Assembly: GCA_958295665.1 (NCBI GenBank)
Contig: OY282560.1
Location: forward strand, 21,535,653-21,599,652
Length of the DNA stretch: 64,000 nucleotides
From: Tipula vernalis
Taxonomy: Eukaryota; Arthropoda; Insecta; Diptera; Tipulidae
Direction: 5' to 3'
A program made the translations under genes and the position numbers. Position 1 is the first letter of the stretch. Each line of letters begins with the position of its first letter. Shown in pieces: positions 1 through 64,000 of the stretch. Below the pieces are notes generated by a model that was given only the letters and a program-made list of their open reading frames with translations, searched no databases and was not told the origin of the DNA.

Positions 1-296
1 TAAAACTAAGAATAAACAACAAACTTTCACATCATATCTCATTTTATGGTTTTGGTAAAATACCTATTATGTACAAATATTTTTTCACTTGATAATACCA
101 AAAGGAACGCAAAATATAAACAACATCAATTAATGCAATATTTTTGTCGATAGAATATCCAAAGATTAAATATAATAAAATACATAAATTCATAAGAAAT
201 TAATTTATATTTGACAAAAAAAAAATTACCAAATATTCCTTAAAACAACAAATTTTGAAAATTATATTTCTAAAAACAAAACAAAAAAAAAAAAAA
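1..296. other. AT-rich intergenic DNA, no gene seen
   Basis: Very AT-rich with several A-runs. I see no open frame, RNA gene or terminal repeat here. Confidence 0.6.
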
Positions 297-297
297 T

Positions 298-355
298 CGG
301 CCCTTCGACCCATTCGGCCCTTCGACATTTGGCCCTTCGACATTCGGCCCTTTGA
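298..355. repeat. Short GC-rich tandem repeat, four units
   Basis: Four imperfect copies of a 14-16 bp unit close to CGGCCCTTCGACATT stand out from the AT-rich surroundings just upstream of the viral-like block. The second and third units are the closest to each other; the last carries TTTGAT in place of TTCGAC. Confidence 0.75.
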
Positions 356-416
356 TATCATTCCGATAATATAAGTGAACTAATAAGTGAATTTATTATA
401 TTAACCATGCAGAAAA

Positions 417-863
417 ACTTGATGATTTGATGAAATCTTTCAATGATGTTGAGGGCTTGGCTGCAATTATGGATGCAATGGCAATAGGAGATCTAGATAA
501 ATCAAAAGGTCTCACTTCTGATGCTGTCAAAGCTTTACAAGGTTTGATTGAATTTAAACCATGGGATGCCAATTTATTCCGTCATTTTTTATGGAGTCTA
601 ATTCAATTTGTTCCCACTACATTTAAGCTTGGTGACGAAAATGTTGATTCACGAAAATCACCTCAGTTGGTGATACAAGTTATGATTTACTTCTTCTTGT
701 TAAGAGGAAGCCGTATCGATAAAATGGAGTTGAGAACTGCCAATGAGGAAGGCTTAAAATTGATTAAATTAATTCGGCATCAGTATGCCATTGCTCCAAG
801 TGTAGCAAGAAATGCACCAAATGCAGGAAGCATTATAACATTAGCACGAGTGTGCTCAGCATT
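417..863 (+). pseudogene. Bunyavirus-like nucleoprotein fragment (endogenous viral element), copy 1
   Basis: The open frame (first ATG at 430) encodes a helical segment with RGSRIDKM, then an EEG..LI.L block, then ITLARVCSAF. This order resembles nucleoproteins of phenuivirus/tenuivirus-type bunyaviruses, which encapsidate viral RNA. A near-identical block lies at 17422-17867. The two copies stop matching at exactly 863/17867; here the frame runs on into methyltransferase-like sequence, whereas copy 2 continues into more nucleoprotein-like sequence. This copy is therefore a truncated fragment fused to something else. The family assignment rests on pattern only. Confidence 0.5.
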
Positions 864-2581
864 TTGTAATAAATTGCGTTTGCATTTCGCAAAATGCTTA
901 ACTGTAAAATTTAGAATGTGCGGTCCAGAATTGGAATCTCTTTTAGATCCTGAAGTATATTCTAGAACTTCAGAGATGGTTGGTTTATTTGATTGTGGTA
1001 CTTTTATTACCTTTGATGGAATTACAAAAACAAAATTATTTGAATTTAAAAATGACATTGTGACAAGACAATTCTTCCACTTAGAAGAGGAAGAAGAGTT
1101 AGGCCAGAGAAAGCTTTTTACTCTATTTAATAGTTTCGTTCAAAATAGAAACTTAATTTATATTGGTTCTGCTCCGGGGATTGGATGGCGTAGAGCTGCT
1201 AAAAATTTTAACATTAAAATTGTGTCAATTGATCCACGCGAATTAAGTACCATTGATGGTATTTTTTCGAATATCCATCATTTTAAAACTGAAATTCATG
1301 ATTGTAAACAATTAATGAATATAATTGAATCATTAATAAAAGAGGGCTGGTTATCCAAAGATGAAAAATTTGATCTTCTTTGGGATGTGAGAAGTGATTA
1401 TGATCTTGAAGACTATGAGAAAGGTGTCCTACAGGAAATACATGAGTTGAACAATGTTTTAGAACAGTTGCCTTCTTCTTTTTTACGATTAAACTTAAAA
1501 ATTTCGTCACAATTTATCTCTAATTATTCTTTACCATTAAATGGTAGATTTTATTATATGCCATGGTGTTTTGAGCGTAATGTGAAAGAACTACGGTTAT
1601 GTCGCTTTGAATGGTGTCACTCAAGCAATTAGACAGAATGTAATTGAAGCTGTTTTGCAAATTGAAAACAAAATTGAAGAATTAAGCAAAATACCTATAA
1701 TTCGTTTAATGATATTAAGAATTGTTTTTCTAATTTTAATCTATTTATAAATTCCTTTCTAATGCGGTTGGATTATTTTGATTATATTGAACATAAAAGA
1801 CAAGATAGTTTAATTGATTTAAATCTTTTTTCTATCAACTTAAACTCTTGTGATAAAATGAAATACTATATTACAACTCAATATCCCATGATATTAAGTT
1901 ATTTTACTACATTGAAATTATCTAGTGAAGAACATGAAATTGACGAAGTTGATATGGTTAATCCTCTCGTATATTCAGTTCTCGATTCTCGGCCTTTTAT
2001 TAACTTTTTTCTTGAAGATTTATTTATCATATGTCCAAAATACTTAGATCCATTTAATGATGAGTATATTACCTCTTCAAACTATTGGCTAAAAAGTGTA
2101 TATATGCAAATCGTCTCAAATGGTACTTTAATTAAATATGACGAAGCAAAATTTTTAGCTTCGGTTAGATACGGTGGGGTTTTTAGACGCTTTCCACTTG
2201 CTTTTAGCATTTGGGAAAATAATATTTCAGTAAGCGGGCACGCTATGCGATATGTTTATTTAAAGTTGAAAAATGAGAGTTTTTCAATTCTAAATTACTT
2301 TGACAAAATTTTATCAAATTTTGTTTTGCGCGATTCAAAAGCAGTTTTAGTCAATCATAAAGAATTAAATAAAATTCGAGAATTCTATGATCCTAAGAAA
2401 AATTTTAAAACTAGAGCTATCGAAAATCGTTATTCTATTTTATGGCATTCAGTTGATGAATGGAAAGCTGGTGAAATTTTAGTTAATTATAAAGAAGAAA
2501 AAATTTCTAAAAAATTTAATCTCTTTATAGATTATTTTGTAACTCTAAAAAAATTGGAGCTGAGTGTAAAATTTGGGAACA
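864..2581 (+). pseudogene. Broken viral cap 2'-O-methyltransferase-like gene (reovirus/VP39-type EVE)
   Basis: Downstream of the nucleoprotein join, the same frame reads to a stop at 1630-1632. It contains an SAM-binding loop IYIGSAPG (about residue 243 of the ORF), then SIDPREL, DVRSD (about 320), NLKIS (about 356) and KELRL (about 388). Their order and spacing fit the K-D-K-E mRNA cap 2'-O-methyltransferases of dsRNA viruses and poxviruses. Reading continues in a second frame to about 1690 and then in a third (1762-2601), so at least two frameshifts break the gene. The C-terminal part is not recognised. The join to BEL/Pao sequence lies near 2580. A reovirus-like capping enzyme is my best guess. 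Confidence 0.5.
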
Positions 2582-4501
2582 GAATTTATTTCGGAGTTTA
2601 AGAAGTTAAATTTGGCGGACTCAGGAGGTTGTGGTGCATCGACAATAGACATATTACTTGGTGTGGATATATTTTTTAAATGTCTCAAGAGTGGCAAAAT
2701 TGATTTGCCAAACAAACTACTGGCAGTAGAAACTGATTTTGGTTGGATTCTTGCGGGAACACCACATACGGCAGGACCATCAAGTTTAAGATCATTCAAT
2801 ATTCTGACCGATATTAATAAAAATCTGCGTATGTTCTGGGAAATAGAGGAAATCCTTAAGAAACCAAGGGAAACTACAGATGACAACAGTTGTGAAGAAT
2901 TATTCAAGGCCACAACCTTTCGTGGAAACGATATGAAGTTCACAGTGAGACTGCCATTTCGAACACCAGCCGTGCTGTTAGGTTCTTCATATCATCAGGC
3001 ACTCAGTAGGTTACATTCAATGGAACGCAAGTTTAAACGCAATCCAGAGTTTCAGGCACTATACGTTCAATTCATGGAGGAATATGAACGGCTAGGGCAC
3101 ATGAAATATATACCGGGTCCTCCCGATCAGAAGTTGTACTACCTACCACATCACGGTGTGGAGAAAGCTTCCAGTTCAACTACAAAATTACGAGTAGTTT
3201 TTGATGGTTCAACGAAATCGCAAAGCGGAGTATCCATAAACGATGTACTCATGACTGGGCCCTCAGTACAATCACCTCTAGTGGAAATCCTTATACGCTT
3301 CAGGCAACACGCTTTCGTGGTCACGGGTGATGTGGAAAAAATGTATAGACAAGTGTGGGTCTCTGAAAAGGATAGTGAACTGCAAAACATCTTATGGCGT
3401 CCACACTCCAATGCACCAGTGCGTAGATATTGTTTAAAGACCATTACTTATGGTACGGCGTCAGCTGCTTATTTAGCTACTCGAAGTTTAGTGGAAGTTG
3501 CCAGAAACATCCAATCAGAATTTCCAAAAGCAGCTAAATCAATCGAAGAGGACACCTATGTTGACGATCTAATGACGGGAGCAAATACCATCGAAGAATT
3601 GCAGGATTTAATTATCGCCATCCGAAACTGTCTACAAAACCACGGGTTTCACCTTCGAAAGTTTTTATCCAATGATGTAGAAATTCTAAGATGTTTAGGA
3701 GAACAATGCAATTTAATGTCGAAACCTATAAATAATAAAGAAGATACAAAAATTTTAGGTCTTTCTTGGAATCAAGGTGAAGATACATTCGGGTTTACTT
3801 CCAACTTACCAGAGAGCAGCCGCCATACAAAGCGAACCTTATTATCTGAAGCCAGCAAAAACTTCGATCCACTAGGGTGGTTATCTCCATTGACAATTAA
3901 AGTCAAAATCTTGTTTCAAGCTCTTTGGGTCAGAAACATAGAATGGGATGACGAGCTTCCGCAGGATATATTAGAAGAATGGCTCAAAATAAGGCACGAA
4001 TATTCGATGATTGCACAAATTAAGGTTCAAAGGTGGCTCAAGACAACAACCAAATTCACGCTTCATGGATTCAGTGACGCTAGCGAAAATGCGTATGCAG
4101 CTGCAGTATATTGTGTTGCTGAGGGATATTCTACTTTGATTGCGGCGAAATCGAAGGTCGCTCCAGTGAAACAATTAAGTATCCCTAGCTTAGAGTTATT
4201 AGGAGCATTGTTGCTAAGCAAATTAATGACATTGATTGAAAGGGCTAGCACAATGGTAATATCGCAAAAGGTTCTATGGACGGATTCACAAATTGTGTTA
4301 GATTGGCTTTCGGCACATCCACGAAGATGGTCAACATTTGTCGGAAATCGCACAAGTGAAATCATCGATGCTTATCCACGAAAACTTTGGCGGCACATAC
4401 CGTCAAAACTTAATCCAGCTGATCTAGCTTCCCGCGGTATTCCGGTAGAAGAGCTGGCAAATAGTACATTGTGGTGGAGTGGCCCTACTCTACACGGCTG
4501 A
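2582..4501 (+). pseudogene. BEL/Pao retrotransposon pol fragment (protease end, RT, RNase H)
   Basis: This uninterrupted frame of about 640 codons starts inside the aspartic protease (IDILLGVDIFF, ETDFGWILAG). It continues through a BEL/Pao reverse transcriptase (VVFDGSTKSQSG, YRQVWV, active site YVDD at about residue 325) and RNase H (GFSDASENAYAA, TDSQIVLDWL, NPADLASRG). It ends at a stop at 4499-4501, just after LWWSGP. Gag, the front of the protease and the whole integrase are missing, and no LTR is visible. Both edges abut virus-like sequence, so this is an internal fragment rather than a 5'-truncated insertion. The RT catalytic motif is intact. Confidence 0.88.
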
Positions 4502-4505
4502 CTAC

Positions 4506-5711
4506 ATGGATTATGTTGATGATTGGACTGATCACCAAAAAGAACAGAAGCATGCGCTACTAAGCTCATATATATTATCTGCAGCTAAGCGTCATATACC
4601 AGTTAACTGTTCATGTGACAAACACTTTCATCACTTAACCACGGAAGAGCATCGAGATAAAGGAGATCAATCTATCGATGATCCTGATATTTATATTTTC
4701 TCACAATGTTGGTACAAATCGCTATCTAAGACCGTTTCACAAGCACTAAGCTATGTCACACGTTCAAACTTAAGATTGACTTTTACACTTGAAAGATTAC
4801 TTGATTGCGTTGCACATTGGAGAATGGTATCGGCTGAATTAACGCCCTACTTATTACCCTTCGACGCATACAAGGAAATTTGGTGGTCATCTGAAGCGAA
4901 CGGAAAGACATCAGTAGAAGCCAGGCGCCTTATGCAACAGCTAAATAAGGATGACCTTAGAGCATTAGATGTAGAGAAGAAACAGGTGATAGCAACAATC
5001 CCAATCGTTCGTAGGGAAATCCTTTTGCATTATCCACATTCTGATCATGGACTACACGCACTCAAACGAGTTCTGAGTGAAGCAGATTTTTCTGCCATAT
5101 GGAGTTTCATGAACAAATGGAGAGAGAAGATACAGCAAGAGTCCAAAATACCACTATCTGCATTGGAGATGAAGATCAAACAATGCGAGCAGTGTCGAAT
5201 GGGACAAAATACAATCCATAAGTCATATCTATCAATTCCAGGCATTTACTATGCTCCTCCGGGAACAGGTAAAACTACTAGCCTAAATAAAGAGTATTTA
5301 GTAGGATTTGACACGGATTGGATAGGAATAGGACTAAGTTGGATAGATTATTCTATTCTCCTTAAAAGGCAGATTCCTATCATAACTAACCAATATAAGG
5401 CATTTATAGGATGCGGCCTTAAAGTAATTGGCGTGATATCTCAAAATATCAGAAAAGACTCAAGAGGAGTGCCCTTTACTACATTGGATAAATTAAACAC
5501 ATTTGCATCAGAACATCCACAAGAAGTGACATTCATATATATGAAAGGTAAGGAATTCATGTCACAATATACAGACGTATTGCAAGTATTGCAACTATTG
5601 CATATGCTTGTAATCAATTACGCTATTAATATACGTCCATTCTATACCGATCCAAACGACGATGAATGGTTACGTAAAATTATTTTTTATAAAATCATAC
5701 AATCTTACTAG
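4506..5711 (+). CDS. Intact 401-aa ORF with P-loop NTP-binding motif, probably virus-derived
   Basis: The open frame has an ATG at 4506 and overlaps the end of the BEL frame in a different phase. The N-terminal two thirds is not recognised and contains paired cysteines (NCSCDKHFHH; CEQCRMGQ). A Walker A loop APPGTGKTT lies near residue 255, followed by FDTDW, an arrangement seen in P-loop kinase-like proteins. I see no further helicase motifs. Because a broken viral capping enzyme lies on the other side of the adjacent BEL fragment, a second dsRNA-virus-like gene is plausible. A fused non-viral origin is not excluded, and the base composition becomes more AT-rich after about 5240. The lack of stops in about 1.2 kb suggests youth or constraint. 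Confidence 0.5.
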   Translation: MDYVDDWTDHQKEQKHALLSSYILSAAKRHIPVNCSCDKHFHHLTTEEHRDKGDQSIDDPDIYIFSQCWYKSLSKTVSQALSYVTRSNLRLTFTLERLLDCVAHWRMVSAELTPYLLPFDAYKEIWWSSEANGKTSVEARRLMQQLNKDDLRALDVEKKQVIATIPIVRREILLHYPHSDHGLHALKRVLSEADFSAIWSFMNKWREKIQQESKIPLSALEMKIKQCEQCRMGQNTIHKSYLSIPGIYYAPPGTGKTTSLNKEYLVGFDTDWIGIGLSWIDYSILLKRQIPIITNQYKAFIGCGLKVIGVISQNIRKDSRGVPFTTLDKLNTFASEHPQEVTFIYMKGKEFMSQYTDVLQVLQLLHMLVINYAINIRPFYTDPNDDEWLRKIIFYKIIQSY

Positions 5712-6419
5712 TTGATGATTTCCGCTATATAGTTGCATTTCGAGTTGTGCAATTTTTTTTTTTTTTAAATCGTAAGTATTGCCATGATATTTTTTTTGGG
5801 AAATAATGTAGTATTTTGAGTTAAAACGCTGTTTTAGAAAAATAGTGATTTACTATGGTGGATTATTTTGATTTATGACCATATTGTTGAAACATAATAA
5901 TTAAATATTGAAATTATTTTTACTTGTGACTTTATTCAAGATAATTATTATTAATTATTTTTTAACAATAACGCCATATTTTGGGTTAGGTCAGTGATAA
6001 TTTGAAATTTTTGCTTGAATATCATTATATTTCGAGTTGTGTCAATTATTTTCCAGTTAAAGTTTTACAAAACACAGTTATATTTTGAGTTGTGCCAATT
6101 TTTGTGAAAAACGTAATTATTACAGACTAAAAGTTTTAAGCAAATAACGTATTATTAAAAGTTGAAACATTATTAAAGAAAATCAGTGATTACTGGAAAC
6201 AGATTATTTTTACTTATGACGATACTGCAGAAACATAAATGATAAATAAGTAAAATTATTTCGACTTGTGTCTGTATTCTAGATAATATTTATAAATATT
6301 ATTTTATGTTGTGACGTTATTTCATTTAAAACAGAAACAAATTTATTATTAATAATATTCCCAAAAATCAAAATTTTTTATTATTTAGGAAAAGTGTTAA
6401 AAGTTGATTTATAAATAAT
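5712..6419. repeat. Non-coding 5' region with repeated TTTCGAGTTGTG motifs
   Basis: I see no gene. The motif ATTTYGAGTTGTG followed by AATT occurs at 5735-5755, 6027-6047 and 6079-6100. A longer diverged direct duplication pairs about 5803-5960 with 6148-6300 (both hold a TTATTTTNANTTATGAC core followed by GAAACATAA). Such repeats next to a transposase-like gene suggest subterminal repeats of the Sola-like element whose ORF starts at 6420. Confidence 0.45.
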
Positions 6420-7838
6420 GTCAAGTCGAGGAAAGTTGCTAGTACAAATGGTATTAGATCAGGTGGAAAAGGATAAAGTTCACGAAATCAGTGTATATGA
6501 CGATAATAATGAAGATGTTAATAAAGAAACTTCAAAGAACGGGAACGACAAGATATTTAAAGAACCAGTGATTGCAGGTTAGTAGTGAACAGTCTATGGC
6601 GGCAGAATTGCCAGAACAAGTTAAATTGAAGACTCCGGAAAAAACTGTAGACGCTATGAAAAATGAGTTTGTATCTGAAATTAAAGAACAACCCTCAGCG
6701 TTAGAGTTGCCGAATAAATTTAAAGAACCAGAGATGTAACTGGAAATTTAAAACTTAATTCAGATTGGAAAGAAAAACAAATTGAAACTCCAGAAAACGA
6801 AGTAAAAACACCTGATAAATCTTTGGGAGAATCTGTAACAAATATGACCTTAAATTCCAATCAAGCACAATCTGCATTTTCAGGCTCTTTGTCGTCAAGT
6901 AGTAGTAGTAGTTCTAGTAATTCCAGCTCTAGTTCAGAATCGTCTGATGAAGGTAATTAAAATCAAAGATTATATTTATTATCTATTATAATATTTTGTA
7001 TTATTATATCAAACATTATTTTTATATTATGTCGTATTTCAGACTGTGAAGACCCAGTTAATGATCCAACTTTCGAAATTGATGAACATAAAAGTAACTC
7101 TAGTGTAGTAGTGAAGAAGTAGAATTGAATCACGAAAACATAAATGAAATGCAACCTTGTTCTTCAAACCAGCAGGCAGTCTTAAGTCCAATAAAAAGGG
7201 GTAGAAAAAGAGTAGGCAACGCAGCCAACTGGAAAAGGAATAAGTCTAAACGGCTAAGAAATACAGGGAGAAGTTACGAAACAACCAGCAAATTACACAA
7301 AGTTTCAAGGCCCAGACAAATGAAACCACCGTGTTCTGATAAATGTAAATTAAAATGTTTCAATACAATTTCGGAACAGGAGCGTCATCAGATATTTTCA
7401 GCTTTCTGGGAATTAGGCCATTTAGATAAGCAGAGAAACTTCATTGCTTCTTGCATGGAACCAGTGCAACCAAGATACCGATACGCAACCGAAAACAGCC
7501 GAAGATCATTGAACAATGCATTTTATTTTAGACTAAATGAACAAAAACTTCGGGTCTGTAAACAATTTTTTAAAAATACTTTGGACATCAACGACCGGCC
7601 AATTAGAACTATAACTGAAAAGCGAGGTTAATTCTTGAACGATGTACTAGAGGAAGACAAACGGGGAAAACATAGAAACCACTTACGAATACACGAATCA
7701 ATGAAAGACGAAATTCGAGGTTTCATTCGTAATATTCCAAAAGTTGAAAGCCACTACAGACGGTCTGAATCGGCAAGACACTATATAGAAGGAAACAAAT
7801 TTATATCGGATCTACATAGAGATTACGTGGCACAGTGA
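6420..7838 (+). pseudogene. 5' half of a Sola-like (DUF7869-type) DNA transposon gene, broken
   Basis: The ATG at 6420 opens a charged, low-complexity N-terminus with stops near 6582 and 6738. A serine-rich stretch ends near 6953 at a plausible donor (GTAATT), with an acceptor TTTCAG near 7043. The next frame (from about 7113) holds a basic segment, the Cys motif PCSDKCKLKC, a core resembling the 58.3 and 59.7 kb copies, and VCKQFFKNT. An in-frame TAA lies at 7629-7631 and the frame resumes to 7838. The catalytic half is absent. It is the same family as the two elements at 57.5-62.8 kb. Confidence 0.6.
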
Positions 7839-7913
7839 AAAATAACTTTATATTTGTCGTCTTCCGACTATAATAATAAATAATAAATATAAGATGAAAT
7901 TCTTTAATCTACC
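7837..7913. repeat. 77-bp direct repeat, copy 1
   Basis: This sequence recurs at 10273-10349 in the same orientation with one mismatch that I can see (TTTGTCGTC against TTTGTAGTC). The pair brackets about 2.36 kb that includes the Tc1 element. Copy 1 directly follows the truncated Sola-like gene. Confidence 0.8.
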
Positions 7914-7994
7914 TTTGTGCCTTTATTAAAAGAATAACATCATATCGATGTATTAGTATTTAATTTAATTTTATTACCTATATATACATATATA

Positions 7995-9642
7995 CAGTGA
8001 CTCAACTTTTTGATCACATGTTTGAACGAAAATATTCTCTCTCATGACTCTCATTCGCCTTGTGCATGAATAATCCAAGAATACAAACAAATAAATTCTT
8101 TATAGCAGCCTGTGAAAACAAAAACAACGGTAATTTATTGCGTAGTGCATATAAACAAAAGAGAATCGGCGAAAACGACGTGTGATCAATTAGTTGAGTA
8201 GTAGAATTTTGATTGTGCAGACCGCAATTTGTATACTGCTAGATAAATTAAAAGTATTATTTTGCACCCTTAAGTGTCGTTTTTTAAAAAATTCTAATAA
8301 GACAATTTTTGTTTTTTGCAAAATTTTTAAATAAAAACAAATCTTAACTGTAAACGCAGATGAAGCCGGTACATGCAACAAAAGCCGCTGAAATTCGGCG
8401 ACTATTGCAGCAAGGCCAAACTCATCGTCAAATTTCACTGAAATTGGATTGTTCCGTCGGTCTTGTTTCGAAAATCCGAAAAAAATATGGCGGAATATCA
8501 CAAAAAAATCCGCCTGGCCGAAAAAAAATAATCACGGAATACCACAAACGCCTAATGTTACGCCAAATTAAACATGGTGTATGTGATACCGCCGTCCAAT
8601 TAAACAAAAAACTTCGTCAAAATTATTAAATCGAAGTTTCGGATGAAGCAGTCCGCAAACACTTGCGAAAAGCTGGCTTCAGGGGACGGGCTAAAGTGAA
8701 AAAGCCGCTTTTAAAAGATAAGCATAAAAAATTGAGGCTGCAATTTGCAAGAAAATACCAGAACTTCGATTTAGAGGATTGGGGAAAGGTCGTTTGGTCT
8801 GATGAAACGAAAATCAACCGATTCGGGTCAGATGGACGTCAGTGGATGTGGAAAAAGAAAGGCGAGTCACTACAGGATCGCCATGTCCAGCCGACCTTAA
8901 AATTTGGTGGCGGTAACATCATGCTGTGGGGCTGTATGTCAAAAGAGGGAGTAGGGGAATGTCACAGAATTTATGGGAGAATGACGTCACGCAGTTATAT
9001 TGACATTTTGGAGCGCAAGTTAGAGCTTAGCTTAGAAAAGTGGGGAAAGACTAAGACTGAAGTGATCTTTCAGCAAGATAATGACCCCAAACATACTGCG
9101 AAAGCCACATTGAAATGGTTTGCGGACAATAATTACAATCTGTTGGATTGGCCACCACAATCACCGGACCTCAATCCAATTGAGCAACTTTGGGGAATCC
9201 TTAAACAAAGTTTGGCAGAACATGAGACTGAAGCAGAGAACATCGATGAATTATGGAGCAGAGTGAAGAGGGCATGGTCCACAATCACACGGGATCAGTG
9301 TTTCAGGCTAATTTCTAGTATGCCTACCAGAATCCAGGCAGTAAAGTAGTATTTCTAGTATGCCTACCAGAATTAAGGCTAAAGGGGGCTACACGAAGTG
9401 CTAAAGTATAAAACTAAGTCTGAACACGCATGCACAACTTATTGATCACAAGAAATTTTAATGATTTTTTAATTTTTTTTTTTATATTTCACTAAGCTTC
9501 GGAAAATCTTTACTTATTTTATAGTTATTAATAAAACGATATTAAAAAACGTGAACACTGATAAAAAACTCATTGTCGTTTATTATTTATAAGCTAATAT
9601 CAGAGCGATCCTTGATGATGTGATCAAAAAGTTGAGTCACTG
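7995..9642 (+). mobile_element. Tc1/mariner element, full length, TIRs and TA duplication
   Basis: Terminal inverted repeats of at least 25 bp begin CAGTGACTCAACTTTTTGAT at 7995 and end as the reverse complement at 9642. They are flanked by TA at 7993-7994 and 9643-9644, as expected for Tc1/mariner insertion. The 1648-bp element holds one transposase frame broken by a single stop. Confidence 0.93.
8360..9349 (+). pseudogene. Tc1 transposase (DD34E) with one in-frame stop
   Basis: The frame opens at ATG 8360 with helix-turn-helix segments (EIRRLLQQGQTHRQISLKL) and a GRKK hook. One TAA at 8627-8629 interrupts it, and the same frame then continues to 9349, about 329 codons in total, normal for Tc1. 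The catalytic residues are in VWSDETK, FQQDNDPKHT and NPIEQLW. The spacing from the second Asp to the Glu is 34 residues, the Tc1 signature. A single nonsense change separates this copy from an open frame, so it appears recently inactivated. Confidence 0.92.
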
Positions 9643-10272
9643 TATAATATATTCTTAACACTGGCCTTATTACTAGTAACCTTTTTAATTAATTTAAAAA
9701 AACCTTAATAATGCTTTTTTTTTTTATAAAATATATATTTTATATATTTTATTATATTTATAAAAATATATACATATTATGTATTATTCTTCAATAAATT
9801 TACTTTGTTTCGAATAATTATTATACTGTTGCTCATAGAATATATCCTCAATTTCAATATATTCTTTCAGTATATCTCTTGTTTAATATTAAAGCTAACT
9901 TTATTTTTTATCTCCTGTTCTCTTGTTCTAATGACACATTTTCGATTATGTAATGTTTAATCTCCTCTATTGACAATTATTTTTATCTAATTGTTGAACA
10001 TTAAGCTATTATACAACTATACATACTTTAACTTAATACATCTAATTAAAGTGATAGCCTCTATGGATGTTATTATCATGATTTCTTACTACGAAAGTCA
10101 TATCCAAAGGAAACGTTAAAATTTTTAAATAGAGAGCAATTCTATAAATCCTTATTATTTTAAATGGTAGCCTCTATGCTCTATGCAGCTTTATCATAGT
10201 ACAATTGGAATTATTCTTTGTTTTTGGTCCCTTGAGGTTTAGGGTTAAAATCTCAAAGAACGAAGTTTATTA
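9643..10272. other. AT-rich DNA without a gene
   Basis: This holds T- and A-runs and TA-rich tracts only. I see no open frame, intron signals or inverted terminal repeats. Confidence 0.5.
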
Positions 10273-10349
10273 GAAAAATAACTTTATATTTGTAGTCTTC
10301 CGACTATAATAATAAATAATAAATATAAGATGAAATTCTTTAATCTACC
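10273..10349. repeat. 77-bp direct repeat, copy 2
   Basis: Matches 7837-7913 in the same orientation. It lies about 85 bp upstream of the envelope-like ORF. It could be the edge of a repeat family or the trace of a duplication around the Tc1-containing segment. Confidence 0.8.
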
Positions 10350-10435
10350 CTACCAGAATAAACAAATTAAGCTATATTTTATGTTTAGTATTTAGCTCCG
10401 CCCACTTTATTTTACTGTACCTGCTTTGTTACAAA

Positions 10436-11350
10436 ATGAACCCTGGGTTGATACCAGAAGATCTTATTTCTAAAAGGACGTTAAGGAAATATCTCCTATC
10501 AATTAATCTCATGGATAAATGGGAACTTTCAATACCAGTATCACAATTAGAATATTATTACCGATTTAAATTAGCAACTTGTACACTAAAACACGAGAGG
10601 ATGCACATCGCGTTAGCTGTTCCAATATCATCAGTGCACGATATTATTCAAGTTATCCAATTAATTCCGATTCCAATCAAAATTAACAATACATTCTATT
10701 CAATCATCAATGATAATTCAAAAAGGATCATCAAAACAACAACACAATTATTAAATCCTCGGATTATTCAAGATGACTGCTTATCAACTTATCCTGTCGA
10801 AGTCTCTTCCTGTTTAATCCGAATCTCATCGATACAGCCCATTACGAAATCTGAATGCCTATTTTATACAATAGCAGGTGGAAGTGTTAAAGACTTCAAG
10901 ACTTATTGTAAATTATATAGTATAAAGACGCAACCAACTAGATGGATTACTCTAAATTCAACTACCTGGATTTTTACTGGGAATCATACAACTGTATCCT
11001 TGCATTGTAAACATATGAATTCTTCTTTTACCATTGGTTCTCAGGAGTCTATTTCTCTTATCAATATTCCTTGCAATTGTTATGTACTCGATAATCAGCA
11101 AAAATTATTTAGTCCCGGATTGTGCCAATCAACCTCCGACATCCTTCATGTCTTGTCTCATTCAATTTATCAAGTCTCTTATGATAAACTAATAATCCCA
11201 GGTTTTGATATCTTAACTCCATTAAGATTTAATTTAGATCATATTCCTTTTAATGAATCAATGGAAATTACGAGAAGAGGAGCCTTAGACATTCACGTCG
11301 ACGAACGTCTGTTTTTTCTTCATGAAAATAGAAAATATAAATTAAATTAA
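10436..11350 (+). CDS. 304-aa envelope-like ORF (baculovirus-F/errantivirus env type), partial
   Basis: The frame has an ATG at 10436. Its pattern of I/L-rich strands, scattered cysteines (CLSTYPVEVSSCLIRI, LHCKHMN, IPCNCYVL) and N-glycosylation sites (NSTTW, NHTT) resembles the membrane-distal ectodomain of F-like envelope proteins of insect LTR retroelements. I do not see a signal peptide, fusion peptide or transmembrane helix, so it is at best a fragment. The complete LINE begins at its 3' end and may interrupt it. No gag or pol partner lies upstream. The family call is tentative. Confidence 0.4.
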   Translation: MNPGLIPEDLISKRTLRKYLLSINLMDKWELSIPVSQLEYYYRFKLATCTLKHERMHIALAVPISSVHDIIQVIQLIPIPIKINNTFYSIINDNSKRIIKTTTQLLNPRIIQDDCLSTYPVEVSSCLIRISSIQPITKSECLFYTIAGGSVKDFKTYCKLYSIKTQPTRWITLNSTTWIFTGNHTTVSLHCKHMNSSFTIGSQESISLINIPCNCYVLDNQQKLFSPGLCQSTSDILHVLSHSIYQVSYDKLIIPGFDILTPLRFNLDHIPFNESMEITRRGALDIHVDERLFFLHENRKYKLN

Positions 11351-11540
11351 ATTAAATTTCGTAATATTTAATACGGAGGGACGAAACACAGAGATTTTCT
11401 GCCATAAAGGGGAAAATTTCTTTACCGGAATTAAACTAGATAAAAGAAAAAAGAAGAAAACATTAAAAGAATTGTGCTTACAAAATTTGGACCTGCTGGT
11501 GGCGGTGTAACCACAGCGAGGCAGCAAACTTAAATATAAA

Positions 11541-13073
11541 ATGCGGAAAAAAAAAATTGGTGGACAGCCATCTTTGGACGAGAAAACCCTGAGCTTCATT
11601 ACTAAGCTTATAAGCAAAAATATTAGCAAATCATTGGAAATATTTAAAAGTGACATTCTAAACCAAATCAGTGTCAATAACCCGGCCTTACCCGTAGAAT
11701 CTACCACCTATAATACACCAGACGGAACCAACAACCCGTCAAATAGCCAAACAAATGCATCATACGAGGCCACTATTAAAAAACGGTCCAACGAAGTGGG
11801 CAGCCCCTCAACGTCAAGCGTCGAAAAGACTAAGAGAGTGCGTAAGAACAGCGATACCCCAGAGAATGATGTCTCACATGCCGTCAAAATGATGCTGGAC
11901 AACAGCTCTGACTTTGAATACACCGATTCGGAAACGGATAACGTAGTCTTCCCAAACAGCCGAATTGGCGGACAATTTAACAGATTAAAGTTTGACGTAC
12001 CTGCTGATAAGGTCAATATGGACACTGGAAGGAAAGCCGCAACCAGAGTCGCTAAACCACCCCCAATAATTTTAAAAGGGTTCGACTCGTCAAAAATTAA
12101 CTTAATCAGAGAAATTACAGGAAAACTTACCGGCACCCTGCTCAAGGTGTACTCTAACAGCACGATAATTTACGCAACCAATCTTGAAAACCACCAACTA
12201 CTGGTAGCGGAACTCAAAAAAATAAACATGAATTTCTTCACATACATCCAAAAAAACCAAAGACCAAAAGTGATGTTGATGAAGGGTATCCATCAGGATA
12301 CAGACACGGATGAAATCAAAGCTGAATTAGAAAAAAAAGGGCTAGCGGTGCAAAACGTGTACCCCATAAACAAAATGATCAAGGAGAACGACGGCTCGGA
12401 GAAGCAAATTAAATTACCCTGCTTTACGGTGTCCTTTGCGCATGATACCAAATATGCAGACATAAATATGACCAACGGTTGCTGCGGCTACAAAATCAGT
12501 TGGGAAAACAAAAGAAAAATCCCCATAGCACAGTGCCGTAAATGCCAAGGATTCGGGCATGTTGCTGCTGGGTGCAGCATGCAATACAAATGTGTGAAGT
12601 GCGCCGGATCACACCTACCAGGTGCCTGTCCAAGAAATGAAGATAAATCAGTCCCAGTGAAATGCGGCAACTGTGGCGGAGGACACGTGGCCAGCTTCTT
12701 TGAATGTCCAGAGAGGCAAAAAAGACTTGGTAAGCTAACTAAACCTAATCTAGTAAATACAAACAATGTAAACAATGCTCAGCCCAAAACTTTTGAATCT
12801 AACTATGTCAAAAAAGGTGTCTCTTATGCCGATTTTCTCAAACCCAAACCGAGCCGGGGGCCTTCAGCTCTTAACGTACCACATTTTTCGGAGCCATCTG
12901 GAGCGAGTAGTATTCTTGGAGAGTTCTTTGCAAAGTCACATGAACTCTTCGGCATGAGCTTTACCTCGCTCACAAGCCACGTATCCAAATTTTTAATACA
13001 ACTAAATAATATCCAGGACGTAGCCAGCCAAAAGGCTGCGTACCTCAATTTCGTAGTACAATTCCTGCAATGA
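11541..13073 (+). CDS. LINE ORF1 (Gag-like, three CCHC knuckles)
   Basis: This 510-aa frame from ATG 11541 has a Ser/Asn-rich N-terminal third, a central domain beginning KPPPIILKGF (an RRM-like region in Jockey ORF1 proteins), and three zinc knuckles at about residues 332-386: CRKCQGFGHVAAGC, CVKCAGSHLPGAC and CGNCGGGHVASFFEC. ORF1 proteins bind element RNA and form the RNP that is reverse transcribed at the target. Its stop overlaps the ORF2 start as ATGA, so ORF2 probably depends on termination-reinitiation or similar coupling. Confidence 0.92.
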   Translation: MRKKKIGGQPSLDEKTLSFITKLISKNISKSLEIFKSDILNQISVNNPALPVESTTYNTPDGTNNPSNSQTNASYEATIKKRSNEVGSPSTSSVEKTKRVRKNSDTPENDVSHAVKMMLDNSSDFEYTDSETDNVVFPNSRIGGQFNRLKFDVPADKVNMDTGRKAATRVAKPPPIILKGFDSSKINLIREITGKLTGTLLKVYSNSTIIYATNLENHQLLVAELKKINMNFFTYIQKNQRPKVMLMKGIHQDTDTDEIKAELEKKGLAVQNVYPINKMIKENDGSEKQIKLPCFTVSFAHDTKYADINMTNGCCGYKISWENKRKIPIAQCRKCQGFGHVAAGCSMQYKCVKCAGSHLPGACPRNEDKSVPVKCGNCGGGHVASFFECPERQKRLGKLTKPNLVNTNNVNNAQPKTFESNYVKKGVSYADFLKPKPSRGPSALNVPHFSEPSGASSILGEFFAKSHELFGMSFTSLTSHVSKFLIQLNNIQDVASQKAAYLNFVVQFLQ

Positions 13074-15700
13074 AGATTGTCACCTTAAATTGCAATAGCC
13101 TAATCAGTAATGCCCGTCGCCAGGAGCTATCGGTATTCCTCAATCAACATAAACCAAGCATAGTGTGCCTAAACGAGACCAGACTAAACGACCGACACTC
13201 GCTTTTTTTCGAAAATTATATCATACACAGAACAAATTCCAAAATTAAGAGATCCGGAGGTACGGCGATCCTAGTCAGAGACAACATAAAACATTCATCG
13301 CCGAGGGCCTATATACGGGACAGTTTAGTTGCTACCACTGTAATTGTGGGGGAAGGAGACGAATCTTTCGTACTAGTCTCTGCCTATTTTTGGAAGGTTG
13401 TAACCGAAGACCTACACAGTTTGATTAGCACTCACCCACGCGTCGTCGTCTGTGGCGACTTTAACGCTCACCATCATTCATGGGGCTGCTTGACAACCAA
13501 CAGCAGCGGCCGGACACTCTCGGAATACTGCCAATTTAGGAATATCAACATTCACTTTCCTCCCGTGGGAACACGCGGGGATGCAGTACTTGACCTGGTC
13601 TTGGCAAAGGAAGTAGACATTGATGAAGACGTCACGGTGCTGAATGAGTTCTGCTCTGACCATATGCCAGTAGTCTTTCACACCTTGGATCGGTTCGACC
13701 TGTTCCAAAGTCCAGACGATGTAAGAATACTGGACTACAAAAACACTGACTGGCCTTGCTATAGGCATTATATTCATCAAAAAGTTGCCCCGCTCAACGA
13801 ACAGCCAATCGATTCAACGGATGAAATCGACCGAAGAGTTCATAAACTCACAACAATCATGGGAATAGCTACGGATAAATTTGTGCCTCTGATGGAGAAT
13901 AGGACCAGACCGCTACCTGCTCATATAGTCCAACTGATCAAACTAAGGAATTATTATAGAAACAAACACCGATATTGGCCGGCATTATACACCACGAAAC
14001 TAATAAATCGAACTACGAGGCTTGTGCACGAAAAAATCAGCCAGTTTCGCCAAGAAAGAATAAACGAGAAACTCAGAAGCGTAAACCCAGACAAGTCAAA
14101 TATATTTAAATACATAAGAACTCTGAGACCAACAACAAAACTAAACACGGTGCTAGACGGCCCTGACGGCCCGGTCATTGATCCTGCAATAATTGCCAAC
14201 AAGGTAGCAGACTACTACCAAACGATATTCAGTGAGAGGGCACGTACCGAGGATCAGGGAATAATAGACCAGGCGGACGGATTTATTACAAATCAAAGAT
14301 TGCCATTTACGGTATATCCTGAAGCGACAAATGCCGCAGAGATGTCAAGCATTGTACGACAGTTAAAGAATAAAAAATCGCCGGGGATAGATGGAATCTC
14401 TAACGGGGCAATCAAAAACCTACCAATCTCGGCTATCGTACAGCTGGTACAAATCACAAACGCTATTCTGGTTTATGCCTATTTCCCCAAAAGTTGGAAG
14501 CTCTCTAAGGTGGTAGCAATTCCCAAAACCGGCAAACCATGCACCCCGGAAAACACGAGGCCCATAAGTCTGTTGTGCGGACTCAGTAAACTGGTGGAAA
14601 GAGTGATCTATCGTAGGCTCTGGTCGGCGGTTCAGCACTTGATCCCGGTGGAGCAGTTTGGCTTTGTTTGCCATAGGTCGACAACGGACGCAATGATGCG
14701 TCTCTTGAATGACCTCAAACGAGCCAAGTCACGTCGCAAGATCACGGCGGTAGCATTCTTGGACATCCAGAAAGCATTCGATTCGGTATGGCACAAGGGC
14801 CTCATATACAAATTAATTAAATGTGGAGCCAATCCAGCGCTCATCGCACTACTTAACTCATACCTAGGAGAAAGGGAGTTCTTTGTCTGCGTGAATAATA
14901 GGCATAACTCGGAAACGAAACAAATATCAGCAGGAGTGCCCCAGGGATCGGTGCTAGGACCATTACTTTACATATTTTTTATGTATGACATACCTGTCCC
15001 TAGGCAGCCTTACACCAAGTTCCAAGCATACGCCGACGACACAACAGTATATTCCAGCAGTTACAGTGAGTACCAATGCTCTTCCAGAATTCAAGCATAC
15101 CTTAATACGCTGGTGGTCTACTTCGACACCTGGAATGTTAGGATCAATGCCACAAAAACCCAGCTGGTCTATTTCTATCCCCACCAAAATTATAAAAATA
15201 AATTCAACAAAGCAGTGGACGTCTCCATTAATGGCGAAAACATCACGGTGTCAAGGGAGGCAAAGTATCTGGGCGTCAATCTGTCCAGTACCCTCAATTT
15301 CAACAGCCACATTAAAGCAATTAGCAAACAATCAGCGAATGCCTTCAGAATCCTGTACCCGTTATTTAACCGTAATAGTGTGCTGGACTACAAAAATAAG
15401 TTACTGGTATACAAGCTATACATCAGGCCCATCATCACCTATGCATCACCAGCCTGGTATGACTTAATCACATCAACGCAGAAAACCACGCTACAACGCA
15501 TACAAAATAAAGCACTACGTCATGTTTTTGATAGCTGGCCACACCCGCCGGATTACAGACAAACCTCGACTGTCTGCCTCCATGACATGGCCCAATTAAA
15601 CTATATCGGTAACTTCTCGGCTACAATGTTGTCCAATCGGCTAAACAAACTGCTTTCCTTGCCATGCGACTTCCTAAACAACATCGCTCACCAATACTGA
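13070..15700 (+). CDS. LINE ORF2 (APE endonuclease and reverse transcriptase)
   Basis: This 876-aa intact frame starts with an AP-endonuclease-like domain (KIVTLNCNSL, CLNETRL, VVCGDFNAHHHSWG, FCSDHMPV). The reverse transcriptase follows: KNKKSPGIDGIS, TRPISLLCGLSKLVE, FLDIQKAFDSVWH, GVPQGSVLGPLLY and the catalytic FQAYADDT, then KYLGVNL. The endonuclease nicks target DNA and the RT primes on the nick. There is no RNase H domain and the C-terminus is short, as in Jockey-clade elements. No stop or frameshift is seen, so this copy could be active. Confidence 0.94.
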   Translation: MKIVTLNCNSLISNARRQELSVFLNQHKPSIVCLNETRLNDRHSLFFENYIIHRTNSKIKRSGGTAILVRDNIKHSSPRAYIRDSLVATTVIVGEGDESFVLVSAYFWKVVTEDLHSLISTHPRVVVCGDFNAHHHSWGCLTTNSSGRTLSEYCQFRNINIHFPPVGTRGDAVLDLVLAKEVDIDEDVTVLNEFCSDHMPVVFHTLDRFDLFQSPDDVRILDYKNTDWPCYRHYIHQKVAPLNEQPIDSTDEIDRRVHKLTTIMGIATDKFVPLMENRTRPLPAHIVQLIKLRNYYRNKHRYWPALYTTKLINRTTRLVHEKISQFRQERINEKLRSVNPDKSNIFKYIRTLRPTTKLNTVLDGPDGPVIDPAIIANKVADYYQTIFSERARTEDQGIIDQADGFITNQRLPFTVYPEATNAAEMSSIVRQLKNKKSPGIDGISNGAIKNLPISAIVQLVQITNAILVYAYFPKSWKLSKVVAIPKTGKPCTPENTRPISLLCGLSKLVERVIYRRLWSAVQHLIPVEQFGFVCHRSTTDAMMRLLNDLKRAKSRRKITAVAFLDIQKAFDSVWHKGLIYKLIKCGANPALIALLNSYLGEREFFVCVNNRHNSETKQISAGVPQGSVLGPLLYIFFMYDIPVPRQPYTKFQAYADDTTVYSSSYSEYQCSSRIQAYLNTLVVYFDTWNVRINATKTQLVYFYPHQNYKNKFNKAVDVSINGENITVSREAKYLGVNLSSTLNFNSHIKAISKQSANAFRILYPLFNRNSVLDYKNKLLVYKLYIRPIITYASPAWYDLITSTQKTTLQRIQNKALRHVFDSWPHPPDYRQTSTVCLHDMAQLNYIGNFSATMLSNRLNKLLSLPCDFLNNIAHQY

Positions 15701-15825
15701 ACAGCTCGACATGTTCATGTTTATACAAATTATTGCGCTTAGCATTGTAATCTAAGATTAGGGTAGTTAGTATTAAGATAGTTCGTAAGTTGTAAATATT
15801 GTAAATAATAGTTTTAAGATAACAC

Positions 15826-15861
<36 letters not shown>

Positions 15862-15863
<2 letters not shown>

Positions 15864-16135
15864 ATATTCGGGGGAAAACAATCCTCACTGCCAAGTTGCC
15901 GCAATGCATTCAAAATAAAACTATTACAATAAACACAAATCTATATAAAACCTAAAGGTTACTGTAGGAAAAAAAAATTGTCAAAACAATACTGTACATA
16001 ATTACATAAAAATATTAATAAAGATTTTTGAAATGAAATGAATAAATCCTTTAGTTTAATTTAAACTTCGCTCGATTTATTGTAATAATAAATAAATTAA
16101 TTGTGAAAACTTGATAAATAAACCAAAAGTTAAAA
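15862..16135. other. LINE/Tc1 junction, AT-rich, no gene
   Basis: About 275 bp between the LINE poly(A) and the next transposase. I searched for a Tc1 inverted repeat matching the DNA after 17290 and did not find a convincing one. Confidence 0.4.
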
Positions 16136-17289
16136 ATGCCAAAAACCCGGGAGTTAAGTGAGAATGAGCGGCTTGTGATTTTGTCGTTACACCATAAGGG
16201 ATTTTCCCAAGTTTTAATAGCAAAAAAAGTGAAATGTTCACGTTGCGCTGTCCAAACGACAATCAAAAGATTTAACGAGCATTTTACTACCAAGTCCAGG
16301 CCAGGAAGAGGTAGAAAGCGAAAAACCACCGGCAGAGAAGATCGGATGATTACAAGGGATTCGTTGAAATCCCGAAAAAAAACGCAATCGGAAATAGCTG
16401 CATTTATAAACGGCAGTCTGCATGTGGGCATTTCAGCAAAAACGGTTGGTCGGAGGCTTGACGAGTCGGGCGTTAAAGCCCGAAAAGCCAGAAAAAACCG
16501 CTATTGTCCGAGGTTAATAAGAAAAAAACCACTCGACTGGGCGAAAAGTCATCAACATTGGTCTGCGTTGGATTGGAGCCGTGTGCTTTGGTCAGATGAA
16601 AGCAATGTAGAGGTAAGTTTAAAATATGCTCAAAAATACATACTTGGAAAATATTTTGTTTGACTTTCCACATAAAAAGCCATTAAAATGAGCAATAACT
16701 TAATTTACGTATTTTCTACTAATTATTTCAGCGTTTTGTATCATCTGGGACTACATACGTCCGTCGAAGGAGAGGCGAAGCCTATGCTCCAGAATGTTTG
16801 GTGCCTACAGTAAAGTATGGCGGCGGCAGCATTATGATTTGGGGGTGTATGTCAGCAGCAGGAACGGGAGCCCATTATTTGTGTCCTGGGCGTATGAACT
16901 CCAGTACATACACTACTATGTTGGAGCAAGTACTGGAACCGTCCGTCGAAAAACTGTTTGGACGAGGTCAACGTGACCAAATTATTTTCCAACAGGACAA
17001 CGCCCCATGCCACAAAGCACAAGGAAGCCTACAGTGGTTTCAAAAAAATAAAGTTAATTTGTTGGAATGGCCGCCCCAGAGCCCTGACCTAAACCCAATC
17101 GAACACTTGTGGGCTATTTTAAAAAAAAAAGTTAGCGCAAGGAAGTCTACGTCCATTGCGAACCTCAAGGAGGTGATGGCAGAAGAATGGGTAGCACTGG
17201 ATCCCTCAATCTGTAAGGGACTGGTGGAAAGCTTGCCCAGAAGGATTGAAGAGGTTATCAAAAATAAAGGTGGCCCAACCAGATACTAA
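16136..17289 (+). CDS. Tc1 transposase (DD34E), intact, one intron
   Basis: Exon 1 is 16136-16612, the intron 16613-16731 (GTAAGT to TTTCAG, 119 bp), and exon 2 16732-17289; together they encode 344 aa. The N-terminus holds paired helix-turn-helix segments (NERLVILSLHHKGFSQVLIA) with a GRGRKRK hook. The catalytic residues sit in LWSDESN, FQQDNAPCH and NPIEHLW with 34 residues between the second Asp and the Glu. The intron falls just after the first catalytic Asp, with both halves in phase, which argues for a real intron. TIRs were not found, so it may be an element with eroded ends. Confidence 0.88.
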
Positions 17290-17421
17290 TTTTAAATAAT
17301 AATTTATAAAATAAACATAAATTAAAACAATTAATTAATTAATAATTGTTCATCGCAAAAGAAGTAAAAGAAAATTAATCATTGCTGCAAAAATAAATAC
17401 AGTTTCTTTTGATATAAACCA

Positions 17422-18114
17422 ACTTGATGATTTGATGAAATCTTTCAATGATGTTGAGGGCTTGGCTGCAATTATGGATGCAATGGCAATCGCAGATCTA
17501 GATAAATCAAAAGGTCTCACTTCTGATGCTGCAAAGCTTTGAAAGGTTTGATTGAATTTAAACCATGGGATGCCAATTTATTCCGTCATTTTTTATGGCG
17601 TCTAATTCAATTTGTTCCCACTACCTTTAAGCTTGGTGACGAAAATGTTGATTCACGAAAATCACCTCAGTTGGTGATACAAGTTATGATTTACTTCTTC
17701 TTGTTAAGAGGAAGCCGTATCGATAAAATGGAATTGAGAACTGCCAATGAGGAAGGCTTAAAATTGATTAAATTAATTCGGCATCAGTATGCCATTGCTC
17801 CAAGTGTAGCAAGAAATGCACCAAATGCAGGAAGCATTATAACATTAGCACGAGTGTGCTCAGCATTCCCAGCATACACAGCTATGCTTGTAGCAAACAA
17901 AAGTGTTGATAGAACTCTTGTGTCATTTGAACAACTACGATTAGATGCAAAATTAATATTATCTGCCGATGACAAAAAAGGAGTGAGTGTCCTAGAAAAA
18001 GCACAAAGGGCAATTGCAAGCGGATTTTTCCATGCTTGTATGACTGAGCCAATGATTAAAGCTAATTGCTGGTGGATAACACTTTACCATGCATTATTAG
18101 TTTTCAAGGGATAA
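17422..18114 (+). pseudogene. Bunyavirus-like nucleoprotein (EVE), copy 2
   Basis: From 17422 it matches 417-863 almost base for base, then continues into more of the same protein type (FPAYTAMLVANK, KLILSADDKKG, ASGFFHACM) to a stop at 18112-18114. About 230 codons overall is close to the length of phenuivirus-type nucleoproteins. A one-base deletion near 17533 shifts the frame relative to copy 1. This copy shows what copy 1 lost at its chimeric join. A poly(A) tract lies about 155 bp downstream. Confidence 0.5.
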
Positions 18115-18264
18115 ATAGTAGTCCAGTCGATTTGTGGATAACTAAACGCGGTGTGCTAATATTATTGGGGTCACGCTGTTGGCTGCAAGCACCGCTATCT
18201 GTGCTGATCTCGACCACAGTTTGTTTTGTGTTTGTGTTTTTTTTATTATTCTAAACCAAAGCTT

Positions 18265-18268
<4 letters not shown>

Positions 18269-18298
<30 letters not shown>

Positions 18299-18304
18299 AA
18301 AAAA
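18269..18304 (+). repeat. Poly(A) tract downstream of the viral-like fragment
   Basis: About 27 A, a single G, then more A. It may mark the 3' end of a retroposed transcript that included the upstream nucleoprotein copy, although no AATAAA signal is evident just before it. Confidence 0.5.
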
Positions 18305-19060
18305 TATTATTCAAATGTATCAACAAGCTTTTGGTTATTCAGTCTTATAATGCTGATATATGGTGGTCAATTTTGTTATTAAATTAGATTGCAAAGACAA
18401 AAAAAAAATATGTTCTTATTAGTTAATATTATTTAAAGCAATCATAGACTTTCAATAATTAATATTTAAGTTTCTCAGTTTGTTAAGTGAATGAGTTTAT
18501 GATCCATATTGCGTGATAACTGCGCGAGCAAGATAACATTTTGTTTACAGCTACAATACTGTTCGAGGGAAGCTGTCAGGCCTTTCAGATTTTCTTCAAG
18601 CGGTAAGTGATTTTTAATAGATTTGTGTATTGACAATTTTGTTTCTGCAATATGGTATATTTTTGTGCGAAGTTCGTTATAAATTCATTCGTTTAAAACT
18701 ATTTAGTTACTAAATTTATCTTAATTTCATATTATTTTAACAGTTAAATATTATTTAAAATAATTTCTTTTCAATTTTTAAGAGATTAGCTATGTGGTTG
18801 AAAATTTAATAAACACGGGTAGTTAATATGTTTAAATAAAGTCGTTTTTTTTATTAAGGGAATGTGATGGCCAATGTGAGTTAGTTTTGCTGTTTGTTGT
18901 TTTTTTACAGGTACGTTTGTTATTTTTAGTGGATTTTGTCGTATGTCACTCAACGAACCCCCCATAGGCGAGCCGATCCCGGATCAATACGTGCCGCAAC
19001 TATTGGCAAGACAGAAATCCGCTACACATTTTTAGAGTACATTATTTTGAGCAAATTATA
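18305..19060 (+). other. AT-rich stretch with a possible 5' leader exon
   Basis: A segment of about 52 bp (about 18552-18603) lies between TTTACAG and GTAAGTGA. A second acceptor, TTTTTTTACAG, ends near 18910. Downstream, a 30-codon ORF begins ATGTCACTCAACGAACC near 18942. This looks like the spliced leader of the gene at 19061, but nothing confirms it. Confidence 0.3.
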
Positions 19061-19411
19061 ATGGACGAAATCGAAAGTAATATCTCTTGTAATGATGATA
19101 GCACAAGTCAACCTAATACCACCAATATTATGGACAGCGAGTTTTTGCTATCAACAATAACAGTAATAAATGCCGGCGATGATTTAACCAAAGTCATCGA
19201 ATTCCGCAATTTGGTGTCAACATGGGGGTTGTCGCAAAAAACAATTAATTTCCTGGCGGATGGTCACGAGTTTACGGTAAAAACTTTGGAAGTGATTGAT
19301 TTAGATGGGATTGACGATGTTTTTCATAACTATCCCAAAGGAGAAAAAATAGTTTTTAAGGCCGGTCTCCGCAAATGGCGTAATGACACGGTAAACACTA
19401 ACAACACATAA
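19061..19411 (+). CDS. 116-aa protein with SAM-like helical domain, possibly host
   Basis: The ATG at 19061 opens an acidic, polar N-terminus. Residues about 45-110 (LVSTWGLSQKTINFLADGHE to VFKAGLRKW) have the hydrophobic spacing of a five-helix SAM-type interaction domain. The ORF ends in NTNNT and a stop. It may be the first coding exon of a longer gene whose later exons lie past the inserted DUF4780 element, but the stop argues against simple read-through. Confidence 0.4.
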   Translation: MDEIESNISCNDDSTSQPNTTNIMDSEFLLSTITVINAGDDLTKVIEFRNLVSTWGLSQKTINFLADGHEFTVKTLEVIDLDGIDDVFHNYPKGEKIVFKAGLRKWRNDTVNTNNT

Positions 19412-19836
19412 TTCAAAATTGTAGCTCTTAATTTGTTCTTCATTTTATGTTTAAATACCTCAATTAGAATAATCCTCTACCTGACTCAGATGCTACCAGA
19501 TCACTAAACAGCCGCGTTATAAAGTGGATCAATGGTTGTTGGGGGAGTAGTTTTAGGAGTCAAAGCTTTCTAGGATATGCGATTCTCATAAGACTTCTTC
19601 CTAGTGTAGTTACGCCTCCTCGTGGCGACAACCGGGCAATGCATCCTAGAATGTAGCCAAGTAACTTACACGACCGTGCAATGGCGGTAAATCCATTGCC
19701 CCAAGCTTTGGTGGGACAACATACGCTGAGAGCTGCGTGGCTTAGGGGGAGCTTAGTCTTTAGTATGTGAACTCCGGGTACCAGGCGACCCCCGGTTTAA
19801 AGTAGCCTTCCCACAGTATACCGATCTCTGCTGTGG
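19412..19836 (+). other. GC-richer leader preceding the DUF4780-type ORF
   Basis: From about 19490 the base composition rises sharply (CTCCTCGTGGCGACAACCGG and similar). The segment has no ORF but runs directly into the retroelement-like ORF, so I read it as that element's 5' UTR. Its exact start cannot be fixed. Confidence 0.4.
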
Positions 19837-21216
19837 GTGACCTTCATTTCTCGGATACTCGTGGGATTCAAATGGAAACCGAATCTAAAAAAAAACATAG
19901 AGGGTGATGCCTCTTTAAAAGCATCAACTTCACCAGCTGTTGAGCTGGGTCTCCTAAGTTATGATGGAATGGTAGATGCCACAAGGGCCACCACTCTTGA
20001 TTATCTTAACGTCCGGACCAAGGAAAAGGTGGAACAGTCCACCTCTTCTACTACGGACACCTTCTGTGATGACAACATAAGTGTAATCTGTCAGTTATCG
20101 GGCACCTCAACCATTGGTGTTGATATTGGGAACATGTCCCTCAACACCGGGGAATGGGTTAAGCTCAACTCCTTCGAAAGAAGTCGTTTTAAAAAGGGGC
20201 TCAAGGAAGGCAAAACTAGAGAAGAGGCTCTAGCTGCTGCTAAGTCCGCGACCCCTCTGAAAGCACCCTCGGGGCCTGTTGCTCCTACCCTAGACAAGAG
20301 GTCTGGTGGTAAGCGTGAGAAGTCTTTCGAGGTTGCTCCGGAACTAAACAAACCACCTGCCAAAAAAGCAAAAGAAGGGCTTTCTCCGGTAAAGCCCTCT
20401 TTCAGCCAGGTAGCAGGCAGTGTTAAGCTGGGCATCTTACCAGGTGATCTCAGTGGCAATCCTCTTAGTATGGAGCAAATGGCAAACATACAGGAGTGTG
20501 TCATTGACCTCATTATTGGGATGCAAGGCTCAAACCACAAGCCGCAATTCCTTGGCTGTTTCCGGAGAACAGGTTGGCTATTTTTTATATGTTCCGATCA
20601 TTCCACAGCGGAATGGATGAGGAACAGTTTTGTAAGCCTAAGGGAAAAAATTGGTCTGAACATAACTTTGGTGGAAGAGGATGATTTTCCTCGGCCAAAC
20701 ATCGTTAGGGGGTTCTTTCCACAGAGCCTTAGCTTAACTAGCGAGAAGATTCTCGCTACCATGGCCGCGCAGAACGATGGTCTCGCGGCCAACTCATGGA
20801 AGATACTGCAACGGACGACAACTGGCGCACTCGTCCATTTGGTTATGGCCATAGGCGAGTCTTCCAGGAAGAAACTGCGCGAATCCAACGGGAACATCGC
20901 ATACCGCTTTGGTAGGATAAAACTCCTTCTCAAGAAGGATTCCCCCTCTACCAACCCAACCACTGGAGTCAGCTCCAGTAAGGAGGGTACTTTACCAGCC
21001 CCAGTAGTAGGCACAATCACAGACGAGGAGGCATCCACGAACAGCAGCGCCATTGAGCATTCTGTTCCTGCTGCCTCTTCGTCGGGAGCACGATCAACGG
21101 ATCTCTCCGCAACTCCTACTGTGGGATCGAGTAAATCAGCACTCACCCCGAAAATTAAGCATATGGGCGCTCGGGGTGTTACTGAGTTAAAAAGATTTAA
21201 AAATTGTATGGATTGA
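19837..21216 (+). CDS. 459-aa retroelement ORF1-like protein with DUF4780-type domain
   Basis: The N-terminal half is low-complexity, with a basic patch (LNSFERSRFKKGLKEGKTRE) and Pro/Lys/Ser-rich linker. Residues about 215-360 contain GCFRRTGWLFFICSD, the AEWM block, FPQSLSL and QNDGLAANSWKILQR, followed by GRIKLLL. This matches the pattern of DUF4780 domains found in many insect repeat-encoded proteins. No reverse transcriptase follows, so it is either an ORF1-only non-autonomous copy or a truncated element. The frame is intact. Confidence 0.55.
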   Translation: MTFISRILVGFKWKPNLKKNIEGDASLKASTSPAVELGLLSYDGMVDATRATTLDYLNVRTKEKVEQSTSSTTDTFCDDNISVICQLSGTSTIGVDIGNMSLNTGEWVKLNSFERSRFKKGLKEGKTREEALAAAKSATPLKAPSGPVAPTLDKRSGGKREKSFEVAPELNKPPAKKAKEGLSPVKPSFSQVAGSVKLGILPGDLSGNPLSMEQMANIQECVIDLIIGMQGSNHKPQFLGCFRRTGWLFFICSDHSTAEWMRNSFVSLREKIGLNITLVEEDDFPRPNIVRGFFPQSLSLTSEKILATMAAQNDGLAANSWKILQRTTTGALVHLVMAIGESSRKKLRESNGNIAYRFGRIKLLLKKDSPSTNPTTGVSSSKEGTLPAPVVGTITDEEASTNSSAIEHSVPAASSSGARSTDLSATPTVGSSKSALTPKIKHMGARGVTELKRFKNCMD

Positions 21217-21500
21217 AAACGGGTACCCAGACTCTTACTCTGACATAAGTCAAGTCAAGGAAATTTTAGAGGTAATGCATCTGGATGAGCTGTTAACGGA
21301 TAAAGCACATTACCAAAATTTCAAAAAAACATTACTAAAAATGAAAGATTGCGTGTCTCAGGAGGAGGCTGACCATATAAAGCGTCTTTTATACGGTACA
21401 TCAAAATATATATACATATTTCTAATATTTATCATATATTTAATTTTTTTCTTTCCTTTTAGTCGGAAGAAGACGAGGGCGGCCGGCGAAAATTACAGGT
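21200..21500 (+). other. Two putative exons of an unrecognised gene
   Basis: A frame opening near 21200 (VWIENGYPDS to HIKRLLYG) has a good donor at about 21394 (ACG|GTACAT). An acceptor CCTTTTAG lies near 21462, followed by a short exon beginning TCGGAAGAAGACGAGG and ending at a donor ACAG|GTTTAT near 21499. Coding-like composition and ordered splice signals suggest a host or domesticated gene, possibly linked to the 19061 or 23449 ORFs. Confidence 0.3.
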
Positions 21501-21752
21501 TTATATTATTTATTATATTATTTCATTATATTATCATAGCGTATTTTACTGAAAAAATATCTAATTTTTACGAAAAATTAAGTACGAATAGAGCCAACCC
21601 AGCCCAACGTAAATTTAACAAAAATTACTGTAAACATATATATATTTATTGAATTTCGTCGAGAATTATTTCTATGCACACATTTTTTAAGTTAAAAAAC
21701 ACTTGTTTTATATTTCGCTAATTCACGAGGTTTTAAAAAATTACTCGATCGA

Positions 21753-21777
21753 TTTCGGCTTGTTAGGCCATCATCAG
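21753..21777 (-). ncRNA. Hammerhead ribozyme-like core in PLE 3' region
   Basis: On the minus strand CTGATGA, a short stem-loop (GGC paired with GCC around CTAACAA) and GAAA follow in order, then TCGATCGA. CUGAUGA and GAAA flanking stem II are the invariant core of hammerhead ribozymes, which are known from Penelope-like elements. Stem III would be very short, as in the dimeric type described for PLEs. Confidence 0.6.
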
Positions 21778-22019
21778 GAGTATCTACTATACTGTAAAAA
21801 ATAAAAATTTAGTTATAATATATATAGTTGAAAAAAGCAGAAAGAGAAACAAAAAATACAAATGGGTGTGGTTGAAACCATTAAAAATTAATAATAAAAA
21901 AGGGGAGGTTAAAACAGGTATACAATTAGTCATCGGCTGAGAAACAAAATTCCAGATGTTTATATTTTTTTTATTTATTTTATTTTATTATATTTTTATT
22001 ACCTAACGTATTAGTCATT

Positions 22020-22673
22020 TTAAGAGGTGGTACCAGTATGGGAATAAAACATCGCGGGGTCGGTAATAGGTGAAAAACGGATTTCTCTCTGTTCGTTGAG
22101 GATATTTTGGTTAAGGAATATGGATTTTCGGATTTCGTAAGATTCTAGGTTGTCTAAACGTCTGCCTTTTGGTTGTACATGTAATATTTCAAAGTTATTA
22201 AAACTAGCTGTATGGTTTTCTAACGTTAAATGATTGTGTAAAGATGATACGCGACTACCAGATAAATGTTCTTTAATTCTAACTTCAAAACTGCGCCCAG
22301 TCTGTCCAATATAAGAGGAACTACAATCATTGCAATTGATCTTATAAACTCCAGACTTGGAAAGGCGGTCAATTCTTGGTTTGTTGTTAAAGATCATTTT
22401 CTTAATTGTATTATTATTATAAAAAGCTAAACTAATATCTGTATATTCTGACACGATGTTACTAATCCGTTGGCTAGTTTTCCCTATATACTCTAAGCGG
22501 CACCATTGTTTCGGTATTGGGCTATCAGGTGGATATATGTAAGCTAAAGTTTTGCGTTTCAGTTTTTTGTTTAATAACTTTAATATAGTCTTAGCTGCAT
22601 AACCGTTATTCGCTGCTATTTCTAAAATTATATTAAGCTCTGTGTTGTAATTGGAATTAGTAGCGAAGATCAA
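22020..22673 (-). pseudogene. PLE C-terminal domain with GIY-YIG endonuclease
   Basis: The 217-codon frame shows the GIY-YIG-type motif GVYKINCNDCSSSYIGQTGR with the CxxC-like insertion of PLE endonucleases. RIKEHLSG and NHLTLENHT supply further conserved residues, followed by a LE..EI block. The normal PLE order is RT then GIY-YIG; here the RT is absent, so this is a 5'-truncated copy. Confidence 0.82.
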
Positions 22674-22674
22674 T

Positions 22675-23447
22675 AAATATAGAGGAGAAGAGAGGCCGGC
22701 GCTTCTGAAGTGGTTAACGCTTCTACCAAAGCAGCTTAATTGGCTCTCACCATTATCCTTACCTTGTTATCGCAATTAGATGCAACTTTATTCGGCAAGG
22801 GTGGTCGATGAGAATAAAAGTATCACGAGTGTTGTCTCTAGCTTATCACCTTTATTTCTGATTTTCTTTACAAAATATTGGACTATATATACCAATTCTT
22901 AATTAGTTTTTACACAAGTTATTTTGGTAATTTATTGCTATTCTGCATAAAGAGTTTCTTGACTCTACTTTAATATATACAGGGTGTCCCGTTTATCGCT
23001 GACACGAGTAGTACGGTTGGATTCCTTGATCAAAGCGAACATGACTTTACTTCTACCACTTCGCACAGTGAAGCCCGCCTATCGAGTTATAGAAGTTTGA
23101 AGAAGAGCCTTCCAACGTAGCACCTTGCATTAAAGATCAATCAATATCTAGAGAAACAACCATTTGTTTTTCTCAGTGATCATATGATTGAAAAGCTGAT
23201 AAAATTTCCTTTCAAATAATGTATAATATGAATAAATATTTTCCTAAAAAGTATTTCAAATTTAAACAAAACTTTAAAAATTGAAATTTTTTTAAGAAAA
23301 TTTTCGTTTCTGTACAAAAAAAAATTAGATTCTGTACTCTAAAATTTCAATTTTTTTTCAAATTTCAACCAGTCCTTTCTTATTTTTGCGACGAGAAAAG
23401 TAAGTGTCCTGTCTAATAAAAAACAAATATTTATTCACAATTTTATA
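22675..23447. other. Repeat-derived non-coding DNA
   Basis: I find no gene. A CAGGGTGTCCCG motif near 22980, following TATATA, resembles terminal motifs common in insect repeats. The remainder is AT-rich with several T-runs. Confidence 0.35.
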
Positions 23448-23448
23448 G

Positions 23449-23942
23449 AAGCTCCGATTCGTTCGGGAAATCCGCAGCCACCATCACCGTCAGCGCTGCC
23501 ACCATCACCGCGACTATCATCACCGGAGTTACAGTCAGCGAAGGCACCACCGTCGCCGCAGTCACCGCAGTCACCACCGTCATCATCACAGGGACCGTCA
23601 CGGCAGCTCCCATATAATTTTCAAACTTTGGGTGTGTACGAATATGGGCCAGACCATCGACCAACCGATGGTCGATTTATAAAAATATATGCTCCTTCCA
23701 GCGATCCTACGGTTTTGGCAAACTTTCTTGTGACAAAGCTTCATCATTTTTGTGAGGTACGAAACATGAGTTGTAACTACTCAACTTTATTGTCGGTAAA
23801 TTTTATCAAATCACTTTATTACAAAATGGCTCTGGATGGCACGTTCGGAAAATGTCCCTTAAGTAATAGCTGTCGAATGACTGTAGTAAATTTTGTCAGA
23901 AGGAATAGAGAGCTGTTAATTCAAATGATCGAAAATGATTGA
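23449..23942 (+). CDS. Proline/serine-rich exon with conserved-looking C-terminal domain
   Basis: The acceptor TTTTATAG at 23448 opens a frame that begins with about 50 residues rich in P, S and Q. A globular segment of about 110 residues follows (VYEYGPDHRPTDGR, NFLVTKLHHFCEV, FVRRNRELLIQMI), ending at a stop at 23940-23942. There is no plausible in-frame ATG near the acceptor, so this reads as the last exon of a spliced gene. The product is unrecognised. GC content is higher than the surroundings, as in real host exons. Confidence 0.4.
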
Positions 23943-24048
23943 ATTATATTGGGTGAGTAATATTTTTTATTTATATATTTATTTATTTATTTTGTGTAGC
24001 TTTAGTAACAAAATGTCCCTATCTATTGTTTCAAAAGCCCTGCGCAAA

Positions 24049-24070
24049 TTTAGTTAGTTAGTTAGTTAGT
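24049..24070. repeat. (TTAG)5 microsatellite
   Basis: Five TTAG units in the spacer before the second Penelope-like element. It is a simple repeat; the insect telomere unit is TTAGG, which this is not. Confidence 0.8.
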
Positions 24071-24149
24071 TCCACATACACATCCGGATTCACATACACA
24101 ATTGATAGTTTACATATCATGTGACGTAAAATAATATAAAACAAACAAA

Positions 24150-24994
24150 AATAATAAGTGAGATTAAAAAGAAACTAAAAGAAAACAGTGCCACAATAAC
24201 TAATGCTGATAAAGGAAACACAATAGTAATCATGAAAACCCATGAATACGACAACAAAATAGATGAATACATCAAAAACAATAAAATAGAGAAACTTCAA
24301 ACAGATCCAACCAACGAATTTAATACAAAAATTAAACAAATTATCAATAGATCAAACAACATAATGAGCGATAAAACCATAAGATACAACAAAATGATCA
24401 AACCATCGGCACCGCATATAAGAGGACTACCGAAGATACACAAAGATGGTAAGCCAATAAGACCATTAATCAACTTCACAACAGCACCTACATATAAAAT
24501 TTCGAAACATATAAACATTTTAAAACAATATATAAAATTAGATAATTTTAATTCTTTAAAAAATAATATAAATTTAGTTAATAGAATAAAGTCAATAGAT
24601 ATACCACATAACGCAAAATTAGCCTCCTTCGACATTACCAACATGTACACGAACATTCCAATAAACGAGACAATAGCAATAACCAAAAATTTATTAATAA
24701 AAAACGGCAAAAAAGCAATAGAAACAGAAGAAATAATTAATATTATAACGGAAATAACAAAACAAAACTATTTCACACATAACAAAGAATTTTACAAACA
24801 GACAGAGGGATTACCCATGGGAAGCCCACTATCTGGCACTTTAGCAGAAATATATTTAAACAACTTCGAGAACAGATACATACATAATAGGAATAACATA
24901 TACAGGGATAACATAATTTATTGGTATAGATACGTAGATGACATAATATTATTATTTAAAAGAACAAAAAGGCAATTAGACAAATTACACCAAC
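24150..24994 (+). pseudogene. Penelope-like element, RT half, interrupted at 24994
   Basis: The frame has the PLE reverse transcriptase landmarks: ADKGNTIVIM, IRGLPKIHKDG, RPLINFTTAPT, ASFDITNMYTNIPI, GLPMGSPLSG and the catalytic YRYVDDIILL. It breaks off after LDKLHQ at 24994, where the BEL LTR begins. The missing C-terminal half resumes at about 34112, so the two blocks are one element split by about 9.1 kb. The first in-frame ATG is at 24232, but homologous residues begin upstream of it. Confidence 0.88.
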
Positions 24995-25728
24995 TGAATT
25001 GCAATAATTCCAGTTCAAATTTTATTATTGTGAATTTGATAACAATAATCCAGCACGGGCAGCAGTTCTCAATATTTGATGTGTTTAACAAAAAAATAAG
25101 TTGTTTCGTAATAAATGTATTTGCTTAATTATAGGTTGTTTCGCCTTTTTTATTTTTCCAAAATGGTGTTCGCCTTTTTAATAATTATTTTCTTCGCTAT
25201 CTTTACTTGCTGAAGGTTGGTTTTGAACAGGACAGATTTATACAATTTATTTTCCAATTAATTTCTAGGTTGGTAATGGTTTATGGTTCATCAGTACATC
25301 TAATTTTCTGCAGATGTCGTAATAGTGATGAACCATAAACCGAACGTACTCATTTTTTCGCATATATAAATTAAATGGCATTTGTTATTGTAAACAAATA
25401 TCCAGACGTCAAAATGATTGCGTTCGACATAAACAAATTGGTGAATATTTTTATTTTCTTAACGATTTAACATTAAATAATTCACAACTAACTTAATCAT
25501 TTCAGAATTCAATTGCTGTTAATGTGAATTAAGATAAGTATAGTTTTTAAGTGTACATTAAATTATTCTAATTTATAATTGTGTAATTCTAGGTTATGAT
25601 ATCGTATATACATCAAATTGAAAGCTAAGTATATAATTAATTCTTAATTCTAAATTCCTTTTTTTGTTTTTGCAGTTGCTGAGCTAAATAGTACGGCTGA
25701 GTTTTGATGATGTGAATAATTTTATTCA
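24995..25728 (-). repeat. BEL LTR copy 1 (3' LTR)
   Basis: Runs from TGAATTGC to TTTATTCA on the plus strand and matches 31289-32020 without a difference that I noticed. It sits directly after the interrupted PLE frame. It contains an internal inverted repeat (GGTTTATGGTTCATCA / TGATGAACCATAAACC) at about 25275-25341. Confidence 0.93.
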
Positions 25729-25741
25729 TTCTCCCGGCCTT
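25729..25741 (-). promoter_or_regulatory. Polypurine tract of the BEL element
   Basis: On the minus strand AAGGCCGGGAGAA immediately precedes the LTR start TG, the position where plus-strand DNA synthesis is primed. Confidence 0.7.
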
Positions 25742-25756
25742 AAGGAGCTTGTCTCC

Positions 25757-28700
25757 TTAATAATTTTCATCGAATACAGGAATTGGAACAATTTTGTGCA
25801 ATGGTCGCTTGAATGTACTGCTGGATGTTTTTACAGTGACCACACGGACTTGCTGATCATCGCCAGGATGCACGTCGATTATTTTACCTAACGCCCATTT
25901 GCAAGGGGGTAGGTAATCTTCTTTGAGTACGACTATATCGCCTATCTTGATATTGCGCTTACTTTCTTGCCATTTGTGACGCTGCTGTAAATTGTTTAAG
26001 TATTCGACCCGAAATTTACGCCAGAACGATAATGTGCGCTGTTGAATGGCAGACCATAATTTTGATAAGCAAATACCTCTAGTTTCATCAAACGGCTCGG
26101 GTATTAATGTGAGTGTCGAGCCTATCAGAAAATGAGCCGGAGACAATACTTCAATATTGATGTCATCGGAAGATGTTACAGTAAGCGGTCGTGAATTAAC
26201 TATTGCCTCTATGTTACACAGGAGGGTCGTCATTTCTTCGTAGGTTAAATTTATGCCGTGTGTTGCTTTGTTGAGATGCTTCTTCACAATTTTGACCGCA
26301 GATTCCCAAATACCGCCAAAATGTGGAGTTAACGGAGGGATGTAATGCCACTCAATAGAATTCGTTGCTAAATAACTGCCAATTTCCCGTTGAAATTCAA
26401 TTGACGTATTAAGTCGCTGGATGTCACTGGTGTATTTCCGAGCCAACACTGTTAACTCTCTCAATTTCCTGTCTGCCCCGACGAAATTGGACCCGTTGTC
26501 GCTGTAAATTTTGGCCGGTAAACCTCGTCTTGCTATAAATCGCCGTAACGCTGCTATAACCGCATCTGCCGTATAGTCCGACACAACCTCTAAATGAATA
26601 GCTTTCGTTGATAGGCATACAAATACAGCAATGTATCCCTTTAATGTTTTTGCACCTCGTCCTCGCCTGGTTAAAAGTGAAATGGCTCCCGTGAAATCAA
26701 GGCCTGTGTTGGTAAATGGCCTGACTGGTTGAACTCTGTATTCTGGTAGCTGACCCATGATTTGTTGCGGTGTCTTCCCATTGAATCTGGCACATATAAC
26801 ACACTCTCGTACCATTTTGTTCACTAAACTTCTACCCTTAATAATCCAAAATCTTTGCCTACAAAGAAAAAAAGTTAGCGAAGCCCCTGAATGGATATAT
26901 TTTAAGTGTATGTGTCTTATGATTAATTGACTTAAGAAGCTCCTTTTCGGAAGAATAATGGGGTGTCTCGCATCAAACGGTATACTCGCGTTTTCTAATC
27001 TTCCCCCTACTCGTAGGATATTCTTTTCGTCGAGAAATGGGTTCAGAGATTTAATTATGTATTTTCGCGGAAGTTCTCTGGATTGTTTAAGAATTGTGAT
27101 TTCTTCACCTAATTCTGTGCTTTGTACCCATTTAATACAAAATTCCTCTGCTAGCCTTAGTTCTTGAGTCGTTATAAATGTATGTCGCCTTTCTTTATCT
27201 TTACCCTTATGTCTCTGAACCCATCGTTGAACATATACCACTACTCGTAACACCTTTGAGTAGCTCGAGCATTTTTCTACAAGTGTCGTCAAAAAATGAT
27301 CTTCAGAAGTTATATGGACTGCTACTAAACTATCCCTCTTAAGTTCTGCTTGTATCGCCAAAGTATCTGGTTCCATTAGCTCCCCATTTTCAATCAATTG
27401 ACTCCGAGAAGCACTTCTTAGCCATACGGGTCCATGCCACCAACTATCTAATGTGCACAGCTTTTCAGGTAGTATACCTCGACTCGCGACATCTGCAGGA
27501 TTATCTTTAGATTTTACGTGATCCCACTGCTCTCTGGGACATATACTTAATATTTCACTTGTCCTGTTGCCTACATACTGCTTCCACCTTCTGGGATGAT
27601 CATTAAGCCAGGCAAGCACAATTTGAGAATCTGTCCATACATGTTTGGTGTGCGGAATGTCTTTTAGTAAGTCAGACACTTTTTTTAGGAGTTTTGTAGC
27701 TAAAACACAAGCGCAAAGTTCCAGTCGTGGAAGAGAAATGGTTTTTATTGGACTCACTTTAGTTTTCGACGTGACCAGAGATACATTCACTACCCCATCC
27801 GTTGACTCGCTTCGGCAGTAAACTACAGCTGCATATGCCCTTTCGCTTGCATCAGCAAATGCATGTAATTGTACTTTCCCATCCATTATCATCTGTCTTT
27901 GAATTCGTAAATTTTCGAACTGTTTAAATTGATGTCTGATTGTAATCCATTCTTTTTGTATATTTTTAGGTATCGGATCATCCCAATTCAACTTTGTCAA
28001 CCATAACTGTTGAAATTGAATTTTTATCAATATAATAGAAGGAGACAACCATCCGAGTGGATCATATAATTTAGAAGATTCAGATAACATGATTCGTTTT
28101 GTTATATGATTTGTATTTAATTCCACAGATTTGAAGGTAAAGAAATCCTCTTCGGGGTACCAATGTAGGCCTAGTATTTTGATGGTCAAAGCATTGTCAT
28201 CAATTTTCACGTATTCCTTTAAATCGTTGAATTCCTTAACGTTGGAGGACCATTTTCGTAATTCAAACCCACCTGATGATAATATTTTGATTACTTTATT
28301 CTTCAAATCTTCTAAACCTTGGACACTATCTGAGCCAGTGAGCAAATCGTCTACATAGAAGTCGTTTTTGATCGCATTGGAAGCTTCTGGGTAACGAGTT
28401 AAATTCTCCTTTGCAAGCTCTACTAAACATCGCGTGGCTAAAAATGGTGCCGATGATGTTCCATATGTTACCGTTTGTAACTTAAATATTTTTAACTGAT
28501 CTGATGAACTTTCCCTCCAAAATATTCGCTGATAGTTCTTACCCTCTTCATTTATTTGGATTTGGCGATACATTTTTGCTATATCTGCACTGATCGCAAA
28601 TTTATGGGTCCTGAATCGCAAAAGTATCTCCCATAGTGATTGTTGAATGGTTGGACCAACTAACAACGTATCGTTCAGTGAAACGCCGGTTGAAGTCTTA

Positions 28701-30952
28701 CACGACCCATCGAAGACTACTCTCACTTTCGTAGTCAGGCTATCTCGTTTTATCACCGCATGATGTGGCAGATAAAAACTCTTGTCATCGTTTACTTCGT
28801 ATTCATCTCTCGCGCATTCATGCATGTGGCCCATTTGTAAATATTCTGCCATGAATTGGCTATATTCATGATTAAGTTCCTTATTGTTTTCCAATTTTTT
28901 CTCTAAATTATAAAATCGCCTCTTTGCCACATACGAAGAATTCCCAAGTTCCAATGCAATGTTCTTAAATGGCATGCTGACCACAAATCGCCCATCTTGA
29001 CCTCGCTTAGTGTGCTTTCTATAATGCCTTTCAATCTCGTAGTCATCCGGATTACTAGCCTTGTCACATAGTTCCTCCTGTTCCCAAAATCGCCTTAATA
29101 AATGATCAACGTTTAGCTCGAGGTTAAGATTGAGGATGGTAGATGTTACTTGTGTACCTCCCGAAATTATATAGCCTAGCACTGTATTTTGTGCAATTAA
29201 TGATGCCTTACATTTTCTGCCATCTCTTAGCAATCTGAAGAACAAATCCGCTCCTATTATCATGTCGATTTTCCCAGCCTTGTTAAAATTAGGATCAGCT
29301 AACTCGATTTCGTCGAATGCTTCTATGTTTCTGATGTTAACGGCTGACACCTCCAATGGTAAACATTTTAAAATCAAGAAATCTGCCTTTATTATTTCAT
29401 TTGACTGCCTTGGCATAAATTCAATTGATGCAAGTCCTTCAGTTACTAATTTTGATGTTGCCAAGCCTGATATTGCAATTCGCGCATTTCCTTTGGGAAT
29501 ATTTAGATTCTTGAAAAATGTTGAATCAATGAATGAGGCTTGTGATCCACTGTCCAATAGAGCTCTGCATAATCGAATTTTTCCCAAAACATCTTTGACT
29601 CTTATCACGGCCGTAGGGAGAATTGTATGATCGTCGGAATTGATATTTCCCATTTGAAGCGTCTTCACACCTTGACGGTTCGCGTTTGTTTCCGATACTG
29701 CTTCTTGTTTGGGTTTGTTCTCAAGGGATTCAACTGGATCAGTATGCAATAGATGATGATGTCGCCGTTTGCATTTAAAACACCTCATTCGTAATCTGCA
29801 ATTCGACGATAAATGCCGCGATCCTATGCAATTAAAACATAGGCCCTTTTCTGCTATGAAACCCCTCTTGGCCGTCACCTCCATACTATTAAACTTCGCG
29901 CACTTGTGTAAACCGTGATTGTCGCTGCACATTGGACATGATTTTACTTGTTCTACACTTACATTCGCATTGGTGATTTGTGGTTTATCTGTTCTTCTCG
30001 TTGTTGTCGGTTCACACTTCTCTAATGCATCGCCTCGTTTATTGAGAAACTCAATGAATTCCGTCAACTTGGGGAATGACTTCTTGTGCGATTCCAATGC
30101 CCAGGCTGTTTTCGTTTCGGTATCACATTTCTCAATTAGTAAATATATCAACCACGTGTCTCTAGACTCAGCATCAGGACCTAACGCGGTTATGCCTCTA
30201 ATAATTTCATCGCTTTTATCAGCCATTTGGCGAATATCCTTTGATTTTCCATGTAATCTTGGTTGATCAAGAAATTGTTTAATTAACGTGTTCATTATAT
30301 GGTCCTTATGATCGTAGCGTTGCACAATTTTCTCCCACGTGCTACTATAGTTAATCTCTGTGATTTGAATATGCTTTACCAAATTAGCCGCTTCACCAAC
30401 GAGTAAACTTTTTAAATATTTAAATTTATGGACCTTGGAAATATTTACGTTTTTGTGAATAGAAGACTCGTACATATCCTTAAATGACGGAAAATCAGAG
30501 TAGTTGCCATTGAATGGTTGTATATCAATTTTTGGCAACCGAATATCATCATGACATACTTCTTTTATACTAAAACTCTTGTCGTGCAGATTATCAAAGT
30601 AATCCTTTTGCTGTTGAACAAATGTGCGCATCGTATCATTGAATTGTTTATGCAGATCTTGGTACATAACATTTTTCTTTGTCGACTCCGTTTTTAATAG
30701 TGCCTTCAGTCTGCAATATCGCCCTTCTTGCTCGTCGATTTCCGATGGTTGACTATACATTAATAACCGTTCATCTAATTCCTTAAATTCACTGTACGAG
30801 GCTTCCAATAATTCAAGGCGAATATTGATATCTTCATTGTTCGCTTCCTTTAAGGTCAGAGAACAAAAATTTTCAACACGCGTTATGCCCGCCTTCGCCT
30901 GACCACGTTTTTTACGCAAACCTTCTATTTCCTTCTGGTTGTCGGCCGTCAT
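25757..30952 (-). CDS. BEL/Pao Gag-Pol polyprotein, intact, 1731 aa
   Basis: A single frame in family order: an N-terminal Gag region with coiled-coil character; zinc-knuckle Cys/His clusters (CPMCSDNHGLHKC, CFNCIGSRHLSSNC, CFKCKRRHH, about residues 340-400); aspartic protease ALLDSGSQASF (about 466); reverse transcriptase VVFDGSCKTSTG with NDFYVDDLLTG (about 867); RNase H FADASERAYAA and TDSQIVLAWL; and an integrase with an HHCC domain (about 1370-1390), SDNGSNF (about 1484) and GGIWESAVK (about 1550). All catalytic residues expected are present and no stop interrupts the frame, so the copy could be autonomous. Confidence 0.97.
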   Translation of the reverse strand: MTADNQKEIEGLRKKRGQAKAGITRVENFCSLTLKEANNEDINIRLELLEASYSEFKELDERLLMYSQPSEIDEQEGRYCRLKALLKTESTKKNVMYQDLHKQFNDTMRTFVQQQKDYFDNLHDKSFSIKEVCHDDIRLPKIDIQPFNGNYSDFPSFKDMYESSIHKNVNISKVHKFKYLKSLLVGEAANLVKHIQITEINYSSTWEKIVQRYDHKDHIMNTLIKQFLDQPRLHGKSKDIRQMADKSDEIIRGITALGPDAESRDTWLIYLLIEKCDTETKTAWALESHKKSFPKLTEFIEFLNKRGDALEKCEPTTTRRTDKPQITNANVSVEQVKSCPMCSDNHGLHKCAKFNSMEVTAKRGFIAEKGLCFNCIGSRHLSSNCRLRMRCFKCKRRHHHLLHTDPVESLENKPKQEAVSETNANRQGVKTLQMGNINSDDHTILPTAVIRVKDVLGKIRLCRALLDSGSQASFIDSTFFKNLNIPKGNARIAISGLATSKLVTEGLASIEFMPRQSNEIIKADFLILKCLPLEVSAVNIRNIEAFDEIELADPNFNKAGKIDMIIGADLFFRLLRDGRKCKASLIAQNTVLGYIISGGTQVTSTILNLNLELNVDHLLRRFWEQEELCDKASNPDDYEIERHYRKHTKRGQDGRFVVSMPFKNIALELGNSSYVAKRRFYNLEKKLENNKELNHEYSQFMAEYLQMGHMHECARDEYEVNDDKSFYLPHHAVIKRDSLTTKVRVVFDGSCKTSTGVSLNDTLLVGPTIQQSLWEILLRFRTHKFAISADIAKMYRQIQINEEGKNYQRIFWRESSSDQLKIFKLQTVTYGTSSAPFLATRCLVELAKENLTRYPEASNAIKNDFYVDDLLTGSDSVQGLEDLKNKVIKILSSGGFELRKWSSNVKEFNDLKEYVKIDDNALTIKILGLHWYPEEDFFTFKSVELNTNHITKRIMLSESSKLYDPLGWLSPSIILIKIQFQQLWLTKLNWDDPIPKNIQKEWITIRHQFKQFENLRIQRQMIMDGKVQLHAFADASERAYAAVVYCRSESTDGVVNVSLVTSKTKVSPIKTISLPRLELCACVLATKLLKKVSDLLKDIPHTKHVWTDSQIVLAWLNDHPRRWKQYVGNRTSEILSICPREQWDHVKSKDNPADVASRGILPEKLCTLDSWWHGPVWLRSASRSQLIENGELMEPDTLAIQAELKRDSLVAVHITSEDHFLTTLVEKCSSYSKVLRVVVYVQRWVQRHKGKDKERRHTFITTQELRLAEEFCIKWVQSTELGEEITILKQSRELPRKYIIKSLNPFLDEKNILRVGGRLENASIPFDARHPIILPKRSFLSQLIIRHIHLKYIHSGASLTFFLCRQRFWIIKGRSLVNKMVRECVICARFNGKTPQQIMGQLPEYRVQPVRPFTNTGLDFTGAISLLTRRGRGAKTLKGYIAVFVCLSTKAIHLEVVSDYTADAVIAALRRFIARRGLPAKIYSDNGSNFVGADRKLRELTVLARKYTSDIQRLNTSIEFQREIGSYLATNSIEWHYIPPLTPHFGGIWESAVKIVKKHLNKATHGINLTYEEMTTLLCNIEAIVNSRPLTVTSSDDINIEVLSPAHFLIGSTLTLIPEPFDETRGICLSKLWSAIQQRTLSFWRKFRVEYLNNLQQRHKWQESKRNIKIGDIVVLKEDYLPPCKWALGKIIDVHPGDDQQVRVVTVKTSSSTFKRPLHKIVPIPVFDENY

Positions 30953-30982
30953 TATAGTAAACTTGTTACTCGCAAAACTATC

Positions 30983-31082
30983 ACAAATTTAATCGCAAGG
31001 CTTTCAATCACAAATTTAATCGCAAAGTTTAAGTCACAAATTTAATCGCAAAGTTTTAAATTACAATTTTAATCACAAGGTC
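30983..31082. repeat. Tandem repeat of about 25 bp in the BEL leader
   Basis: About four imperfect units close to TCACAAATTTAATCGCAAAG sit between the primer-binding site and the Gag start. Their role is unknown; leader repeats can affect packaging or promoter activity. Confidence 0.75.
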
Positions 31083-31271
31083 ATAGATTAATTCACTACT
31101 TGGTCACACTTTATAATGTTCAAATTAAATCCCGTTTTATGATCGCAATGTTACCGTTTATCACAAATTAAGTAAGTAATAGTTAACTGACTTACGGTTT
31201 TTCTTGATTTCAGGTCGATGGCTCACCCTATCCAAATTCACGTGCTCGATGTAATGTCTTTCAAATCCACA

Positions 31272-31288
31272 TCCGGCTCGAAGGACCA
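31272..31288 (-). promoter_or_regulatory. tRNA-Tyr primer-binding site of the BEL element
   Basis: The plus strand reads TCCGGCTCGAAGGACCA, identical to a mature tRNA 3' end with CCA. Pairing its acceptor arm predicts a tRNA starting CCTTCGA, which fits insect tRNA-Tyr. It abuts the 5' LTR without a spacer, as expected for minus-strand priming. Confidence 0.85.
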
Positions 31289-32020
31289 TGAATTGCAATA
31301 ATTCCAGTTCAAATTTTATTATTGTGAATTTGATAACAATAATCCAGCACGGGCAGCAGTTCTCAATATTTGATGTGTTTAACAAAAAAATAAGTTGTTT
31401 CGTAATAAATGTATTTGCTTAATTATAGGTTGTTTCGCCTTTTTTATTTTTCCAAAATGGTGTTCGCCTTTTTAATAATTATTTTCTTCGCTATCTTTAC
31501 TTGCTGAAGGTTGGTTTTGAACAGGACAGATTTATACAATTTATTTTCCAATTAATTTCTAGGTTGGTAATGGTTTATGGTTCATCAGTACATCTAATTT
31601 TCTGCAGATGTCGTAATAGTGATGAACCATAAACCGAACGTACTCATTTTTTCGCATATATAAATTAAATGGCATTTGTTATTGTAAACAAATATCCAGA
31701 CGTCAAAATGATTGCGTTCGACATAAACAAATTGGTGAATATTTTTATTTTCTTAACGATTTAACATTAAATAATTCACAACTAACTTAATCATTTCAGA
31801 ATTCAATTGCTGTTAATGTGAATTAAGATAAGTATAGTTTTTAAGTGTACATTAAATTATTCTAATTTATAATTGTGTAATTCTAGGTTATGATATCGTA
31901 TATACATCAAATTGAAAGCTAAGTATATAATTAATTCTTAATTCTAAATTCCTTTTTTTGTTTTTGCAGTTGCTGAGCTAAATAGTACGGCTGAGTTTTG
32001 ATGATGTGAATAATTTTATT
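31289..32020 (-). repeat. BEL LTR copy 2 (5' LTR)
   Basis: Matches copy 1 over its full length except that the outermost CA dinucleotide is absent. At 32021 the sequence changes directly to the 5' leader of the viral nucleoprotein. A normal target duplication is not present at this edge. Confidence 0.93.
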
Positions 32021-32132
32021 ACCGCTTCGAGTAAAGTCATATAAACATAGTGAAATTAACTATTATATATTTTTACGATTACTCAATTCTTTATTTTGTT
32101 TTTTAATACAAATTGAAATTTAAATCTTCATT

Positions 32133-33476
32133 ATGGCACAGCTCGAGGAGTTTCAACGCAATGACATTAATATGTTCAACAATTTACACTTAATAGTAGT
32201 GGCAGACAATTTTCCAAAATTAGACGATTGTGATTCTTATACTAGAAAATTTTATAAAGACACTGTTACATTCACTTTTTATATAACTCGGAATGCACGG
32301 GAGGTCCTTCGCTATGTAACTGCTTCTCAGGCTGAAATAATACGACATTTTTATCCCGATCTTCTTCGATCAGATGTCAGGCCTATCGAAGCTCCAGGAT
32401 ATGAGACGTCAGACAATCATCTTATTTATCACGGAACAATCGATTCTCTAAAAATAGGATTTCATGAATTGTGGACATGTGCAGATGGCCAATATTGCCC
32501 TTACGATGACAACATGGACATATTAACATACACATCTATGATGGCAAGATATGGATTACCTTGGTATATAGCCTATAGCAAGTATCTTGCTAATCCTGAT
32601 GTCTCTTTAAAGGCAATAGTTCAGTCTCGATCTGGGTTAAAAGTTCACAAATCACCACACTCACCAGGACAATTGGATTTCATCCTCGGTTTTTTCTTCT
32701 ATTGTGCTTACCGTGATACCAGTGATATCGCTCATGTAGAAGCCATAAAAGTAGCACGAATGGCAGCTCTCACCACAGCCACTGGTCAGGACTTTAACAT
32801 TCCTCAAGTAACCAACAGGACATACCAAAAATCATCACTATTATTCTCGACAGCACCCAAATTGAGAAGAGTTGTCTTTGATTTTTTTAGAAAAGAAGCT
32901 AAAAACAACACTATTCTCGCCCATTTCTTAGGACTGATGGAATATTCCGGTATGAGATCGATGAAACTCGCTCATGAGTTTATAACTTCTTCACAACAGA
33001 CTAAGGCCCATCTACGTAAAGAGGTCGTAAGAGAAACAATGACATTCATGGCAGAATGGAAAGTAGCACAGACTGACAATATTGAATTTAGATACAGAAA
33101 AATCCTTAGTCAGGCCGATGAACTTTTAGTTGCAAAAAAGTATCCACATCTCATTGCTGCTGCTGTTTCATTCCATAAAATAACTGACGAATCATTGAGA
33201 AACTTCACCACGCAGATTCGCGATGGAAGATACGACCAAGACGTAAGGATTAAACTTAACGTTGATGTGAAGAGCTTATACACTCAAGAAGAGAAAGACT
33301 TCATCAAAATCACATATGGATGGGATGCTGATGAAGAACTTAAGAAGGAAAAAGCAGCAGCTGACAAAGAAATGAGTCCTGCATCCTTTGTAAATATGTT
33401 CAAAACCAACCTTCAGCAAGTAAAGATAGCGAAGAAAATAATTATTAAAAAGGCGAACACCATTTTGGAAAAATAA
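32133..33476 (+). CDS. Intact negative-strand RNA-virus nucleoprotein-like ORF (EVE), fused to LTR
   Basis: The 447-codon frame from ATG 32133 is preceded by about 112 bp of AU-rich leader and has no stop. Internal blocks such as ARYGLPWYIAY, QLDFILGFFFYCAYR, HFLGLMEYSGMRS and AEWKVAQ have the helical, core-domain look of nucleoproteins of monopartite negative-strand viruses; Chuviridae/Jingchuvirales seem the best fit. Viral-type sequence ends at about 33396. The last 26 codons and the stop are reverse-complement BEL LTR. Such proteins coat viral RNA; in a genome they may be neutral, or serve as small-RNA source or dominant-negative. Intactness suggests youth or selection. Confidence 0.55.
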   Translation: MAQLEEFQRNDINMFNNLHLIVVADNFPKLDDCDSYTRKFYKDTVTFTFYITRNAREVLRYVTASQAEIIRHFYPDLLRSDVRPIEAPGYETSDNHLIYHGTIDSLKIGFHELWTCADGQYCPYDDNMDILTYTSMMARYGLPWYIAYSKYLANPDVSLKAIVQSRSGLKVHKSPHSPGQLDFILGFFFYCAYRDTSDIAHVEAIKVARMAALTTATGQDFNIPQVTNRTYQKSSLLFSTAPKLRRVVFDFFRKEAKNNTILAHFLGLMEYSGMRSMKLAHEFITSSQQTKAHLRKEVVRETMTFMAEWKVAQTDNIEFRYRKILSQADELLVAKKYPHLIAAAVSFHKITDESLRNFTTQIRDGRYDQDVRIKLNVDVKSLYTQEEKDFIKITYGWDADEELKKEKAAADKEMSPASFVNMFKTNLQQVKIAKKIIIKKANTILEK

Positions 33477-33631
33477 AAAAGGCGAAACAACCTATAATTA
33501 AGCAAATACATTTATTACGAAACAACTTATTTTTTTGTTAAACACATCAAATATTGAGAACTGCTGCCCGTGCTGGATTATTGTTATCAAATTCACAATA
33601 ATAAAATTTGAACTGGAATTATTGCAATTCA
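33397..33631 (+). repeat. Inverted 235-bp BEL LTR fragment, 3' end of the viral ORF
   Basis: It is the exact reverse complement, as read, of 33681-33915 (and of 24995-25229 and 31289-31523). It ends at the LTR terminus ...GCAATTCA. The first 77 bases encode the C-terminus of the nucleoprotein-like ORF. A 49-bp filler (33632-33680) built from scrambled LTR-end pieces separates it from the next LTR. Confidence 0.93.
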
Positions 33632-33680
33632 TGGTGAATAATTCCAGTTCAAATTTTATTATTGCAATAATGCATTGCCA

Positions 33681-34111
33681 TGAATTGCAATAATTCCAGT
33701 TCAAATTTTATTATTGTGAATTTGATAACAATAATCCAGCACGGGCAGCAGTTCTCAATATTTGATGTGTTTAACAAAAAAATAAGTTGTTTCGTAATAA
33801 ATGTATTTGCTTAATTATAGGTTGTTTCGCCTTTTTTATTTTTCCAAAATGGTGTTCGCCTTTTTAATAATTATTTTCTTCGCTATCTTTACTTGCTGAA
33901 GGTTGGTTTTGAACAGGACAGATTTATACAATTTATTTTCCAATTAATTTCTAGGTTGGTAATGGTTTATGGTTCATCAGTACATCTAATTTTCTGCAGA
34001 TGTCGTAATAGTGATGAACCATAAACCGAACGTACTCATTTTTTCGCATATATAAATTAAATGGCATTTGTTATTGTAAACAAATATCCAGACGTCAAAA
34101 TGATTGCGTTC
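33681..34111 (-). repeat. BEL LTR copy 3, truncated
   Basis: 431 bp identical in length to the first 431 bp of copies 1 and 2, ending at GATTGCGTTC. The next bases ATAAACAA occur both in the full LTR (three bases later) and in the PLE, so the right join may have formed at short homology. The plus strand here supplies the ATG of the downstream PLE ORF. Confidence 0.9.
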
Positions 34112-34996
34112 ATAAACAACCAACAACCCACTATAAAATTCACGTTAGAAATAGAAAAAGAAAATAGCATCAATTTTTTGGACTTAACTATTAGAAATAA
34201 TAACTCAAAACATACATTTAAAATATATAGAAAACCTACACAGACTGACCAAACAATACATATACAATCTCATCATCCTTATAAACATAGAATATCAAGT
34301 TACAATCATATGATCACCAGACTGAATAACATACCAATGAGCCAAATAGATTACGAAGAGGAATTTAATACAATAAAATATATAGCTAGAAGAAACGGAT
34401 ACAACCCTTCATTAATAGACCAACTCAATAAAAGAAACTTAGCAAGAAACAACTTACAACAATTAACCACTTTGCAAAAACAGAACAATAATAAAGACGT
34501 AAAATACATTAGCGTAGAATATAATAGAACAACTCATAAAGCAATACAGAAAACACTTAACAAATTTGGATATAAAGCAGCATACAAAAACAGCAATAAA
34601 TTAGAACAAAAACTTAGAAATCCAACCAATACTCCAGTAATCGACACAGGTGTATACAAACTGTCATGTGATAACTGCCCCAAATATTACATCGGCCAGA
34701 CAGGTAGAAAATTTGAGACAAGATACAAAGAACATATCAACGACATCAATAAAAAAGAAACAAAATCAAACTATGCACTACATTTAAAAACTGAAAACCA
34801 CAAATACACAGACATTAATACAAATTTGACAATCCTGCATAGAGCTAAAAAAGGACAGAAATTAGATAGACTCGAAGAACTAGAAATATACAAACAGAAA
34901 AACAATAGTAATTTACTCAACGACAAAATTAACACAAAAACAAATAGAATTTATGACTTAGTAATACAAAACACAGAAAGGAGGAGCCCAACATAA
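34112..34996 (+). pseudogene. Penelope-like element, C-terminal half with GIY-YIG endonuclease
   Basis: This resumes the PLE frame broken at 24994: NNQQPTIKFTLEIE, NSINFLDLTI, the RKPTQTDQTIH thumb region, then the endonuclease with GVYKLSCDNCPKYYIGQTGR, RYKEHIND and LHLKTENHKY, ending at a stop at 34994-34996. The open frame actually begins at 34061 in LTR copy 3, so 17 residues of LTR origin precede the PLE residues. Without the insertion the PLE gene would be a single frame apart from the join. Confidence 0.88.
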
Positions 34997-35059
34997 ACAC
35001 CTAGATATAGTATAAATATAAATGTAATTTTAAGAAAATGTAATAGTATTATATATAAA

Positions 35060-35083
35060 CTGATGAAGGAATTATTTCCGAAA
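35060..35083 (+). ncRNA. Hammerhead ribozyme-like core in PLE 3' region
   Basis: CTGATGA, then A, a GGAA/TTCC stem with a TTAT loop, then GAAA, about 64 bp downstream of the PLE stop. The order matches the invariant hammerhead core and parallels the motif at 21753-21777 in the other PLE. Bases for a stable stem III are not obvious. Confidence 0.6.
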
Positions 35084-35191
35084 TCGATTTTTTAAAAAAT
35101 AAACTAAAAATATTACCACAATAAGGAAAAATAATAAAATTCAGAAATAATAATATAAACATTAATTGTTTTTATTTTAAATTTAAAATAC

Positions 35192-35794
35192 AACATCGAT
35201 GAAACTCTCAAGCAATTTTGGGAGTTAGAGCAAATACCGAATGACGCGCCCATTTTGAAGCCAGAGGAAGAATTATGTGAGCAAAGGTTCAAAACTACTT
35301 ACCACAGATGTGACGACGGGCGGTGCCAAGTTAGACTACCATTCAAAGCCGATACCACGAAATTAGGTAGTTCAATTACTATGGCAATCCAACGATTAAG
35401 AGGTGTAGAACGTCGATTTACTCGAGATAATGAGTATCATGAGCTATATACAAATTTTATGAACGAATATCTCAGCATGGGTCATATGGTAGAAGTTTCA
35501 AAAACTACAATAACAGATGATGATGTATTCCTTCCACACCATGGAGTTCTAAAAAGAGACAGTTCAACGACGAAGCTTCGCGTAGTATTTGATGGTTCTG
35601 CGAAAACTAGTTCTGGCGTGTCGCTCAATGATTGTCTAGCAGTTGGTCCCACAGTGCAAGCCACACTTTATGCAATAATTCTGCGTTTTCGAGAACATCG
35701 AATAATTTTCTCGGCCGATATCGAAAAAATGTACCGGCAGATTCGAATCCACAACGATGACACCAAATTTCAAAACATTCTCTGGATTATTTGA
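35192..35794 (+). pseudogene. BEL/Pao RT fragment, third BEL lineage in the window
   Basis: The frame begins mid-protein (QFWELEQIPND) and covers the linker region and first half of the reverse transcriptase (VRLPFKADTTKLGSS, LPHHGVLKRDSSTTKLRVVF, FSADIEKMYRQI), ending at a stop just after the NILW block. The YVDD active site and everything later are missing. The sequence differs clearly from the BEL copies at 2.6 and 25.8 kb, so it is a separate family. Confidence 0.85.
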
Positions 35795-35903
35795 AGTTAT
35801 CGAAGCTTAGCTTCCTCTAAAATTAAATAAACTTGAATCAAAAATCGGATTTGAGCTACACTCACTTTTAAGTGAACGATTATAAGTCTTTTGAATGTAC
35901 TTT

Positions 35904-36348
<445 letters not shown>

Positions 36349-36836
36349 TAAAAGCTCGATTTACACAACATTTTTTAATTGCAACTTTCGATTTATGCAA
36401 CAAAAAAGTAACATGCTCTATCGTTCGTTTGTTGCAACAAAGTTAAAACCGAAAAAATGAAGATTACTGTTAATTTTTCATTTTATAAATATGTATATAT
36501 TTGGCTCGTTTTGTTGAATGTTGCTACATGTATGCATTTCAAAAGTATGTGGGTGTAACCGGAACAACATGATTATTTATTTCTATTGCCAATTCGATGT
36601 AGCTATTTCATAACAAATACTACATGAATAGACACTTTCTCATATGCTTACTTTTTAGTTTATTGTATATTGCTATTACATTTTTTAACTGTTATGAGCG
36701 AGACAAATATGTAATTCTCAAAAAACGGATGAAACAGTATGAAATGTTTTACGATTATACTTAACATAAAGAATACGTTACTTTATCTAGTTTTAAATAA
36801 AATCTGCAAGAACAAGAGTGAAAAAAATTTATGTAA

Positions 36837-37306
36837 ATGCCTTCAATAATTAAACGGTCGTGTTTATCTATTGCACAAAAGCAAGAAATTCTAAAACGCT
36901 TAAACCATGGTATGACGGCAACTAAATTAGCGCAACATTATTCAGTACATCGCTCAACAATACCGCGCATAAAAAAAAATCATGAAAAAATTAATGATTT
37001 CATATGTCAAACCGAGGTAATCCCAGCTGGTCGAAAGACTGTGAAAGCTTCAAAATTTCCAAAAATGGAAGAAGCTCTTTATAAGTGGTTCTGTAATCAG
37101 CGGGCTCAACATGCTACAATTTCAACGTCTATTTTGTGTGAGAAGGCGAAAAAAATTCATCAAAAAATTGAGGAAAACAATTCAACATTTTGTGCAAGTA
37201 GCGGATGGCTAAAAAAATTTAAAAAACAAGTGATAAAGTTTAACCAAACACATTTGTGATAAAGTTTAACCAAAAGTTAAAGGATCTTGATGTGACCGCA
37301 GACCAG
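36837..37306 (+). pseudogene. Tigger 1 transposase, N-terminal part
   Basis: ATG 36837 opens a CENP-B-type helix-turn-helix (SIAQKQEILKRLNHG, LAQHYSVHRSTI) followed by the second DNA-binding domain (EALYKWFCNQRAQ, ASSGWLKKFKK). A stop appears near 37257 within a short duplication of GTGATAAAGTTTAACCAAA. The segment between the DNA-binding domain and the catalytic core, present in Tigger 2, is deleted. The sequence then reads TADQ at the Harbinger insertion point. Confidence 0.85.
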
Positions 37307-37529
37307 GGGTGACATGTTGCAACATCACTTCGATTCGCTTCGTTAACGATCATCGAAGCGAAAAAAAATATTTTTGGTATGTTATAACTTTTTCGTTCGA
37401 TTGTCGATATTCCAATATGGTAACCCTTTTTCTATGTTTTAAATGACAGTTCTACAGATGTCAAAACATTATAAAGAAAAGTGTTAAATACTTTAAATAT
37501 ATTATAAAACATTAATAATATTATTAAAT

Positions 37530-38747
37530 ATGGATTTTGGGACATGTGGATTTTTTTGGGCGCTCAATTACGAAGATGAAGAAACTATTAAATACACCAT
37601 TGAAAGGCGTTATCTGAGAGATCGATACGATGTGATGGATATGGAAAATTACAAGTATGTTGTGTTCATAAATTCATATTATTATTCATTTAAATTAATA
37701 ATAAAATCGTACTTTTTAGGTTTATTGAGTCGTTTCGTGTCACGAAAGACATGTTCCGGTATTTATTAAATGAACTTTCTCCGCACATTCCTGATGGTAC
37801 ACGGAACACAAAAATTTCATTAACAACCCGATTAGCGGCTGTATTGAATTTCTACGCTACGGGTTCATATCAGCGAACAGTAGGGGATATAGCGTTGCAT
37901 TCTATGGATCAATCGATGATTTGTAGGTCTATAACAGAAATTACAATGCTTTTGGAACAAATTATTTGTCCGAAGTTTATTAAATTTCCAAACGACCAAG
38001 AAAAAGCTGCCAATAAGAAACGTTTTTTTGAAAAAACCACACATCCTGGAGTTATTGGTTGTGTTGACTGCACCCATGTGGATATTATCGCCCCAGCCGA
38101 AAATGAACATATTTTTGTTGATAGACGTGGAAAACACTCGATGAATGTCCAACTAGTAAGTATCACTTTTTGCAGTATACAAAATATAAAGTATATTCAA
38201 AATAAAAAAGTTGATTAATTTTTAGATTTGCAACTATGATCTGTTAATTTTATCAGTGTGTGCAAGATATCCAGGATCATCACTTGATGCTGTCATATGG
38301 GCCCTTTCAAGAGATAGGCAAAAAATGGAGGAATCCTATCAAAATGGGGCAACTAATACTTGGATCTTGGGTGATTCCGGCTACCCATTAGAACCATGGC
38401 TTATGACACAGTACCGTAACCCCACTGAAAGTCAAAAGCGGTACAATTTATTACACGCTCGAACGAGAAACCCCATAGAAAGGTGTAATGGTCTTTTAAA
38501 AAATACGTTCCGCTGCTTGTTGGGGGAAAGGGTGTTGCGCTATTCACCCAAAAAAGTGATTAAAATTATAAATGTTTGTTGTGCGCTTTTCAATTTGGGA
38601 ATAATAAACCAAATTGAGATGAACAATGAACGATTCCAGCCAGAAGAAAATGACTCAATAATTTTAGAGCAGGAATTCGATTTCGAGGAGCTCGAAGGTG
38701 AACCAACGGCTGTGGGAATAAGAAACAGTATATTAAACTGTTTTTAA
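37530..38747 (+). CDS. Harbinger transposase (HARBI1-like), three exons, 360 aa
   Basis: Exons 37530-37654, 37720-38155 and 38226-38747 are joined by introns GTATGT...TTTTAG (65 bp) and GTAAGT...TTTTAG (70 bp), giving 360 codons in phase. The DDE catalytic residues sit in GCVDCTHVDI, LGDSGYPLEPWL and NPIERCNGLLKNTFRCL. The N-terminal KFIESFRVTKDMFRYLLNEL block is the usual Harbinger helix bundle. The transposase needs the Myb-like partner for DNA binding and nuclear import. Its intact frame suggests recent activity. Confidence 0.92.
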
Positions 38748-38915
38748 TTTATCAAATTCATTTTTTTAGAATTTTCATAAACGAAAGACATTTTATTTAA
38801 TAAAAATATATTTCAAAATAAAATAAAATTACAGGTTAAAATATTTCAGTTTAAATAAAAATATATAAATTATAAAATTGAAGCAGAGTTTTAAAAATAG
38901 TTAAAAATATATAAA

Positions 38916-39759
38916 TTATAAAGTTGAAGCAGAGTTTTTTGCCTCTTTCAGCTCCAAGACCCTCTCCTCAATTTTCAACCTTTTCAAATTTATTGAATTG
39001 TGTTCTTTTAATAGTTCTTTAAGTTCGTTGAAACGAACCGCTTGCGCCTTTCCTTGCGATTTTAATTCGTCCAAAATCTTCTGCTGTGTTGTTATTCTCC
39101 GTTTGACAACCGACCGTTTTCTAACCCTTTGGATCGTGTTTGATCCCGTTGGCTCTATAATGTCTTCTTCCTCTCCTTGTGTTCCTAAATTTGCCTCAAC
39201 CACTATCTGTCCCTCGCTTACGTCTCCGAAATCCCGACCTTCCAATCCAATTACACATTGCCGCATACCACTTAGCGTTACCACACGCTCTTCAAAATTG
39301 GAAAGTTTTACGTCTTTTTTACCTCCCCCGGTCTTATTTTTGTCGGCATACTCGTTCCTTAATTTTTTTTTTACTTTATTTTTTAAGTCAGCCCACACCT
39401 ATAACGACATATATTGTATTATATTATAATTATACTATCGCATATATGTCTTCTTACCTTCTTCCAGCCCTCTTCGTCTCGTATCGGTGGGCCAATTGAG
39501 TTTAATTTAACGGTTAACTCTTCCCAAAATTCGATGGCGGCTAGCTTAGGATTTAACCCAACAAACTTTCCCGTTACCAATTCTGGGTGGATTTCTAAAA
39601 ATGACACCATTTCCTCGAACTGCTGGCCTGTCGTTATTTTTTTTTGTTTATCCCTAAAATATGTATATGTATTACACATATTATATACGTAACACAAGTT
39701 ACAAAATATTAATGCCCTTTCCGAAAGTTATTTATTTAGACATACTTATTTGCCGCCAT
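38916..39759 (-). CDS. Harbinger Myb/SANT-like partner protein, three exons, 230 aa
   Basis: On the minus strand, exon 1 is 39759-39746 (14 nt, ATGGCGGCAAATAA), exon 2 39653-39458 and exon 3 39398-38916. The introns have GTATGT/TTTTAG and GTAAGA/TTATAG ends. Total length is 693 nt, exactly 231 codons. The product has a trihelix Myb/SANT domain (QQFEEMVSFLEIHPELV, LTVKLNSIGPPI, GWKKVWADLKNKVKKK), an acidic middle and a C-terminal coiled coil (LKELLKEHNS to LELKEAKNS). In Harbingers this protein recruits the transposase to element ends. The tiny first exon is inferred from splice signals and frame only. Confidence 0.78.
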
Positions 39760-40032
39760 CTTAAATAAGTATGTAAAATCATCCGAATTGATTTCACATA
39801 CTTATTTTTTATTTTGACTATTTTGTAACTATAAAATAATTTTTTTAATTAAATTTTTTATAAAACTTAATTACTACATAATATCACAATATGTATGCAA
39901 TGAAATTAACAGAATTTTGGTTTTCGTTTAAGATTTTTTTTTTTTGTAAGGACATACTTATTTTAAGTTACCTCGCCAACATACTTATTTAAATAAGTAG
40001 GTCTAAATAAATAAGTATAACTTTCGGAAAGG
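39716..40032. repeat. Inverted-repeat segment (MITE-like) at the Harbinger right end
   Basis: CCTTTCCGAAAGTTAT at 39716 is mirrored by ATAACTTTCGGAAAGG ending at 40032. Inner ACATACTTATTT motifs are repeated in both orientations. It may be a small nested MITE or a palindromic part of the Harbinger. It contains the proposed 14-nt first exon of the minus-strand gene. No target duplication is clear. Confidence 0.6.
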
Positions 40033-40363
40033 ACCTAAAACATACGAAAAAATATAAATGTGTACCTACATGTGGTATTTTTATAAATACTTGCGTTTTT
40101 TTAAATTAATTTTAAAATATGTTATTAATTTTATATTATTTTTTTCGTTTTTTTTAAGTTAATTTTTATAATTTTATTTATAACGCCGCCAAATCGCTTA
40201 GTTTTATAAATTTCTACACAAATTACTTGACAATCGAAATGAAATTAAAAAGTGATACAAAAGCGAAAAAAATGATGGTCGAAAATGTTATAACATATCA
40301 ATCTTTCGAAAATATCGATAAAACATCGAACATCGAAAATTTCGATGTTACGACATGTCACCC

Positions 40364-41221
40364 CAGGTGTATAATGCCGATGAAAGCGGATTGTTTTGGA
40401 AGCTTTTACCAGACAAAACGTTGGTTCGAGTAAACGAAAAATCGGCGCCAGGGCGAAAAGTGAGCAAGGAGAGAATCACTTTTCTTGCTTGCACCAACAG
40501 CTCTGGAACCCATAAAGTAAAACTGTTTATAATTGGTAAAGCTAAAAAACCGAGAGCCTTTCGGAATTTTTATCATTCAAAAATTACATACAGTGCAAAC
40601 AAAAATGCTTGGATGACTTCCATTCTGTTTCAAAATTGGTTAGAAAACACGTTTGTTCCTGAGGTATTGTATTCAAAATTGGTAATTTTTATTGCATGAT
40701 TGACAACGACATCTTATTTTTAGGTAAAACATTTTTTGGAATCCCGAAATCTTCCTTATAAAACTGTGCTTTTATTGGATAATGCTCCTTGCCATCCCCG
40801 TGATTCAGAATTGAACATCAATGGTTTAAAAATTATAATTGTATGCTTTCCACCTAACTGTACTGCGTTACTACAGCCGATGGACCAAAACGTCATAAAC
40901 TTAACAAAACTCAACTATAAAAAAAGTTTATTGGCACACCTCGTAGCGTCAAAAGATAATATGCAAACATCTATTAAATCAATAAACTTAAGGCATGCTG
41001 TTACATTTTTAGCCAACGCTTGGGACATTTTAAACGAAACTCATATTAGGAACTGCTGGAAACTTTTAATAAAACCAAATTTTGATGAGTGGGATTCTGA
41101 GGATGATTTACCTCTCAGTGAATTACGTGATCGTTTACAGAACAATAAAACGGATATTGGAATAGCAAGGGAGAATTTGCAGACATTGTTAGAACACGCG
41201 CAGTGCAAAGTGAGAAAATAA
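40364..41221 (+). pseudogene. Tigger 1 transposase, catalytic part
   Basis: The frame resumes as VYNADESGLFWKLLPDK (first catalytic Asp), continues to a donor after VPEV near 40660, a short intron ending TTTTTAG near 40724, then LLLDNAPCHP (second Asp) and NCTALLQPMDQNVI (third Asp). The intron position is identical to that in Tigger 2. The protein ends early at 41219-41221, lacking the C-terminal tail present in Tigger 2. Confidence 0.85.
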
Positions 41222-41241
41222 GTGAATTTATCATAGTAAAA

Positions 41242-42890
41242 ATGCCTGTTAAAATAAAACGTGTATTCTTATCAATTGCGCAAAAACAAGAGATAATAAA
41301 CCAATTAAACCGTGGAATATCTGCTAATAAACTGGCGCAGCAATATGCCGTCCATCGGTCAACAATCGTTCGGATTAAACATAACCAAAAAAACATCGAA
41401 GAGTTTGTGTGTCAAACAGAAATATTTCCAGGTCGCCGAAAAACGATGAAAGCTCCAGAGTTACCGAAAATGGAACAAGCGCTGTATAAATGGTTTTGTA
41501 ACCAGCGGGCTCATAATGTAACTGTTTCCTCAGCAATTTTATGCGAGAAAGCAAAACAAATTAACCAAAAGTTAAAGGGAAATTCGCAGTTTAGTGCCAG
41601 TAGCGGGTGGTTGAAAAATTTTAAAAAGCGATATGGCATTCGTTTTTTAAAAATTTGCGGTGAAAAACTGTCGAATGACTCTCGGGCAGTTGATCCTTTT
41701 GTACTTAAATTTCAAAAACAAATTTTGAATATGGATATGAGCGCCGACCAAATTTATAATGCCGATGAGAGTGGCTTGTTTTGGAAACTTTTGCCAGACA
41801 AAACCTTAGTGCGTGCCAATGAAAAGACGGCGCCTGGACGTAAAGCAAGCAAGGAACGATTTACTTTTGTTGCATGTACTAATAGCACTGGTACTCATAA
41901 AGTAAAATTATTTGTGATCGGAAAAGCCAAGAAACCACGGGCCTTCCGAAATTTTACCATGTCAAAAATTGTGTATAGAGGCAATAAAAATGCGTGGATG
42001 ACTTCTGTATTATTTCAAACGTGGCTTGAAAGCACATTTGCCCCTGAGGTATGATATTTACGTGACATTATTATACAATTTGTTTATTTGTAATCATTTT
42101 TTTTTAGGTAAAAAAGTTTTTAATTTCTCGAGAGCTTCCATGTAAAACATTGCTTCTACTAGATAACGCTCCGTGCCATCCCCACAGTTCTGAGATTATT
42201 GTAGATGGATTAATTATTATAATAATGTGCCTACCACCAAACTGCACGGCATTACTACAGCCGATGGACCAAAATGTTATAAATCTTACAAAATACAGTT
42301 ACAAAACAAGTTTATTGGCACATCTGGTAGCGTCTAATGAAAACGATATGGAGCTGGCCATTAAATCATTTAATATAAAACATGCCGTTCAACTTTTGGC
42401 GAATGCGTGGGATGACCTCACCGCAAATAGCATCAAAAGCTGCTGGAAAATTTTAATGCCACAAGTATCCGATGAATGGGATTCGGAAGATGAATTGCCC
42501 TTGTCAGAACTACGCAAAATACTACAGAATCAAAATGCAAATATGGAAATTTTACAAACTTTAATGGATGAGGTTTCACCTTTACAACAAATTTCGGAAA
42601 AAGACATTGCAGATTGGATGAGTGAGATAAATTTATGTGCACCTAATCTAATTTCATCTGACGAAGATAGTACAGACAGTGATACCATTATTTCGGAGCC
42701 TTCAACTCAACCGATTATAAAACTTCAAGATGCAATAAAAAGTTTTACAACTTGCTTAGATTGGGCCCAGCAAAATAATGCAACAATGGAGGAATTGATG
42801 CTTCTTCAAAAACTAAGAGAGAAAGCTGTTTTGCGACAGAATATTTGTTTAAAACAAACTAAAATTTCAAATTTTTTTAAAAGTGCCTAA
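41242..42890 (+). CDS. Tigger 2 transposase, intact, one intron, 529 aa
   Basis: Exon 1 41242-42048, intron 42049-42107 (GTATGA...TTTTAG, 59 bp) and exon 2 42108-42890 encode 529 aa without stops. It has an N-terminal CENP-B-like helix-turn-helix (LSIAQKQEIINQLNRG), a second DNA-binding domain (LYKWFCNQRAHN, ASSGWLKNFKKRYGI) and a DDD catalytic core in NADESGLFWK, LLLDNAPCHP and ALLQPMDQNV. The C-terminus ends SNFFKSA. It begins 20 bp after the truncated end of Tigger 1. No TIR was identified on its right side. Confidence 0.93.
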
Positions 42891-43496
42891 TTTTCTAGAA
42901 GAAGTGAACATGTTTAAAATTTACTATGTATAATAAGTTACATAAGAATATAATAAATGAAATTGATAAGAAATGAATTTCTGCTGTTGTGTATATGAAT
43001 ATTTTTATTTCAGCTAAAATGCAATAACAGCTATGTTCAATAACATACAAAGTACAGATTGTTAGCTCAAATTGTTTCAACTGTAAAAATTTGATGGTCT
43101 AAAGTAAACTACAAGGTAACTCAATTCCAAGTATAAACGAAGTAATTCATAGTAGAATTGTTTGTTTTATATTTGCAATGTCATTCGGAGTTGGTCGTTC
43201 TAAAATATAAAGTATAAAATACAAACAGGTGTTGGTAACAAAGCTGTATGTAATACTATGTATCATAATAGTATGAATTTACGGTAAAAACAAAACTGAG
43301 AAAACATTAAATAAAATTAAATTATAAATTTGGTTTTAAAAACATTGCAGCCAATATATGTGTTAGATTTAGATATAAATAAAAACAAAGTGTTATAACA
43401 TAACCTATAAATTGAGAAGGGAAAACCAACACCATAGCGCACAGCCTATTAATTGTGTGTGTAAAGAAAGTTATTCGTATATATATAATAGACGAA
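42891..43496. other. AT-rich spacer between Tigger and hAT
   Basis: I see no gene. It presumably holds the Tigger 3' UTR and the hAT 5' end, but I found no convincing terminal repeats. Confidence 0.45.
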
Positions 43497-45837
43497 ATGG
43501 ACAAATTTGTATCCCGACAAGCGAAAGGTAATCAAATAATTTTAATGACATAATTACCATACTAATTTTTTTCCAAACTACAGGTTCAAAGACAGTTGAG
43601 TGTCAGTCAATCATTGATCTAGAGGTAGAAAATGTTGAACTTGGGTCATCCAACCGTCCTCATTCGTCAAAAGTGTGGCGGTTTTTTAAGAAATCGGCCG
43701 ATTCAAAATTAGCAAAATGCTTGTCATGCGGAAGGGAGTATAAAACAAGTGGCAACACAAGTAATTTGGCTGATCATTTGAGCCACTCAAAATCAAATGA
43801 AGAATCAGCCCCCACAACAGAAAGGTCAGTTAAGCAATTTTTTACCAGATCTTTGGAGTATGAAAATCATTCCCAGCATAAAAAGGAGCTAGATGAAACA
43901 CTTGCAATAATGATTGCTAAAGATTTTCAACCATTTAGCATCGTAAACGACGACGGTTTCCGAAAGCTTATTAAATTACTAGATCCGAAATATGTCATTC
44001 CAAGTAAAACGTTAATTCGTAATAGTATTATGCCAAAACTTTTTCTGAATGCGAAACAAAAGTTAAATGTTATGTTAAGCGAAACAATCATGTTGCGATA
44101 ACTTGTGACATGTGGAGTTCGAGAGCACTCGAATCATATCTGACTGTGACTTGCCATTTTCTCACTAAGAATCTCGATTTAAAATCCGTAGTTTTATCAA
44201 CAAAACCACTGCTTACCCAGGTAAATCATAGTGCGGAGAATATTGCAAGTTCTCTAAACGACATTTTTGTTGAATGGGATATCACACAAAAAACTGTATG
44301 TGTTGTGACAGATAATGCCAAAGTTATGGTAAAAGCCTGTGATAATCTTGATATGCAACAATTGGGATGTTTTGCACATTCCTTAAACTTAACAGTGCAA
44401 GACGGGTTAAAGCTAGGAGTAGTACGATCGATTACAACTAAATGTAAGGACATAGTCCGATTTTTTAAAAGTAGCACGATAGCACGCGAATTATTAAATA
44501 AGGAACAAGATTCCGCTGTTCCCTATAAATTAGTTCAAGAGGTTCAAACAAGATGGAACAGCACATTTTATATGATTCAGCGAATCTTAAAACTAATCGA
44601 CCCAATAGGAAGGAAGATGTCTTTTAAAGTTGAAGAAAGCTCCGATACCATTGTCCATTGAGGAAGTGCATATTTTAAAGGACTTCGAAAAGATTTTAGC
44701 GGGATTCGATGAGGTCACCAAGGAGGTATCCGGAAGTAGTTACGTTACCATTTCTCTAATAATCCCAATGAGTCATGGCTTATATTTAAATTTATTGGAA
44801 ATTAAAAAAACGCTTAACACTGAAGAGGGGATAAAGCTTTGTACTCAGCTGACACAAAGTTTAATTACACGACTGTATCCATACGAGCAAATTAATGTTG
44901 TCAGAATGGCAACTCTTTTGGACCCCAGGTTTAAATCTGTTGGTTTCCTTCGAGAAGAAAATGCGAAACAAGGCAATATTTCATTGGAGAATGAATTGAT
45001 CACGTCCTGTGTGAATATTGGAAATGACACCGAAACTAGTGGTGAATTGGTGGCGGACGTGTCTGATGAAGTATCTGCATCTGGACATGTTTTATCATTT
45101 CTTGAAAAAAAAATTTCCGAAACGCAGACTTCACATAATTTAGATGTCATGATATATAAAAGACAATACAATGAATTTTCCATGGCGGACAGAAAATCCA
45201 ACCCTCTTGAGTTCTGGAAAGTAAGCAGAAAATATCTTTCTTTCTTATAAGATTATGTGTTATTGCCTGATGGGGGAACCAGCGAGTCAGTAACAACTTT
45301 AAGTAAGAACGCGATTTACAGAAAGTGCATGTTACTGACCAGCGAATCTTTAAGAACTTTTCGTTCAGTTCAACCGTCACTTAAGAGAGCGAAAATTAAC
45401 GCGCAAACTGAAGGATATGTCAGAATACATCAAAATTTTCAAAGCATACTTTTCTTAAAAATAATAAATTTTGCTATTCACATTAGAATTTTAAATACTG
45501 TATTTGTCAGTTTTTACGGATTCGGTGGCCGATATGTCAAATATTCTGTAAGGAAATAATTTCGTCAAATTCTTTAAGGATTCTTACTGATTCGCTGGTT
45601 AGCCCTTGAGTCGTTTTTTAATTTTATTTTTATTATATTTTTTTTTTTTTAGAATAATACACAATTTGGCCCAATTCGGGAATGTGCAATCAAATATTTA
45701 TGTATTCCAGCCACATCCGTTGAATCCGAACGAGTTTTTAGTACGACGGGACAAATTATTAGTGATCGGCGTTCACAACTTAAACCAAAAAACGTTGATA
45801 TGCTCACATTTTTACATAAAAATAACTGGTTGATTTA
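43497..45837 (+). pseudogene. hAT transposase, broken by frameshifts and a small insert
   Basis: Exon 1 (43497-43527) and a 56-bp intron lead to a BED zinc finger (VWRFFKKSADSKLAKCLSCG, LADHLSH). Frames change near 44095 and 44640. Conserved hAT blocks follow: ITCDMWSS with the first catalytic region, CVVTDNAKVMVKAC, CFAHSLNLTVQD, VQTRWNSTFYM, and DPRFKSVGF. The C-terminal dimerisation domain, CIPATSVESERVFSTTGQ to FLHKNNWLI, lies at about 45700-45837, separated from LEFWK by an insert at about 45272-45605. The element is inactive. Confidence 0.88.
45272..45605. repeat. MITE-like insert inside the hAT gene
   Basis: A GGGGGAACCAGCGAGTCAGTAA left end is mirrored by TTACTGATTCGCTGGTTAGCCC at the right, giving inverted ends about 334 bp apart. 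An internal partial copy (GTTACTGACCAGCGAATC) lies near 45331. It separates two parts of the hAT C-terminal region. A target duplication is not clear, so the boundaries are approximate. Confidence 0.55.
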
Positions 45838-46236
45838 AGCAATAAATAATTTTTTGTAAGTCATTTTATTTCTTGAATTGTGATATTTTTTTTAAATTAT
45901 AATTATGTACTTGTTAGTACGGTTTGTGATATTAATATTTCATTGCTACGAGTGGTTTTAATTCATGTTGAATTAAATTAAAAAGGAGTTTTTAGTTAGC
46001 GTCTATCGGCGTCATTAATTTATGACTGTTTCGAGATTTAATATTCGATATTTTGAAATCTGTGTCGATAAAAACTCAGTGTTAAAATATTGAATAGAAA
46101 AAACATAAAATTACGCGTTTTTTGATCTAAAATTTGTTACAATAAATCTTTTCAGTTTATTACTTAAAATTTCATCTTTAATAAATCACTCATTTTCGTT
46201 ATGTATTATTTTACAGTATTTTCCTTATACAGAAAA
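45838..46236. other. AT-rich spacer before the Helitron gene
   Basis: I see no gene or clear terminus. The Helitron 5' end should be in or near this interval but the TC terminus cannot be fixed by eye. Confidence 0.4.
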
Positions 46237-49200
46237 ATGCCACGTCTTCGTGGAAGAGCAAAAAACATTGGTCGGCGTACTCGGAACGCCCAATTAGTCC
46301 ATGATCGTCGGTTAAATAGATCAATTGAAGAACACTCAACGGATAATGCAAATTTAAGAGATCAAGTTGCATGTTCACGAGCAAATGAGAATTCAGAGCA
46401 ACGCGTTCAACGTCTTCATGCTAATGCATTGAGACAACGAGAGGCACGTGAACGAGCTACCGACGCACAGAGAGACCATCACCATCAACAAGTGCAACAT
46501 AATCGAGCATTGTCACGAGCATCATTTAATCGTCTCGCGTTCGAATATGTTCCTGAAATAGATTATTCGTCACATGCACTAATCACGATAGGTAGTATGG
46601 ACAAAGAGTGTCAATATTGTCATGCTTTCAAGTATAACGGTGAATCAACTGGTTTATGTTGCGCATCTGGAAAAATTTCACTGCCATCGCTAAAACCACC
46701 ACCGGAACCTTTAAAAACACTTTTAGCCGGAACCACATCTCGATCGAAATTGTTTTTGCGAAAAATTCGTAAATTCAATTCATGCTTCCAAATGACATCA
46801 TTTGGAGCAACAAAAATTGTTCATAATGAAGATGGTCGTAATTTTGAATCTACATTCAAGATTCAAGATCAGGTGTACCACCAAATTGGTTCATTGCTTC
46901 CAATGCCTGATGCCGATCCAAAATTTCTACAAATTTATTTTATGGGCGATGAGGAGGAACAATCACATACACGCTGCCTTTACAACCATATAGAGCGGAT
47001 GGAAGAACGAGAAATTGTGGATAAGTTGCAAACGTTTTTGCAAAACAATAACCAATTGATACGATTGTTTAAGACTCTTTCTAACAGACTACAAAACGAC
47101 AACTACGTCATTGTCATTAAAGCAGACAAAGTGCCCTATGGAGAGCACGCAGGCACATATAATGTTCCAACTATTAATGAAGTTGCAGTCGTTATGGCTG
47201 GTGACCCATGTGAACGTCGAGATATTCGCATACAACGCAGAGATAATACGATGCAAATAATTCAAGACAATCATCGTTCTTACGATGCTTTGCAGTATCC
47301 GTTGATATTTTGGGAAGGAGAAGATGGATATCATATCAATATTAAACAAAGAAATCCAACTACAGGTACAACTTATAAATTATTTTAAAATTATTTTATT
47401 TTAATCAATAATTTCTGTTAATCTCATAATTATATTTATTTGCAGGTGAAGAACTGAACAAGAAAGTTAGTGCTATGAACTACTATGCATATCGACTAAT
47501 GATTCGTGCCAATGAAGATAATGGTATTCTCCGATGCAGACAGCTATTCCATCAGTACATTGTCGATATGTATGTAAAAATCGAAAGTGAGAGATTACGA
47601 TACATACAATTTAATCAAGCAAAACTTCGTGCTGAGGAGTACATTCATTTACGTGACGCCGTAATCGGCAATGTAGATGCAACGAATGACATCAACAATA
47701 TTGGTACCGCATATATTCTTCCATCATCATACACTGGTAGCCCGCGTCATATGCAGGAATATATTCAAGATGCCATGACTTACGTACGTGCATACGGCCG
47801 ACCTGATCTTTTTATCACATTTACGTGTAATCCAAACTGGGATGAAATCAAAAGTTTACTGTTGCCAGGTCAAACATCGATGCACCGTCATGATGTCACT
47901 GCACGTGTCTTTAAACAAAAATTAAAATCTTTGATGAATTTGATTACACATTACTCGGTATTTGGTGAAACGCGTTGTTGGCTTTACTCTGTTGAATGGC
48001 AAAAACGAGGTTTACCTCATGCGCATATTTTAATTTGGTTGGTGGATAAAATACGCGCAGAAGAAATTGACAAAATTATTTCAGCGGAAATTCCAGATCC
48101 GAATGTTGATCCAGAATTGTTTAACATTGTTACTACAAATATGATCCATGGTCCATGTGGCACTCTAAACATGATGTCGCGATGTATGGATAGTGGAAAA
48201 TGTACAAAAGGTTTTCCAAAACCATGTGAAACTGATACTATCACCAATATGGACGGTTATCCATCTTATCGACGTAGAGACGTAGACAATGGTGGTCAAT
48301 CATATGAATTGCGTCTGTCAAATGGTGTGAGAGTAGATATTGATAATCGCTGGGTAGTTCCATATTCGCCATTGCTGTGCAAAACCTACAAAGCGCACAT
48401 AAACGTTGAACTATGCAGTTCGGTGAAGTCTATCAAATACATTTGTAAGTATGTTCACAAGGGTAGTGATAAAGCTATATTTGCTGTTCGAAATGTAAAC
48501 GACAATGACGAAATAACACGTTATCAAATGGGTCGATACATAAGTAGCAACGAAGCTATTTGGCGCATTTTTACGTTCCCTATACATGAAAGGAATCCTG
48601 CTGTTATACATTTGGCTGTGCATCTTGAAAACGGACAGCGTGTTTACTTTACAGAAGAAACTGCACTACAACAGGCTTTGACGGCTCCAAAAACAACTCT
48701 TACTGAATTTTTTAACCTTTGTAGTCGACAAGATGCTGTTGGTCAATTCGCAAGGACGTTGATGTACACTGATGTTCCTAAATTTTTTACATGGAATAAA
48801 CAATCAAAGAATTGGGAACCGCGGAAACGAGGCATTCCAGTCCCAGGATTCGCTGATATATTTATGACAAATACTTTAGGTCGATTATATACAGTTCATC
48901 CTAAGCAAAGCGAATGTTTTTTTTTACGTTTATTACTGGTTAACGTCCCTGGACCGACGTCCTTCCAATATTTGCGAAAAGTCAATGGTACTTCATACGA
49001 CTCTTTCTTCGATGCGTGTCGTGAGTTACATTTATTGGAGGATGATAACCATTGGGATCTCACACTTGCAGATGCAGTACTGAGCTCATCTCCACAACAA
49101 ATTCGTCAATTATTTTCAATAATATTGACAACGTGTTTTCCGTCTGATGCATCTGCTCTGTGGAACAAATATAAAGACTCAATGAGTGAGGATATTTTGC

Positions 49201-50804
49201 ATCGGACTAGAATTACTAATCAAAATCTTAATATTGAATTCTCCGCCGAAATATACAACGAGTCATTAATAATGATTGAGGATATTTGTATTCTTATTTC
49301 AAACATGCCGCTCATCCATTTTGGAATGCCAGCGCCGAATCGCCCAGCAGTAGACATCATCAACAGCGATGTTCAACGTGAACACCAGTTCGATAAGATT
49401 TCTTTGGCTACTTTTGTTGCGGAAACTGAACAATTGCTTACTGCTGAACAACGAAATGTATATGATCAAATTAACGTTTCAATTGCAGCACAACAAGGTG
49501 GATTCTTTTTTTTAGACGCTCCAGGTGGCACTGGTAAAACATTTCTTATCGCACTGATACTTGCGCGGATTCGATCTCAAAATCATATTGCATTGGCCAT
49601 TGCTTCATCAGGCATTGCAGCAACGTTACTTGATGGTGGACGGACTGCGCATTCAGCACTTAAATTACCTTTGAACGTTCATACAAATCCCGAAGCAATG
49701 TGTAACATAAAGAAGCATTCAGGCATGGCTGAAGTTTTGAGAAAATGTAAAATTATTATCTGGGATGAATGTACAATGGTCCACAAGCATTCGCTTGAAG
49801 CTCTCGACAGGTCCCTGAAAGATATCAAAAATAATGCTCGGCTTTTCGGTGGTGCCCTACTTCTGCTGTCTGGTGATTTCAGACAAACATTACCAGTCAT
49901 TCCACGCGCGACATATGCAGACGAAATAAACGCATGTTTGAAAGAATCTTATCTATGGCTAAGTGTCACTAAATTATGCCTTACTATTAATATGCGCGTT
50001 CGACTTCAAAATGATCCATTAGCGTCAGGATTCTCTGAACAATTGTTAGACATTGGAAACGGTAAAATTCAATTGTATGAAGATACACAATATATTCGAC
50101 TTCCAGAGAATTTTTGCAACATGGTGGCTACCAAAGATGAGTTAATAACAAGTATCTTTCCAGATTTAAGACATAATTATACTAATCATGAATGGCTGCG
50201 AGAGCGAGCTATTTTAGCAGCAAAAAATTTAGATGTTGACGCCATCAATTTTAAAATACAACAGTCATTGCCCGGTGATGAAATTACATTTAAATCGATT
50301 GACACTGTTGTTGATCCTGACGAAGTTGTCAACTATCCTGTAGAGTTTCTAAATTCACTAGATTTACCTGGAATGCCAACACATAATTTGCGACTGAAAA
50401 TTGGCTCACCTATAATTTTGCTTCGAAATTTAAATGCCCCAAAATTGTGTAATGGAACGCGATTAGTTGTAAAAAAAATCATGGGCAACATTCTTGAAGC
50501 AACTATTTTGAGTGGAAAATTTCAAGGTGAAGTTGTACTTTTACCAAGGATCCCAATGATTCCTTCAGATTCGCCTATACCATGCAAACGTTTACAATTT
50601 CCAATCCGCTTGGCATATGCTATGACTATAAATAAGTCACAAGGCCAAACAATGACAATTTGTGGCTTAGATTTAGAAAACCCATGTTTTTCTCACGGCC
50701 AATTATATGTTGCGTGTTCCAGAGTTGGAAAACCATCGAATTTATTTATTTATACACCTCAGGGTTTAACCAAAAATATTGTACATCCAATGGTATTACG
50801 ATAA
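46237..50804 (+). CDS. Helitron RepHel protein, intact, one intron, 1495 aa
   Basis: Exon 1 46237-47365, intron 47366-47445 (GTACAA...TTGCAG, 80 bp) and exon 2 47446-50804 join in phase. The N-terminal region holds a Cys-containing segment (CQYCHAFKYNGESTGLCC). The Helitron-like domain follows with FITFTCNPNW, the HUH motif GLPHAHILIWL, and the Rep tyrosine motif KYICKYVHKGSD. The C-terminal half is a Pif1-family helicase with Walker A APGGTGKTF, ISWDE-type IIWDECTM, SGDFRQTLPV and NKSQGQTM. This protein performs rolling-circle transposition. No stop or frameshift is present. Confidence 0.95.
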
Positions 50805-51040
50805 ATTAAGTTTTTGTAAATAAAAAAATATATTTTTTAAATAAAATAGTTTGAGTGTAAGCTTTTTTACCTTTAATTAAAACAAGTTGAAGATTTCATT
50901 ACACATACTCACACGCTATCGATTAGTCTAATTGTAATAAATTTACATGTAATGACGTTAGATATTGTCATAACATTTGAATAATAATTTTCATCTAAAT
51001 GGTCCAGAATGTTTTAGCTTATTAAAAAAAGTATGAAATT
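50805..51040. other. Helitron 3' flank
   Basis: Short AT-rich stretch after the RepHel stop. A CTRR terminus with a preceding hairpin was looked for and not convincingly found. Confidence 0.4.
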
Positions 51041-52179
51041 TTCAAATTAAAGACTCGCGACAAATCAATTGTCGGTAATACCAGATGGAACTTCTCAATT
51101 CCACCTACTGCAGGCCCTCCAGCAACCCCAGGTACAACTTTCTCAGTGTGCTCACTAAAGTCAACTGAGAAATTAGATATACAGGATAACTTATTGAATG
51201 TGAAGAAGGCTACATTGTTAGCAACACAAAAATTTAATGAAGCAGCAGTAATTATTGCAAATGATGATAAGATTTTAATGACACCTTTGGCTGGTGCAAT
51301 ATATAACTCTGACATCATAAAAAGATATGCAGCAGCATCTGGAGATGATTTAGGAAAATCAGTAACAACTTTCAATTCATCATGTTGTCCTTTTGGGCAT
51401 CTGCTTCCTGAATCAGATGGGAACATTGCAGCAGCAGCTGCTATCATAGCGACAGATAAGTTAAGTAATACGAAAATACGAGATAATATAATTTCAAAAG
51501 TTATAAAACAGTATGCACAAGCAGATAAGGAACCGGCACAAGAGGAAGTAACATTGCTATGTGCAATGGCTGGTACGAATGGTACCAATTTTAATATAGA
51601 CAAACTATTAAACGATTATAAGGCATTAAAAATAAGTCCACATGACAAATTCAAAGCAGATGTAGACACATACCGTGATTCCACTTTCTTAAAAATGGTG
51701 AAAACTACCAAACACTATCTAGGAAAACAGGTAAAACCAGCAGGAGAGTTAAACTAGATTTGCAACTATTGGATCCCGCAATAGTTGTTGGTGGCAATGA
51801 TAGGGATAGATTTGGAGAGGATTTTTTTGCTTTATTTGATGGCGACGATACTAGAGTGTTGAATATCAATATTCCAGATGATATAAATAATTCATTTGAT
51901 GACAATGATGAGGACAAAAATGACGGAAATGAAAATAAAAATAAAAATTTAAACAAGGATGATAATGATTATGATAATGATGATGATAATGATAGTATAA
52001 ATGGTGATAAAAATAAAAATAAGAATGCAAATAATAACAACAGTACTGGAGCTATTCCAAAGCAGAGGGATATGCAATTTTTAACCAAGGCAGAAAGAAA
52101 GCAGGTTTGGGATAAACGACGGGAAGAAAATGCAAAAATGCAAGCTGAATTAAGAAGGAAAGATAGGGGGAGTTGGTGA
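51041..52179 (+). pseudogene. Unrecognised ORF with one frameshift and an Asn/Asp-rich tail
   Basis: The first frame is open from about 51041 (no in-frame ATG near the start) to a stop at 51757. It reads as an alpha-helical, Ala-rich domain with IPPTAGPPATPGTTF, CCPFGHLLPESDGN and a KADVDTYRDSTFLK segment. After a one-base shift near 51740 it continues (LQLLDPAIVVGGNDRDRFGE) into a long N/D/K-rich low-complexity tract and a basic, charged end (FLTKAERKQVWDKRREENAK) stopping at 52179. I do not recognise it. A structural or nucleoprotein-like viral origin is possible given the neighbourhood, but unproven. Confidence 0.4.
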
Positions 52180-52881
52180 TTAACCTTAAGATCGAGCGGA
52201 TGAATTATTTTTTTGATAATTAATTGACTCAGCCATAGTGAATTTGAATATGGGCAATTAAAAGGTTATATCGTGTGTAATTTAGAATTAAAATTAAATT
52301 AATTTTAGATTGAACAATTTCGGTTGAAGTGAATATATCGGGTCTAATGTATTGATTACTGGTGTATGCACGTCTTCAATTATGCAAAAGAGTAATCGTA
52401 ATAGTTAATATAAGTTGGTGTAAATCTTTAGTAGTAAAACTAATTAATTTCATTAGTAATATAGTAAAATATTTAAATTAGTGACTATAAACTTGAAAAT
52501 TTTGATAAGAATTCCCGCAAATAATAAAGGTGTGGTCAAGAACATTAATGACCGTTATTAAAGTGCGTTACTGTGCGGGCTATTAAAAATGATGTTGTCT
52601 ATAAATTTGTTTAGCCTAGTAACAAATAAAACAATAAAAACGAATAAGTGTTATGTGTTCTAGATGATAAACCATTAATATAAATTGTGTGTGTGAAATC
52701 GATCTTAACAGAAGATTTGGATGGTTCGATTTTTAGTGTCCTTCATACAAATACAAATATGAACTGTATTTATACTGACTCTAAAGATCAGTTATTTTGG
52801 AAGAAAGCTGTGAAGTGAAACTCTAAAAACAATTATATCGAACAGTTCATTATTAGAAACTAAAATTGATTAATAAGTTAA
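52180..52881. other. AT-rich DNA without a gene
   Basis: I see no open frame, splice signal pair or repeat of note over about 700 bp. Confidence 0.5.
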
Positions 52882-53286
52882 ATTCTAAGGTGGGCACGCC
52901 TAATACACAACGACAGCTCCGACAGTACCACCTCTCTAACACCTGAGAGATCCAATAAGTGCGACTTTTGCGAGAGAAAGAAAGCCGACGGAACATATTA
53001 TCAAGGTCAGGAGTTCTCATACGAACAGGTCGTGCCCGTGATTCTACCAATTTACTACTTTCCACACAGGTGTACACTTAGCAGGATTATTGTTGTGGAG
53101 CGATATTATACAAACAACTGGATTGACAAAACCCTATACGACGATTGGATGGCTGCAAACGGCGGCTCATACCAGCTAGGAACAAATGACAAACTATTGG
53201 AGCTTTGGGAGACTAGACTCACAGCATATAAGAAGAAGAAGAGTTCTATGCCTTGGAGGGGGAAAGAATTCAGGGTAAGAGGGTAA
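52882..53286 (+). CDS. Unrecognised partial ORF with a CxxC motif
   Basis: The frame is open from 52882 to a stop at 53284-53286 with no ATG near its start, so it is a fragment or an exon. It contains SNKCDFCERKKADG, a single CxxC-type pair, then hydrophobic and aromatic stretches (IVVERYYTNNWIDK, LYDDWMAANGG) and a basic end. The Tc1 element at 53286 begins right at its end. Function unknown. Confidence 0.3.
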   Translation: MLRWARLIHNDSSDSTTSLTPERSNKCDFCERKKADGTYYQGQEFSYEQVVPVILPIYYFPHRCTLSRIIVVERYYTNNWIDKTLYDDWMAANGGSYQLGTNDKLLELWETRLTAYKKKKSSMPWRGKEFRVRG

Positions 53287-54478
53287 GTGTTTCATTTCTA
53301 TAGACGCACTGACGAAGGTAAGTAAATTTGCTGATGTTATTTTATTTTTTTTTAAATTTTTATAATTATTGCACTAATTGTAGAATTTCGCAAAGATGCC
53401 ACGCGGTAAGCTCTTGACAGAAAGGGAAATAGGACAAATAGATGCGTTATGGGGTCAGGGTTTGTCCAAACGGGAAATAGGGAGAAAAATTGGAAAATCA
53501 GATCATGTTGTCCGCAATTATCTAAAAGATCGTGATAATTATGGACAAAAAAAACAGCATGGACGCAAAAAGATTCTAAATAACAGAGAAACAAGGAAAA
53601 TCAGTCGACTAGCGTCGAATTCCACGATTTCTCTAAGGAGAATCAAGCAAGATGCTAATATTTTGGCATCCGTATCAACAGTGTGGCGGGCAATTAAGGA
53701 AAATCCCAATATTGTCAGATCCAGGATGAAGCCTCAACCCCGCCTGGAAGCTCACCACAAAGAAGAAAGGCTCTCCTTAGCACGTGCTAACATGAATCGC
53801 AATTGGAATCTGGTAAAGAGAAGTCATTACTTTAAAACTTTATCTTTCTAACGACATTTTGCATTTTAGGTGATTTTCTCTGATGAGAAAAAGTTCAACT
53901 TAGATGGGCCAGATGGCCTGAACAGCTACTGGAGAGTTCTGCGAAAAGAGCCCCGATATTTCTCCAAGAGAGTTCAGCACACTCGGTACTCTTCCTTTGG
54001 CATTTCCATCGTGCCGAATGAACAGTACTGGGTACCAAACCATTTTGAAAGCGCAACTCATACCGTATTTAGGTAGTTTTCCTGAAGAAAATTTTATTTT
54101 TCAACAGGACAACGCCCGAATACATGTGAGTGCTTCCACAAAGGCTTGGTTTGCGCATCATAATGTGGAGTTACTAGGGTGGCCGGTGCGTTCACCGGAT
54201 CTGAACCCCATTGAGAACATCTGGGGATGGTTGGCAAGAAGAATATATGATGATAACAGGCAATTTCATACGGTGCAGGAGCTTAAAATGGCCATAGAAA
54301 ATGCTTGGTCCTCCTTGACGCCGGAACGGCTACAGCCATATATTGCGACCATGCAAAATAGAATTTTTGAGGTCATAAAATGCCATGGAGAACAAATAAA
54401 TTATTAATTATTTTAAATTTTAAACATTGTTTTTATTCTAGTCCAAAAAATCCGGTGCGTCTATAGAAATGAAACACT
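53286..54478 (+). mobile_element. Tc1/mariner element, third in window
   Basis: Inverted ends begin AGTGTTTCATTTCTATAGAC at 53286 and end as the reverse complement at 54478, flanked by TA (53284-53285 and 54479-54480). At 1193 bp it holds one broken transposase gene. Confidence 0.88.
53396..54407 (+). pseudogene. Tc1 transposase (DD34E), intron, internal deletion and frameshift
   Basis: Exon 1 53396-53812 carries the helix-turn-helix region (LTEREIGQIDALWGQGLSKR) and a GRKK hook. A 57-bp intron (53813-53869) has GTAAAG...TTTTAG ends. Exon 2 starts VIFSDEKKFN, the first Asp. A missing stretch and frame change near 53995 remove the conserved glycine-rich segment before RMNSTGYQ. The core resumes with FQQDNARIH and NPIENIWGWL; 34 residues separate the second Asp from the Glu. 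The copy is inactive. Confidence 0.85.
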
Positions 54479-54899
54479 TACCAAAATCATTTTTTACAGT
54501 TTTCGCCCAACAACAAAAAAAGTACCGTTATCAAAACAAAATTTATTTCAGAAATTAAAACAACAAACAAGAGTGTCAGTCAAGGTAACATTCGTTTTTT
54601 CATTTGCTCTCAAATTTTCTGAGAATCGATTATCACTAGAGTGCGTCTATAGTTTTGAAACAGAGTTTATGTCCATTAAGGATCTTTTATAAAATGCAAC
54701 ATTTGTATTTAAATTCGGCGTAGGCAGGCATTTTTACATATCAAATGTATAGAAAATTTGACATGTCGCCATTACTCCTCATATAATTTTCACGACAGCA
54801 GCACTGTTACCAACACTTTTGTATTATTTTATTAGTAGTTTTGTTATAAAAAATATCGCAACCGTCAATTAATTCGTTTTTTTTTACAGTAAGTTCAGG
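54479..54899. other. Spacer with a relic Tc1 terminal repeat
   Basis: No gene. GTGCGTCTATAGTTTTGAAAC at about 54652-54672 resembles the inner part of the 54478 terminal repeat, suggesting a relic of a related element. The rest is AT-rich. Confidence 0.4.
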
Positions 54900-56255
54900 A
54901 TGGAGGAATTTGGATTTTTGAAGTTTCGTGGGAAGGGGTTTCTCCCAGCAAAGGTAAATTTTATTTTATAATTTTGTTTTTAATTTACAGTTTTAATTTA
55001 TTTTATTTTTTATTTTCAAGTTTATATTGAACAGAAATTTAAATCGAATAACGGATATTAAATTTTATACCGAAGAGCTACCTAACTTAAGTTTTTAACT
55101 GTATATTAAATAAATGATTAAAGTTACCTTACATTTTATTAAATGATGACTATTATTAATTATTTTTTCAGAGATAAGGATAGAGACATTGTTGAGGGAC
55201 AATACATAATCAATTTTGAGGGGATATGTCTGAATGATTTCAAATTTACTAGAGATCAGAACAGGGAGAAAATTGAAGCGGTGGTTGAAAAATACCAAAA
55301 AATTTTGAAAAGCAGCTTGTATTCCCCAACATTTGCCATGAAGAAGGGAATTCCGAGTCCAGGATTTTTGGCAAAAATTGGAGAAGACGACAGCATGTTG
55401 CTGGGATTTCTACAAGACGCATCCATTATCAACAAGGCGTTAACTTGCGGTAAGTGTGGGCAACAAATGCGGGTGATTAAAAAGCCCTTAATCGAAAGTT
55501 GCGGGTGGGATTGCGGGAAACGGGTCGATGGCGTGCGATGCTGCTATCGCAAAACCGTCCGCCATTGCACCTGGTTTAGCCAATCAAAGATGCGAATAAA
55601 CAAAATATTGTTAATTACTAACGATATTTTGAATAAAGTGTCCGCGGAACAATTAATATTTGATTATGGAATATCATCGCATACGGCGGCGGATTGAAGG
55701 CAATACGTGAGAGAAGTGATGGTGGAGTACATCCTTCTCCATACCCAGCCCATTGGCGGCCCCGATTGCATCGTTGAAATAGACGAGAGCAAGTTCGGGA
55801 AACGTAAATACCACCGAGGACATCACGTGGAAGGCCAATGGGTGTTTGGTGGTATTGAACGCTCCACCGGGAAGTGTTTTTTAGTAAAAATAGATCAAAG
55901 AGATCGCGTCACTCTGACCGATTTAATAGAAAAAAATATTTTAAAAGGGAGCAACCATTATCTCAGATGGTTGACCCGCGTACAACAATCTAGGAAACGA
56001 AGGACATAGACATCTCGTAGTAGTTAATCATTCTATATCCTTCGTAAACGAAGATAATGAATGATGCTCATACCAATACGATTGAGAGTACGTGGCGGCA
56101 CGTAAAGGCATCATTGCCTGAGTATAATCGTTAATCGGATTTTACTGATTATTTAGGCGAATATATGTTCCGGAAACATGTCGCTTTACGACAAGAGTCA
56201 ATGTTCAACGCGTTTTTCGAAGTTGTCCGGAACAAATATTTTAATTTCGATTAAA
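54900..56255 (+). pseudogene. Merlin (IS1016/ISXO2-like) transposase, broken
   Basis: A short first exon (54900-54953, MEEFGFLKFRGKGFLPAK) ends at GTAAAT. The next frame (from about 55172) includes a zinc-ribbon-like segment (CGKCGQQMRVIKK, CGWDCGKRV, TWFSQSKM) and stops at 55695-55697. A second frame has the signature IVEIDESKFGKRKYHRG, then VEGQWVFGGIERSTGKCFLV, and breaks off; later fragments (HSISFVNEDN, then HTNTIESTWRHVKASLPEYN in shifted frames) complete the catalytic core to about 56250. The central segment with the second Asp is deleted. It is a eukaryotic Merlin, not bacterial DNA. Confidence 0.85.
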
Positions 56256-56392
56256 TTTTGAATTTTTTTGTAGTATTTTAAATGTTATTTTAAGGGCTTT
56301 TTAATGACCTTTTTTATCCCACTTGTTTTACACACTTATCTCCAGTTATATTGCGTAGCACGAAGTGGTCAAATTTATATTCACCTCAAGCC

Positions 56393-56580
56393 GTAGACCG
56401 CTCACCAAACAGTAGTTTAACCGTAAACCGGTATCGTAATAGAACCTTGACCGTAAACAGCTACCAAATCAATAGATTTACCGTAAACAGCTCATGAAAT
56501 ATTTTTACCGTAAACAGCTCAGAAACAGTATTTTACCGTAGAGATCACCATGTTAATCGTAAGCAGCTCACAAACAATAT
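56393..56580. repeat. Imperfect minisatellite, about seven units
   Basis: Units of about 25-31 bp, each starting near ACCGTAAACAGCTCA and ending in a T-run, are arranged head to tail. Units in the middle are most alike. No gene overlaps. Confidence 0.75.
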
Positions 56581-57504
56581 TTGTTTCTTTTTTCGTAACC
56601 ACGCGCACCCACGGCTCCCACCTCCAGGCTTCACAACACCAATCGCAAGGAGAATCACCCGACAATCAACGTTCCCCCAAGTAACACACGGTTGTTACTA
56701 CAATAGTTGTTTTAATTTTATGTATATATATTTTTTTTTTTTACAGAATTCTCCACGCGTTCAACGCGGCTTAAGTACGATGCCAAATACAAAAATTGTC
56801 TTTTAATTGGTTATATTCTACAATAACTCGAAAAAAAAATCATATAACATTTTCGGTGCGTCCAATCTATTTTAGTTTTTCTTTTTTTTTTTTTTTTTTT
56901 TTATAATTCTTTGTTAATTTAAAATACAAAAAAAACATGGAACGAGAAAAAAAAATGTGTTATAATAAATAATTCACATCCATTTTATTTAGAACACACA
57001 ATGGAAAAAAAACTATCTTGTTTTTTTGACGAGAACGAATACAAAATACTTCGCTAAAATCGCTATGTTGACTGACCCTCGTTTCGTTTTTTTTTTTCTT
57101 TTATTTTATTTTTTTTTACCGCGAACTTTGCGTAAGTCATCCCTACCAACCACTATCCATTAACGATTGGAACCGTGATTTTAGACAAAATATTTGATGC
57201 ATAAAAACTTCAAAAAATTTCCACTATACCATACTTCAGTCGTTCTGCAAGCGCTGATGCTAATTCTTTGTATGGTATTACAGCTCCATTTTTATTCCGA
57301 TAGGTAGTGCTTTCTCGCTACCTCCAATCGACAATTACAGTGCAGTGAATGATGGCTGAGTGTGAAGTATTTTCCACAGATAGCAGCCAATGAGCTGTCA
57401 ATCTGTCATCACAAAAACAATATAATTCACGATACAGTAAATTTGAGAAAAAAAAGGAAGAATAATAATTTTGTTAACCGAATCGTTACATACTTTTGCA
57501 TATA
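56581..57504. other. Non-coding DNA with T-runs
   Basis: About 920 bp with several poly(T) and poly(A) tracts and no open frame. It includes the 5' flank of the Sola-like element; I could not locate that element's left terminal repeat. Confidence 0.4.
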
Positions 57505-58858
57505 ATGAATCGTTCACGTAAAATGCTGGAAATGGTTTACGAAAAACAAAAAAGGCTTTCGAACCAGCAGTCAGTATCCTTAGCAGCATCTAGTAGTACA
57601 GGTAACAGTTATTTATATGTTTTCCCTATACCGACTCCTGAGCTGTTATATTTCCCAGGTCATTCCACTCTAACCACAGCAGAAGATGTCATGGTTCAAA
57701 GAAATATTTTTCCAAATCTGTGCAGCTCAGAAATGAAGACAAATAAACCTGAAGAATTTACAGGTAACTGATAAAATCATTTTAAACATTTTATCTTAAT
57801 TCAAGAATATTTACAGGAAAGGACAGTTACACTAAATATGTTCTGTATAAAGAAGGTGATGTATGTGAGCCGGTAGTGCGAAATGAAACTCAATGTAGTT
57901 TAATTGCTGAAATTGATTTGAATTTGTTACGAAGCACATTTGCAATCGAAATAATAATCTCACAAATAAATGATGGAAGTCCAGCACCAGCAGTTGAAAT
58001 CGATTCTGAAGGCTTTGACGATAGTGACGCGGATCCCAATTATATTTCAACAAATTATGAAATTGATTCTGAGGATTATGAAGATGATGTTGACATAGAA
58101 AAATATGGTCTCCAAATTGAAAGAAATTTATTAAGTAACCTGTCAGAAAATGATCAATTAGATCAAGAGAACGAGGGAATGGATTTAGGAGAAAATGTTG
58201 ATGTAGGTTCAAGTTCAGCAAATAAAGTCCAAATTGACCAACTCAGCCAAACGGTAAGAAAGAAAAAAAAGGAATTTGGGGAAAGAGTACCATACGTTGA
58301 AGGGTAAACTAGTATCCAAAAGAGAGGTTAAATTACTTGAGCCATGTAAAAGAGCATGCTCAACGAAAATATTACCTAATGACCAAAAGAAATTATTTGA
58401 GCAGTATTGGGGTCTTGGAGAATATAACCTAAGACAAGCATACTTGTCTGGTCTAATTGAAGTTCATCCAAAAAAAACTTAGCTTTTGCTCAAAAGTACC
58501 GTAGCTCCAAGAAGTCGAAGCCATTCTTACAAATATTTTCTTGAATTGAACGGAAAAAGGACACAAGTTTGCCAAAAATGTTTTTCTAGCACGTTTTGTG
58601 AAAACGAACAAGTTTTAAAAACAATCTATAACAAAAAGAAAGATTCATCTACAATCATTGTCACCAAAGACAAACGAGGTTGCCATACTCCTTCTAATAA
58701 ACTAACGGAAGAAAAGGAAAAAGAAATAAAAGAGCATATTGAAAGCCACTATAATCGAAGGGACTCTTCAGTCAAATATTTAACAAGTGATTTAAACCTA
58801 TCTATTATGCATAGATTGTATTGTGAAACAACTGCAAGTCCAGTTTCTATTACTACAT

Positions 58859-61670
58859 GAGTCGCTCAGAAGCCAATGCGGTTAAGTCCATTTTTTGAAA
58901 TTTTCTGATTTTTGTAAATTTTAATGGAATAAATAATATTCTTCTTAGTTATTAAAGGATTTACTGATTGCTCGTTTTTTCTAGGTCAGACAGCCCTTTA
59001 TTTTATAGCTTCTGAATATGTTGTATAATAATTTCAAAAGCCATTGTGAATAAGTCCACTTTTTATGAATATTTTTTTTCATAACCTTTGAAAGTCGCTG
59101 AAAAGACAATGTTGTTAAAAACTAAAATAATTTAATTACTCGTCTTTTTTCGATATTTGTTCGTAACTCTGAAAAACAACAAATTCATAATAACTGTACC
59201 TGTTAGTTCTGCTATTGTTGTTCGAGATACAGACTTGAAAAGAACGCCAGTTTTTAGTGAGTTTTATGTACGTGTTTGTGTTTAATTTGAAATACATTAT
59301 CTAATCTTTGATTAAAATATAAAACTATTACATTGAAGTGTTTGTGAAAATTATTGTGTTATCAACAACATTAAATAATTTTTCTGTAATAACTGTAAAA
59401 ACTGTGACTTTATAAAATATTAAAATTCGGTTTATTGTAACGGTGTAAAAAATAAAAATGTCAAGGGAAATGGAACACAGTGAGAATGAAAGTGATATCA
59501 TATTTTATCCTAATTCAAGGCGAGTTAATCGTATTGATACTGATACATCGTCAGATAACGAAAATATAGAAAATGCAAATGACCCATATGTTGGTAGAAA
59601 ACGAAGCAGAAATCCTGGTAAATGGTCTCGAAATTCTGAAAAATTAAAAAGGATACAAGGTAAACAATATCAAAATAGAAATAAGAGAATAATTCCTGCA
59701 AAGAAATTTAATAATAAACCTTGTAATTGTTTTCGGCTTTGTAACCGCAACATAACCTTTTCTCAAAGAAAGAAGGCGATGAAAAGTTTCTACAAGCTTA
59801 ATGATCATCATAAGCAAAATATTTTTTTAAGAGGTTTGATTAGAGTTTGTGCAATCAAAAGGCATCGACTCAGAAATAACACCAAAGAACCAAGATCTCA
59901 GTCTTTTGAATATTTTATTAGACTTAACGGCCAAGATATTCATGTTTGCAAAAAATATTTTAAAGACACATATCAAATAAGCAACGGGCGACTATATAAT
60001 TGTTGCTCAAACGAAGATCTGAAGGACCACCGAGGGCAGCATGTTCCAGGTAACAAAATAAATGATGCCCATGTAATAAAACATATAAGTTCATTTCCTG
60101 CTATTTCGAGTCATTACACAAGAGCTCATAACCCTAAACGCCGATACTTGGATTCAGACCTTTCTGTTGCAAAAATGTATAAACTTTATGTCGATTAATG
60201 AAGAGGAAATTGCACCAGTAAAGGAAAAGTTTTATTACCATATATTTTCGACCAAATTCCACGATTTACACTTTAAGCAACCTTCAAAAGATACTTGTCA
60301 AAAATGTGATTATTTGGTTATAAAAAAACAATCTGCAACAGATAAAGAAAAACATGCGGCGGAAATTGAACACGACGAACACTTGCGAAATGCAGAAATT
60401 GCCCGTAATAGTATGGCTAATGATCGATTAAGGGCTTCAGACGAAATATACGTATTTAGTTTTGATTTAGAGAAAGCATTACCATTTCCAAAACTCTCCA
60501 CATCAGTGGCTTATTACATGAGGAACTTATATGTATATAATCTTGGTTGTCATGATCTAAAGACTAACGAGAGCTGCATGTATGTTTGGCCTATAACCCA
60601 AGGATCGCGGGGTTCACAAGAAGTGTCGTCGTGTTTAACTAAACACATTCAATTATATGCAAAAGATTTTATAAAAATTATAATGTATTCAGATTCGTGT
60701 ACAGGGCAGAATCGAAATATAAAAACTGTATTAAGTTTACTGAAATTGATTCAGAGCGATGGCATAAAAGCTGAATCAATTGAGCTTAAATTTTTATTAA
60801 GTGGGCACAGTTATTTGCCCAATGACGCTGATTTTGCAGTTATTGAGGCTCATGCAAAAAAAAATCAGTATATTTATAATCCTAGCGACTGGTACCACAT
60901 TATTCAAAATAGTAAAAGAAAAAACCCTTTCAGTGTTGTCGAAATGAATAACCAAGATTTTCTTTCCACAAAACCATTGGAAGATGCTATTACCAACAGA
61001 AAACAATCAACAAGAGGACTAAAAGTCAATTGGCTTAATATGCGGTGGATAAAACTAGAAAGATCAACCCCAAGTAGCATTATGTTCAAATATAATTTTG
61101 ATGAGGACGATACCTTTCACGTAATTGACATAAAAAAAACAAAAATAGGTAGGCCAGCATTCTTAAAAAATATAAATCAACCATTATTGTATCCTAATGG
61201 TAGAACAATTTCAAAAGAGACGAAAAAAGACATGATGAATTTATTAAAGTATATACCTCCAATAAAACAGGACTTTTACAGGACATTAAGAACAACACTT
61301 GGAGATCAAAATTTAGATTTAGATAACTCGGAAGAAGAAGATGTTTGTTATGATGAATAAATATAAAACATATGACAACTAATGTTATTGTATTATTTTT
61401 ACATACATTTCGTATTTTTTTCAGCTGCCAAAAGGTATAAGTCCCAAAGACTTTAAGATGCGGCCATTGCCCCAATAAATACTTACGTTTTTAGGTATAC
61501 ATCCTGTACATATTTTGTTTTGTTGTAGAGCCTACTCTTAGAAAAAAGACTGTATATACTTTTCTGATCAAATTAATAAACCAAAAATTTTTAAAACTGA
61601 TGTATTACAAAACATTAATATTCTCAATTTTTGTTTTCTGAACTTAACCGCATTGGCTTCTGAGCGACTC
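58859..61670 (+). mobile_element. Sola-like element B, complete, nested in A, TSD ACAT
   Basis: A 29-bp perfect inverted repeat starts GAGTCGCTCAGAAGCCAATG at 58859 and ends as its reverse complement at 61670. ACAT flanks both sides (58855-58858, 61671-61674). Removing the element and one ACAT restores the reading frame of gene A across the join. The 4-bp duplication and GAG ends fit the Sola superfamily. Related degenerate motifs (AAAAGCCATTGTGAATAAGT near 59035) lie inside the left end. Confidence 0.9.
59458..61360 (+). CDS. Sola-like transposase B, nearly intact (one frame change)
   Basis: The frame from ATG 59458 carries an acidic N-terminus, basic patches, the Cys motif CNCFRLCNRN, VCKKYFKDT and the HVPGNKI region, stopping at 60196-60198. 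An overlapping frame (from about 60167) continues without loss: CQKCDYL, FSFDLEKALPFPKL (first Asp), MYSDSCTGQNRN (second), LSGHSYLPNDADFAVIEAH (third) and a C-terminal acidic tail to 61360. One single-base change near 60190 separates the halves; it may be a mutation or a sequencing error. It is the best-preserved member of this family in the window. Confidence 0.75.
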
Positions 61671-62802
61671 ACATATCGACATATTTTTAATAGTTTAAAT
61701 TTAAAATTTAAGTCTCCTAAAGTCGATACCTGCAGCCGATGTGATACAATTAAAATGAAGTTAGCTGTTGTATCTGAAGAATAAAAAGCAGAGTTATTAG
61801 AAGAACAAAAAAAAACATCACGATGAAGGTAAAATGGCATATGACAGCAAAGCCATGGACAAAGCTGACGCAGAAATTAATTCAACAAAACGAGTCCTAA
61901 CATTTGATCTTCAGCAATGTCTGGCAACACCTCTGTTAAAGTCTTCTGTCAGCTTTTATAAAAGACCATTATGGACTTTCAACTTGACGGTTCATGAATT
62001 AAATTCTAATAATGTTGTATGTTACATGTGGGATGAAAGTGTCGCTCGTCGAGGAGGAAATGAGATAGCTTCGTGCCTCTTTTCTCACATCAAAAGTTTA
62101 CCATCGAATGTTTTACATTTAACGTGTTACTAGTGACAACTGTTCCGGCCAGAACAAAAATTCCTTCGTAGCAATTATGTTTTATTTATTCCTACAATCC
62201 AATTCTAATATTCAGATTATCGATCATAAATTCCTAATTTCTGGCCATACACATATGGAATGTGATTCGGATCACGCAATGATTGAGAAAAAAAAGAAGA
62301 AAACCAATATTGACATACATCACCCTCGAGATTGGATGCAGTTTATACGTGGAGTTGGAGTCAAAAAAACGTTAGCTGTTCATGAAATGACACAAAATCA
62401 GGTGTTTAATTTTTCTGACATATTAAAAAAAAAATTTACATGGCGTAAAACAAACACTGATGGAGATAAATTTTACTGGAATGCAGTAAAATGGTTGAGA
62501 TATACCAAAGATGTTGGTGTCATTCAGTATAAAACAACGTTGGATACCAGAGAACCATTTAAATCAATTAAAATAAGTCGACGTGGAGCACATGCTGTCA
62601 CAACTGATTTGGAACCATGTTACAATGAGCCAATCACAATTAGTGCAGCGAAGAAAAAAGATTTAATAGATATGCTTCCACTAATCAACACTATTTTTCA
62701 TTCCTTCTATCAAAATTTGCCGGCCGAAGATCTACCAAATATTCATCCAAATCTAACAGAAGAAGATGACAATGAAACTGAATAGATTATAATTATATTT
62801 AA

Positions 62803-64000
62803 CCCATTAACGCTTGTCGTACCCAAGCGAGTACACCCCTTTTTCTCACTAGTACTTCTTTCTCTTTGCATAATTTTTTTTTTTTTGTTTTAAATAAATT
62901 TGTAATAGTGCAAGTAACATAACCTAGTCGTACTTTTCATCGCAGAAGTGAATAGAAGTGTGTTTTTTGTTGCGTGTTTTCTTAAAACGTCTGAAGGTAA
63001 ATTGCACCTGATTATATTATCTCTAACGGTAAAATCTGATCTTGTATTTTGTTTTAAATGTTTGGAATTATGTACTTAAATATATATTAAACTTTATTTT
63101 CTAATAAAATTTGTGCAAAAAAAAACAATATCGAAACCGTTACTTCTCGAAACATTTTACTGTACTCAGCCGAGTACAATGGGCAGTTATGTAATTAAAA
63201 TATATATTTTTATTTTTTTTTTTGTTTAGAAATGAGTGCATATTTTACAGAAATAAGCACTAACAATTTTTATGGTCGAAAATTATTCAATACACTTCCG
63301 GAGGCTTTTGATGCCTTAAGTGAGAATGACAATGAAGAAGATATTGTTCTGTTGCCCCCAGAACCAAATTATCTAACTGATGAAGAAGAATTCGATGACA
63401 ATGACCTTATGACTATAGCGGTTCCAAATGATGTGCTGCCAGGTCAAATTGAAATTGGCCCAAATACCTTACAAGAAGATGATATTTTTTCATCTAGCGA
63501 CGATGAACCGATAAGTGCCCTGACTGCTAAAAAAAAGAAAACAATTCATACATTTTCATGGAAAAAAGTGGAACCATCATATACCACCCTTGGAAGTCCT
63601 ATTGAATCCCTTCACAACGAACGCAGAGACGAACTTATATCGGAATTAAAAAATTTAACTCCCACGGCAATTTTTGAAAAAATTTTGGATGAATCAGTTG
63701 TTCAACTTATTGTTGACCAAACAAATTTATATGCTCAGCAGAAGAATAACCACAGCTTTAACCTAACGGCTTTGGAAGCAAGAACTTTTATTGGTATTTT
63801 GTTTTTGACTGGTTATCATCCACAACCACAAGAGAGGATGTACTGGTCCCTTGACGAGGATATTGGAGTTGAGCTAGTTGCTAAGTGTATGAGTAGAAAC
63901 AGATATCTAGAAATAAAAAGATATATACATCTAGCTGATAACAACCAATTGAATAAGGATGATAAAATGTTCAAGATTCGTCCTTTGATGAACATTTTAA
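62803..64000 (+). mobile_element. piggyBac-like element, left end (continues past window)
   Basis: TTAA at 62799-62802 precedes CCCATTAACGC, a CCC-start terminus as in piggyBac elements. The transposase begins downstream at 63232. Palindromic GTAC-based motifs occur near 62820 and 63162. The insertion lies in the 3' flank of Sola-like element A. Confidence 0.75.
63232..64000 (+). CDS. piggyBac transposase, N-terminal 256 aa (partial)
   Basis: ATG 63232 follows a possible acceptor (TTTGTTTAG). The frame is open to the window end: an acidic N-terminal region (DEEEFDDNDL, SSSDDEP), then the conserved DDE_Tnp_1_7 start with TNLYAQQ, LEARTFIGILFLTGYH, ERMYWSLDEDIG and CMSRNRYLEIKRYIHLADN. The catalytic aspartates lie beyond the window. 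A 5' UTR intron from GGTAAATT near 62996 to the acceptor is plausible. Confidence 0.9.
   Translation, partial: MSAYFTEISTNNFYGRKLFNTLPEAFDALSENDNEEDIVLLPPEPNYLTDEEEFDDNDLMTIAVPNDVLPGQIEIGPNTLQEDDIFSSSDDEPISALTAKKKKTIHTFSWKKVEPSYTTLGSPIESLHNERRDELISELKNLTPTAIFEKILDESVVQLIVDQTNLYAQQKNNHSFNLTALEARTFIGILFLTGYHPQPQERMYWSLDEDIGVELVAKCMSRNRYLEIKRYIHLADNNQLNKDDKMFKIRPLMNIL

Follow-up and report, generated by a model that had tools for sequence, protein, structure and literature searches.

A BEL/Pao retrotransposon joined to a virus-like gene within a Penelope-like element of Tipula vernalis may record capture through strong-stop DNA

In the stretch of Tipula vernalis DNA analysed here (the window, 64,000 nucleotides), a Penelope-like element (PLE) is interrupted by a block that joins a BEL/Pao retrotransposon to a virus-like gene, N, and to two further pieces of the same long terminal repeat (LTR). 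With modest confidence, we favour the reading that the block is a recent non-retroviral endogenous viral element made by BEL/Pao through strong-stop priming, followed by end-joining into a break in the PLE. Recent capture of a virus-like RNA by BEL reverse transcription within a PLE had been proposed in an earlier note on this DNA, and it fits the evidence better than the rival explanations weighed below. This kind of event is already known, and the block is an unusually resolved variant of it: each of its joints can be read because a copy with identical LTRs, siblings that inserted normally, the uninterrupted target in several copies and N paralogues all occur in one assembly.

Architecture of the block

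The pieces and their orientations can be read directly in the window. On the plus strand they run LTR A, antisense Gag-Pol, LTR B, sense N, inverted U5 piece, filler and R-U5-like piece, the order that the earlier note had described, and the whole block lies, as also claimed there, within a single PLE whose one open frame it splits.

24130..24994, plus: left part of the PLE, with reverse transcriptase domain (RVT_1, E 2e-13); 863/868 identical to the uninterrupted copy L051
24995..25728, minus: LTR A, the 3' LTR; 734 bp, ends TGAAT...ATTCA, outer end exact
25729..25739, minus: GGCCGGGAGAA, which we take to be the polypurine tract; adjoins LTR A, same bases beside sibling LTRs
25757..30952, minus: BEL/Pao Gag-Pol
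30980..31090, no strand: tandem repeats of 27 bp, located in the 5' UTR of BEL
31271..31288, minus: primer binding site TGGTCCTTCGAGCCGGAT, presumably tRNA-Tyr-like; directly adjoins LTR B, same place in siblings
31289..32020, minus: LTR B, 5' LTR of the complete BEL element; 732 nt present out of 734, all the same as in LTR A (732/732)
32020..32034, plus: final codons of the upstream ORF, reading Y R F E stop; LTR B includes the first of these bases as well
32035..32132, plus: intergenic stretch between upstream ORF and N; collinear with the paralogues L002 and L003
32133..33476, plus: N open frame; probably virus-derived to about codon 424 (33404), last 23 codons LTR-encoded
33397..33404, no strand: N/U5 joint with TGTTCAAA, a probable microhomology of at most 8 nt; same bases at LTR nt 500-507
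33397..33635, plus: inverted piece, running in BEL sense through LTR nt 500-734 and then TGGT; LTR part identical to LTR A
33636..33677, no strand: filler of 42 nt, for the most part pieced together from bits of LTR ends (longest match 28 nt)
33678..34111, minus: CCA and LTR nt 304-734, with window-private variants
34112..34996, plus: right part of the same PLE; flank 34111-34600 489/490 identical to L051

Judged by its domains, LTRs, primer site and polypurine tract, all of which are in place, 24995-32020 has the make-up of a complete BEL/Pao retrotransposon. The domains of Gag-Pol follow the BEL order (DUF1759, RVT_1, Peptidase_A17, Integrase_H2C2, rve, DUF5641), and DSG, YVDD and CCHC-like motifs are present; the RVT_1 match, at 27.5 bits, is below its cut-off of 29.6, with YVDD in place. 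The LTR length of 734 bp and the LTR ends agree with sibling copies, one of which has an LTR of 745 bp, and the sibling LTRs of 734 bp rule out an LTR of 441 bp. LTR B is without its outer 2 nt (CA on the plus strand). The LTRs, already said to look identical, agree over 732 nt between A and B, over 431 nt between A and the R-U5-like piece, and over 235 nt in the inverted piece. All four LTR pieces have common private variants at the positions that each covers, and these are absent from the six sibling LTRs compared (6/6). What had been taken for a third LTR is LTR sequence (431/431 identical to LTR A), restricted to the 431-nt 3' part and preceded by CCA. A search for a donor element with the private LTR variants found none, and viral contigs held no match to the BEL element.

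Both open frames had been considered intact, which is true of Gag-Pol, a single open frame of 1731 aa, whereas the C-terminus of N has been replaced by LTR codons. The codons ATG TTC AAA at 33396-33404 are followed by 23 LTR-encoded codons, where the relatives of N continue otherwise; this tail matches BEL LTRs alone. Because none of 2000 shuffles kept the N frame open (0/2000) and the LTR identities span hundreds of bases, the block lies beyond what chance would produce.

Origin and relatives of N

The genome contains 13 further matches to N, the closest with 88% amino acid identity over 235 residues, and N is 70-88% identical at the amino acid level to longer paralogues. Comparison with three relatives gave pN of 0.07-0.18 and pS of 0.73-0.82 (dN 0.08-0.21), with synonymous sites near or beyond saturation; from these three comparisons with the window copy, several divergent copies of the family appear to have evolved under coding constraint. 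Poly(A) runs of 15, 20 and 29 nt occur at three types of N loci, and in the paralogue L002 the upstream frame has 458 aa and ends in YKYE*, with which the Y R F E stop of the window aligns. Given the 13 matches, the strong constraint (three relatives compared), the poly(A) runs and the collinear partner ORF, a virus source is the simplest reading for N.

Searches of protein, virus and genome collections, in libraries that may be short of animal viruses, returned no relative of N and only chance-level hits (Pfam Lactamase_B_3, E 0.042; PDB 8phh 'Capsid protein', E 0.044; NCBIfam, E 0.093; PHROGs, E 0.049). Likewise, the collections searched, whose coverage of animal viruses is uncertain, gave no match to a source virus. 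For the upstream ORF the best PDB hit (E 0.29) was not acceptable, and the predicted structure of N (pLDDT 35) was unusable. The earlier note had called N a negative-strand RNA-virus nucleoprotein; the same libraries gave no sequence match to nucleoproteins of Jingchuvirales or Mononegavirales, and we describe N as a virus-like gene that may belong to one of these orders or to neither.

The segment 32020-32132, previously regarded as the leader of N, opens on the final codons of the upstream ORF, stop included, and continues into the intergenic stretch. The captured segment thus includes the end of that ORF, and the idea of an N-only mRNA captured from its own leader has to be given up; the same codons rule out a viral part that starts at the 3' end of the viral genome.

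Other N loci carry marks of their own. At L006, N has a 15-A run and 105-bp flanking direct repeats, which are LINE-like signs; of the LINE-type (TPRT) marks, window N has neither a poly(A) end nor a target site duplication. At C208, with five N copies, an antisense N with 29 T lies beside a DUF5641 frame and may be a LINE-type insertion into an LTR, and at L005 N is followed by 20 A and then by a 15-nt primer-site-like match. The earlier note had asked for a search for further BEL copies with the same viral insert; none was found in the surroundings of 12 other N places (all 13 but C3:329.41 Mb).

Several N loci retain long open frames, and one of them could have supplied the captured RNA as a host transcript of an older endogenous N, with no infecting virus involved and the mechanism otherwise unchanged. 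In amino-acid-level matches, however, the closest relative found stands at 88% over 235 residues, and a low dN beside synonymous divergence near or past saturation fits divergence in replicating viruses; the genome may still contain a non-coding copy that is near-identical, but we regard a host transcript as distinctly unlikely.

Strong-stop-like pieces, joints and target site

Both U5 pieces end at the boundary between U5 and the primer site and carry primer-site bases there, four in one case (TGGT, the first 4 nt of the primer site) and three in the other (CCA), as is expected of tRNA-primed products. From these ends, we read the inverted piece as partial minus-strand strong-stop DNA and the R-U5-like piece as its complete counterpart. 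A TATA-like run starting 29 nt upstream of LTR nt 304, in an AT-rich LTR, suggests that nt 304 may be the RNA start.

At the N/U5 joint the probable microhomology reaches up to 8 nt, of which 4 nt would be exact if the virus codon was TTT. Four N relatives match the LTR at 7, 6, 7 and 5 of the 8 joint bases; for the nearest of them, L007, the value is 7/8, which random pairs reach in 0.07% of draws, and an overlap over all 8 nt would arise by chance in 0.02% of cases. At 32020/32021 the two sides overlap by about 1 nt. Template-switch capture, as proposed earlier, suits the U5-N joint with its probable microhomology; the other joints look end-joined.

The inverted arms of 239 nt enclose a loop of about 43 nt, a shape resembling that of fold-back artefacts, which raises the question of a chimera from assembly or library preparation. 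Such a chimera would need a source, and the assembly has no other near-identical N place; nor would primer-site bases, a probable microhomology and a target loss of 1-2 bp be expected of random joining. An artefact is therefore highly improbable.

The target itself can be reconstructed from other PLE copies. The PLE of the window is probably 5'-truncated, since similarity to the intact copy starts at 24130. All seven PLE copies read have the empty target CCAAC-A-CATAAAC. Together with these empty sites, a spacing of 39 in 100 of the 120 PLE relatives listed shows that ATAAAC belongs to the PLE, which rules out a target duplication obtained from an LTR ending at ATAAACAA and a repeated CCAAC. 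A 5-bp target duplication flanks all sibling BEL insertions with both flanks read (7/7) and is missing at the block, where 1-2 bp of target were lost; the block is not a canonical BEL insertion. This small loss is the sign from which a break before insertion may be deduced.

One could also suppose two steps, in which BEL inserted normally into the PLE and a later repair on the LTR B side added an older endogenous N fragment and LTR pieces. The genome does hold other N copies, some beside frames of LTR retroelements other than this one (the DUF5641 frame of C208 and a sub-threshold Retrotrans_gag match beside N at L024), but none of those found is closer than 88% in amino acids. The later event would, moreover, have to delete precisely the 5-bp duplication, 1-2 bp of the target and the outer 2 nt from LTR B, and the extra LTR pieces have this element's own variants together with primer-site bases. 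We consider such a sequence of events decidedly improbable.

Capture through strong-stop DNA, the reading that we prefer, would have begun with a tRNA-primed BEL minus-strand strong-stop DNA that copied U5 to about LTR nt 500 and stalled. Its 3' end (TTTGAACA) would have annealed to a viral RNA of positive sense, with at most 8 nt of pairing, and synthesis would have continued across N and the intergenic stretch into the end of the upstream ORF. N lies antisense to BEL, the orientation that strong-stop priming on a positive-sense RNA would give to first-strand cDNA. This viral first-strand cDNA, a second, complete strong-stop DNA (R-U5 and CCA) and a full-length BEL cDNA would then have been end-joined, the two strong-stop DNAs meeting at their tRNA ends through the mostly templated filler, and the product would have entered a break in the PLE. 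The template strand, this order of events and the joining pathway are what we infer from the final structure, which can also be drawn with other orders of switching.

One such order places serial switches on a single BEL minus strand, from LTR B to a negative-sense viral genome, on to strong-stop DNA, to the R-U5 end of BEL RNA and into the target, so that the upstream ORF end and N would be copied in sense from the viral genome. The window's plus strand does correspond to the minus strand of BEL, with N in sense on it, and LTR B is nearly complete where the viral part starts. Four or more switches in series would be required, though; a primer 3' end running the other way would account for the N-joint overlap just as well, and primer-site bases on both U5 pieces come more simply from strong-stop DNAs. 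Serial switching thus appears unlikely.

Relation to known capture events

The closest parallels come from sources of which only parts are considered here. In the mouse LCMV-IAP case (Geuking et al., via PMC3205384), as presumably in the block, recombination with an LTR retrotransposon led to the reverse transcription and integration of sequence from a non-retroviral RNA virus; the event was shown in infected cells and mice and, in the part considered, no endogenous LCMV element was found, whereas the block is present as a genomic copy that includes a BEL/Pao element as well as two strong-stop-like pieces. In Aedes, viral integrations lie near Pao/BEL and gypsy elements, AeBunya1 being inside a full-length Pao-Bel (PMC5497376). 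There too a viral piece is linked to BEL/Pao and template switching was proposed, and the part of that source considered here holds no junction resolved to a priming intermediate. The Anakin elements, which are Pao elements with chuvirus glycoproteins (PMC7642597), likewise join BEL/Pao to a gene thought to derive from a negative-strand virus, a group to which the virus of N may or may not belong; as far as that source is considered, the Anakin glycoprotein is inside the LTRs and has multiplied, while N is antisense and outside a complete element, and no further copy of its joint was encountered.

LTR-mediated retroposition of cellular mRNAs (Tan et al. 2016, via PMC5408686) shares with our reading of the block a microsimilarity-guided template switch from element to foreign RNA. 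In the portion considered, it ends with integration by integrase through the LTR ends; the block has no target duplication, and its foreign cDNA is outside the element. Template-switch capture in that sense, with foreign sequence within the element and insertion by integrase, does not describe a block in which N lies outside the complete BEL and no duplication was formed. The joining of multiple reverse-transcribed pieces without duplication is of the RMDR type. Break capture in mouse zygotes, to the extent considered here, also combines several reverse-transcribed pieces with microhomologies and mostly without target duplication; there, the breaks were induced, the pieces truncated and viral RNA not involved, whereas one captured piece of the block is a complete element.

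The entry of viruses without reverse transcriptase into genomes via LTR retrotransposons has often been inferred from neighbourhood. The block makes two ideas testable, namely that capture takes place on strong-stop DNA and that the product can be inserted by end-joining in place of integrase. The same genome contains the L006 copy of N with LINE-like signs, which allows a comparison of routes within a single host for the same viral gene. If our reading is true, the primer-site bases at the tRNA end of a strong-stop DNA are still visible in the chromosome. We tentatively suggest, as a possibility that we rate somewhat below even, that a tRNA-primed strong-stop DNA stalled near the end of U5 can prime on unrelated viral RNA, as a misdirected first-strand transfer, and that this may constitute a general route of entry.

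The BEL/Pao element and its extra LTR pieces

The window corresponds to C3:21535653-21599652 in an assembly of 1.27 Gb and 340 contigs (C1, C2 and C3 measure 464, 412 and 371 Mb). The block under study, 24995-34111, lies inside one Penelope-like element (PLE), whose few relatives with organism names are insects, and contains the following parts:

24995-25728 (-), LTR A, 3' LTR of a complete antisense BEL/Pao element
31289-32020 (-), LTR B, its 5' LTR without the outer 2 nt
32133-33476 (+), N, the presumably captured virus-like gene
33397-33635 (+), inverted piece: LTR nt 500-734 (element numbering), then TGGT, the first four primer-site bases
33636-33677, filler of 42 nt, mainly LTR-end fragments in patchwork
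33678-34111 (-), C piece: CCA, then the complement of LTR nt 734-304 on the plus strand

Gag-Pol is a single frame of 1731 aa with the Pfam domains DUF1759, RVT_1 (below cut-off), Peptidase_A17, H2C2, rve and DUF5641. LTRs A and B are identical over 732 nt; at an insect-like 2.8e-9 changes per site per generation, these 0 differences give a 95% upper age of ~0.7 million generations. The genome holds at least 44 matches to the 734-nt LTR, a count based on scoring 40 of 93 first-look candidates. Four of these matches lie inside the window: LTRs A and B plus the inverted and C pieces. The LTR is found again in other copies of the family (siblings). A primer site starting TGGTCCTTCGAGCCGG adjoins LTR B and GGCCGGGAGAA adjoins LTR A, likewise in sibling copies; on the plus strand the window LTR ends are TGAAT...ATTCA and siblings start TGAGT. 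A second BEL/Pao element (2573-4501, +; RT and Peptidase_A17) and a further BEL-like fragment (35159-35785, +) are 43% and 46% identical to the main element.

The inverted and C pieces both stop a few primer-site bases beyond the U5/primer-site boundary, and they look like minus-strand strong-stop DNA, the tRNA-primed R-U5 product, copied back into the tRNA end. LTR nt 304 lies 29 nt past the start of a ATAAAAATA run, whose placement would, weakly, suit an RNA start at that nucleotide, but the LTR is AT-rich. Six positions set the window LTRs apart from siblings (4, 180, 237, 364, 370 and 451 in plus-strand LTR numbering): the window state is present at all six in LTRs A and B, at 5/5 covered by the C piece and at 2/2 covered by the inverted piece, and all six sibling LTRs compared carry the opposite state throughout. 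Since these private variants are common to every LTR piece in the window, the extra pieces come from the same element and not from older genomic LTRs. A genome search for the donor element gave no other match at 100% identity among the LTR matches listed.

The composite insertion is non-canonical for BEL. Perfect 5-bp duplications surround seven of seven sibling insertions with both flanks read (C1:210.19, C2:372.31, C2:400.97, C3:276.43, C2:219.46, C2:338.00 and C2:145.69 Mb; C3:75.46 Mb, with one flank only, was left out), a count of seven among at least 44 LTR matches. To the left of the composite stands CCAAC, to its right ATAAAC, and the uninterrupted PLE reads CCAAC-A-CATAAAC in 7/7 copies inspected, among 50 PLE matches listed; 1-2 bp of target were therefore lost and nothing was duplicated, and a target duplication around the composite was rejected.

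Other features of the window include a ~440 bp TA repeat (35904-36345) on the right-hand side of the PLE, a GIY-YIG frame (22020-22673, -) that seemingly belongs to another, oppositely oriented PLE and shares 36% identity with the interrupted PLE, and a Helitron-type ORF of 1109 aa (47475-50804, +) with Helitron_like_N and PIF1 domains and no break in frame.

The virus-like gene and its relatives in the genome

Of 22 genomic matches to N, eight cover the LTR-encoded tail only. The remaining 14 comprise the window copy and 13 others: three lie in a tandem array at C2:121.38 Mb, contig C208 holds five, and five stand singly. In the array a 458-aa frame lies directly upstream of N (15 genomic matches, array included), and the window segment is collinear with the array from codon Y of this frame's ...YKYE-stop, across the intergenic stretch and into N, whose native C-terminus is swapped for 23 LTR-encoded codons. 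The array (loci L002-L004, C2:121.378-121.390 Mb) consists of three tandem units of ~3633 bp; in each, N comes after an open 458-aa frame, and its own frame stays open to 442, 442 and 417 aa.

Against L002, the copy L006 and C208, N has pN values of 0.184, 0.167 and 0.072 and pS values of 0.79, 0.82 and 0.73. Such strong constraint, together with synonymous change close to saturation or beyond it, is what a replicating virus should show. The earlier note took N for a negative-strand virus nucleoprotein. This is plausible and unconfirmed, because sequence libraries that may lack animal RNA viruses gave no acceptable match, either for N and the upstream frame (Pfam, PDB sequences, viral contigs) or for N in NCBIfam, PHROGs, 5.8 billion proteins and genome contigs.

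The search for other BEL copies carrying the insert, proposed in the same note, gave none at 12 of the 13 other N places (C3:329.41 Mb left out), around which the family's LTR is absent. At L006, 105-bp direct repeats (99%) enclose N with 15 A, which looks LINE-like; at L005, N with 20 A precedes TTGTCTA and a 15-nt primer-site-like match. On C208, antisense N with 29 T lies 75 nt past the stop of a DUF5641 frame, and five copies stand in tandem, in units of ~2332 bp comprising this frame and antisense N with its poly(A) tail (L007, L008, L013, L014); the frame has no Pfam integrase match, its integrase part being putative from a reading of the sequence. These contexts suggest repeated entry of N into this genome, by different routes.

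A 401-aa ORF (427-1632, +) lies directly upstream of the second BEL/Pao element. Its first 146 aa, repeated at 17432-17868 (+) with 98% identity over most of the stretch, resemble Tenuivirus/Phlebovirus nucleocapsid weakly and below cut-off (E about 0.001). In the second half there are weak hits, each at E 0.067, to Orbivirus VP4 and to a structure of rRNA methyltransferase J. The ORF may be a chimera made of two further viral pieces.

Joints and a proposed route of capture

N changes over to LTR at TGTTCAAA (33397-33404), where CCTGTTCAAAACC in the LTR stands against ATATGTTCAAAACC in the window. The equivalent bases of N relatives agree with the LTR at 7/8 in L007 (TGTTTAAA) and L006 (TGTTCAGA), 6/8 in L002 (TGCTTAAA) and 5/8 in L005 (TGCTTAGA). 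Agreement of at least 7/8 has a chance of 0.07% (300,000 draws, each pairing a random 8-mer of L007 N with one of the LTR), and an exact overlap of at least 8 one of 0.021% (400,000 random breakpoint pairs); the exact U5/N overlap is 4 nt if the phenylalanine codon of the source virus was TTT. The 32020/32021 joint has about one base in common.

Along the sense strand of BEL, R-U5-TGG is followed by the filler, ACCA-U5 (antisense), N (antisense), LTR B, gag-pol and LTR A. We propose that strong-stop DNA with the 3' end TTTGAACA primed on the positive-sense RNA of N and would then have been extended through N to the end of the upstream ORF; such priming would yield the orientation as seen. The template would have held both ORFs together, as a bicistronic or readthrough mRNA or an antigenome. 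The other joints coincide with natural ends of BEL products (the primer-site ends, an LTR B short of 2 nt, an exact LTR A and the presumed RNA start at 34111), and their best reading is end-joining at a break. Rival readings of the composite that keep some probability are serial template switches along negative-sense genome RNA, repair at a later time, a host transcript in the role of template, and an artefact.

Relation to known events

As far as the parts of the sources covered go, related cases include LCMV with IAP (PMC3205384) and Aedes, where viral pieces neighbour Pao/gypsy elements, one of them sitting within a full-length Pao-Bel, and template switching was proposed (PMC5497376). Work on Anakin counted 409 glycoproteins and one nucleoprotein among 428 mosquito chuvirus EVEs (PMC7642597), and a nucleoprotein EVE of a VSV-family virus appears with no BEL link in the text covered (PMC11907880). 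Breaks capture retrotransposon cDNA and mRNA (PMC4516963), and LTR-mediated retroposition is treated in PMC5408686, citing Tan et al. 2016. A literature search of limited coverage (titles and abstract openings) found no description of strong-stop DNA as primer of viral RNA capture, and for this reason we call the variant new; the kind of event is already known, and the variant seen here is unusually readable.
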